Assembly: GCA_013152715.1 (NCBI GenBank)
Contig: JAADFU010000018.1
Span: 19,676 to 58,508 of the forward strand
Direction: 5' to 3'
Length of the DNA stretch: 38,833 bases
Origin: Calditrichota bacterium
GTDB lineage: Bacteria; Zhuqueibacterota; Zhuqueibacteria; Thermofontimicrobiales; Thermofontimicrobiaceae
The notes under the pieces were generated by a model, which was not told the origin of the DNA, did no database searches, and saw only the letters and a list, made by a program, of their open reading frames with translations. Both the position numbers and the translations under genes were made by a program. Positions 1-38,833 of the stretch are shown in pieces; within the stretch, counting starts at the first letter, position 1, and every line of letters begins with the position of its first letter.

Positions 1-7
1 TTCGTCA

Positions 8-40
8 AAGTGTAGCACACCTCGGAGGTGTACTACACTT
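8..40. repeat. GC-rich hairpin (15-bp arms, one mismatch) before the first gene
   Basis: The arms 8-22 and 26-40 are reverse complements except for one mismatch at position 16, around a 3-nt loop. No T-run follows on the plus strand before the next gene, so it is a poor terminator for an upstream plus-strand gene. It could equally be a dispersed palindromic element: a hairpin of the same general shape and partly the same letters (TGTnGC..CACC..GGTG..TACA) sits at 9763-9795. What it does is inference; the base pairing is directly visible. Confidence 0.6.
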
Positions 41-59
41 ATTAGTAAGGAAATATCAA

Positions 60-1199
60 ATGACTTCAAAACAACGCGTTTTGACAACTTTGAATGGCGA
101 GATTCCGGACCGCGTTCCTATCGCAGAATTCGCTGTCGACTTTGACACTGTGGAAAAAATTTTAGGTCACGAAACCTATCTGCGCGCCAAAGCCAAGTCA
201 CAGATCGCTTTCTGGGAAGGCAGACACGACGAAGTGGCGGAAAGTTACGAACGCGACCACATCGAACTGCATGAGAAATTGGAACTGGACATCATTACTT
301 TTCCCATGGCGACGTGGTACATTCCGCCGGAGACAGACGATCCGCCGCCGAAAAAAATCAACGACAACACCTGGAAAGACAAGTACGGCAGAATTTACAA
401 ATACTCGCCCATCACTGCGGATATTACTTGTATTAAAGATCCGGTGATGGAACAAAAAGTGTTCACGGTAGAAGAATTTGAACGAGAGCCGGAAATTCCC
501 ACACCGGATCCGCGGTCATGGAAAATTGTCGAAAACGTCATCGCGAAATTTAAAAACAAAAAATTCATCTGCAGCCCGGACAGCGGCGAGATCGGCATTG
601 TCATGCTCGGCGGCATGGAACGCGGTTTAATGGAACTCATGGAAAATCCCGACATCGTCAAAGCGGCAACTGCTTATCTCGTCAAACAGCAAAATGCCGC
701 AGACAAATATTTCGTTCATCCGGACGCTGAGGGGATTCTCTGGGGCGCGGACTTTGGTTTCAAGTCGGGCCCGCTCATCAGCCCGAAAATGTTCCGCGAC
801 TTTTTTCTGGAAGCCAATAAGGCGCGCGCGAAAAATTTGCACGACAATTTTGGCATCAAAATTCTCAAACATTGCTGCGGAAACGTTATGCCGCTGATGG
901 ACATGTTCATCGAGATCGGCTACGACGCATACCAATCGATTCAAGAATCGGCGGGAATGGACATTTGTCTGCTCAAAGAAAAATACAGCGACAAAATCAC
1001 GCTTTGGGGCGGCGTGAATCTGGAAAATATTCAGAGCGGCACGCCCGAAGATGTCCGCAACGACGTCCGCCGTTCCATGAAATGCGCCAAACCCGACGGA
1101 AGATTCATTTTAGGAATTAGCCATTCCGTCGCCGTGGGCAGCAATTATGAAAATTACATGGCGATGTGGGATGAGTATTTTAAGTGGTGCGATTATTGA
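60..1199 (+). CDS. Uroporphyrinogen decarboxylase (URO-D) superfamily protein, methyltransferase-like
   Basis: The 379-residue protein opens with a typical URO-D family start (KQRVLTTLNGEIPDRVPI). It carries a metal-binding-like KHCCGN motif near residue 275 and the family's WGGVNLENIQSGTPEDV segment near residue 320, followed by the GRFILGISHSV end. In this superfamily true HemE enzymes decarboxylate uroporphyrinogen III. Members with the HxCG-type motif and this length are more often zinc- and corrinoid-dependent methyltransferases of the MtaA/MtbA/CmuA kind. I see no other heme biosynthesis gene, so a methyltransferase or demethylase role is more likely than HemE. AAGGAA at 47-52 lies 7 bases before the ATG. 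No membrane segment is visible, so it should be cytoplasmic. The substrate cannot be read from the sequence. Confidence 0.88.
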   Translation: MTSKQRVLTTLNGEIPDRVPIAEFAVDFDTVEKILGHETYLRAKAKSQIAFWEGRHDEVAESYERDHIELHEKLELDIITFPMATWYIPPETDDPPPKKINDNTWKDKYGRIYKYSPITADITCIKDPVMEQKVFTVEEFEREPEIPTPDPRSWKIVENVIAKFKNKKFICSPDSGEIGIVMLGGMERGLMELMENPDIVKAATAYLVKQQNAADKYFVHPDAEGILWGADFGFKSGPLISPKMFRDFFLEANKARAKNLHDNFGIKILKHCCGNVMPLMDMFIEIGYDAYQSIQESAGMDICLLKEKYSDKITLWGGVNLENIQSGTPEDVRNDVRRSMKCAKPDGRFILGISHSVAVGSNYENYMAMWDEYFKWCDY

Positions 1200-1212
1200 T
1201 TTTTTTTTGCAA

Positions 1213-1361
1213 CGAACAAAAACGAACAAAACAAACAAAATATGAAAAAATTTTTGGGAAATAGGTGACAGGATTATTGCAGTTTTTCTGTTTGAAATTT
1301 GCGAGAAAATTTTAGCCTTTTTACATCGAACAAGAACTAACAAAACGGACAAAGTTTGAAA
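1213..1361. repeat. Two direct copies of a GAACAAA-type quasi-periodic sequence
   Basis: Copy A (1213-1247) and copy B (1327-1361) are 35 bases each and agree at 29 of 35 positions by hand alignment. Inside each copy, units like CGAACAAAA recur every 9-10 bases. The DNA between the copies contains no gene. Copy B ends 38 bases before the nitroreductase start codon. Function unknown; similar strings occur between genes in many environmental genomes (general recollection, not searched). Confidence 0.55.
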
Positions 1362-1399
1362 CTAATTTTGCTGATTTGCTATTAAAGAAGGACAAATTT

Positions 1400-1909
1400 A
1401 TGGAATTAATACAAGGGATTCTCACCCGCCGCAGCATCAGAAAATTTAAGAAAACGCCTATTTCCGAGGACATCATCGAACAAGTCCTGCGCGCGGCAAT
1501 GGCGGCGCCGTCGGCGGGAAATTGCCAGCCCTGGCATTTCGTTGTTTTGCGTGACCACGCGGTGATGGACAAAATTCCTGAATTTCATCCGCATTCTAAA
1601 ATGCTGCTTCAGGCTGCGGCAGCAATTGTGGTTTGCTGGGACAAAAACAGCGAGCTTGCCGACGGCTACGGCATTCAGGACGCTTCTGCGGCGACGGAAA
1701 ATATTTTGTTAGCAGCGCACTCGCTCGGATTGGGCGCTGTCTGGCTGGGAATTTTTCCCCGGCAGCATCGTGTGGAAAAATTGAAAAAATTACTCAATCT
1801 GCCCGAGCACATAATCCCATTAGGCGTTGTAGCCATCGGCCATCCCGACGAAAAAAAACCGCCAGCAAATCGCTTTGATCCCCAAAAAGTGCATTTCGAA
1901 AAATGGTAA
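1400..1909 (+). CDS. Nitroreductase family protein (FMN-dependent oxidoreductase)
   Basis: This 169-residue protein starts with the family hallmark RRSIRKFKKTPIS, whose arginines usually contact the FMN phosphate. It continues with AAMAAPSAGNCQPWHFVV near residues 31-50 and GLGAVWLGIFP near 112-122, the second flavin-binding stretch. Nitroreductase-family enzymes act as dimers and pass electrons from NAD(P)H through FMN to nitro compounds, quinones or other acceptors. The real substrate cannot be deduced here. I chose ATG 1400 because AAAGAAGGA (1384-1392) is a good ribosome binding site at the right distance. An in-frame ATG at 1376 would add eight residues lying upstream of that site. It ends 33 bases before rhaA, so the two may be co-transcribed, though no functional link is obvious. 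Confidence 0.9.
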   Translation: MELIQGILTRRSIRKFKKTPISEDIIEQVLRAAMAAPSAGNCQPWHFVVLRDHAVMDKIPEFHPHSKMLLQAAAAIVVCWDKNSELADGYGIQDASAATENILLAAHSLGLGAVWLGIFPRQHRVEKLKKLLNLPEHIIPLGVVAIGHPDEKKPPANRFDPQKVHFEKW

Positions 1910-1942
1910 AATAGAGCATTCAGAAAAACAAGGAGACGAATT

Positions 1943-3208
1943 ATGGACAAAAAGATTGAACGCAGTTATGAGATAGCCAGAGAAAAATACGCTCAGTTAG
2001 ATATCGATACAGACAAAGTTCTCGAACAACTTGAAAAAATCAGTATTTCGTTGCATTGCTGGCAAGGCGACGATGTTGCTGGTTTTGAAACTCCTGACGC
2101 CGAACTTTCAGGCGGAGGAATTCAGGTGACCGGTAACTATCCGGGCAGAGCGCGCACCGTGGTTCAATTGCGCCAGGACGCCGAAAAGGCGTTTTCATTG
2201 ATTCCCGGGAAACACCGCTTCAACTTGCACGCTATCTACGGCGAATTCGGCAGCAAATTCGTTGACCGAGACCAAATTTCGCCCGACCATTTCAAAGGCT
2301 GGATCGACTGGGCGAAAAATCTGGGAATTAAACTGGATTTCAATCCCTCCTGTTTTTCACATCCCAAAGCAAACGACGGTTTTACGCTGAGCAGTAAGGA
2401 CAAAGCGATCCGCGATTTCTGGATTGAACACGTCCAAAGAACACGAGAAATCGCCGCATTCATGGGAAAAGAACTGGGGAGCCCTTGCATTAACAATATC
2501 TGGATTCCCGACGGCATGAAAGATATTCCCGCGGACAGATTCACGCATCGTAAGCTGCTCAAAAAATCATTGGACAAAATTTTTCAAAAAAGTTTTCCGG
2601 CCTCTGCAATGAAAGACGCGCTGGAAAGCAAACTTTTCGGCATCGGCAGCGAATCGTACGTCGTGGGTTCGCACGAGTTTTATCTTTCCTACGCAGTGCA
2701 AAATAAAAAGATTGTTTGTTACGACCTGGGTCATTTTCATCCCACGGAATCCATCGCCGACAAAATTTCTTCAACGCTACTGTTCGTGGACGAACTGCTG
2801 CTCCACGTCAGCCGCGGCGTGCGCTGGGACAGCGACCACACCGTCATTCTCAACGACGACGTCAAAGCTGTCGCCGAGGAAATTGTTCGCGCGGACAGCC
2901 TCGATCGCGTGCACGTTGCGCTTGATTTCTTCGACGCCACGCTCAACCGCGTCGGCGCCTGGGTTCTGGGAACGCGCGCGACATTGAAGGCGCTCCTGCT
3001 CGCGCTGCTCGAACCGCACGAGATGCTAAAATCCGCAGAAGAAAAAGGCGATTTTTTCAAAAGATTGGCGCTGTTCGAGGAATTGAAAACTATGCCCTTC
3101 GGCGAAGTCTGGGATTACTACTGCGCGAAAAATGACGTCGCGGTGGGGACGGATATGATTACAGAAATAAGCGAGTACGAGCAAAAAGTACAGTTGAAAA
3201 GAAAGTAA
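1943..3208 (+). CDS. rhaA: L-rhamnose isomerase
   Basis: RhaA converts L-rhamnose to L-rhamnulose, the first step of rhamnose catabolism, in the cytoplasm with divalent metal ions. The 421-residue length is close to the roughly 419 of the E. coli enzyme, and long stretches match it from memory: SLHCWQGDDVAGFE, FNPSCFSHP, NIWIPDGMKDI, ESKLFGIGSESY, GHFHPTE, HVSRGVRWDSDH and ALDFFDATLNR. The Glu of ESKLFGIG, the Asp/His of DLGHFHPTE, the His of HVSR and the Asp of LDFFDA are all present, so the metal site looks intact. AAGGAG just before 1936 precedes ATG 1943. The kinase and aldolase of the pathway are not in this window, so the gene is separated from its usual partners or the pathway lies elsewhere. 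Confidence 0.97.
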   Translation: MDKKIERSYEIAREKYAQLDIDTDKVLEQLEKISISLHCWQGDDVAGFETPDAELSGGGIQVTGNYPGRARTVVQLRQDAEKAFSLIPGKHRFNLHAIYGEFGSKFVDRDQISPDHFKGWIDWAKNLGIKLDFNPSCFSHPKANDGFTLSSKDKAIRDFWIEHVQRTREIAAFMGKELGSPCINNIWIPDGMKDIPADRFTHRKLLKKSLDKIFQKSFPASAMKDALESKLFGIGSESYVVGSHEFYLSYAVQNKKIVCYDLGHFHPTESIADKISSTLLFVDELLLHVSRGVRWDSDHTVILNDDVKAVAEEIVRADSLDRVHVALDFFDATLNRVGAWVLGTRATLKALLLALLEPHEMLKSAEEKGDFFKRLALFEELKTMPFGEVWDYYCAKNDVAVGTDMITEISEYEQKVQLKRK

Positions 3209-3223
3209 ATTCGATAGTTTTCC

Positions 3224-3254
3224 CGTGCCAGCTATTCCCAAAATGGCTGGCACG
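3224..3254 (+). terminator. Stem-loop after rhaA
   Basis: Perfect 9-bp arms CGTGCCAGC (3224-3232) and GCTGGCACG (3246-3254) flank a 13-nt loop, 15 bases after the rhaA stop. The following TTTCCTCCATTTTTTC is T-rich but interrupted. It fits a rho-independent terminator separating rhaA from the efflux operon. Confidence 0.65.
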
Positions 3255-3350
3255 TTTCCTCCATTTTTTCTTGCCCTCAGAATTTCCAAAATTTTTACAA
3301 AATTTATATGGAACTTTTGCACATTCGTCTCGTAATATGAAACTAAAACC

Positions 3351-3366
3351 TACCTACCGGTAGGTA
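3351..3366. promoter_or_regulatory. Perfect 16-bp palindrome, probable TetR operator
   Basis: TACCTACCGGTAGGTA reads identically on both strands. It lies 22 bases upstream of the probable -35 box and 95 bases before the TetR gene. Length, symmetry and position fit an operator for a dimeric TetR-family regulator. That the downstream regulator binds it is inference. Confidence 0.7.
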
Positions 3367-3388
3367 CATTCATTATTTTTTGAAACTA

Positions 3389-3418
3389 TTGACAAAACAA
3401 AACGTAATTTGGAATAAT
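3389..3418 (+). promoter_or_regulatory. Probable sigma70-type promoter of the tetR-tolC-adaptor-RND operon
   Basis: TTGACA (3389-3394), an 18-base spacer, and AATAAT (3413-3418). It lies between the two palindromes at 3351-3366 and 3436-3447, an arrangement suited to repression by bound regulator. Confidence 0.6.
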
Positions 3419-3435
3419 TTTTTAAACAAATTTTC

Positions 3436-3447
3436 GACCGAACGGTC
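3436..3447. promoter_or_regulatory. Second palindrome (GACCG-AA-CGGTC), probable operator
   Basis: Two perfect 5-bp arms around AA, placed between the expected transcription start (about 3425) and the ribosome binding site of the TetR gene. Its half-site differs from the one at 3351-3366, so it may be bound by the same protein with different affinity or by another TetR-family protein. Confidence 0.5.
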
Positions 3448-3461
3448 AGTAAGGGTTTAAA

Positions 3462-4067
3462 ATGCCAAACTTCTTGGAAAAATTAGACGGCGAAAACAAT
3501 ACCAAACTTCAGATATTTTTAACTGCTGCTCGCCTTTTTGCTGAAAAAGGATACAACGGCGTTTCCATGCGGGAAATTTCCGAGCAATCGAACGTTTCGA
3601 AGCCGACGATTTATTATTACTTTGGCAGCAAAGAAGGAATTTTCAGAGAGCTGCTGGAAACAGGAATGAAATACGGTGTGAATTTCTCCAGGGAAATTGC
3701 GGCGTCCAACATTCCGGCCAAAGAGAAATTAAAAAAAATAATGCAGCGTCAATTTCGCGTGAGTTATGAGCATTCCGAATTTTCCAAATTTTTTCTGATG
3801 ATTTTTTTGACATCGGAAAATATTCCTTTTGTGGAAGATTTCAAAAAACACGTTCGTGCGCACAAAAAATTACTCATGAATATTTTTAAAGAGGGCATCG
3901 AGTCCGGCGAATTCGGCGCCGGAGCAAATTCTGATTTAGCCGCAGAAATGTTTGTTGCTGTTACCGGTCATTTCATTAGCCTACAGATCAAATCGAAACG
4001 AAAAATTTTAACAAATAAATTAGCGGAAGAAATTGTTGAACTTTTATTTAAAGGACTGAACGAATGA
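3462..4067 (+). CDS. TetR/AcrR family transcriptional regulator
   Basis: This 201-residue protein has a typical TetR helix-turn-helix at about residues 17-62: IFLTAARLFAEKGYNGVSM, then REISEQSNVSKPTIYYYFGSK, then EGIFRELL. The C-terminal helical part is the ligand-sensing and dimerisation region and is not diagnostic of a ligand. Such proteins usually repress a neighbouring efflux operon until the exported compound binds. Here the gene is first in the operon: its stop codon overlaps the tolC start by 4 bases (ATGA), and two palindromes surround its promoter. Autoregulation plus control of the downstream pump is therefore the simplest reading (inference). TAAGGG (3450-3455) serves as ribosome binding site. 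Confidence 0.95.
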   Translation: MPNFLEKLDGENNTKLQIFLTAARLFAEKGYNGVSMREISEQSNVSKPTIYYYFGSKEGIFRELLETGMKYGVNFSREIAASNIPAKEKLKKIMQRQFRVSYEHSEFSKFFLMIFLTSENIPFVEDFKKHVRAHKKLLMNIFKEGIESGEFGAGANSDLAAEMFVAVTGHFISLQIKSKRKILTNKLAEEIVELLFKGLNE

Positions 4068-5494
4068 GGAAAAATCTGAAAAATTTGCTGGATGTTGCGA
4101 TGAGAAAAAATCGCGTAGTCGTTTTTTCTCTGCTGCTATTTTTTCCTTTGGCTGGTCTTTCGCAGGACAAAATGACGCTCACCCTGGAGCGAAGCGTGGA
4201 TCTGGCTTTGCAAAAAAACCCGGGCATTCAAATGGCGGAAAAGGAAGTTTCCAAAGCAAAAGCCGGTATTTTTGAAGCCTGGTCTAATGTTTTGCCCAAA
4301 GTAGACGGCTCGATTAATTTTCAGCACGCGTGGAGTATTCAGGAGCAAACCATACCTAACTTTTTGAAACCCATGTTAGCGCCGCTGGGGCCGTACATTC
4401 CTGGGCTGGAAGACATGCCGGACTATGTGCGGATCTCTTTCGGATTAAAAAACACGCTGCGCTACGGCGCCACTTTGACGCAGCCGCTATTTTTAGGCGG
4501 CGCAGGAATTTCCGGAATACAAATCGCTAATTCCGCGAAATCAGCGGCGGAGAAAAATTTAATGGGAAAGAAACAGGAATTGATTTACAACACGACCAAC
4601 GCATTTTACGGCTGCCTGCTCGCCAAAGAACTGGTCAAAGTTCAGCAAGAAGCGCTGGATCAGGCGGAAGCGAATTTTGAAAATGTCAGAAAAAAATATG
4701 AGTCGGGCGCGGCGTCCGGTTTCGACAAAATGCGCGCCGAAGTGGATGTGGCGAATCTGAGACCGGCGGCGATTGCTGCGAAGAACAATTACCGCTCTGC
4801 ATTGACCATGCTCAGAACAATTCTTGGTTTAGAAAGAAATGCTGTGATTGACGTCGAAGGTGAGTTCAAATACGTTGAGGACGAACTGCTCAATATGTCG
4901 CTGGAAGAATTGCAGCAGTTAGCTCTGGAAAAACGCCCCATGTTTCAAGCGCTGCAAGATCAGAAACGCATCATGCGCAAAACAGTTGCCATTGCACGAA
5001 GCAATTTTCTGCCGAAAGTATTTTTTCAGACCGATTATTCATTCATGGACATGAGAAATAATTACAAATTCAGACACAAAGATGCCAGCAAGGGATTTAC
5101 TTCGGCGATCAGTTTACAAATCCCGCTATTCCACGGATTTCAGTCCGCTGCGCAGTATCAGGAATCACGGCTGGATTATCACATCATGCTGGACACAGAG
5201 AAGCAAGCCAGCGACGGCATTGCCGCGGAAGTGGAAGTGGCATACAATAAGTTGAAAGATGCCAGAGAAAAATACCAGTCTGCGGTGAAGACAGTCGATC
5301 TGGCAAAAGAAGCCTTGCGTCTGGCAAATATGATGTACAAAGAGGGAATGAACACTCAGTTAGATGTATTGACTTCACAGCTTGCATTGACGCAGGCAAA
5401 GATGAATTACGTGAATTCACTGTACGAATATCAAATTTCACGATATCAATTGAGAAAAGTCATCGGACTGTTGAAAGGAATTTTAGACAAATAA
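4064..5494 (+). CDS. TolC family outer membrane efflux channel (efflux operon 1)
   Basis: TolC-family proteins form trimeric outer-membrane channels with a long periplasmic helical barrel and carry cargo outward from inner-membrane pumps. The protein has 476 residues, near the usual 430-500. A signal peptide is visible (VVVFSLLLFFPLAGLSQ). The two internally duplicated helical repeats begin with LTLERSVDLALQKNPGIQMAEKE and, after the midpoint, MSLEELQQLALEKRPMFQALQDQ. The closing ALRLANMMYKEGMNTQLDVLTSQLALTQAKM stretch is characteristic. ATG 4064 overlaps the tetR stop (ATGA), suggesting coupled translation. M13 at 4100 (MRKNRVVVF) gives a more ordinary signal peptide and could be the true start. 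The adaptor gene follows after 12 bases. Confidence 0.93.
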   Translation: MRKNLKNLLDVAMRKNRVVVFSLLLFFPLAGLSQDKMTLTLERSVDLALQKNPGIQMAEKEVSKAKAGIFEAWSNVLPKVDGSINFQHAWSIQEQTIPNFLKPMLAPLGPYIPGLEDMPDYVRISFGLKNTLRYGATLTQPLFLGGAGISGIQIANSAKSAAEKNLMGKKQELIYNTTNAFYGCLLAKELVKVQQEALDQAEANFENVRKKYESGAASGFDKMRAEVDVANLRPAAIAAKNNYRSALTMLRTILGLERNAVIDVEGEFKYVEDELLNMSLEELQQLALEKRPMFQALQDQKRIMRKTVAIARSNFLPKVFFQTDYSFMDMRNNYKFRHKDASKGFTSAISLQIPLFHGFQSAAQYQESRLDYHIMLDTEKQASDGIAAEVEVAYNKLKDAREKYQSAVKTVDLAKEALRLANMMYKEGMNTQLDVLTSQLALTQAKMNYVNSLYEYQISRYQLRKVIGLLKGILDK

Positions 5495-5506
5495 GGAGAT
5501 AAACTC

Positions 5507-6631
5507 ATGGCAAAAAAAATATTTTCAATTTTTCTCATATCGGGGTTAGCGATTGCGCTGCTGACAGGCTGCGGCAAAAAAGGAAATACGAACGAAGATG
5601 CGCTGATTATTCCTGTTGAAACAACGCCTGTAATCCGTAAAGATGTGTCCAGAGAAGTGACTTACACCGGAGACATCAAAGCGGAAAAAGAAGTGAAAGT
5701 GTACTCCAAAATTCCGGATCGCATCGTCAAATTTGAGGTTGACGAAGGCGATTACGTGAAAAAAGGTGATGTAATCGCGCGAATCGAGGCGACAAAAATC
5801 GAGCAGGCCGTTGTGCAGGCAAAGGCTGGCTTGGCGAGCGCCCGCGCTCAATTTGCCAATGTGAAGGCGGAATTCGAGCGCAGCAAACGATTGAAAGCGG
5901 AAAATGCCATCAGCGAGCAGCAATTTGACGCAACAAAAACCCAATTTGAGGCGACCAAAGCAATGGTCGAACAGGCCGAAGCCGCGCTCGTTCAGGCGGA
6001 GAGCCAATTGGACGATGCCATAATTTCATCGCCTCTTTCCGGAATTATTGGCACACGCAACTATGAAGAAGGCGATATGGCGACAGGCCCGCTGCCCATC
6101 GTGACCGTTGTTCAGATGAATCGCGTGAAGGTGATCATCAAAGCGCCGGAGCAAGATTTCGGGCAATTGAAAGTCGGACAATTCGGCATCGTCAAGGTGC
6201 GCAGTTATCCGGATGAGACTTTTAAGGGAAAAATAATCAAAATCAGTCCCGTGCTCGATCCGCTGACGCGCATGGGAAAAATTGAGCTTCTCGTGGACAA
6301 CAAGGATAAAAGATTGAAGCCGGGAATGTTCGCCGAGGTGCAAATTCGCATTCAGGCGCTGAAAAATGTGATTGCAATTCCAAAATTTGTCGTCATCGAA
6401 AAAACAGAATTGCAACGTGTCAATGGCGAGGATGTGGCTGTCGTAAATTCCCACGTATTTGTCGTGCAGGACAGCGTGGCGCATTTGCGAAAAGTGGAAA
6501 TCAGCTACACCAATGGCACGATTTCCGTTGTAAAATCCGGCGTTGAGGAAGGGGAACAAATTGTCGTCGTTGGCCAGCAGAGTTTAAAAGATGGTTCAAG
6601 AGTAAGAGTTTTGAATGAAGGAGAAAAATAA
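5507..6631 (+). CDS. RND efflux periplasmic adaptor, lipoprotein (efflux operon 1)
   Basis: Membrane-fusion (adaptor) subunits bridge an RND pump and a TolC channel in the periplasm. The 374-residue protein begins with a lipoprotein signal ending LLTGC, so Cys22 is the likely lipidated residue holding it in the inner membrane. Next come the barrel-sandwich half KVYSKIPDRIVKFEVDEGDYVKKGDVIARIE (about residues 63-95), an alanine/glutamine-rich coiled-coil hairpin (about 96-165), the second lipoyl half IISSPLSGIIGTRNYEEGD, and beta-barrel segments with LKPGMFAEVQIRI near 265-280. AAGGAG at 5492-5497 precedes ATG 5507. It overlaps the alternative upstream start of the pump gene and is clearly part of the same operon. 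Confidence 0.95.
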   Translation: MAKKIFSIFLISGLAIALLTGCGKKGNTNEDALIIPVETTPVIRKDVSREVTYTGDIKAEKEVKVYSKIPDRIVKFEVDEGDYVKKGDVIARIEATKIEQAVVQAKAGLASARAQFANVKAEFERSKRLKAENAISEQQFDATKTQFEATKAMVEQAEAALVQAESQLDDAIISSPLSGIIGTRNYEEGDMATGPLPIVTVVQMNRVKVIIKAPEQDFGQLKVGQFGIVKVRSYPDETFKGKIIKISPVLDPLTRMGKIELLVDNKDKRLKPGMFAEVQIRIQALKNVIAIPKFVVIEKTELQRVNGEDVAVVNSHVFVVQDSVAHLRKVEISYTNGTISVVKSGVEEGEQIVVVGQQSLKDGSRVRVLNEGEK

Positions 6632-6632
6632 G

Positions 6633-9600
6633 ATGAGAATCACGACATTAGCCATCAAACGCGGCATCACGTTTTTTATGATATATTTGATCGTGATCGG
6701 ATTCGGCCTCTTTTCTCTGGCGCGTTTGAAAATAGACTTGTTTCCGGATTTAACTTTTCCGGTAATCGCGATCATCACCCAGTACACCGGGGTCAACCCC
6801 TACGATATCGAAAATTCAGTCACCCGACCCATCGAAGAAACAGTCTCGTCGGTAGAAAATGTAAAAAAAGTCAGTTCCACTTCAAAGCAGGGACTTTCTC
6901 TGGTTTTGCTTGAATTTGACTGGGGTACTGACATGGATCAGGCGGAAATCAACACCAGAAAGAACATTGATTTCATTCGCGATTATTTGCCGAATGAAGT
7001 CAGAGACCCGGTTGTATTTGCCTTTGATCCTTCGATGCAGCCGATCATGTACATGGCAGTTCAATCGAGCCAGTACGGCATGGCGGAATTACGAAGAATT
7101 TCAGAGCGGGACATCGAACCACGAATGGAACGCATCCCGGGCGTGGCAAATGCTTTTACCGCCGGCGGACTGTCTCGCGAAATAAAAATTTTAGCGGATC
7201 CCCATCAGTTGCAGGCGCATCATTTCTCAATAGATTATCTGATCAATGCGCTGCGGATGAATAATATGCAAATTCCCAGCGGTTGGATTGAAAATAGTGA
7301 CCAGGAATTCACTGTTCAAACTGTTGGAGAATACAAAAATTTAGACGAAATCAGAAATACGAACATCGCCACGATTCAGGGCACACCGGTGCGCATTCGC
7401 GATGTAGCGCGCGTCGTCGACGGTTTTAAAGAACAGCGCCAACGAGAATACATTGACGGAAATCCGAGCGTGCTACTCATGGTGAGCAAGCAATCGGACG
7501 CCAACACAGTGCAGGTCGTTAAAAGAATAAAAAGTCAATTGGACAATATTCAGCAATCCATCCCCAAAGGCGTGGAGATCCTCAATTTCTGGGATCAGGC
7601 GACATTTATTCAGCGCTCCATGTCAAATCTGGGAAGCACCGCGCTGCAGGCTATCGGCCTCGCCTTTCTGGTGCTATTATTTTTCTTATTAAATTTTCGC
7701 AGTTCGCTCATTGTTGCCATTTCCATCCCCGTTTCCATGTTGGTGACTTTCGCAGTGATGGATCAGGCAGGCTTGACTCTGAATATGATCTCCATGGCGG
7801 GACTGGCGCTGGCAGTGGGCATGTTAGTAGACAACTCCATTGTCGTGCTGGAAAATATTTTCCGGCGACGACAGTTAGGCGATTCTATGGAAGAGGCTGC
7901 GGACAAAGGAGGCTCGGAAGTCTCCATGGCAATCACTGCCTCAACCTTAACTACTCTTGCTGTTTTTGTGCCGGTTCTTTTTGTCCCCGGCATTGCCGGC
8001 GAGCTATTCAAAGACATGGTTATTACAATCTGTTTTTCACTTTTGTCTTCATTACTTGTCGCGTTGACGCTGGTGCCCCTATTAGCATCACGATTTTTGG
8101 ACTTCCGGTCAAAATTTGAATCGCGAAATCCATCGTCTAAAGGTTTCATTGCCCGCACGAAAAAGGGGATTAATTCTTTTCTTGTCGGGTTAAGAAACCA
8201 GTACAGCCGGGCGCTGAAATGGTCAATCAATCACAGGAAGACCGTGCTTATTTCGGTTACAGCGCTCTTCATCGTATCCATCGTGATCCTGGCCACCCGC
8301 GGCGGCGACTTTTTCCCGCATTCGGATCAGGGATTTATTGTTTACCAGGTCAAAACAGCGCCGGGCACCAATCTGGATGAAATGCAGAAAACAATGATGA
8401 AAATTGCTGGCGTCATCAAAAAAGAAGTTCCGGAAGCCGAAAATATTCATATTCGTTTTGGTCAGGGCGAGGGAATCACTGCCCTGTTTGGCGGCGGCGC
8501 CTCTAATTTAGGCGAGATAAATGTCAAATTAGTACGCAAGCGCGAACGCAGTCGAAGCCAGAAAGAAATCGATGCGGCGCTAAAAAAGAAATTTGCGGAC
8601 ATCCCCGGCGCGGAAATTCGCTATCAAGAACAAGGCATCAGCCAAATGTTCGGCGAAGGCGATATCGTCGTAGAGATTTTCGGGCACGATTTGACAAAAT
8701 CAAAGAAATTAGCTGAACAAATCCAAGATTTAGTAAAACAGGTTCGCGGCACGGAACAAGTCAAAATCAGTCTCGAAGATGCGATGCCGGAACTGCGAAT
8801 CGAACTGGACAGGGATCGTCTGGCAGATCTTGGTATTTCAGCGGCACAGGTTTCACAGACAGTGAGCTCCAACGTACTGGGAACGGTCGCTTCAACCTAT
8901 CGCGAGGGCGGCGAAGAATACGATATTCGCGTTCAATTGGACAAGAAATATCGCAAATCCAAAGCTGATCTGGAAAATATTTTGATCGTATCGCCGACAG
9001 GCGCGCGAGTGCCGCTGCGATCCGTGGCGCACGTGGCGACCGGCAAGGCGCCGACAGAAATTACCCGTGAAGATCAGGAGCGCGTGGTAAAAGTTTCCAT
9101 GATGGTCTCGGGCAGAGATTTGCGTAGCGTGACGCGCGATGTGCAGAAAGCCATGAAAAAAGTGGTTATTCCCAACGATTACCGGCTGGAAATCAGCGGC
9201 ATGGCGGAAGAGCAGCAGGAATCGTTCATGTATCTGGGGATTGCCATGTTGGTCGCCATCTTGCTTACTTACATGGTCATGGCGTCGCAGTTTGAGTCAC
9301 TGCTGGATCCGTTCATCATTTTATTCACAATTCCCATGTCGCTCATCGGCGTGGCGCTTTTTCTGCTGCTCACCGGAACAACGCTCACGGTGATGGCGCT
9401 AATCGGAATCATCATGTTAGTCGGCATCGTCGTGAACAACGGAATTGTGCTCGTCGATTACATGAATCAACTCCGCGTCAAAGGGAAAAGTTTGATGGAA
9501 GCGGTCCAAGAAGGCGGAGAAACGAGAATGAGACCTGTTCTGATGACAGCGCTAACAACAATCCTGGCGATGGTGCCGCTGGCCTTAGGTCTGGGCGAGA

Positions 9601-9752
9601 GTGGCGAAAACTGGGCGCCTCTGGCGAGATCTGTGATCGGAGGTTTGTTTATGGCGACATTTCTCACATTGTTTGTCGTGCCGGTGATTTACATTATCAT
9701 GGAAAATCGTTCGGAAAAATATCGCCAGAAAAAATTGGCGAAAAAAATGTAG
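6633..9752 (+). CDS. RND multidrug-type efflux permease (efflux operon 1)
   Basis: The 1039-residue protein has the full RND plan: TM1 near residues 10-30, a large periplasmic porter/docking loop, a TM2-6 bundle (about 325-500), TM7 near 535, a second periplasmic loop and TM8-12 (about 855-1030). The family hallmarks FPDLTFPVIAI, FFPHSDQGFIVYQVKTAPGTNLDEM and MVMASQFESLLDPFIILFTIPMSLIG are present. It should act as a proton-driven trimeric exporter with the preceding adaptor and TolC. In TM4 the relay pair Asp-Asp of AcrB reads Asp400-Asn401 (GMLVDNSIV), and in TM10 the Lys position reads Asn-Asn (VVNNGIVLVDY), so substrate class cannot be inferred from AcrB. ATG 6633 follows GAAGGAG (6619-6625); the in-frame ATG 6615 overlaps the adaptor gene and precedes that site. 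Confidence 0.95.
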   Translation: MRITTLAIKRGITFFMIYLIVIGFGLFSLARLKIDLFPDLTFPVIAIITQYTGVNPYDIENSVTRPIEETVSSVENVKKVSSTSKQGLSLVLLEFDWGTDMDQAEINTRKNIDFIRDYLPNEVRDPVVFAFDPSMQPIMYMAVQSSQYGMAELRRISERDIEPRMERIPGVANAFTAGGLSREIKILADPHQLQAHHFSIDYLINALRMNNMQIPSGWIENSDQEFTVQTVGEYKNLDEIRNTNIATIQGTPVRIRDVARVVDGFKEQRQREYIDGNPSVLLMVSKQSDANTVQVVKRIKSQLDNIQQSIPKGVEILNFWDQATFIQRSMSNLGSTALQAIGLAFLVLLFFLLNFRSSLIVAISIPVSMLVTFAVMDQAGLTLNMISMAGLALAVGMLVDNSIVVLENIFRRRQLGDSMEEAADKGGSEVSMAITASTLTTLAVFVPVLFVPGIAGELFKDMVITICFSLLSSLLVALTLVPLLASRFLDFRSKFESRNPSSKGFIARTKKGINSFLVGLRNQYSRALKWSINHRKTVLISVTALFIVSIVILATRGGDFFPHSDQGFIVYQVKTAPGTNLDEMQKTMMKIAGVIKKEVPEAENIHIRFGQGEGITALFGGGASNLGEINVKLVRKRERSRSQKEIDAALKKKFADIPGAEIRYQEQGISQMFGEGDIVVEIFGHDLTKSKKLAEQIQDLVKQVRGTEQVKISLEDAMPELRIELDRDRLADLGISAAQVSQTVSSNVLGTVASTYREGGEEYDIRVQLDKKYRKSKADLENILIVSPTGARVPLRSVAHVATGKAPTEITREDQERVVKVSMMVSGRDLRSVTRDVQKAMKKVVIPNDYRLEISGMAEEQQESFMYLGIAMLVAILLTYMVMASQFESLLDPFIILFTIPMSLIGVALFLLLTGTTLTVMALIGIIMLVGIVVNNGIVLVDYMNQLRVKGKSLMEAVQEGGETRMRPVLMTALTTILAMVPLALGLGESGENWAPLARSVIGGLFMATFLTLFVVPVIYIIMENRSEKYRQKKLAKKM

Positions 9753-9762
9753 ACTTTAAAAA

Positions 9763-9795
9763 AGATGTGCTCCACCGCTGAGGTGGGGTACATCT
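9763..9795. terminator. 14-bp hairpin after the efflux operon, possible terminator or dispersed palindrome
   Basis: Positions 9763-9776 pair with 9782-9795 (two G-U pairs), loop GCTGA. It begins 10 bases after the RND stop, and TTTTT follows at about 9799. Position suggests a terminator. The similarity in shape and lettering to the hairpin at 8-40 suggests a repeat family instead. Both may be true. Confidence 0.5.
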
Positions 9796-9908
9796 GAAAT
9801 TTTTCAGCCAAAAATACGCAGCGAGGAAAAATCAGGCGAAACGTGGACGAACAACTGCACCGACGTGATCCAAATTACCCGCTTGCTAAGCGACGTTGCC
9901 ATCATGCC

Positions 9909-11297
9909 TCATTGTTTCAAGCTGTCTTGTATCCTACAATACGCACAAGCACATTTCTCTTTTTCCCGTTTGTCGGAAGAATGGTCTATCGCTTCTGTTG
10001 GACATCGTTTATAACATGCTGAGCATTTAATACATTCTTTTCTATCGAGGACTTTTGCTTTGCCATTCTCGATTGTGAAAACACCTTTTGGGCAGACCTG
10101 GAAACACAATCTGCAACCAATACAAAATTCCTCATTTACCGTAATTTCTGGAGCATCGACCCCCTTATAAATTGATTTAAGATTATATTTTACCAGAGGC
10201 GACCAGCCCTCAAACTCATTTGTCAGGTAAAACATTCCAACACCTATGGTAACAACTATTCCGATTGACCAGCCAAAACTAAAGGGCCGGGTAAGAATTA
10301 AAAGACCTGTAATCATTACTGCTATCCCGAAGGAATACAAAAAGGACCATAGTGGAATCTGTTTAATGGGTCTGTGAGGATAAATAATCGCCTGAACCAC
10401 TGCAAGAAAATATACTACCGGTATAATGAACAAAAGTTTTGATATGTCAATGAAAAGATAAATGAAAGTGAGAACTGTGGTAAGAATAATCGGACTGCTT
10501 ATAGCCATTTCAACTCTTTGCTGAAGATCAAATTTGACTCTTCTTATTGTAGATTCATCGCTACTCCTGTTGAGGAAATCCTTTATATGTTCAATATACA
10601 CCGGACCAAATACTGCCAGAAACCCCGTTTTTTGTTTAATCTCTTGTATATCTACATTAGCGGCACAGAGCTGTGGCAGAACAAGTCTTTTATGAGAAAC
10701 GTATTCCGATAAATGTGTCAATTTAGTTGCATGAATAATATTCTTTTCTGAAAAATGTCCACTGAGTGATGAACACCACACGTTAATACCTCTACTGTCA
10801 CATATTAAAAGCCAACAATCTAATCCCTGAAGGGCGTTAGCAACACGCCTTACAGTAAGTTCATAATTTCCAGTAACTACTACAGCGGACTTCTCATCAG
10901 GGTTACCAACTTTATACAAGGCGACAGGTTCTGGAAGGGGAAATAAACGGAATATGGTTTCCAATACCGTTCGAAATGGATGAGGTCTCAAATATTTTCG
11001 TGGAAGTTTCTTTACTTCTGATACAACATCAAAATCTTGATCGGGTTTGAAAAAATTGTCAAATATGATAATCAGCGTTACAATTAGTGCTGTCGATAAT
11101 AATTGGATTCCAGGCATAAAAAAATTCAATATCAAATAATGATTCATTATTGTAAGGAAAAGAAAATACAAGACTAATAACTTAACAAATTGGATTTTTT
11201 TTCGAAGATGTCCCGTAGCTGTGATGAAACCTATTATAAAATATCCAATGAGTCCCACAATCAAGGAATATGAGATAAAAACTGGTAAGATGGGCAT
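9909..11297 (-). CDS. HgcAB-like fusion: membrane corrinoid-domain protein with C-terminal 2x[4Fe-4S] ferredoxin
   Basis: The 462 residues read as hydrophobic helices (about 5-80), a soluble domain (about 100-260), more transmembrane helices (about 270-370) and a ferredoxin domain. The soluble domain holds RGINVWCSSLSG with Cys175. It sits where HgcA of mercury methylators, and the related corrinoid subunit of CO dehydrogenase/acetyl-CoA synthase, has its cap helix N(V/I)WCA(A/G)GK. Flanking ALQGLDCWLLICDSRG, HKRLVLPQLCAANVD and GFLAVFGPV also resemble HgcA from memory. The ferredoxin part has C392/395/398/402 and C422/425/428/432, two CxxCxxCxxxCP motifs. A tail CACAYC (449-454) recalls the C-terminal cysteine pair of HgcB. 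The Gly-Lys after the cap Cys is missing, so mercury methylation is doubtful. A corrinoid methyl or electron transfer role is inferred. AAAGGAG precedes the start on the minus strand. GC looks lower than neighbours. Confidence 0.75.
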   Translation of the reverse strand: MPILPVFISYSLIVGLIGYFIIGFITATGHLRKKIQFVKLLVLYFLFLTIMNHYLILNFFMPGIQLLSTALIVTLIIIFDNFFKPDQDFDVVSEVKKLPRKYLRPHPFRTVLETIFRLFPLPEPVALYKVGNPDEKSAVVVTGNYELTVRRVANALQGLDCWLLICDSRGINVWCSSLSGHFSEKNIIHATKLTHLSEYVSHKRLVLPQLCAANVDIQEIKQKTGFLAVFGPVYIEHIKDFLNRSSDESTIRRVKFDLQQRVEMAISSPIILTTVLTFIYLFIDISKLLFIIPVVYFLAVVQAIIYPHRPIKQIPLWSFLYSFGIAVMITGLLILTRPFSFGWSIGIVVTIGVGMFYLTNEFEGWSPLVKYNLKSIYKGVDAPEITVNEEFCIGCRLCFQVCPKGVFTIENGKAKVLDRKECIKCSACYKRCPTEAIDHSSDKREKEKCACAYCRIQDSLKQ

Positions 11298-11440
11298 GTA
11301 ATAGCTCCTTTCAATGATAATTAAATAGGAAAGCTGACCTACAAAAGTTATACGTTAAAGGGACTATTTTGCCGCAAAAAAAACTGGCTTGTATCATATT
11401 CTTTGTTCTATTTTTGATTCTGCTAACAAATTTGTCGACA

Positions 11441-11476
11441 AAAACCAAAAAGCCCGATCTTGTAACGAAATCGGGC
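11441..11476 (-). terminator. Rho-independent terminator of the VWA-OmpA gene
   Basis: Read on the minus strand, GCCCGAT (11476-11470) pairs with ATCGGGC (11458-11452) around an 11-nt loop, then TTTTTGGTTTT follows. It starts 34 bases after the stop of the minus-strand gene ending at 11511, a good match in form and place. Confidence 0.8.
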
Positions 11477-11510
11477 CTATGGTATTTCAAGTTGTTTGGT
11501 TTAATAAAAA

Positions 11511-13589
11511 TTATTCCGCTCCAGCCGGATAGCCCACATAGATTTGCACTGTCCGATTGAGAAATCGCCCTTCCGGTGACGCATTGCTAAAAATCGGATT
11601 GATCTCTCCGTAGCCACGATGTACGATTTTCTTTCCCGAGATTCCCATTTTCCGCAGCAGATCACAAGCCATTTTTGCGCGTTTTACGGACAATTTCAAA
11701 TTATATTCCTCGTTACCAATGTCATCACAATAGCCGAAAACCTTGACGCAGCAATCCGGATGATTTTTGTAAACGTCCACGATTTTTTTCAGCAGGTCCG
11801 CATTATTCTTGCTCAATTTTGAAGAGTTAAAAGGAAACAACACCAGACTGAATTTCTGATAAATTGTGTCTTCTTTCGTTTCCACTAAGGTTGTCGCTTC
11901 TTCGATCTGCTTCACGGGAATCGTTTTCGTTGTCGATTCGAAAACTCTGCCGTCTTTGTCTTTTATTTTCATTCCGTAAGTGACTTCCGGGACATTGAAC
12001 AGTTTTTCGCCTTTTTGGTTGAGCCAATTCCAACTCACCTGTGCTCTCGGCTCAACAAATTTTTTATTCATCAGCAAACTTTGCCCGGCGTAAGCAGAGA
12101 CTTCAAAAAACTCAAGTCCTTCCGGCGCGCTCACTTTTGTATTAAAGTAGCCAATTTCGGGAGAGAAACTGATCTCTTGAATTTCCGAACGAATGGGCAT
12201 GAGAATATTGCGATGATTGGAGACGATTTCCACCCGTCGATTTTCCGCGCATCCTTCGGGCGTTTTTGTGCTGGAGGGTTTTTTCGGCAAATTTCTCGTC
12301 AGAATCTTAATGCGATCCGCGCTGATGCTCCAGATATTTTTTAAATAATCAGCGACAGCCTGCGCGCGTCCTCGCGACAGTTTTTTGTTCAATTTTTCCG
12401 CGCCCAGATTCATGTTACAGCCGATTAGGGTCACGCTGGTTTTTTCGTCTTTTTGCAGTCGGCTACCAATCACATTTAAAACATGATAATATTTTTGCAG
12501 TGGCTTTTGAATGGCATCTTCTTTAAAACGAGCCGCTTCTTCCGGCGAAGAAAATAAAATATATTTATCGGAAAAATTAACCGCGTTGCTGTCGAAAAAA
12601 ACATAGTTGAGCATGGGAAATTCGTCGATCACCTTTCTCGTTTTCACAACAAGTTGGTCTGCGGTAAATTGAATATCTCCGCTGGGGGGAATCGGAAAAT
12701 GGTAAGTGACCTTAAACTCGGTGATAATTTCTTTGGAAAGTTTTTCAAAAATTGGCAGAAGTTCCTCTGCTTTGGAGGCTTGAAATGCTTTGCCCTGCGG
12801 CGAAGCCTGAGCGATTCTTTTCAGTAAAGGATTGAAGTTCCTCGCCTTGCTGAAATCAATACTGTAAATTGTAAATTTCACGCCCGCAGCGCCACCAATC
12901 ACTTGCGCCTCCCTGAAGCGACTGCCCAGGTCTTTTCCGTCGCTGAAGATCACCATTGCTGTGGGCGCAGTTTCGGGCAGTTCCTTTGCCGTTTGCAACC
13001 CGTACAAAATCGCGTCATGCAAATAGGTGCGGCGGGACAAATTAACACCACTGTAAGCCCGTTTGACGAATTTGCGAACCGCATCCATATCAGCGGTAAA
13101 ATCCAAAAATCTCAAATTTACCGGTTTTTCCATAAAGTTGACAGTGCCTCCGGCGCTTTTCTGCTCAGAAAAAACAACCACGGCCACGCGGCTTTTCCCG
13201 CCTAATGCTTGCAGCAATTTTTCCACACTCGCAAATAGCTCGTTAATGTGCGGGCTCATTGAAGAGCTATTATCCAAAACGAGTACAATATTTAAATTTG
13301 CCCCAATCACAGACTGCAGCGGCTCTACTTTGTCAATTTTTGCTTTTTTGCTCTCTCTGGAAATTGTTACCTGATCGCGGGTGAGTTTGGCAATCGGGAC
13401 ACCTTGCTCGTCAAGAACGCGCAAAATGAGCGTCGTAGAATCGTTGCGAACAAATTTGATGCTGCCAACCGTCCGATCAGTATTCACGACACTTACCGCC
13501 AGCGTGTCTACAGACAGCGCTTGCAGGCCCGACCAGGCAGCTATCGTAATCAACAAAGCTAACCCCAAAATTTTTTGTGATTTTTTCAT
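11511..13589 (-). CDS. Secreted VWA-domain protein with two C-terminal OmpA domains
   Basis: The 692-residue protein has a signal peptide (about residues 1-25, IAAWSGLQALS). A von Willebrand factor A domain (about 98-290) contains an intact metal-binding MIDAS loop D106-N-S108-S-S110 and a later SDGKD. Next is a first OmpA-like domain (about 370-455, with LSRGRAQAVADYL and ENRRVEIV). A middle region rich in beta strands (about 460-565) leads to a second OmpA-like domain (about 570-690, FPFNSSKLSKNNADLL, GYCDD.G..EYNLKLSVKRA, GYGE). OmpA domains usually bind peptidoglycan and VWA domains bind other proteins, so a cell-wall-anchored scaffold or adhesin in the periplasm or outer membrane is likely. 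Two OmpA domains in one chain are less usual. A minus-strand promoter and a terminator flank the gene, so it appears monocistronic. Confidence 0.9.
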   Translation of the reverse strand: MKKSQKILGLALLITIAAWSGLQALSVDTLAVSVVNTDRTVGSIKFVRNDSTTLILRVLDEQGVPIAKLTRDQVTISRESKKAKIDKVEPLQSVIGANLNIVLVLDNSSSMSPHINELFASVEKLLQALGGKSRVAVVVFSEQKSAGGTVNFMEKPVNLRFLDFTADMDAVRKFVKRAYSGVNLSRRTYLHDAILYGLQTAKELPETAPTAMVIFSDGKDLGSRFREAQVIGGAAGVKFTIYSIDFSKARNFNPLLKRIAQASPQGKAFQASKAEELLPIFEKLSKEIITEFKVTYHFPIPPSGDIQFTADQLVVKTRKVIDEFPMLNYVFFDSNAVNFSDKYILFSSPEEAARFKEDAIQKPLQKYYHVLNVIGSRLQKDEKTSVTLIGCNMNLGAEKLNKKLSRGRAQAVADYLKNIWSISADRIKILTRNLPKKPSSTKTPEGCAENRRVEIVSNHRNILMPIRSEIQEISFSPEIGYFNTKVSAPEGLEFFEVSAYAGQSLLMNKKFVEPRAQVSWNWLNQKGEKLFNVPEVTYGMKIKDKDGRVFESTTKTIPVKQIEEATTLVETKEDTIYQKFSLVLFPFNSSKLSKNNADLLKKIVDVYKNHPDCCVKVFGYCDDIGNEEYNLKLSVKRAKMACDLLRKMGISGKKIVHRGYGEINPIFSNASPEGRFLNRTVQIYVGYPAGAE

Positions 13590-13716
13590 GGCCCTCCTCC
13601 AAATAAATTAATGTTTGACAATTTCTGACTCCCTTTGCCAAGGCGCGGCGAAGATGAAGCTTTGTGGCAATTGTTAGCGCATACACGAAATTGACGGAGC
13701 CAAACTTACAACTTTA

Positions 13717-13745
13717 AATATCGTGATTTTTTACGTATCTGTCAA
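13717..13745 (-). promoter_or_regulatory. Probable promoter of the VWA-OmpA gene
   Basis: On the minus strand TTGACA (13745-13740), a 17-base spacer and GATATT (13722-13717). Transcription from about 13710 would give a leader of roughly 120 bases before the start codon at 13589. Confidence 0.55.
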
Positions 13746-14054
13746 GTAAAAAATAGTTAGCTCATTATTAATTCTTTGTCTCTTACTTTTTATTTATTGT
13801 TATCAGCATTGCTATTATGTTAATTACAATTTATTTTTTTGCAATTCATTGATTTAAATTGCAGTTAAACCATTTTAAATGGCAGTTCGCTATATTTTGT
13901 GCAGATTGATTTAATCAAAAAGATAGGGCGCTGTTGTTTTTTCTAACATCTGAGAGACAAATCCGTTATTTGAAAAGAAAGCTTTGAAAAAATTGGCAGG
14001 ACTGTAAAATAAGAAAAGGGGAAAAAGCAAAGGTTTTGCCGGCACAAAGTCAAG
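13746..14054. other. AT-rich gene-free stretch
   Basis: About 310 bases between the probable promoter of the VWA gene and the terminator of the next minus-strand pair. It is very AT-rich, especially 13746-13920. I see no open reading frame with a ribosome binding site and no tRNA or riboswitch shape. A small 13-base palindrome, CCATTTTAAATGG (about 13870-13882), is the only structure noted. Confidence 0.5.
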
Positions 14055-14093
14055 AAAATCTCCGCTATTTTTGCAACAAACAGCGGAGATTTT
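14055..14093 (-). terminator. Symmetric terminator after the HHH/BON-OmpA pair
   Basis: Perfect 12-bp arms AAAATCTCCGCT (14055-14066) and AGCGGAGATTTT (14082-14093) with a 15-nt loop. On the minus strand the stem ends in TTTT, 33 bases past the stop of the gene ending at 14126. The structure would also work on the plus strand. Confidence 0.7.
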
Positions 14094-14125
14094 AATCGTC
14101 CGATTAATTTTGATGAGTTGAAAAT

Positions 14126-14509
14126 CTACACGCGACGCCCGCCTTTGAGTTCGTCCTGTAATTTTTTCAACTCATCCCATTCGCCGCGCACGGCCAACGC
14201 CGCTTGTTCAGGCCAAGTACTGGCATCGGCAATGTTGTAATTTTGGCCGCCTTTTTGCAGAATCACGTTTAATCGATCTACCGACGTCCTGGAGAGATCT
14301 TCAAAATCCATAATTCCGTCTGCTATCAGTAAGCTGGCAATTTTTGGCCCGATACCTTCCACTTTTGTCAATTCATCCGGCCGCGCCGTTTTTGTCGCCT
14401 GAACGGTCGCCTTCCCGGTCCGGACTCCGCGAAGCAGCCAGCCAATGACAAGTCCCAAAACAAAAGCGATGATCAAACAAATTACTATTTCGCCAATTAA
14501 AAATATCAT
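14126..14509 (-). CDS. Small membrane-anchored helix-hairpin-helix protein
   Basis: The 127-residue protein has one N-terminal transmembrane helix (about residues 5-27, IVICLIIAFVLGLVIGWLL), a short linker, and a helix-hairpin-helix domain (about 47-115). The domain shows DELTKVEGIGPKIASLLIADGI and TWPEQAALAVRGEWDELKKLQDEL, a form often found in NuoE C-terminal extensions and in small stand-alone proteins. These HHH domains can bind nucleic acid or protein; the specific partner here is unknown. It lies 2 bases downstream of the BON-OmpA gene in the same direction, so the pair is certainly an operon. The membrane anchor with a cytoplasmic HHH domain beside a periplasmic OmpA-type protein hints at an envelope role, which is inference only. 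Confidence 0.82.
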   Translation of the reverse strand: MIFLIGEIVICLIIAFVLGLVIGWLLRGVRTGKATVQATKTARPDELTKVEGIGPKIASLLIADGIMDFEDLSRTSVDRLNVILQKGGQNYNIADASTWPEQAALAVRGEWDELKKLQDELKGGRRV

Positions 14510-14511
14510 GA

Positions 14512-15207
14512 TTATTCCTCCTCAATAACGATAAATTCCACTCTGCGATTTTTTGCCATCCCTTCCGCTGTTGCGTTATCCGCGATGGGGTCAGATTCCC
14601 CCTTGCCGCTGACCAGCAATCGGGAAGCATCGATGCCATTTTTTACCAGCACAGATTTGACTGAACTGGCGCGCTTCAAGCTCAATTTTTGATTGTATTC
14701 TTCGGTGCCGCGGCTGTCTGCGTGTCCGATAATTTCAATTTTCTCGCGCTGGTATTTTTTTAGCAATTGAGCGATCTGATCAATGACATTGTTAAAAATA
14801 GAGGAAATTTTGTCAGAATTCGTATCAAAATGAATGCTCAATTTCGCTAGCGAATTTTTCAACGCAACCAGCGCGTCTTCCATCGCCGTGGTTTCGGTAG
14901 CTTGTGCGCTCTCGATTTTCTGCTGCGGTTTGACCGCCGCCAAATTGGACACTTTGCGCACGCCGGGGATTTCGGCAATCAGCGCCGCTGCCTTTGCGGA
15001 CAGCTCATCAGAGTCAACTTCGCCGCTCAAAATTGCATTGCGGCCGTCAAATTTTACCGACAACCCGCTAATTCCGGCAGCGGCAAGTTTGTCCTGCGCC
15101 TGCAGCGTCAATTTGTTTTCAATTTTTCTGGCATGGGTCAGAATGCAAATCACTGCAAGCAGCAACAGCAAAACGAGAGCCGTCCAGATGAGAGTTTTTT
15201 TGCTCAC
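14512..15207 (-). CDS. BON domain plus OmpA domain envelope protein
   Basis: The 231-residue protein has a single N-terminal transmembrane or signal helix (about 5-24). A BON domain follows (about 30-92; AILSGEVDSDELSAKAAALIAEIPGVRKVSNLAAV), and BON domains are thought to bind phospholipid. An OmpA-type peptidoglycan-binding domain (about 110-231) includes IHFDTNSDKISS, EIIGHADSRGTEEYNQKLSLKRASSVKSVL, SGKGESDPI and NRRVEFIV. The Asp and Arg that hold diaminopimelate in OmpA are present in HADSRG and NRRVEF. It should link the membrane to the cell wall. AAAGGAG lies just before ATG on the minus strand. The HHH gene follows at 2 bases. Confidence 0.9.
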   Translation of the reverse strand: MSKKTLIWTALVLLLLLAVICILTHARKIENKLTLQAQDKLAAAGISGLSVKFDGRNAILSGEVDSDELSAKAAALIAEIPGVRKVSNLAAVKPQQKIESAQATETTAMEDALVALKNSLAKLSIHFDTNSDKISSIFNNVIDQIAQLLKKYQREKIEIIGHADSRGTEEYNQKLSLKRASSVKSVLVKNGIDASRLLVSGKGESDPIADNATAEGMAKNRRVEFIVIEEE

Positions 15208-15426
15208 TTTGTTTCTCCTTTAATTTAATTAATTTGAAGCCAAAATATTGGGCTTACGTCGATTTTTGTAGCTAATTTACAAAAATTTTTCACGGGACTC
15301 ACATGATAATTTTTTTAAATAAGCTCGATGAATTTTTCTCACCTTAACATCCAGTAAATTCTGTCAAATGCGCACACCTTAACAACAAGGCGCCAATAAA
15401 AAAAAAGTTCAATTTACAAATTTATT

Positions 15427-15455
15427 TTGACATTGTGAATTTTTTTTATTATTTT
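15427..15455 (+). promoter_or_regulatory. Possible promoter of the small secreted protein
   Basis: TTGACA (15427-15432), a 17-base spacer and TATTTT (15450-15455). The -35 box is perfect and the -10 box weak. The rest of the 15208-15503 gap between divergent genes is AT-rich and shows no gene. Confidence 0.4.
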
Positions 15456-15503
15456 TAGCCAACTATCGAATAAAGTTTGGCCAAAACAGGGGAAGGATAT
15501 CCA

Positions 15504-16010
15504 ATGCGCATAAGAAACTCAGCTCTTTTGGTAATTTTTTTATCTTTATTAGTCGCTTTTTATTGTAACAAACAATCCCGCCTATCACAATTCGATCAAT
15601 TTAATCGGCAATTTCTTGCCAAACAGCTACCGGAAGTCCCCGGCCCAAGGATGCTCACGAAAAAGGATCTCCCGCAAGAACAGCAAAAATATTTTGACGA
15701 AAACGATGCCTTGCTGCAAATGCTGCTCGACTTGAATCAGAACGGAACCCCAGAATACCTGATTTGCGGCGCGTCGGACTCTCTGTTAGCGAAGCATGAA
15801 CATCGAGCATATTTTTTTGCTATTTTCGAGCAAACAGACCACGGCGTTGAGCGCAAATTTCTCCAGCGTCTCAATGCACCGCCGGTCGATCTAAAAATTT
15901 CCGATCGCGACAATCGCCACGGCGTGCTGTTAATATTTGCATTTTCCAGCAATTTTGCCGCTGAAATTTATTACGAAGACGGTCAATACAAATTGGAACG
16001 GTGGTATTGA
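15504..16010 (+). CDS. Hypothetical secreted or lipid-anchored protein
   Basis: I do not recognise this 168-residue protein. It begins with a hydrophobic export signal (RNSALLVIFLSLLVAFYC). Cys21 could be lipidated, but AFYC is a poor lipobox, so simple secretion is equally possible. The mature part has no transmembrane helix. The middle contains LLQMLLDLNQNGTPEYLICG, a form seen in VCBS/FG-GAP-like 'data about a quantity' proteins, and the end YYEDGQYKLERWY is similar in flavour; no domain call is justified. ATG 15504 was chosen because GGGGAAGG (about 15488-15495) lies at the right distance. A TTG start at 15477 would place that site inside the gene. It converges with the HAD/PBP4 pair. Confidence 0.7.
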   Translation: MRIRNSALLVIFLSLLVAFYCNKQSRLSQFDQFNRQFLAKQLPEVPGPRMLTKKDLPQEQQKYFDENDALLQMLLDLNQNGTPEYLICGASDSLLAKHEHRAYFFAIFEQTDHGVERKFLQRLNAPPVDLKISDRDNRHGVLLIFAFSSNFAAEIYYEDGQYKLERWY

Positions 16011-16031
16011 TTTTATCTCCCATGAAATCAA

Positions 16032-16119
16032 GCCACTAAGCACAGAGAAATTTTAACCGTTAACTTCAAAATCTCCATGACCAAAACGCACCAGATTTTG
16101 AATTTGATCATCGGAGATT
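16032..16119. other. Convergent intergenic region with repeat remnant and inverted repeats
   Basis: The region holds a CCACTAAGCACAGAGAAA string (16033-16050), like the CACAGAGA-type sequences at 23014-23050 and 24706-24755. It also has a perfect 9-bp inverted repeat, TTCAAAATC (16065-16073) with GATTTTGAA (16094-16102). An alternative pairing joins AATCTCC (16069-) with GGAGATT (to 16119). It sits between convergent genes, so a two-way terminator is plausible but no clean T-run is present. Confidence 0.4.
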
Positions 16120-16142
16120 ATTTGGACTTTGTAAATTTCTCT

Positions 16143-16700
16143 TTAAACATTTGCCTGCCGCTTAAATTTTCGCTCCAAAATTTCCGGGATTTGCAGCAGT
16201 GAATTTATCTCAAAATCATGGTACGGATATTTTGAGGCTGTTGTTTTTCCGTTTTGATTGAACCAAATCGTCCACAATCCCGCCTGCTTGGCGCCGATAA
16301 TGTCTTTTTCATAGTCATCGCCGACCATGATGGCATGTTCGGGTTCGACGCCTATTTTTTTCAACGCATTGTGATAAAATTGCGGCGCTGGTTTTCTGGC
16401 AATGAGTTCCTGCGGCGTGAAAATATGTGAAAAATATTTTGCTGCACCGACCACCAGCAACGCCTTCCCGACAAGTTCTCTGTCTGAATCGTCAGCATTG
16501 CTCAGCAAAGCGAGCGAATATTTTTGTTGCAATTGAGGCAGAATCTGTTCGGCGCCGCGAATAAGTTCCAGCCGCTCCCACATCGCCATGGGGCCGAATT
16601 GGTCGGGGAAAATGGGCATAATCGTATTTCCCCAGTCAAACAAAACGGCAGAAATGTTAAATTTTAATCTTTTCAGTTCACTTTTGATATTCATTGGCAT
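16143..16700 (-). CDS. HAD superfamily hydrolase
   Basis: This 185-residue protein has the HAD motifs in order: motif I LFDWGNT (about residue 18), motif II LLSNADD (about 74), the motif III lysine in ARKPAP (about 109) and motif IV VGDDYEKD (about 132). The nucleophile Asp is kept. The second Asp of the usual DxD is Gly, which is common in one branch of subfamily IA but may mean weak or altered phosphatase activity. It probably dephosphorylates a small metabolite in the cytoplasm. ATG 16700 overlaps the stop of the upstream carboxypeptidase gene (TAATG), so translation is likely coupled. A second Met two codons later is possible. A longer reading starting at 16775 would run inside the carboxypeptidase gene and is not favoured. 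Confidence 0.87.
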   Translation of the reverse strand: MPMNIKSELKRLKFNISAVLFDWGNTIMPIFPDQFGPMAMWERLELIRGAEQILPQLQQKYSLALLSNADDSDRELVGKALLVVGAAKYFSHIFTPQELIARKPAPQFYHNALKKIGVEPEHAIMVGDDYEKDIIGAKQAGLWTIWFNQNGKTTASKYPYHDFEINSLLQIPEILERKFKRQANV

Positions 16701-18184
16701 TAGCGAGTTCTGTGAAATGAGGACAGCAACATACAAATTTGATCCTGAACATCCAACACGACCTGCACCGGGCAAAGAAAATTATTAAACATAGTGGAAA
16801 ACACCAGCGGCTCTCCGTCTGCTGAAAAAGCGTAGCCGCTCAGACAGCGGACATTGGAGATGGTGCCTGTTTTGGCGAAAATCTTTCCTTCGGCGGCAGT
16901 TCCTTTCATGCGATAACCGATTGTGCCATCCACGCCGGCGATGGGAAGACATTGGCGAAAAATTTTCCCGTAGGGATGAAAATACATACGGCGAAAAATC
17001 TTCGTCAGGTACGCCGGAGAAATGTAATCGTAACGACAAAGTCCGGAACCGTCCATGTACTGGTAATTTTCTTTCTGCAAACCGAATCGGCGCAGCGTGC
17101 TCTGAATGACTTTTCTTCCCTCGGCGAATGTGCCGCCTTCTCCGAAATGATAGCCCAGCAATTTTGTCAAACTTTCCGCATACAGATTTTGCGATTCTTT
17201 CAGCAAGATTTTCAAAATATTTTTCAGAGAATCAGAATAGTGAACAAATAGGGTTTGAAACAGCGAGTCATTTTTGACAGCGGGAAAATCATCGGCATCA
17301 ATGGCGTCGCCGGAGACGTGGATGCCGCTTTTCTCCAGCTCGGATTTCAGAGCCGTCGTAAAATAGAGCGTCGGATTGTGAATGGAAATATTCTGGCTGC
17401 GCTTTTTCCCGGGTTCAATAGTTCCGGTCAATTCCACCCGGTTGGTCGTGTACAATCTGCTGATGTTAAAGTCGGTCTCAACGCCAAAAGCTAATTTCGG
17501 AACAATTTCAAGATAGCCAATTTCCGGGAATACTTTAACGTCAATTTTGTCAGCCGCGCTGTCCGCCATGATTGAAAGCGCCGCGTAATTTTCGTTGAAA
17601 ATCAGCCCACCGATTTCCGCGGCGTAGGAATAGGGTAAATTGTCCACAGTCCAGCCGTAGCCGATAAATTCGTCGTCAAAAACATCGTCGATGCCCACGA
17701 CATTTCCGGCAATGGATTCGATGCCCAGCGATTTCAGCGAATCGATCCAGGACGCGAATGCCCGACAACTGTCACGCCGCTGGCAAAACCGATAACCGAT
17801 GGTAGGATCGCCGCTGCCGATGACGATCAAGTCACCTTGCAGCGCAGAACCGACAATTTTCCCATTGGTTACAACGCGGGTCCGGTAGCGAAAATCGGGT
17901 CCAAAATTGAGCAGCGCTGCCGCAGAGGTGGGGATTTTTTCATTGGAGGCAGGCATGAACAATTTTTCTGCATTTTTCGCGTACAAAATTTCCCCGCTTT
18001 GCAGCGATTGCACCATGACGCCCACCAGTGCGCCGGACAATTCCGGAATATCGGTCACTCTCTCCAGCGCAGTTGCAAGCCTTTCTTCCGGCAAAATCAG
18101 CGGTTTTCTCTGGTAAACGCCGGCGCAGCTCATGAGAATAACAGCAAAAAACAGCGGAAGAATCAAATTTTTGCAGCGGAACAT
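16700..18184 (-). CDS. dacB: D-alanyl-D-alanine carboxypeptidase/endopeptidase, PBP4 (DacB) family, lipoprotein
   Basis: PBP4-type serine enzymes trim D-Ala from peptidoglycan stems and cut cross-links. The 494-residue protein has a lipoprotein signal ending LMSC (Cys20). The three active-site motifs are SxxK at Ser80-Lys83 (PASNEK), SxN in ESQNLYAESL, and KTG at 438-440. YMDGSGLCRYDYISP also fits the family. The large insert between SxxK and SxN is the PBP4-specific domain. Anchoring by lipid is not the E. coli arrangement but occurs elsewhere. ATG 18184 was chosen because GGAG lies 8 bases before it and a clean signal follows; a reading from 18283 would add 33 residues before the signal. 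The HAD gene follows with TAATG overlap. Confidence 0.92.
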   Translation of the reverse strand: MFRCKNLILPLFFAVILMSCAGVYQRKPLILPEERLATALERVTDIPELSGALVGVMVQSLQSGEILYAKNAEKLFMPASNEKIPTSAAALLNFGPDFRYRTRVVTNGKIVGSALQGDLIVIGSGDPTIGYRFCQRRDSCRAFASWIDSLKSLGIESIAGNVVGIDDVFDDEFIGYGWTVDNLPYSYAAEIGGLIFNENYAALSIMADSAADKIDVKVFPEIGYLEIVPKLAFGVETDFNISRLYTTNRVELTGTIEPGKKRSQNISIHNPTLYFTTALKSELEKSGIHVSGDAIDADDFPAVKNDSLFQTLFVHYSDSLKNILKILLKESQNLYAESLTKLLGYHFGEGGTFAEGRKVIQSTLRRFGLQKENYQYMDGSGLCRYDYISPAYLTKIFRRMYFHPYGKIFRQCLPIAGVDGTIGYRMKGTAAEGKIFAKTGTISNVRCLSGYAFSADGEPLVFSTMFNNFLCPVQVVLDVQDQICMLLSSFHRTR

Positions 18185-18630
18185 TGGCTTCTCCGAATTG
18201 CAGTGTTCAGAATAATTCCAGACGAATTTTGTCAGAGATGAAACCTTCAAATGCAATATAACAACGTCAGGCGAAAAAGTCAAGCCGAAAGAAAATTTTT
18301 CGATTCAACAGGGAAAAACTTTGCTTAAAACCGGAAAGTGAAATTTTGATCAGTTACAGCGGCAAAAAAGAATGTCAAAAATGCATCAGGCGGTATATTT
18401 TCTGATGCAACTTTCGGAAAAATTATTCGTTAAAATGTTCAACTAACGTTTGCCTATTATTTTGAAATTTAACATACGCAAGCACAAGTTTTCAGTTGTT
18501 TGCTTGTTAAAAGAGTTATGATTGGCAGAGTCATTTTCTGAAGCATTTTCAGGGCAGACTATCCTTCAAGAAACCTTCACCATCTCTGACCAATGATTAA
18601 ACAGAACGATTGAATAAAAGGGGATTTTAG
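18185..18630. other. Divergent intergenic region with a perfect 8-bp inverted repeat
   Basis: This 446-base gap separates the PBP4 gene from the export cluster. TGCATCAG (18382-18389) and CTGATGCA (18402-18409) form a perfect inverted repeat around 12 AT-rich bases; it could be an operator or a small hairpin. TATGAT at 18517-18522 is a possible -10 box for the cluster but lacks a convincing -35. AAAAGGGGA (about 18615-18623) is the ribosome binding site for the gene at 18631. No gene seen. Confidence 0.5.
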
Positions 18631-19533
18631 ATGAGAATCAAGATCGAAGATTTAACCAAACAGTACAAAAACGGCAATCTGGCTCTCAAAGATGTTAATT
18701 TGGAAATCGACAGCGGAATGTTTGGTTTGCTGGGTCCGAACGGCGCCGGCAAAACGACGCTGATGCGAATATTAGTAACGCTGATGAAACCCACCCGCGG
18801 AACGGCGCACTACAACGGACTTGAGTTACGAAAAAACAGACGAGAAATTCGCGCCATGCTGGGTTATCTGCCTCAGGATTTTCGCTTTTTTCAAAAATTA
18901 AAAACGTGGGAATTTCTCGATTACGTCGCCAGTCTTTCAGGCCTGCAAGACAGCAAAAAACGAAAACAAGCTGTCGATGAAATGCTGGAAAAAGTCGGCC
19001 TCTACGAAGCGAGAGACCGCAACGCCAACAAACTCTCCGGCGGCATGAAGCGACGCCTCGGAATCGCGCAAGCGCTCATCGGCGACCCTAAAATCGTTGT
19101 CGTGGACGAACCAACCACCGGACTTGACCCCGAAGAACGAATCCGTTTCCGTAACTTATTAGCCGAAATGGCGGAAAGAGACATCATCATTGTTCTCTCC
19201 ACACATATCGTCGGGGATATTTCCAGCACGTGCAACAACATGGCGCTACTGCACAACGGAGAAGTTGTGTTCAACGCTGCGCCAGACAAACTGATCGACA
19301 AAGCCCGCGGTCATGTCTGGGAAATTAACGCCATCGATAGCGAACTGGAACAAATCAAAGAAAAATATCCCGTCATCTCCACCATTCCTTCAGAAAACGG
19401 GTGGGAAGTGCAAATCGTCGCTGACAAATTGGACGATTTCCCGGGGAAACAAATCGATCCCAATCTGGAGCACGCCTACGTCTATTTCATGGAATTTGAA
19501 ATGGGACAAAAATGGAATGATGATTTGAATTAA
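18631..19533 (+). CDS. ABC transporter ATP-binding protein
   Basis: The 300-residue ATPase has all nucleotide-binding motifs: Walker A GPNGAGKT (35-42), Q-loop in YLPQDF, signature LSGGMKRR (135-142), Walker B IVVVDEPTTGLD with Asp159-Glu160, and the H-loop His192 in STHIV. An extra C-terminal part (about 225-300) follows, as in CcmA/NatA-type subunits serving ABC-2 exporters. It lies 49 bases before the permease-peptidase fusion gene and should energise it. Its core is strikingly like the C-terminal cassette of the RND-ABC fusion in the same cluster: both have SGMFGLLGPNGAGKTTLMRI and ERIRFRNLL. The two probably arose by duplication. It acts on the inner face of the cytoplasmic membrane. Confidence 0.95.
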   Translation: MRIKIEDLTKQYKNGNLALKDVNLEIDSGMFGLLGPNGAGKTTLMRILVTLMKPTRGTAHYNGLELRKNRREIRAMLGYLPQDFRFFQKLKTWEFLDYVASLSGLQDSKKRKQAVDEMLEKVGLYEARDRNANKLSGGMKRRLGIAQALIGDPKIVVVDEPTTGLDPEERIRFRNLLAEMAERDIIIVLSTHIVGDISSTCNNMALLHNGEVVFNAAPDKLIDKARGHVWEINAIDSELEQIKEKYPVISTIPSENGWEVQIVADKLDDFPGKQIDPNLEHAYVYFMEFEMGQKWNDDLN

Positions 19534-19582
19534 TTTGTCAAAACAAGGAAAATCCATCAAATAAAATAGAGAGGATTTTGCG

Positions 19583-22500
19583 ATGTTGTCCTTATATAAA
19601 ATTTTGACCGTCGCTCGCTATGAAATGAAAACCTTGCTGCGAAGCTGGTTTTTTCGTATTTTTTCCATACTTGCCATTCTCATTCTGATTCTCCTCGATA
19701 TTGGCATGCACACCAAAGTTGGACGGACGCCCTGGTTTATGAACGGCTTGAACGCATCGCTGCCCTACATGGACATTCTGTTGCTGAACGTCGTGCAGGC
19801 GATTATCGGCGTTTTTCTGGCGTCCGACTTTCTCAAGCGCGACAAAAAACTGGACACCACAGAAGTTATTTACATGCGCTCTATGACCAACGGCGACTAT
19901 GTGTTGGGAAAAATGCTGGGCATTTTGTTGGTTTTTCTTGCCCTCAATATTATTGTGCTCATTATTTCAGCCATTTTTCATATTTTTTTCAGCCAGGCAA
20001 GCTTTGTTCTCGCGCCGTATTTTCTCTATCCGCTGCTCATCAGCTTACCGACGCTGATGTTTATTTTTGGTCTGTCATTTTTGTTCATGGTAGTCATTCG
20101 CAACCAGGCCGTCACCTTCATTGTTTTGCTGGGCTATATCGCCGTGACGCTTTTTTTCCTCGCCAGTAAAGCGCATTACATTTTTGACTACATGGCATTC
20201 AATGTACCATTGACATATTCTGATTTCGTTGGATTTGGCAATTTAGGAGCGATTCTCATCCATCGTGGTATTTATTTCCTGTTGGGATTGGGTTTTGTCT
20301 TCGCGACAATTTTCATGATCAAGCGCTTGCCACAATCCAGTGCCATGACCCGCTTTTCCGGCGTGTTTTCCGTTCTCTGTATCGCCGCGGCAATAACGCT
20401 GGGATTTGTCTATCTCTCCGGGTTTTCTCAGGGGACAGAGCTCAGAAGCGGCATCATGGAATTGAACAAACAGTTCGTTGACAAAGCAGCGGTTCAGCCC
20501 GTGCGCTACGACGTTACTTTGCTGCATCAGGGCGACAAAATTGACGTCAACGCCAAGCTCGTTTTCAAAAACGCCACCGACAAAAATATCGACGAGTATC
20601 TTTTTACTCTCAACCCCGGACTCAAAGTGAAAGCGGTCAGTTCCCGCTCTGGCAAGATTAGTTTTACTCAGCAAAAGAATCTCATCCTCGTGAATCCGAC
20701 GGCTCCGCTATCGCCGGGACAAGTTGATTCCTTGACTTTCGCTTACGCCGGTTCAATTAACGAACAGGCTTGTTACCTTGACGCCGACGAAAAGGCGCGT
20801 CAGAAATTGTACCGACTATGGATGTACAATGTCGCCAAAAAATTTGCGTTCATTGAGCCCGACTATGTGCTATTAACTCCGGCAGCGGAGTGGTACCCCG
20901 GCGCCGGGTTGCCGACCAGCGCACTTTATCCTCAAAAAACGAACAAAAATTTCTTCTCATTCAATTTAAATGTCAAAACAAATCCCAAGTTTACTGTCAT
21001 TTCTCAGGGAAGAATGGAAGACAAAGGCGACGGCAAATTCGTTTTCACTTCGGACAGGCCATTGACTCAGCGCACGCTGGTCATTGGGAAATATGAGCAG
21101 AAATCTATCGCTGTGGATAGCGTGAATTATCGTCTGTTTTATTTAAAATCCCATGATTATTTTTCTTCGTATTTCACCGATATTGGCGACACGCTGGCGG
21201 CGCTCATTCGCGACACAAAACAAGACTACGAAAATAAAATCGGACTGGAATATGTCTTTCCTCGTTTCTCTCTGGTTGAAGTTCCCATTCAATTTTTCTA
21301 TTATCCGCACTTGTGGACAGTCGGCACCGAGGCGGTGCAACCGGAAATGGCGTTGGTGCACGAAAAAGGCATATTAATGAATGGCGCAGATTTTAGCAAC
21401 CAATTTCGTTGGCAAAAACGGATGACAGATCGCAGCAATCAATCTATCACGCCGGAAGAGCGACAAAGCAACGTTTTTACGCAATTTTTGCGCAGCGGCC
21501 TTTTAAATAGCGGGTTTCGGCGCATGTTTTTCGAAGAAAGCATGTTGGGGCTGCATCCCGATTATCACGTTTTCCCCAATTATTTTACCTACGTCAATAA
21601 TTTCTCATCTTCATCAGCGCCAATTTTTAACGTCGCTTTTGAATCTTATTTGAGCGAGAAAACAAGTAATCCCGTCTCCGGTTTCCGGCGTTTTTTTGTC
21701 GGATTGACCGACGATGAAAAGGCAAATCTTGCTCTTGCGAATCAAAGCCTGGAGGAGCTTCTGAAAGATCCTGCCAAAAAAGACATCATCGACGGCGTGC
21801 TAAAACTAAAAGGTCAATATCTCTTTCAGTACATTCAAAGTCAAATCAAAGCAGAGAAGTTCGATACTTTTATCTCTGATTTTCTCAGCCAGCACCATTT
21901 TTCAACCACCAAAATCTCTGAATTCACGACTGCTTTGAAGCAAAAATCAAATTTTGATCTGATGCCGTATTTTGAACAATGGTACAAAACCAAAAAATTG
22001 CCCGCGTTTTTGACGACCAACATCGTCGCTTACAAATTTATCGACAACGATCGCACTCGCTATCAAATTAAATTCAAAATCGAAAACACTGAAGACGTGG
22101 AAGGTTTGATTTCAGTCAGCTTTCGCATGGCCGGCGGTCACGGCAGATTTTTTGGCATGGGCAGATCAGGCGCCGACCAGCCGGAAGAAAAATTTTTCCG
22201 CATAGGCGCGAACGAAATCAAAGAGATCGGCGTTGTCCTCGATGACGAACCGCGAATGTTGACAATTAATACCTTAATTTCCAAAAATCTGCCGGCTACC
22301 ATCAGCCGCCGTTTCGATAATCTGGAAATGGACAAAAAAGCAGTCGCCTTTGAAGGAGTCCGTAATTTGAAGGATCATTTGAGATGGATTGAGCCGAACG
22401 AAATCGTCGTGGACAATGAAGACGCCGGATTTGCCGCGCTCTCACAACACCAAGAAAGTTTTATTAAAAAATTATTCCGGTCTAAAAACACAGAGGACGA

Positions 22501-22927
22501 AAAATATATCGGCTTTAATTTCTGGCGTCCGCCGGCAAATTGGCGCGCTACGACCAACGCCGACTTTTTCGGCAAATTTATCCATTCGGCGCATTACCTC
22601 AAATCCGGAGACGGAAACAAAAGGGCTGTTTGGACCGCTGAAATTAAAAAAAGCGGGCAATACGACGTCTATTATTACTCGACAAAAATCGAAATGCCCT
22701 GGATGCGAAGAGGACGCAGGAAAAACAATTTCATTCAGGACTTCCATTTCATCGTTCACCATGACGACGGAGAAGAAGAAGTGGAGCTTGACATGAGCAA
22801 CGTAGAAACAGGCTGGTCTCTTTTGGGCACGTATTACATTTCCGCCGGCAAGACTCAGGTCGAATTGACAAATAAATCCAAAGGCAGAGTCGTATTTGCC
22901 GACGCCGTCAAATGGGTCAGACATTAA
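19583..22927 (+). CDS. ABC-2 type permease fused to M1-peptidase-like and golvesin-like domains
   Basis: The 1114-residue protein begins with an ABC-2 type membrane domain (TM1 at about 22-43, further helices to about 275). A large extracytoplasmic region (about 300-850) follows the fold order of M1 aminopeptidases. The expected zinc motif HExxH is absent; EAVQPEMALVHEKG near 584-597 stands in its place, so this domain is probably inactive. The last 140 residues (about 975-1114: FWRPPANW, ADFFGKFIHSAHYLKSGDG, AVWTAEIKKSGQYDVYYY, GRVVFADAVKWV) resemble the golvesin/Xly carbohydrate-binding-like domain. ABC permeases fused to M1-like domains are known; the added C-terminal domain is less familiar to me. 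With the ATPase 49 bases upstream it forms an exporter or an envelope machine that handles a surface peptide or glycan (inference). Confidence 0.85.
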   Translation: MLSLYKILTVARYEMKTLLRSWFFRIFSILAILILILLDIGMHTKVGRTPWFMNGLNASLPYMDILLLNVVQAIIGVFLASDFLKRDKKLDTTEVIYMRSMTNGDYVLGKMLGILLVFLALNIIVLIISAIFHIFFSQASFVLAPYFLYPLLISLPTLMFIFGLSFLFMVVIRNQAVTFIVLLGYIAVTLFFLASKAHYIFDYMAFNVPLTYSDFVGFGNLGAILIHRGIYFLLGLGFVFATIFMIKRLPQSSAMTRFSGVFSVLCIAAAITLGFVYLSGFSQGTELRSGIMELNKQFVDKAAVQPVRYDVTLLHQGDKIDVNAKLVFKNATDKNIDEYLFTLNPGLKVKAVSSRSGKISFTQQKNLILVNPTAPLSPGQVDSLTFAYAGSINEQACYLDADEKARQKLYRLWMYNVAKKFAFIEPDYVLLTPAAEWYPGAGLPTSALYPQKTNKNFFSFNLNVKTNPKFTVISQGRMEDKGDGKFVFTSDRPLTQRTLVIGKYEQKSIAVDSVNYRLFYLKSHDYFSSYFTDIGDTLAALIRDTKQDYENKIGLEYVFPRFSLVEVPIQFFYYPHLWTVGTEAVQPEMALVHEKGILMNGADFSNQFRWQKRMTDRSNQSITPEERQSNVFTQFLRSGLLNSGFRRMFFEESMLGLHPDYHVFPNYFTYVNNFSSSSAPIFNVAFESYLSEKTSNPVSGFRRFFVGLTDDEKANLALANQSLEELLKDPAKKDIIDGVLKLKGQYLFQYIQSQIKAEKFDTFISDFLSQHHFSTTKISEFTTALKQKSNFDLMPYFEQWYKTKKLPAFLTTNIVAYKFIDNDRTRYQIKFKIENTEDVEGLISVSFRMAGGHGRFFGMGRSGADQPEEKFFRIGANEIKEIGVVLDDEPRMLTINTLISKNLPATISRRFDNLEMDKKAVAFEGVRNLKDHLRWIEPNEIVVDNEDAGFAALSQHQESFIKKLFRSKNTEDEKYIGFNFWRPPANWRATTNADFFGKFIHSAHYLKSGDGNKRAVWTAEIKKSGQYDVYYYSTKIEMPWMRRGRRKNNFIQDFHFIVHHDDGEEEVELDMSNVETGWSLLGTYYISAGKTQVELTNKSKGRVVFADAVKWVRH

Positions 22928-23013
22928 TTGATTTGACAGTGGTGATTTTTTATTAACTTAATTTCATGATCGGCAAAACAAAAACTTTTGCGCGAAATAA
23001 ACTTCAGTCTTCA

Positions 23014-23050
23014 GCCACCAATTGGCAGAGGACACCGAGAAAAATTAAGA
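23014..23050. repeat. CACAGAGA-type quasi-periodic sequence
   Basis: The stretch from GCCACCAATTGGCAGAG through GACACCGAGAAAAATT (23014-23046) resembles, with changes, the string ACCACAGAGGACACAGAGAAA that I recall between genes in many bacterial genomes. Related strings occur here at 16033-16050 and, on the other strand, 24706-24755. It sits directly upstream of the second TolC gene. Confidence 0.4.
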
Positions 23051-23072
23051 AACAATTGAAGGATTTTGAAAA

Positions 23073-24569
23073 ATGTGTGTCTTAAAAAAAACCATTTTCC
23101 GGAAAGTCGGACTCTTGTTCTCAATTCTGCTTTTTTCCACTATTGCATTTGCGCAAGAGCCGCTGACGCTGCACAAGGCGCTGCAGATTGCCATGAATAA
23201 CAGTCCGCAGATTAAGCATTCTCAACTCAATCTCGAGAGAAGCCGAGAAATGCTCAACGCACAAAAAGCGTCACTGAAGTCGCAATTCAGCCTGTCACTG
23301 ACGCCGTTCAGCTATACGCACAGTCAGCAATTTTTTGACTTTTTCTCCACCTGGTACAAGAGCGAAAGCAAACAATCAACCAGCCAGTTTATGATCTCTC
23401 AGCCCATTCCCTGGACCGACGGCACTCTGTCCTTGATCAATCAATTTGGCTGGCGGGATTCTTACAGCGAGGATCCGACTTCCCGAACAAGCGGCAACAG
23501 CAGCAAAACGTACAGCAATGATCTTTACCTCAGTTTTCGGCAGCCACTGTTCACCTACAACCGGACAAAATTGGAGTTGAACACTCTAAAATTAGACCTG
23601 GAAAACGCTGCTTTGAGTTACGCCATTCAAAAACTTTTTCTTGAATATCAGGTCACACAAGATTTTTATAATGTGTATCTGAAAAAAGCCAGTCTTGACA
23701 TAGCGATCGACGAATACAAAAATCGGCAGGAGAGCTACAAGATTATTAAAAACAAAGTGGACGCCGGTCTGGCTGCGCGAGAGGAATTGTATCAGGCAGA
23801 GTTGGACATGACCTCCAGCAAGTCCTCAGTGCAAAATTCGCAAACCGAGTTGGAAAACGTGATGGATTCGTTCAAGAAATTGATCGGCCTGTCGATTTTT
23901 GACGACATCTCAGTCACGGCGGATATCGCGCACCATCCGGTTGAAGTGAATTTACAAAAAGCGCTGGATACGGCCCTCAAATATCGCATGGAATTGCGGC
24001 AAAAAGAGATCGCCGTCGATAACGCCAAATTCAACCTCATTCAAGCATCGGCGACTAATGAGTTCCGCGGCGATTTGAGTTTGTCCTACGGCATCATAGG
24101 CACCGACGAAAATGTGAATAGTGTTTTCGACGCGCCGACTAAAAACGAACGTTTTTCCATCCAATTCAACATCCCGCTTTTCGATTGGGGACAAAAAAAA
24201 TCGCGTATTAAAGCGTTTACGGCTTCGGTGAAAGACAAAGAATTATCCATGGACGACCAGAAAACCGATATCATCATCCAGGTCAGACAGGCGTATCGAA
24301 ATCTGAAAAACCTCGTTAATCAGATTGAAATTGCCAACCAAAACGTACGCAACGCGCAACTCACTTACGATATCAATTTAGAGCGTTACAAAAACGGCGA
24401 CATCACGAGCATGGATTTGAATCTGTTCCAGAATCAGCTCTCGCAGGCAAAGATGAATCGCATCAGCGCTCTGATCAATTACAAATTGGAGTTGCTCAAC
24501 TTGAAAGTGTTGTCTCTTTACGATTTCGAAAAAGATCAACAGGTTGTGCCGCAAATTGAGCAATACTGA
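23073..24569 (+). CDS. TolC family outer membrane efflux channel (export cluster 2)
   Basis: The 498-residue protein has a signal peptide (VGLLFSILLFSTIAFAQ) and the TolC repeat starts LTLHKALQIAMNNSPQIKHSQLNLE and, after the midpoint, VNLQKALDTALKYRMELRQKEIAVD. Each is followed by long heptad-like helices, then IPLFDWGQKKSRIKAF and the final YKNGDITSMDLNLFQNQLSQAKM. It is expected to form the outer-membrane exit duct for the adaptor and pumps encoded next. It differs clearly from the TolC protein at 4064-5494, so the two systems probably have their own channels. GAAGGA (23058-23063) lies 9 bases before ATG 23073. The adaptor gene begins 211 bases later. Confidence 0.92.
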   Translation: MCVLKKTIFRKVGLLFSILLFSTIAFAQEPLTLHKALQIAMNNSPQIKHSQLNLERSREMLNAQKASLKSQFSLSLTPFSYTHSQQFFDFFSTWYKSESKQSTSQFMISQPIPWTDGTLSLINQFGWRDSYSEDPTSRTSGNSSKTYSNDLYLSFRQPLFTYNRTKLELNTLKLDLENAALSYAIQKLFLEYQVTQDFYNVYLKKASLDIAIDEYKNRQESYKIIKNKVDAGLAAREELYQAELDMTSSKSSVQNSQTELENVMDSFKKLIGLSIFDDISVTADIAHHPVEVNLQKALDTALKYRMELRQKEIAVDNAKFNLIQASATNEFRGDLSLSYGIIGTDENVNSVFDAPTKNERFSIQFNIPLFDWGQKKSRIKAFTASVKDKELSMDDQKTDIIIQVRQAYRNLKNLVNQIEIANQNVRNAQLTYDINLERYKNGDITSMDLNLFQNQLSQAKMNRISALINYKLELLNLKVLSLYDFEKDQQVVPQIEQY

Positions 24570-24705
24570 TAGCTATTTTTCTGCATTGCGTGCGAAAAAA
24601 ATGGTCGAAAATTTATCCGGATTTGACAAAAAAGCTCATTATTTTTTTAGCTGAAACGTTTTGATTTTATTTTTTATGAACATCTGCAGCAAACGCAAGC
24701 CTTAT

Positions 24706-24755
24706 CGTGGTTTCTCTTTTCTCTCTGTGGTCTCTGCGATTCTGCGGCTGAATAA
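24706..24755. repeat. CACAGAGA-type quasi-periodic sequence (minus-strand sense) before the adaptor gene
   Basis: The run reads TGGTTTCTC, CTCTCTGTGG, TCTCTGCGA and TCTGCGGCTGAAT in succession, units of about 9-10 bases; its reverse complement gives CGCAGAGACCACAGAGAGAAA. It lies within an in-frame extension upstream of the adaptor gene that I do not regard as coding. The rest of the 24570-24780 gap shows no gene. Confidence 0.5.
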
Positions 24756-24780
24756 GTATAAAAAAACAAAGGAGTTAAGC

Positions 24781-25836
24781 GTGAAACTGAAGTCAACAAT
24801 TTTGCTTTTGGGAATGATCGTTTTTTTGATCGGATGCGGCGGTCAACAGGGCGACACCGGCGCTGAAGTTGCAGTTCCGGTATCCGTGCAAGAGATAAAG
24901 AAAAAACCCATCGAAGAATTTCTGACAGCGACGGGTACGGTCAAAGCCATTAAAGAAGCGACATTGAAATCGGAAACATCGGGACTTTATCGTCTCGCGA
25001 CGAATCCAAAGACGGGAAAGCCTTACGGATTGGGCGATTTTGTGCCGCAAGGCGCCGTAATTATTTATCTTGACAACCCTGAGTTAGAAAGCTCAATTAT
25101 GATTGAGTCAAAAAAGTTGGAACTGGAAGTATCCAAACAGGAACTGGAAAAACAAAAATCGCTTTACGAAAAAGGCGGTGCAACTTACCGCGATTTGAAA
25201 AATGCAGAAAAAAGCTACATGAACGCGCAGTATAGCTATGAGAACGCAAAAATTCAATTGGCAAAACTGAAGATCGTCGCTCCTTTTGGCGGCGTCATCG
25301 TTGATTTGCCTTATTTCACTTCTGGCGTGAAAGTGGACGCCGGACAAACAATGGTAAAAATGATGAACTACCGCCGGTTGTACATGGAAGTTAACCTCCC
25401 CGGCAAATGGTTAGGTCAGGTAAAAGAAAATCAGCCGGTGCGTGTGATGAATTACACGATGCCCGAAGACACGTTGCCCGGTCGCATCTCTCAGGTTTCC
25501 CCGGCGCTGGATTCGGACACGCGTTCTTTCAAATCCACTATTTTGGTAGAAAATCCGGACTGGAAATTGCGACCCGGCATGTTCGCCAAGGCGGAAATTG
25601 TCATTGCGCGCAAAGATAGCGCTATTGTAATTCCCAAAGATGTTATTCTGGTGAAACGTCGCGGCAAAACTGTTTTTGTCGCGGAAAAGGGCGCGGCGCT
25701 GGAACGAGTGATTTCGACCGGACTGGAGAATCCGGATGAAGTCGAAGTAACCGACGGGCTAAAAGAAAACGAGCGGTTGGTTATCAAAGGATTTGAAACT
25801 TTGCGGCATCGGTCGAAAGTGAAAATCATTCGTTAA
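24781..25836 (+). CDS. RND efflux periplasmic adaptor, lipoprotein (export cluster 2)
   Basis: The 351-residue adaptor begins with a lipoprotein signal LLLGMIVFLIGC (Cys19). It then has a barrel-sandwich half with ATGTVKAIKEATLKSETSG, a coiled-coil hairpin (about 95-150, LEVSKQELEKQKSLYEKGGATYRDLKNAEKS), the closing half KIVAPFGGVIVDLPYF, and beta-barrel parts with KLRPGMFAKAEIVI. I chose GTG 24781 because AAAGGAG lies 6-7 bases before it and it gives a clean signal. A reading from ATG 24661 would add 40 residues that are translated repeat DNA. It should dock the RND permease encoded 92 bases downstream, and perhaps the RND-ABC fusion, to the TolC channel upstream. Confidence 0.92.
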   Translation: MKLKSTILLLGMIVFLIGCGGQQGDTGAEVAVPVSVQEIKKKPIEEFLTATGTVKAIKEATLKSETSGLYRLATNPKTGKPYGLGDFVPQGAVIIYLDNPELESSIMIESKKLELEVSKQELEKQKSLYEKGGATYRDLKNAEKSYMNAQYSYENAKIQLAKLKIVAPFGGVIVDLPYFTSGVKVDAGQTMVKMMNYRRLYMEVNLPGKWLGQVKENQPVRVMNYTMPEDTLPGRISQVSPALDSDTRSFKSTILVENPDWKLRPGMFAKAEIVIARKDSAIVIPKDVILVKRRGKTVFVAEKGAALERVISTGLENPDEVEVTDGLKENERLVIKGFETLRHRSKVKIIR

Positions 25837-25928
25837 AATGAACGTCAGAAGCGCCAATTGAATTTTGTTCGCCGACTTTTCTGGCAATCAAAATGAGTTT
25901 GAGAGATTTCAAATAAAAAGAAAGAACT

Positions 25929-28900
25929 ATGAGAAAACTAACTGAATTTTCTGTTAATTATCCCATTACTATCCTGATGCTGGTGCTGGCGGTTGTGCTT
26001 TTGGGATATATTTCATTCAGCAAATTAGGGGTTGATCTTTTTCCTGATTTGAACAATCCACGAATTTTTGTGGAACTCAAGGCTGGCGAAAAGCCTCCCG
26101 AAGAGATCGAAAAACAATTCGTGGAAAGCATCGAGGCGCTTGCCATTCGGCAAAAAAAAGTCGTACAGGTTTCTTCTGTCACCCGGGTTGGATCCGCACA
26201 AATTACCGTGGAATATAGCTGGGACGCCGACATGGACGAGGCGTTTCTGGATTTGCAAAAAACGCTGACCAGTTTCACGCAAAATTCCGAAATTGAAGAG
26301 TTGGTAATCACGCAGCACGATCCAAATACAGCACCGATCATGTTGCTCGGATTTTCCAATGAAAACATTGACGACATGGACGAATTGCGTCGGGTCGCAG
26401 AAAATTATCTGCGCAATGAGTTGATTCGATTAGAGGGCATTGCCGAAGTCAAGCTACTGGGTCAGGAAGAAAAGGAAGTTGTGCTGGAAACAAATCCCTA
26501 TTTGCTGGAAGCCTATAACCTGACTCCGTCCGCTATCACCAGCAAGCTGCAGAGTTACAACCGAAATGTTTCCGGCGGCTCCATCGTCGAGATGGGGAGA
26601 AAATATGTCATCAAGGGAGTCGGGGAATTCCAATCGCTGGAAGACATCAAAAATGTGATTGTCACTTACAAGCAGCCAACCGCGACCAATACCGGTCAAA
26701 CCCCGCAGACGCGGGAACGCGTACCTGTTTTTTTGAAGGACGTCGCCAAAGTCAAATTGCAGAACAAAGACCCGGAGAACATTGTTCACGTCAACCAAAA
26801 ACGGTGCATGGGTCTGGAAATTTACAAAGAGACAAAATTCAATACAGTGAAAGCGACCAATGCCCTGCAGAAAGAATTGGCAAAACTGCGCAAAGCGCTG
26901 CCAGGCTACAAACTCACTGTCATTCAGAATCAGGGAGATTTTATCAATCAAGCAGTGGACGAAGTCAAGCAAACCGCTCTGATCGGCATTCTGTTAGCGA
27001 TACTGATCTTGTTTGTCTTTCTGCGCCGCGTCGGCACGACGTTCATTATCAGTCTGGCGATTCCCATTTCCATCATCGCCACTTTCAACTTGATGTATTT
27101 CAACGGACTCACATTGAACATCATGACGCTGGGAGGTCTGGCCTTAGGCGCCGGAATGTTGGTGGATAATGCCATTGTAGTGATGGAAAATATTTTTCGA
27201 AATTTAGAGTCCGGGCTATCGTTGAAAGAGGCGTCCATCCGCGGCGCCGCTGAAGTGGGCGGAGCAATTACCGCCTCAACGCTGACCACGATTGTCGTTT
27301 TTCTGCCCATCGTTTTTCTTCACGGCGCAGCAGGAGAACTGTTCAAAGATCAGGCATGGACAGTGGCGTTTTCTTTGCTCTCATCGTTAGTCGTCGCCAT
27401 TTTGGTCATTCCCATGTTGAGCGCGCGATTGCTTAAAACGCCGCAGCTCGACGTCGAACAAAAATCGATCCGATTTCCCGGTTACGCGACTTTTTTGTCA
27501 AAGATGCTATCCCACCGCTGGAAAGTGATCGGCGCGGCAGCCTTGTTAGTGGCGATCTCGATTTTGCTTATCCCCTTCGTGGGCAGCGAATTCATTCCCA
27601 AAACAGACCTGGGTGAATTCTCCATTGAGGTAAAATTGCCTGCGGGAACCGACCTTCGCCGCACCGAGCAAACCATCACCGGCATTGAAAATTTGATCCA
27701 CGAAACATACGGCGATGAAATAAATTTGATTTACAGCCAGATAGGCCCGGCAGCCTCGGATGTCTCTTCAACGGAAGAATCCATTTTGGAAGATGAAAAC
27801 ACCGGAACTATAAAAATTATCCTCAACGACAACCACAAAATTCCGGCGCAAAAAATAATCGCTCATCTGGGGCAGGTTTTGGGCGATATTCCCGACGTGG
27901 AAACCCAGTTCATTCAAGAGCAGACAGCATTACAAGCCACACTTGGCACAGAAGTCGCGCCGATAATTGTTGAAATCAAGGGCGAAGATTTGGACGTCAT
28001 CCAGGATTTGACCAATCAGGTGAAGAAAAAGGTAGCATCAGTGCCCGATCTCATCAACATCGAGACCAGCTTTGACGAAGGCAGACCTGAGGTCGAGCTT
28101 GTTGTCGATCGAATCTCCGCCGGCATGTACAATCTGGGCATCAATGAAATTAGTAGTCAATTGCAGAACTATCTCAAAGGCCGCAGCGCCGGCTCCTGGG
28201 ATTACGAAGGCGAACTAAAAGACATTACGCTGCGGCTGCCGAAAATGAGCGTGGGCGAACTGGGAAATATTCAACTCAATAACGGCGAGCAAAAGATACC
28301 GCTGTCCGAAGTGACAAAAATTCGCATCGAAAATGCGCCAAAAGAAATCAAGCGCCGCAATCAGATTCGCATCGGAGAGGTGACAGCTCACATTCAATCG
28401 AACAGGCCGTTTAACCACATCGTCGCTGATATTCGCAATCAACTGAAAGACATCGATTTCCCGACAGATTATAAATATGAAATCACCGGCGAAGAACAAA
28501 AACGTTCGGAAGCGTTTCACAATTTGAAATTCGCTTTGTTTTTGTCGATCATTCTCGTTTACATGGTCATGGCGTCGCAATTTGAGTCGCTCATTCACCC
28601 GCTCACTATTTTACTCACGATTCCGCTTGCCGGCGTGGGCGCGATTCTGATCTTTTTCCTGTTGGGAAAAACGCTGAACATCATGGCCTACATTGGCATC
28701 ATCATGCTGGCCGGCATCGCGGTGAACGACTCGATTATTTTAGTGGATGCAATAAATCAGTTGAAACGGGAAGGACTGTCGCGCTGGGACGCCATCATCG
28801 AAGCCGGGCAACGCAGAATCAGACCCATCATCATGACCAGCTTGACGACTATTTTGGCGCTGCTGCCGCTGACTTTTGGCTTCGGCGAAGGCGCAGCGCT

Positions 28901-29024
28901 CCGCGCGCCCATGGCGCTGGCGGTGATCGGCGGTTTGATCACGTCGACGATCTTGACGCTGATTGTGATCCCTTGTGTCTATTTGGTTTTTGATCAAATA
29001 CATTTTGGCAGCGAACAGAAATAA
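25929..29024 (+). CDS. RND efflux permease (export cluster 2)
   Basis: The 1031-residue protein is a complete RND pump: TM1 at about 10-30, GVDLFPDLNNPRIFV, a first porter region, TM2-6 (about 335-510), TM7 near 535, FIPKTDLGEFSIEVKLPAGTDLRRTEQ, a second porter region, and TM8-12 starting near 870 (VYMVMASQFESLIHPLTILLTIPL). TM4 carries Asp413-Asn414 (GMLVDNAIV) and TM10 AVNDSIILVDAINQL. The second Asp and the Lys of the AcrB relay are thus replaced, but TM10 keeps an Asp after Asn (ND), unlike the other two RND proteins in the window. The first porter domain contains a Thr/Gln-rich insertion (TYKQPTATNTGQTPQTRE, about residue 250). Only a weak AAAGAAAG site precedes ATG 25929. It may pair with the next RND protein as MdtB does with MdtC (inference). 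Confidence 0.94.
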   Translation: MRKLTEFSVNYPITILMLVLAVVLLGYISFSKLGVDLFPDLNNPRIFVELKAGEKPPEEIEKQFVESIEALAIRQKKVVQVSSVTRVGSAQITVEYSWDADMDEAFLDLQKTLTSFTQNSEIEELVITQHDPNTAPIMLLGFSNENIDDMDELRRVAENYLRNELIRLEGIAEVKLLGQEEKEVVLETNPYLLEAYNLTPSAITSKLQSYNRNVSGGSIVEMGRKYVIKGVGEFQSLEDIKNVIVTYKQPTATNTGQTPQTRERVPVFLKDVAKVKLQNKDPENIVHVNQKRCMGLEIYKETKFNTVKATNALQKELAKLRKALPGYKLTVIQNQGDFINQAVDEVKQTALIGILLAILILFVFLRRVGTTFIISLAIPISIIATFNLMYFNGLTLNIMTLGGLALGAGMLVDNAIVVMENIFRNLESGLSLKEASIRGAAEVGGAITASTLTTIVVFLPIVFLHGAAGELFKDQAWTVAFSLLSSLVVAILVIPMLSARLLKTPQLDVEQKSIRFPGYATFLSKMLSHRWKVIGAAALLVAISILLIPFVGSEFIPKTDLGEFSIEVKLPAGTDLRRTEQTITGIENLIHETYGDEINLIYSQIGPAASDVSSTEESILEDENTGTIKIILNDNHKIPAQKIIAHLGQVLGDIPDVETQFIQEQTALQATLGTEVAPIIVEIKGEDLDVIQDLTNQVKKKVASVPDLINIETSFDEGRPEVELVVDRISAGMYNLGINEISSQLQNYLKGRSAGSWDYEGELKDITLRLPKMSVGELGNIQLNNGEQKIPLSEVTKIRIENAPKEIKRRNQIRIGEVTAHIQSNRPFNHIVADIRNQLKDIDFPTDYKYEITGEEQKRSEAFHNLKFALFLSIILVYMVMASQFESLIHPLTILLTIPLAGVGAILIFFLLGKTLNIMAYIGIIMLAGIAVNDSIILVDAINQLKREGLSRWDAIIEAGQRRIRPIIMTSLTTILALLPLTFGFGEGAALRAPMALAVIGGLITSTILTLIVIPCVYLVFDQIHFGSEQK

Positions 29025-29033
29025 GCTTAAGAC

Positions 29034-29205
29034 GTGCACCTTTGCACAGTTGTCGTTATTTTGGATTGGTAAAAAATATTTGACGTAAAAGCGCACAAAA
29101 AAACGAGTTAATTGTTTGACGCAGGTAAGTCTTAAGCCTATTCTTGGAAATTTTTTATCGGTGGATATCCGCTAAATCCGTGTGCATCCGCGTTCTATTT
29201 TTTGT
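29034..29205. repeat. Small GTGCA hairpin and ATCCG-type quasi-periodic sequence
   Basis: GTGCA (29034-29038) pairs with TGCAC (29043-29047), a weak hairpin recalling the larger ones at 8-40 and 9763-9795. At 29157-29205, ATCCG recurs at 29167, 29176 and 29186 (spacing 9 and 10) in a string like ATCCGTGTGCATCCGCG, a form I recall between genes in many genomes. No gene is visible in 29025-29241. Confidence 0.5.
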
Positions 29206-29241
29206 TTATTTTTTTTGTAACAAATAAGGAAAAATTTGTCC

Positions 29242-32200
29242 ATGAACATCATTCGCTTCGTCATAAATCGCAAAACATTCATCACCATGCTTTTTATCGC
29301 CGTGACCATGCTCGGTTACATTTCGTACAAACAATTGCCGGTGGAACTGATTCCGGACGCGGAATTGCCGTTTCTCATCATTCAGGTCACTTCTGTTCGG
29401 GAAGTTGATCCGGAATACATGGAAAAACAAGCGCTCATTCCATTGGAGGGCGCCGCGAGTACACTGGAAGGCATCGACAAAATTGAATCTTACGCCGACA
29501 GACGACGCGGCATGATCACGGTTTATTACAATAAAAATGTGAAAATAAAATATGCTTATTTAAAACTGCAAGAGCAGATGAATGCCGTCAAAAATTCGCT
29601 GCCCGAGGAGTTTATTGTCAATGTATTAAAAATAGACACCCAACAATTGTCCAATATGTTCATGTCCCTGCAGGTGCGCGGCAGCGGCGGACTGGATCGT
29701 TTGCGGGAAATTATCGACAAAAAAGTCACGCCGGATTTGCAAAATATCGACGGCATCGCCAATGTAGAAATTTTTGGCGGTCGCGAAAAATCCGTGGAGA
29801 TTATTTTGAAAGAAGACGCGGCGGAAGCATACAACATCACGCCGTCTCAGATCCGCTCACTCATCGCCCAGAACTCGCAAAATAAAACTTTCGTGGGACA
29901 GGCTTACGAAAAAGACAAGCAATATTTTGTCAATTTAGTTGCGGAATACACCGACGTCAACGATCTGGAAAACATCATCGTTCGCCGAACCGGCCCTGTG
30001 TATTTGAAAGACGTCGCCGATGTTTTTGTTGGTTACAAAGAAGAGACCTCGATCAGCCGCGTCAATGGCAAAGACGCGCTGACTATTCAGCTTGTCCGCG
30101 ACGCACAGGTGAATTTGATTTCACTCTCCCACGAAACGCAGAAAGTGATCGCCAAACTGAATGAGAAATTAGCGCCGCAGGACGTGGAAATTGTCATCCA
30201 GCAAAACAGCGCCGAAGAGATGGAAAAAAATATTGATCTCATCATCAAGTTAGCGATCATTGGCGGGCTTTTGGCTGTGATCATTTTGTATCTTTTTTTG
30301 CGAAATTTTAGCCTTGTCGCCGTCATTTCACTCGCTATGCCCATTTCCATTTACACGGCGTTCAACTTTTTCTATGCCTATGATATTTCCATCAACAGCC
30401 TGACCCTTGTCGGCATCGCGCTGGCAATCGGAATGCTTCTGGACAATAGCGTGGTGGTGTTAGAAAATATCTATCGGCTTGCCTCGTCGGGAACCAGAAA
30501 TCTCACCGATTCGGTCGTTCAAGGCACTAAAGAAGTCTGGCGCTCCATTTTTGCGGCGACCATGACCACCGTGGTCATTTTTCTCCCGTTCGTTTTTGCT
30601 ACGAATTTTTTCGTGCGCTTGATGGGAAGGCACATCTCTGTCTCCATCATTTCCACGCTGCTGGTCTCGCTCATTGTCGCTCTGCTGCTCATTCCCATGG
30701 TGACGCATTTCTTTTTGAACCGCTGGAAAAAGACCAGGCCTTCGGGAAGTCATTTCAATATTGTCAATCCGAAAAATCGCCTGCTGCAAATTTATCGCGT
30801 CATTTTGAAATCTTCCATGCGTTTCCCGCCGCGGACGATTCTGGCGGCAGTGATCGCTTTGTTTCTCAGCTTAGTCATTTGTCTCGCGTTGAGCGTGGAC
30901 GTTTCCAGAGAGCCGGAGCTGACTGATTTCAATTTGTACGTGACCATGCCCAGCGGCTCCACGCTCGAAGCGACAGACCTTGTCGTCGCTGATCTGGAAA
31001 AACGATTGGCAGATATCGAGGAAAAGCAGGACGTCATCAGCCAGATTTACGAAGAAGAGGCTATTCTGACTATCAAATTAAAAAAAGATTACCAGAAAAT
31101 AAAAAATCGGACAGTGGCGCAAATCAAGGATGAAATAAACGATCGCATCAAAGATTTCCGCTCCGCTGAAGTCAGTTTTGAGCAGCCTCAGTCCAGCCAG
31201 CGCTTCCGCGGCGGCATGGGCCGAAATCCCGGCGCCGGATTTGAGCGAATGTTGGGCATCGGCGCGCAAACGGAAAAAGTAGTTATTAAGGGCAATAATT
31301 TTGGCGTCATGACCAAATTGGCTGACGATATTCGTTACTATTTAGAAGATCTCAGCACGATTGACTGGGCGCGAGTAAATGTCAGCGAAAACAGACCCGA
31401 AGTTCAACTCTTGTTTGACAATCGGTTGCTCAGTGAATTTAACGTTCCCATTTCCAACGTCGCCGCGGAACTGGCGAGTTTTCAGTCGGAAATCAGCTCC
31501 GGGCTCAAATACAAGCAAGGCGTGGACGAGTACGACATCATCATTCGCCGCGAAAATACTGAAGACAAAAATATGGACGATTTGCGGGAATTGCGCATTC
31601 GGTCTCAGTCCGGGGGAATTGTCGATTTGAATCAATTGAGCCGCATCGTCTATTCTAGCGGCACCGGGCAAATCAACCGCGTCAATCAGGAAAAAGAAGT
31701 TGAAGTTTCCTATAAGTTACTGGATGAAATAAATGGCTCTAAATCCCTGCTCAACGCGGCGCGTCAGCAAATAGACGATCTCGTCGCTAATCTGGAGCTG
31801 CCGCCGGGCGTCGCGGTTGAAGTGGTGCACGACGAGCGCGAAATGAACGAATTTTACTTTCTCATCGGCGCCGCTATTCTGCTGGTGTACATGATTCTGG
31901 CGTCTGTTTTTGAGTCGCTCTCCACGCCGCTGGTGATCATGTTCTCCATTCCCATGGCTGCCATCGGTTCGTTGTGGGCGGTAATTTTAACGGGAAATTC
32001 AATCATCAATCCGCTGACGCTAATCGGTTTCATTATTTTAATGGGTCTTGTGGTCAACAACGGAATTATTTTGATCGATTACACGCGTATTTTGCGCCAG
32101 CGAGGCAATCGCAGGTCGCGCGCGCTAATGACAGCCGGCCAGGCGCGAGTCAGACCGATTCTCATTACAGCGATTACGACCATCGTCGCCATGATTCCGC

Positions 32201-33969
32201 TGGCGATGGGCAAAGCCGAATACGTCACGCAAATCGGCGCGCCGTTCGCCATTACCGTCATTGGCGGTTTGTCTTTGAGCACGTTGCTGACGCTGGTTTT
32301 TATTCCCACGGTTTACACCGGACTGGAGACTGCGCTGCAGTGGATGCGAGGCGTGGAATGGAAAACGAAACTGATCTGGCTCGGCGTTTTCATCGCCGGA
32401 GCTTTTCTGATCGACTACAATTTCTTTTCCTGGCTCTGGAAAACGATCATGCTGTTACTGCTCATCGTGGCGATACCGCTGACGACCTATTTTGTCAAAG
32501 TGAGTCTGCGCCGCGCCAGAGAGGATATTATCAGCCCCGACGAACCATTGCACATTCGCATCAAACACGTAGTGAAAATTTACGATGACTATTCCCGATT
32601 TATCCGCGAGTGGAAAAAAGGGAAATTCATCCGACAGCGCGCCGGACTGGACAAAGATTTTCATTCATGGCGCGACTTCGACGCGCTCATGTGGCAAATT
32701 CCGTTGCTCGGTTTTCTCATCTATTTTGTCTATTTTTACCTGTACAGCTTTTTCTGGATTTTTGTCATGAGCCACGCCGTGTATTTTTACGGTCTCTTTT
32801 TCTGGAAACCCATTCAAATTTATTTGACAAATCAATTTGAGAAAACCGGCAAAAAATATTACCGGCGAATTATTGATTGGTTTTTTCCGGCATTTTTCTG
32901 GGGATTTCCTTTGTTGAATTTGGCCATTTTCTATTTCCGCTGGAAAGACATCCCGGCAATCATTTTCATCGCGGTGGTGTGGTATTTGTCGCTCGCCATT
33001 TATGTAACTTCCAATAAACTGCACCGCGAAAAAATAAATATCATGCGTCTGACAGGGCGCTTTGCCGGGATCAGAAAGTCTTTTTACCGCTTTGTGCAAA
33101 TCATTCCCATTATCGGCAAAAAGAAAAATCCGTTCAAGGCGCTGGCCGGAATTTCATTAGAAATCGGCAGCGGCATGTTTGGTTTGCTCGGCCCCAACGG
33201 CGCCGGTAAAACTACGCTGATGCGCATCATTTGCGGAATTTTGGAACAAACGCGCGGCACCATCTGGATCAATGGCATTGACCTGAAACAAAAACGGGAA
33301 GAATTGCAGGGTTTGATTGGGTATTTGCCGCAGGAATTTGGCACTTACGAAAATATGACGGCCTACGAATTTTTGCAATATCAGGCAATTTTGAAAAATA
33401 TGTACGACAAAAAACAACGTGACGACCGTGTGGATTATGTGCTGCGCGCTGTCCATCTGGAAGACAAGAAAGATCAAAAAATCGGGGCTTTTTCCGGCGG
33501 GATGAAGCAGCGCATCGGGATCGCCCAGACTTTGCTGCATTTGCCGCGCATTCTCGTCGTGGACGAACCTACCGCCGGGCTGGATCCTCGCGAACGGATT
33601 CGTTTTCGCAATTTGCTGGTGGACCTGGCGCGGGAACGCATCGTGATTTTCTCCACGCACATTATCGAAGATATTTCCAGCTCGTGTAACATGCTCGCAG
33701 TACTCAATCGGGGCAAACTGTGCTATTTTGGCGCGCCGCAGGACATGACTCGCCTCGCCGAAGGAAAAGTGTGGCAATTTAAAATTGATCCCGGCGAATT
33801 TGAAACCTTGCGCCGCCAGCATCAGATCATTCACCACATGCGCGATGGCGAGCAGATTCGCGCGCGCTGTCTGTCAGCAGAAAAACCAGTTTCCAATGCA
33901 AAAGTCGTTTTACCGACGCTGGAGGACGCCTATCTCTGGCTGCTGCGCAAAACTGAAGGTCATGAATAG
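29242..33969 (+). CDS. RND efflux permease fused to an ABC transporter ATPase (RND-ABC chimera)
   Basis: One uninterrupted 1575-residue chain. Residues 1 to about 1033 are a full RND pump: TM1 VTMLGYISYKQLPVELIPD, GMLLDNSVVV with Asp401-Asn402 in TM4, MILASVFESLSTPLVIMFSIPM in TM8, and LVVNNGIILIDY in TM10. The second porter part has a Gly/Arg-rich insert near 654-668. Residues about 1043-1257 add roughly six hydrophobic helices (1043-1059, 1069-1085, two within 1153-1187, 1214-1232, 1237-1257) that match no RND part. Residues about 1285-1575 are an ABC ATPase: Walker A GPNGAGKTT from about 1317, signature FSGGMKQR near 1417, Walker B ILVVDEPTAGLD near 1437, H-loop STHII near 1471. An even number of added helices keeps the ATPase in the cytoplasm. 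An ABC-2 permease gene follows. ATG 29242 is preferred over TTG 29236. Coupling of proton-driven and ATP-driven steps is inference. Confidence 0.9.
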   Translation: MNIIRFVINRKTFITMLFIAVTMLGYISYKQLPVELIPDAELPFLIIQVTSVREVDPEYMEKQALIPLEGAASTLEGIDKIESYADRRRGMITVYYNKNVKIKYAYLKLQEQMNAVKNSLPEEFIVNVLKIDTQQLSNMFMSLQVRGSGGLDRLREIIDKKVTPDLQNIDGIANVEIFGGREKSVEIILKEDAAEAYNITPSQIRSLIAQNSQNKTFVGQAYEKDKQYFVNLVAEYTDVNDLENIIVRRTGPVYLKDVADVFVGYKEETSISRVNGKDALTIQLVRDAQVNLISLSHETQKVIAKLNEKLAPQDVEIVIQQNSAEEMEKNIDLIIKLAIIGGLLAVIILYLFLRNFSLVAVISLAMPISIYTAFNFFYAYDISINSLTLVGIALAIGMLLDNSVVVLENIYRLASSGTRNLTDSVVQGTKEVWRSIFAATMTTVVIFLPFVFATNFFVRLMGRHISVSIISTLLVSLIVALLLIPMVTHFFLNRWKKTRPSGSHFNIVNPKNRLLQIYRVILKSSMRFPPRTILAAVIALFLSLVICLALSVDVSREPELTDFNLYVTMPSGSTLEATDLVVADLEKRLADIEEKQDVISQIYEEEAILTIKLKKDYQKIKNRTVAQIKDEINDRIKDFRSAEVSFEQPQSSQRFRGGMGRNPGAGFERMLGIGAQTEKVVIKGNNFGVMTKLADDIRYYLEDLSTIDWARVNVSENRPEVQLLFDNRLLSEFNVPISNVAAELASFQSEISSGLKYKQGVDEYDIIIRRENTEDKNMDDLRELRIRSQSGGIVDLNQLSRIVYSSGTGQINRVNQEKEVEVSYKLLDEINGSKSLLNAARQQIDDLVANLELPPGVAVEVVHDEREMNEFYFLIGAAILLVYMILASVFESLSTPLVIMFSIPMAAIGSLWAVILTGNSIINPLTLIGFIILMGLVVNNGIILIDYTRILRQRGNRRSRALMTAGQARVRPILITAITTIVAMIPLAMGKAEYVTQIGAPFAITVIGGLSLSTLLTLVFIPTVYTGLETALQWMRGVEWKTKLIWLGVFIAGAFLIDYNFFSWLWKTIMLLLLIVAIPLTTYFVKVSLRRAREDIISPDEPLHIRIKHVVKIYDDYSRFIREWKKGKFIRQRAGLDKDFHSWRDFDALMWQIPLLGFLIYFVYFYLYSFFWIFVMSHAVYFYGLFFWKPIQIYLTNQFEKTGKKYYRRIIDWFFPAFFWGFPLLNLAIFYFRWKDIPAIIFIAVVWYLSLAIYVTSNKLHREKINIMRLTGRFAGIRKSFYRFVQIIPIIGKKKNPFKALAGISLEIGSGMFGLLGPNGAGKTTLMRIICGILEQTRGTIWINGIDLKQKREELQGLIGYLPQEFGTYENMTAYEFLQYQAILKNMYDKKQRDDRVDYVLRAVHLEDKKDQKIGAFSGGMKQRIGIAQTLLHLPRILVVDEPTAGLDPRERIRFRNLLVDLARERIVIFSTHIIEDISSSCNMLAVLNRGKLCYFGAPQDMTRLAEGKVWQFKIDPGEFETLRRQHQIIHHMRDGEQIRARCLSAEKPVSNAKVVLPTLEDAYLWLLRKTEGHE

Positions 33970-34047
33970 CGCGTGGTAACAGCTATTCTATTATTCGAAA
34001 AAAATACCTGAATTTTTTAATCGACAACAATCGGAGCAGCAAAGTCC

Positions 34048-34767
34048 ATGAACTCAAGAACTAAAATCAAAAACAGTCTCTCCTTAATCAATAGTTTGGT
34101 CAAATTTAATTTGAAAATCATTTTCGCCAACAAGTTTCTCTATTTCCTATTAGCGGCAGTGATTTTCTTTTTACTGGTGACTATTCTAAATTTAGCCAGT
34201 TCAGATTCAGAAGTTTCAGAAGGGATTGTTTATTACTGGCTGCTCGTGCCAGGCTTGCTCCTCGTATTTTACCCGACGGTTTTCGGCATCCAAAATGATG
34301 TGGACTCGCGCATGATCGAAATTCTGTTCGGTATTCCCAACTATCGCTACAAAGTCTGGCTGGTGCGCATGGCGCTCATCTACTTTGTCGTCGCGCTGAT
34401 TTTACTAATTCTGGCACTGCTCAGCTCCGTCGCACTGATTCCGATTTCCGTTTTCAGCATGGTTTACCAACTCATGTTTCCCATTTTTTTCATCGGCTGC
34501 GCCGCATTCATGATTTCCACAATGGTCAGAAACGGCAACGGTACGGCAGTCGCCATGGTCATCATCGGACTATTTTTTTGGATCGGAACCGGCTTTCTGC
34601 CCGACAAATTCAATCTATTTTTGAATCCCTTTTCCGTGCCGTCAAATGTAAACGAAGCGGTCTGGGCAGATACGACATTTAATAACCGGCTCTACATTTT
34701 TATCGGAACGATTATTTCTGTGCTGGTTGGGTTAATTATGCTGCAGAAAAGGGAGAAGTTTGTTTGA
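34048..34767 (+). CDS. ABC-2 type permease
   Basis: The 239-residue protein is almost entirely membrane-spanning, with about six helices (near 29-50, 62-80, 108-130, 140-158, 165-185, 215-233). It carries a cytoplasmic loop DVDSRMIEILFGIPNYRYKVWLVR, a pattern typical of ABC-2 exporter subunits, where an amphipathic coupling segment follows the second helix. No ATPase is encoded with it except the C-terminal cassette of the protein immediately upstream, 78 bases away. That cassette is therefore its likely energy source (inference). If so, the complex would join RND, ABC ATPase and ABC-2 parts. A GGAG (34031-34034) lies 13 bases before the ATG, a rather long spacing. Confidence 0.82.
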   Translation: MNSRTKIKNSLSLINSLVKFNLKIIFANKFLYFLLAAVIFFLLVTILNLASSDSEVSEGIVYYWLLVPGLLLVFYPTVFGIQNDVDSRMIEILFGIPNYRYKVWLVRMALIYFVVALILLILALLSSVALIPISVFSMVYQLMFPIFFIGCAAFMISTMVRNGNGTAVAMVIIGLFFWIGTGFLPDKFNLFLNPFSVPSNVNEAVWADTTFNNRLYIFIGTIISVLVGLIMLQKREKFV

Positions 34768-34811
34768 TTTTTATGCGCAGCTTTTTCATTGAGAAAAATG
34801 CTATTTTTGAT

Positions 34812-34840
34812 TTGACATTTATTTTATATTTTCCTATCTT
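34812..34840 (+). promoter_or_regulatory. Promoter abutting the start codon of the 151-residue membrane protein
   Basis: TTGACA (34812-34817), 17-base spacer, TATCTT (34835-34840). Transcription would begin within about 3 bases of ATG 34849, and no ribosome binding site precedes that ATG, so the mRNA may be leaderless. Confidence 0.6.
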
Positions 34841-34848
34841 TTAACATC

Positions 34849-35304
34849 ATGAAAAAGAAAAAATCAAAAATAACCGCGAACAAAGAAGCGCAACAAATCA
34901 CCACCCTGGTGAACGACAATTTTTTACAAGCGCTGAATATTTTGGAAGGGCAACTGAATGTACTTCATCTGCGGGCGCAGGTGCTCATGAGTCTCGCCGG
35001 GATTGTCATTACAGTCACCGGATTTTCCGGCAGATCAATTGCCGGGACGTCGCTGATTGCACAGATTTTGATCATCGCCGGCTTGGCAACGGTGCTCACT
35101 TCCGCGGTGTGGGTTTTTCTGAAAGTAATGACCGTGAAATGGCTGACGGCAGAAAATTTTGCTGAACCGCAAAAAACTTTGATCAAAATAATCGAACGCC
35201 GGAACAGAAAGACGCGCGCGTTTGTTAACGGCGGAAAAATTTTGTGCTTCGGGCTGTTTCTTTACGCTGCGGCATTTGCGCTCATGTTGCTCCATGCCCA
35301 GTAA
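34849..35304 (+). CDS. Small membrane protein of unknown function
   Basis: I do not recognise this 151-residue protein with confidence. A lysine-rich cytoplasmic start is followed by an amphipathic helix (LVNDNFLQALNILEGQLNVLHLRAQ). Two adjacent hydrophobic helices come next (about 45-60 and 70-90), then a charged stretch (KTLIKIIERRNRKTRAF) and a last hydrophobic helix (about 128-148). Helix order and length recall small effector-type membrane proteins of the PycTM/SMODS-associated kind, but no nucleotide cyclase is nearby, so that idea is weak. It has its own promoter directly against the ATG and no Shine-Dalgarno sequence, and is likely transcribed alone. It lies 82 bases after the ABC-2 permease gene. 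Confidence 0.7.
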   Translation: MKKKKSKITANKEAQQITTLVNDNFLQALNILEGQLNVLHLRAQVLMSLAGIVITVTGFSGRSIAGTSLIAQILIIAGLATVLTSAVWVFLKVMTVKWLTAENFAEPQKTLIKIIERRNRKTRAFVNGGKILCFGLFLYAAAFALMLLHAQ

Positions 35305-35534
35305 TAAAAATCCAATCGAATCAAATGTGAACAGTTTCGCGATGCTGCGGCTGTTCATTTCAAAAAACTATTTTGAACAAAAAATTAAATCCATGACATC
35401 ATTCACCCTTTTGGTTGTGATCTTCCTGGCTCTGAATTTCTCTGCAAAACTCGCTCTAATCCGACAACCGCGGTCGGAGTCTCGTTTCTCTTGTAAAAAC
35501 AATCTCACAATAAAAAAACTAATCCTTTCAAATC

Positions 35535-35543
35535 AAAGGAGGT
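35535..35543 (+). promoter_or_regulatory. Near-perfect ribosome binding site for the S9 peptidase gene
   Basis: AAAGGAGGT, 6 bases before ATG 35550, is the strongest Shine-Dalgarno match in the window. The rest of the gap 35305-35534 holds a 6-bp inverted repeat, TCCGAC/GTCGGA (35460-35465 and 35473-35478), and no convincing gene. Confidence 0.8.
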
Positions 35544-35549
35544 AATTAA

Positions 35550-38414
35550 ATGATTCCCAAAAGGCAATCTCATCGCTATTTCCTTTTCGCGCTTTTCTTG
35601 TTCATGCTTTTGGCGACAATCTTTTCCCCGCTAAAAGCGATTGACAAAAAACCGTTGACCCACGATGTTTACGACACCTGGAAATCCATCCAGCGGCCGC
35701 AAATCTCGCCGGATGGCAAGTGGATTCTCTATTTGGAAACACCGCAGAAAGGCGATGCATTTTTGGTGGTCAAAAATGTTGATTCGGGCAAAACTTTTCG
35801 TCAATTGGTCGGCTTCTCCGGTGACGGCACTAGCGCCCACACCGCAGCGAAACCGAAATTTAACTATGAAGCAACGCATGTCGTTTTCATGATTTCGCAT
35901 TCCAAAGCGGAAGTGGATTCTCTCAAAAAAGCGAAGAAGAAAAGCAAAAAGAAAAAAATAAAAAAAATGGGCATTCTGGATCTGGTGAGCGGCGAAGTTG
36001 TCGTCGTTGACAGCGTGAAAAGCTTTTCTTTGCCTGAAAAAAATGGCAGTTGGCTGGCGTATTTGAAGGAAGCGGCCAAAGACACCTCGAAAAAGAAAGA
36101 CAAATCCAAAGCTAAAACCGAAGAAAAAAAATCCGAGGAAAAAAATAAAAAGAAAAAAGAAAAAAAGGACGGGACGCCACTGATTGTTCGTTCGCTAAAA
36201 ACTGGAGCGGAGACAAAATTTCAGCACATCACTGACTATCGCTTCACTAAAAAGGGCGATCATCTTTTTGTTATCATTTCCGATAAAAAGAAAGCAGGCG
36301 ATGACGGCGTTTACGATATTGGACTGGGAGAGACAGTTTCCGCGGCACAGCCAATTCTCACCGGCAAAGGCCATTACAAAAAATGGGCAACCGACAAAAA
36401 CGAAACCTATCTGGCGTTTCTGACAGACAGGGACGACTTTGAGGCGGACACGCCGACATTCAATCTGTACGGCTGGAAAATCGGCGACAGAACCGCGACA
36501 CTGTGGGTTTCGCACAAAGAGACGAAAAACTTTCCGGCAGGCATGGCTGTGAGTGACAAATCCGGCATCTCATTCAGCAAGGATGGCAAAATCGTCACTT
36601 TCGGCGTCAAAGAAATCCCGGCACCAGAGCCGGAAGACTCAACCGAAACAGAGACAGCAAAATTTGATCTCTGGCACTGGAACGATCCCTATCCGCAGCC
36701 GCAGCAGAAAAAAATGGCGCAGCGTGTCCGCGACAATACGTGGGAGTCCGTCTATTTCATAAAATCAAAAAAATTCGTCAAATTGGCGGACGAAAAATTG
36801 CCGGACGTTTTGCTCACTCCAACAGGAAAAATTGCTTACGCCAACAATGGCTGGCCTTACGCGAAACTGGTCGCTTACGACGGTTCTTACTCCGATGTTT
36901 ACATCGTCAATCCCAAAAACGGCAGCCGAAAATTGATCAAACAAAAATTGTACGGCAGAGCCAGCATTTCCCCGAACGCAAAATACGCCTACTGGTTTGA
37001 AAACGGAGATTGGTTCGCCTACAATATCAAAACAAATCGCACAGTCAATCTGACAAAAGGACTTGGCGTCCGCTTTGATCTGGAAGATTGGGACACGCCG
37101 AATCCGGCTCGCGCTTACGGCATCGCCGGCTGGACTGACGGTGACAAATCTATTTTAATTTACGACCACTTTGACATCTGGCAAGTTAATCCTGACGGCA
37201 AAAATGCTCGATGCATCACTGAAAGTTTTGGCAGAAAAAATAATTTGTCTTTCCGCTACGTCGATCTGGACAGGGAAAAAGACACTGTTGATCCGACAAA
37301 ACCGATGCTGCTGAAAACGGTGAACACGGAAACGATGGCGTCCGGATTTTATCGGGACAAAGTAAACGGAAACGCGCTGCCGGAAAAATTGTTCATGAGT
37401 GATGCCGGACTCGGACGGCGAATTGCTAAAGCGAGAAATGCGGATCGGCTCATGTTCACGTACTCTCGCTTTGATCAATTTCCTGATTTACGGATTAGTG
37501 ATTTAAATTTTACTATTTTCAAAAAAGTAACCGATCTCGGCGCGCAGATGAAGCCGTACATCTGGGGGTATGCCGAATTGAGAAATTTTCTCAGCGCTGA
37601 CGGCAAGCCGCTGAAGGGCATTCTGATTAAACCCGAAAATTTTGATGCCAATAAAAAATATCCGCTCATGGTTTATATTTACGAAACGCTGCACGACGGC
37701 TTGCATAATTTCCGCAATCCGGCTCCGGGAACAAGCATCAATCCGTCGTTTTATGTGAGCAATGGCTATTTGTTGTGGGAGCCGGACATCGAATACGATA
37801 CCGGCTATCCGGGACACGATGCATTGAAATGCGTTTTGCCGGGAATTCACATGCTGATTCGCGAGGGAATTGTCGATCCCAAGCGCGTGGGCATCGCCGG
37901 TCATTCCTGGGGCGGGTACCAGATTGCTTACATGGTGACGCAGACAAATATTTTTGCTGCAGCGGAATCCGGCGCACCGGTGAGCAATATGATCAGTTCC
38001 TACGACGGAATTCGCTGGGGAACGGGTATGGTGCGGCAATTCCAATACGAAAAGACGCAGAGTCGGCTCGGTGCAAGTCTGTGGGAAGTGCCCATGCGCT
38101 ACATTGAAAATTCCCCGATTTTTTGGGTCGATAAAATTCAAACGCCGCTGCTCATCATGCACAACGACAAAGACACGGCAGTGCCCTGGTATCAGGGAAT
38201 CGAATTCATCATGGCGCTGCGCCGTCTGAAAAAAGAGGCGTACATGTTCAACTACAACGGCGAACCGCACGGTCTCAGAAAACGCGTCAATCAGGAAGAT
38301 TGGACAAAGCGCATGTTTCAATTTTTCGAACATTTTCTTAAAGACAAACCTGCGCCGAAGTGGATGACCGACGGCATCAAAGCATGGGAAAAACCGGCGC
38401 CTAAAAAGAAATAA
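35550..38414 (+). CDS. Secreted S9 family serine peptidase (prolyl oligopeptidase / dipeptidyl peptidase type)
   Basis: The 954-residue protein has a signal peptide (LFALFLFMLLATIFSPLKA), a long beta-propeller region (about 40-650; SPDGKWILYLE, SFSKDGKIVTFGV, SPNAKYAYWFENGDW) and a C-terminal alpha/beta hydrolase (about 690-945). The catalytic triad reads Ser786 in AGHSWGGYQ, Asp875 in NDKDTAVPW and His907 in GEPHGL. S9 enzymes cut short peptides, often after proline; exact specificity is not readable. Two very lysine-rich insertions, about residues 126-140 and 181-208, interrupt the propeller. They are coded by long A-runs and have no family counterpart that I know. The enzyme probably works in the periplasm or outside the cell. 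A strong ribosome binding site suggests high expression. Confidence 0.93.
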   Translation: MIPKRQSHRYFLFALFLFMLLATIFSPLKAIDKKPLTHDVYDTWKSIQRPQISPDGKWILYLETPQKGDAFLVVKNVDSGKTFRQLVGFSGDGTSAHTAAKPKFNYEATHVVFMISHSKAEVDSLKKAKKKSKKKKIKKMGILDLVSGEVVVVDSVKSFSLPEKNGSWLAYLKEAAKDTSKKKDKSKAKTEEKKSEEKNKKKKEKKDGTPLIVRSLKTGAETKFQHITDYRFTKKGDHLFVIISDKKKAGDDGVYDIGLGETVSAAQPILTGKGHYKKWATDKNETYLAFLTDRDDFEADTPTFNLYGWKIGDRTATLWVSHKETKNFPAGMAVSDKSGISFSKDGKIVTFGVKEIPAPEPEDSTETETAKFDLWHWNDPYPQPQQKKMAQRVRDNTWESVYFIKSKKFVKLADEKLPDVLLTPTGKIAYANNGWPYAKLVAYDGSYSDVYIVNPKNGSRKLIKQKLYGRASISPNAKYAYWFENGDWFAYNIKTNRTVNLTKGLGVRFDLEDWDTPNPARAYGIAGWTDGDKSILIYDHFDIWQVNPDGKNARCITESFGRKNNLSFRYVDLDREKDTVDPTKPMLLKTVNTETMASGFYRDKVNGNALPEKLFMSDAGLGRRIAKARNADRLMFTYSRFDQFPDLRISDLNFTIFKKVTDLGAQMKPYIWGYAELRNFLSADGKPLKGILIKPENFDANKKYPLMVYIYETLHDGLHNFRNPAPGTSINPSFYVSNGYLLWEPDIEYDTGYPGHDALKCVLPGIHMLIREGIVDPKRVGIAGHSWGGYQIAYMVTQTNIFAAAESGAPVSNMISSYDGIRWGTGMVRQFQYEKTQSRLGASLWEVPMRYIENSPIFWVDKIQTPLLIMHNDKDTAVPWYQGIEFIMALRRLKKEAYMFNYNGEPHGLRKRVNQEDWTKRMFQFFEHFLKDKPAPKWMTDGIKAWEKPAPKKK

Positions 38415-38527
38415 AGACAAACTAATCGAAAAATAGAAGGCGGAGTCGCTCGTATTAATTTGGGGGGTGATTCTCTACAAAATTCATATCAGTGACTTCG
38501 CGGCTATCTTTTTTGACAAGGGAAATC

Positions 38528-38833
38528 ATGAGCAGAAAAATCAAACTTGCTTTAATCCAACAACACACAACAAAAGATAAAGAAGAAAATCTTGAGCGGG
38601 CAGTCGCTGCATTCAGGGAAGCCGCTCGTGAAGGAGCGAGTGTTATTGCTTTTGCTGAGTTGGCTTTCACCCATTTTTACCCGCAAAACCCGGCGACGGG
38701 CGATGTGAGTTTGTTGGCAGAGCCCATTCCCGGGCCTACGACGGACATTTTCAGCCGACTTGCCAAAGAAACTCAGACTGTGGTCGTGCTGAATTTGTTT
38801 GAAAAATTCCAAGGAAGAACTTTTGACTCATCG
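38528..38833 (+). CDS. Carbon-nitrogen hydrolase (nitrilase superfamily), 5' part only
   Basis: The reading frame starts at ATG 38528, with AAGGGA 5-6 bases upstream, and runs open to the window end (102 codons seen of an expected 270-300). The translated start MSRKIKLALIQQHTTKDK, the following NLERAVAAFREAAREGASVIAFAELAFTHFYPQ and then LAEPIPGPTTDIFSRLAKET are typical of this superfamily. The Glu of FAEL is the expected first catalytic residue; the Lys and Cys lie beyond the window. Close relatives from memory include N-carbamoylputrescine amidase and beta-ureidopropionase, but the substrate cannot be fixed without the remainder. Confidence 0.85.
   Translation, partial: MSRKIKLALIQQHTTKDKEENLERAVAAFREAAREGASVIAFAELAFTHFYPQNPATGDVSLLAEPIPGPTTDIFSRLAKETQTVVVLNLFEKFQGRTFDSS

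Follow-up and report, generated by a model that had tools for sequence, protein, structure and literature searches.

RND pumps and ABC transporters are regarded as distinct classes, each with an energy source of its own, and a single reading frame of a Calditrichota bacterium (GenBank assembly GCA_013152715.1, contig JAADFU010000018.1) encodes modules of both. The locus raises the question of whether the two modules truly form one chain and, if so, what such a chain might do within its operon and what might power it. The window considered here is the whole stretch of 38,833 nucleotides that was analysed (positions 19,676 to 58,508 of the contig, forward strand), and all coordinates refer to it.

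The fusion protein and its homologues

A preliminary description of the window had proposed that a complete RND permease continues in frame into about six extra transmembrane (TM) helices and then a full ABC ATPase. The frame is indeed uninterrupted from the ATG at 29242, 5' of which lies a purine-rich AAGGA stretch, to the stop codon ending at 33969, and is divided as follows.

29242..33969, plus strand: gene 6, RND-ABC fusion; 1575 aa, 179.8 kDa; 95 full-length homologues
29242..32331, plus strand: RND permease module, complete; residues 1-1030
32359..32520, plus strand: two predicted extra TM helices leading from the RND module to the NBD; residues 1040-1093 (AlphaFold2 H45-65 and H69-98)
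32554..32583, plus strand: predicted first NBD strand and A-loop; residues 1105-1114 (AlphaFold2 strand, conservation, ABC1 alignment, decoy test)
32590..33117, plus strand: predicted insert inside the NBD; residues ~1117-1292
33127..33966, plus strand: rest of the NBD; residues 1296-1575 (Pfam, conservation, Foldseek matches to 4yer, LptB and NosF)

The Pfam model ACR_tran matches residues 3-1026 (569 bits, E 2.1e-170) over profile positions 1-1018 of 1021, a coverage that identifies a full-length HAE-type RND permease, and ABC_tran matches residues 1303-1445 (108 bits). Walker A (1317-1325), the Q-loop, the signature (FSGGMKQR, 1417-1424), Walker B with its Glu (1439-1442), the D-loop and the H-loop (1473) are all intact and essentially invariant across the 95 homologues; in sequence scores the NBD is NosF-like and GldA/DrrA-like. 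Translation of a separate ATPase from an internal start, which the preliminary description had also discounted, is unlikely because no candidate codon is conserved: Met1268 occurs in 4 of the 95 homologues, and Met1312 lies within the NBD, past its first strands. Both modules, RND permease and ABC ATPase, are complete within the one chain.

The homologues, a handful of which represent the same genome reached by two routes, come from candidate division KSB1, Calditrichota, Chlorobiota, Melioribacteraceae, Krumholzibacteriia/Krumholzibacteria and many Bacteroidota, and their carriers include isolates of Prolixibacter, Mangrovibacterium, Labilibaculum and Flavilitoribacter. Because fused homologues span phyla, isolates included, the fusion is real and old; the possibility that homologues would always be two separate genes does not hold, and chance and misassembly are excluded. 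A scan of named genomes returned 114 relatives, of which 80 were kept, and a single fusion copy per genome was found in nine of nine named genomes. When the linker alone (residues 1027-1299) served as query, matches were obtained in the genomes of 41 of 99 relatives; apart from those truncated at contig ends, almost all lay in open frames of ~1560-1630 aa. A linker profile detected the fusion in 41 of 82 genomes from the phylum, each with a single copy save for split copies, and in at least 6 of 396 genomes sampled around that of Prolixibacter, a count that may be low, six candidates per genome having been scored.

The four split copies are due to frameshifts, insertions or N-gaps in draft MAGs: L051 and L056 contain inserted sequence, L052 an N gap plus a frame change, and L112 a frame change. 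In L056 and L051 (draft genomes G006 and G046), ~200 bp of extra sequence within the linker breaks the fusion (L056:5516-5720, L051:7025-7223); the extra stretch in L056 reads like a dispersed repeat. Although the source genome, like most of the relatives, is a draft MAG and these four copies are split, the idea that two neighbouring genes were joined artificially by assembly, frameshift or read-through can be dismissed in view of the 95 full-length fused frames, with isolates such as Prolixibacter, Labilibaculum and Flavilitoribacter among them, the monophyly of the fusions and the location of part of the NBD upstream of the inserted helices, so that no cut in the insert gives a whole ATPase.

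The fused NBD appears to be split by membrane helices

An AlphaFold2 model of residues 996-1575 of gene 6 (37 sequences, mean pLDDT 83.5) bears out the proposed number of extra helices, predicting six of approximately membrane-spanning length after RND TM12 (1040-1060, 1064-1093, 1152-1166, 1170-1202, 1205-1234 and 1237-1263). The ATPase had been placed after all six of these; instead, the NBD appears to begin ~180 residues earlier, with its first strand and A-loop at ~1102-1114. The segment LhIrIknLvKIYd (1102-1115) aligns with the canonical first strand and A-loop of NBDs, including that of ABC1, the stand-alone ATPase of the operon, in which its counterpart is 'MRIKIEDLTKQYKNG' and that of residues 1105-1114 is MRIKIEDLTKQY, and K1112 and Y1114 are invariant in 95 of 95 homologues. 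A 10-residue strand is predicted exactly at 1105-1114. Since DSSP assigns a strand only where it finds pairing, and lists no other before the NBD, the only possible partners are NBD strands, and the predicted strand should pair inside the NBD, as judged from the program output rather than from coordinates.

Profile comparisons point in the same direction. When the ~180 residues before NPFKALAGIS are omitted from the query, the A-loop aromatic lies on the first strand at the canonical spacing from Walker A (~25-26), and most alignments to NCBIfam NBD models begin at profile positions 1-5, compared with ~10-17 otherwise. In a decoy test with these models, the insert-free query scored up to ~8 bits above shuffled prefixes or the native preceding 23 residues; the DrrA, proV and UrtD models gained nothing from the A-loop segment. 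Taken with the predicted structure, these alignments strongly indicate that the NBD is split after its A-loop by a four-TM membrane insert, in which an amphipathic helix, four TM helices (1152-1263) and a second amphipathic helix are predicted to follow one another. To our knowledge, membrane helices interrupting an NBD would be a new topology for one of the best-studied ATPase folds.

The proposal that the extra helices form a coupling region between two complete modules is only partly borne out: two of them follow the RND module, and the other four appear to sit inside the NBD. Because the helix numbers are even (two plus four), the ATPase should stay on the side of the RND C terminus, i.e. 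in the cytoplasm, in agreement with the original helix count. No Pfam family was detected in more than 2 of 21 members for the insert, and no solved homologous structure was found. Candidate families for the linker and insert were rejected, an AcrZ-like match (E 0.79) and matches to UbiA and SemiSWEET being at chance level.

A conserved seven-gene operon

The fusion gene is the sixth of seven genes, which encode, in order, an ABC ATPase, an ABC-2 permease with a dead M1-like domain, a TolC-type channel, an adaptor, an RND permease, the RND-ABC fusion and a further ABC-2 permease. Besides gene 6, they are as follows.

18631..19533, plus strand: gene 1, ABC1, stand-alone ABC ATPase (Pfam ABC_tran, 112 bits); present in 20 of 20 extended loci
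19583..22927, plus strand: gene 2, ABC-2 permease with M1-like and Golvesin_C domains, 1114 aa
23073..24569, plus strand: gene 3, TolC-family outer-membrane factor (Pfam OEP, 1.1e-47)
24661..25836, plus strand: gene 4, periplasmic adaptor (membrane fusion protein; NCBIfam RND_mfp, 188 bits, cut-off 94.9)
25929..29024, plus strand: gene 5, RND1, unfused RND permease (ACR_tran, 768 bits), whose clade mirrors the fusion clade
34048..34767, plus strand: gene 7, half-size ABC-2 (type V) permease, 239 aa (AlphaFold2 pLDDT 88)

A cognate adaptor and outer-membrane factor are therefore encoded alongside the RND permeases. The gene order is identical in all 20 loci that were extended upstream, divergent clade-2 members included; for one of these, L171, gene 7 lay outside the stretch taken and was found in the overlapping locus L045. 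In the clade-2 loci L042 and L044, ABC1 and gene 2 are divergent beside the fusion and gene 7, and the channel, adaptor and RND1 are not adjacent. Gene maps of ~120 loci, some of which overlap where the same genome was fetched twice, place RND1 directly upstream of the fusion in 102 loci (median gap 39.5 bp) and a membrane protein of 230-260 aa directly downstream in 113 of 124 (median gap 28 bp).

The best Foldseek matches of gene 7 are to PmtCD, NosDFY and ABCG2 (probability ~1.0, E 0.007-0.1), and ABC2_membrane_3 is matched in 5 of 36 homologues (best 6e-8). An ABC-2 membrane subunit is thus encoded with the fused NBD, albeit with modest individual scores; with its 239 aa and these matches, gene 7 is not of the MacB type. 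The structural resemblance makes gene 7 a likely membrane partner of the fused NBD. The N-termini of gene 2 match ABC2_membrane_2 in 12 of 21 homologues (best 4e-7); a comparison of gene 7 with the gene 2 N-terminus using hhalign gave E 0.075 and a probability below 1%, both falling in ABC-2 families. The remainder of gene 2 has weak matches to Peptidase_M1 and Golvesin_C, and the HExxH zinc motif is absent from its M1-like domain in 20 of 20 homologues.

Other features of the window were noted in passing. Just past the operon lies a 151-aa ORF (34849-35304) that matches neither Pfam nor NCBIfam models and has a copy, at 65% identity, after gene 7 in L022; beyond it, 35550-38414 encodes a protein of 954 aa whose C-terminal domain is a prolyl oligopeptidase (S9) and which weakly resembles models of lasso-peptide isopeptidases. 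A further complete RND permease is encoded at 6615-9752 (889 bits to ACR_tran), just downstream of ORFs (3462-6631) that by size alone resemble a regulator, a channel and an adaptor, and the minus strand at 9909-11297 encodes a 462-aa protein with CdhD-like corrinoid and 4Fe-4S ferredoxin domains. In other genomes, RND-like frames of 1437-1502 aa in Bacteroidota (G264:C22, G454:C1, G454:C56 and G171:C22) have, by their length, room for another C-terminal fusion, possibly to a TolC domain.

Descent of the parts

All fusion RND domains form one clade (support 100), to which the RND1 proteins are the sister clade (support 100), bar one unrelated RND from L114 that was caught by the selection; a split into clades 1 and 2 is mirrored in the fusion RND and RND1 trees. 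The fused NBDs likewise form one clade and ABC1 another, the two being sisters within a clade (support 100/99) that holds one further paralogue. ABC1 and the fused NBD are 44% identical (250 bits), with the next match in the window's genome scoring 148 bits, and four Bacteroidota genomes encode their best other NBD ~8-10 kb from the fusion, at the place of ABC1. The mirrored RND clades and the sister NBD clades, together with ABC1 being the nearest relative of the fused NBD, imply that the parts descended together; phylogenetic analysis shows a single origin of the fusion and shared descent of the parts. Both pairs, the two ATPases and the two RND permeases, seem to have arisen by duplication within the system.

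Energy coupling

Proton-relay residues of AcrB, D407, D408, K940, R971 and T978, are essential in that pump (PMC8277102). The equivalents of D407, R971 and T978 are invariant in the 95 fusions, whereas D408 is replaced by N or S and K940 by N. The fusion thus does not carry the complete AcrB-type relay, which is AcrB's own, other RND groups such as CusA also differing from it. Since RND1 shares both the D408 and the K940 changes, these are not specific to the fusion, and a loss of proton coupling caused by fusion is unsupported; N at position 940 also occurs in two of the four unrelated RNDs examined. On these residues, proton coupling of the fusion RND is likely. Use of ATP by the fused NBD is very likely because its ATPase motifs are essentially invariant.

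Proposed mechanism and alternatives

The conserved RND-ABC chain within a seven-gene operon suggests one undescribed export machine with two energy sources. Our preferred reading, to which we assign a probability of roughly 55%, is a composite relay exporter, in which an ABC exporter is tethered to a proton-driven tripartite pump with the fusion protein as its core. The RND half would trimerise, probably mixed with RND1, and the trimer would form the proton-driven tripartite pump with the adaptor and the TolC-type channel. The fused NBD would power a type V (ABC-2) exporter with gene 7 as its membrane part, probably a heteromer with ABC1 and gene 2, gene 7 alone being the alternative. The ABC part would carry substrate out of the cytoplasm or inner leaflet, the tether would hand it from the ABC exporter to the RND pump, and the latter would pass it via adaptor and channel across the outer membrane. 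We infer the hetero-oligomers, the direction of the relay, the stoichiometry and the substrate class.

The composite exporter is favoured by the conserved fusion, the seven-gene order in 20 of 20 loci, the type V-like fold of gene 7, the ABC-2 N-terminus of gene 2, the mirrored RND1 and fusion clades, the NBD motifs, RND residues D407, R971 and T978, the split NBD and the single copy per genome; the sister relationship of ABC1 and the fused NBD fits subunits that arose by duplication within one machine. Against it stand the detection of gene 7 by Pfam in only 5 of 36 homologues, with modest Foldseek E-values, the replacements at D408 and K940, such that proton coupling is not assured, and the fact that operon conservation does not prove one physical complex. 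A trimeric RND pump and a dimeric ABC exporter also mismatch in number, unless, as proposed, the trimer is mixed in the manner of MdtB2C (PMC4338810), which would reconcile the two. More tentatively, and at rather less than even odds, the system may represent an undescribed class of trans-envelope exporter, in which a mixed trimer (RND1 plus RND-NBD) sits on a heterodimeric type V exporter (ABC1/fused NBD; gene 2/gene 7), substrate is relayed from the cytoplasm to the outside and the membrane-anchored NBD insert acts as a new coupling device.

Neighbouring genes of joint function commonly fuse, and since gene 7 is an ABC-2 permease, the NBD could serve an independent ABC-2 exporter, with the fusion fixing only co-expression or location and no substrate being relayed. 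We consider this unlikely: the fusion, its linker and insert, and the seven-gene order are kept across phyla, with RND identity down to ~35%, a retention that argues for a specific mechanical role of the fusion.

The preliminary description had envisaged ATP being coupled to the RND pump itself. An ATP-powered or ATP-gated pump, with the NBD acting on the RND trimer via the extra helices and replacing or supplementing the proton gradient, would accord with the covalent link, the two TM helices right after RND TM12, the conserved four-helix NBD insert and the replacement of two AcrB proton-relay residues by N or S. It is nevertheless a doubtful reading, given that D407, R971 and T978 are invariant, that the D408 and K940 replacements are common to unfused RND1, and that an ABC-2 permease gene adjoins the fusion in nearly every locus. 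Given the likeness of gene 7 to a subunit of type V ABC exporters, this permease, a pairing we infer, is what the fused ATPase most likely drives, as part of a separate, tethered ABC exporter, rather than the RND pump.

FtsEX and MacB transmit force, and by analogy ATP binding by the NBD might assemble or open the RND-adaptor-channel complex, with no ABC substrate involved. Retention of all catalytic motifs and the presence of an adaptor and outer-membrane channel would fit such a regulatory or assembly role, which is nonetheless distinctly improbable, being weakened by the resemblance of gene 7, among the matches listed, to PmtCD, NosDFY and ABCG2 and not to MacB or FtsX folds.

With a conserved chain that holds both modules, one can test directly whether a single export pathway can be driven by ATP hydrolysis together with the proton gradient, and ask how a periplasm-loading RND pump obtains substrate from a cytoplasmic-side exporter. 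The cultured carriers Prolixibacter, Labilibaculum, Mangrovibacterium and Flavilitoribacter enable such studies without recourse to metagenomes.

Comparison with known systems

We found no description of an RND/ABC union in one chain, of a helix-interrupted NBD or of the seven-gene system in the open-access literature, an absence that is not proof, and the accessible part of a 2021 review of tripartite pumps does not mention an RND-ABC fusion. The system resembles MacAB-TolC in having an ABC ATPase alongside an adaptor and a TolC-type channel; it differs in that MacB, a single ABC protein, has a periplasmic domain of its own and lacks an RND module, and no MacB-like match was present among the Foldseek matches listed for gene 7. 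SecDF is powered by the proton motive force and has an RND-type membrane domain (PMC8277102). Unlike the fusion, it lacks an ATPase domain, and it serves the Sec translocon instead of a tripartite pump. SecDF functions with a smaller complement of charged residues in the membrane, and the same would be required of the fusion.

There are also likenesses to HAE-type RND tripartite pumps, especially the heteromeric MdtABC-TolC, and to type V exporters. MdtB and MdtC are two different RND permeases that assemble as a B2C heterotrimer (PMC4338810), and both systems have a full RND permease with adaptor and channel, and two RND permeases side by side. Here, however, one permease is extended by six extra TM helices and, at its C terminus, an ABC ATPase, the operon adds two ABC-2 permeases and a second ABC ATPase, and D408 and K940 are not conserved; in the tree, AcrB, MdtBC and CusA fall outside the group formed by the fusion and RND1. 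The type V exporters PmtCD, NosDFY, DrrAB and ABCG2 are similar with respect to the gene 7 fold and the sequence and fold of the fused NBD, but here the NBD belongs to the same chain as an RND pump and is apparently split by a four-TM insert, and its likely partner permease is separate and half-size. RND and ABC modules are each well known, and there is a substantial chance that the system combining them here merits recognition as a separate class.
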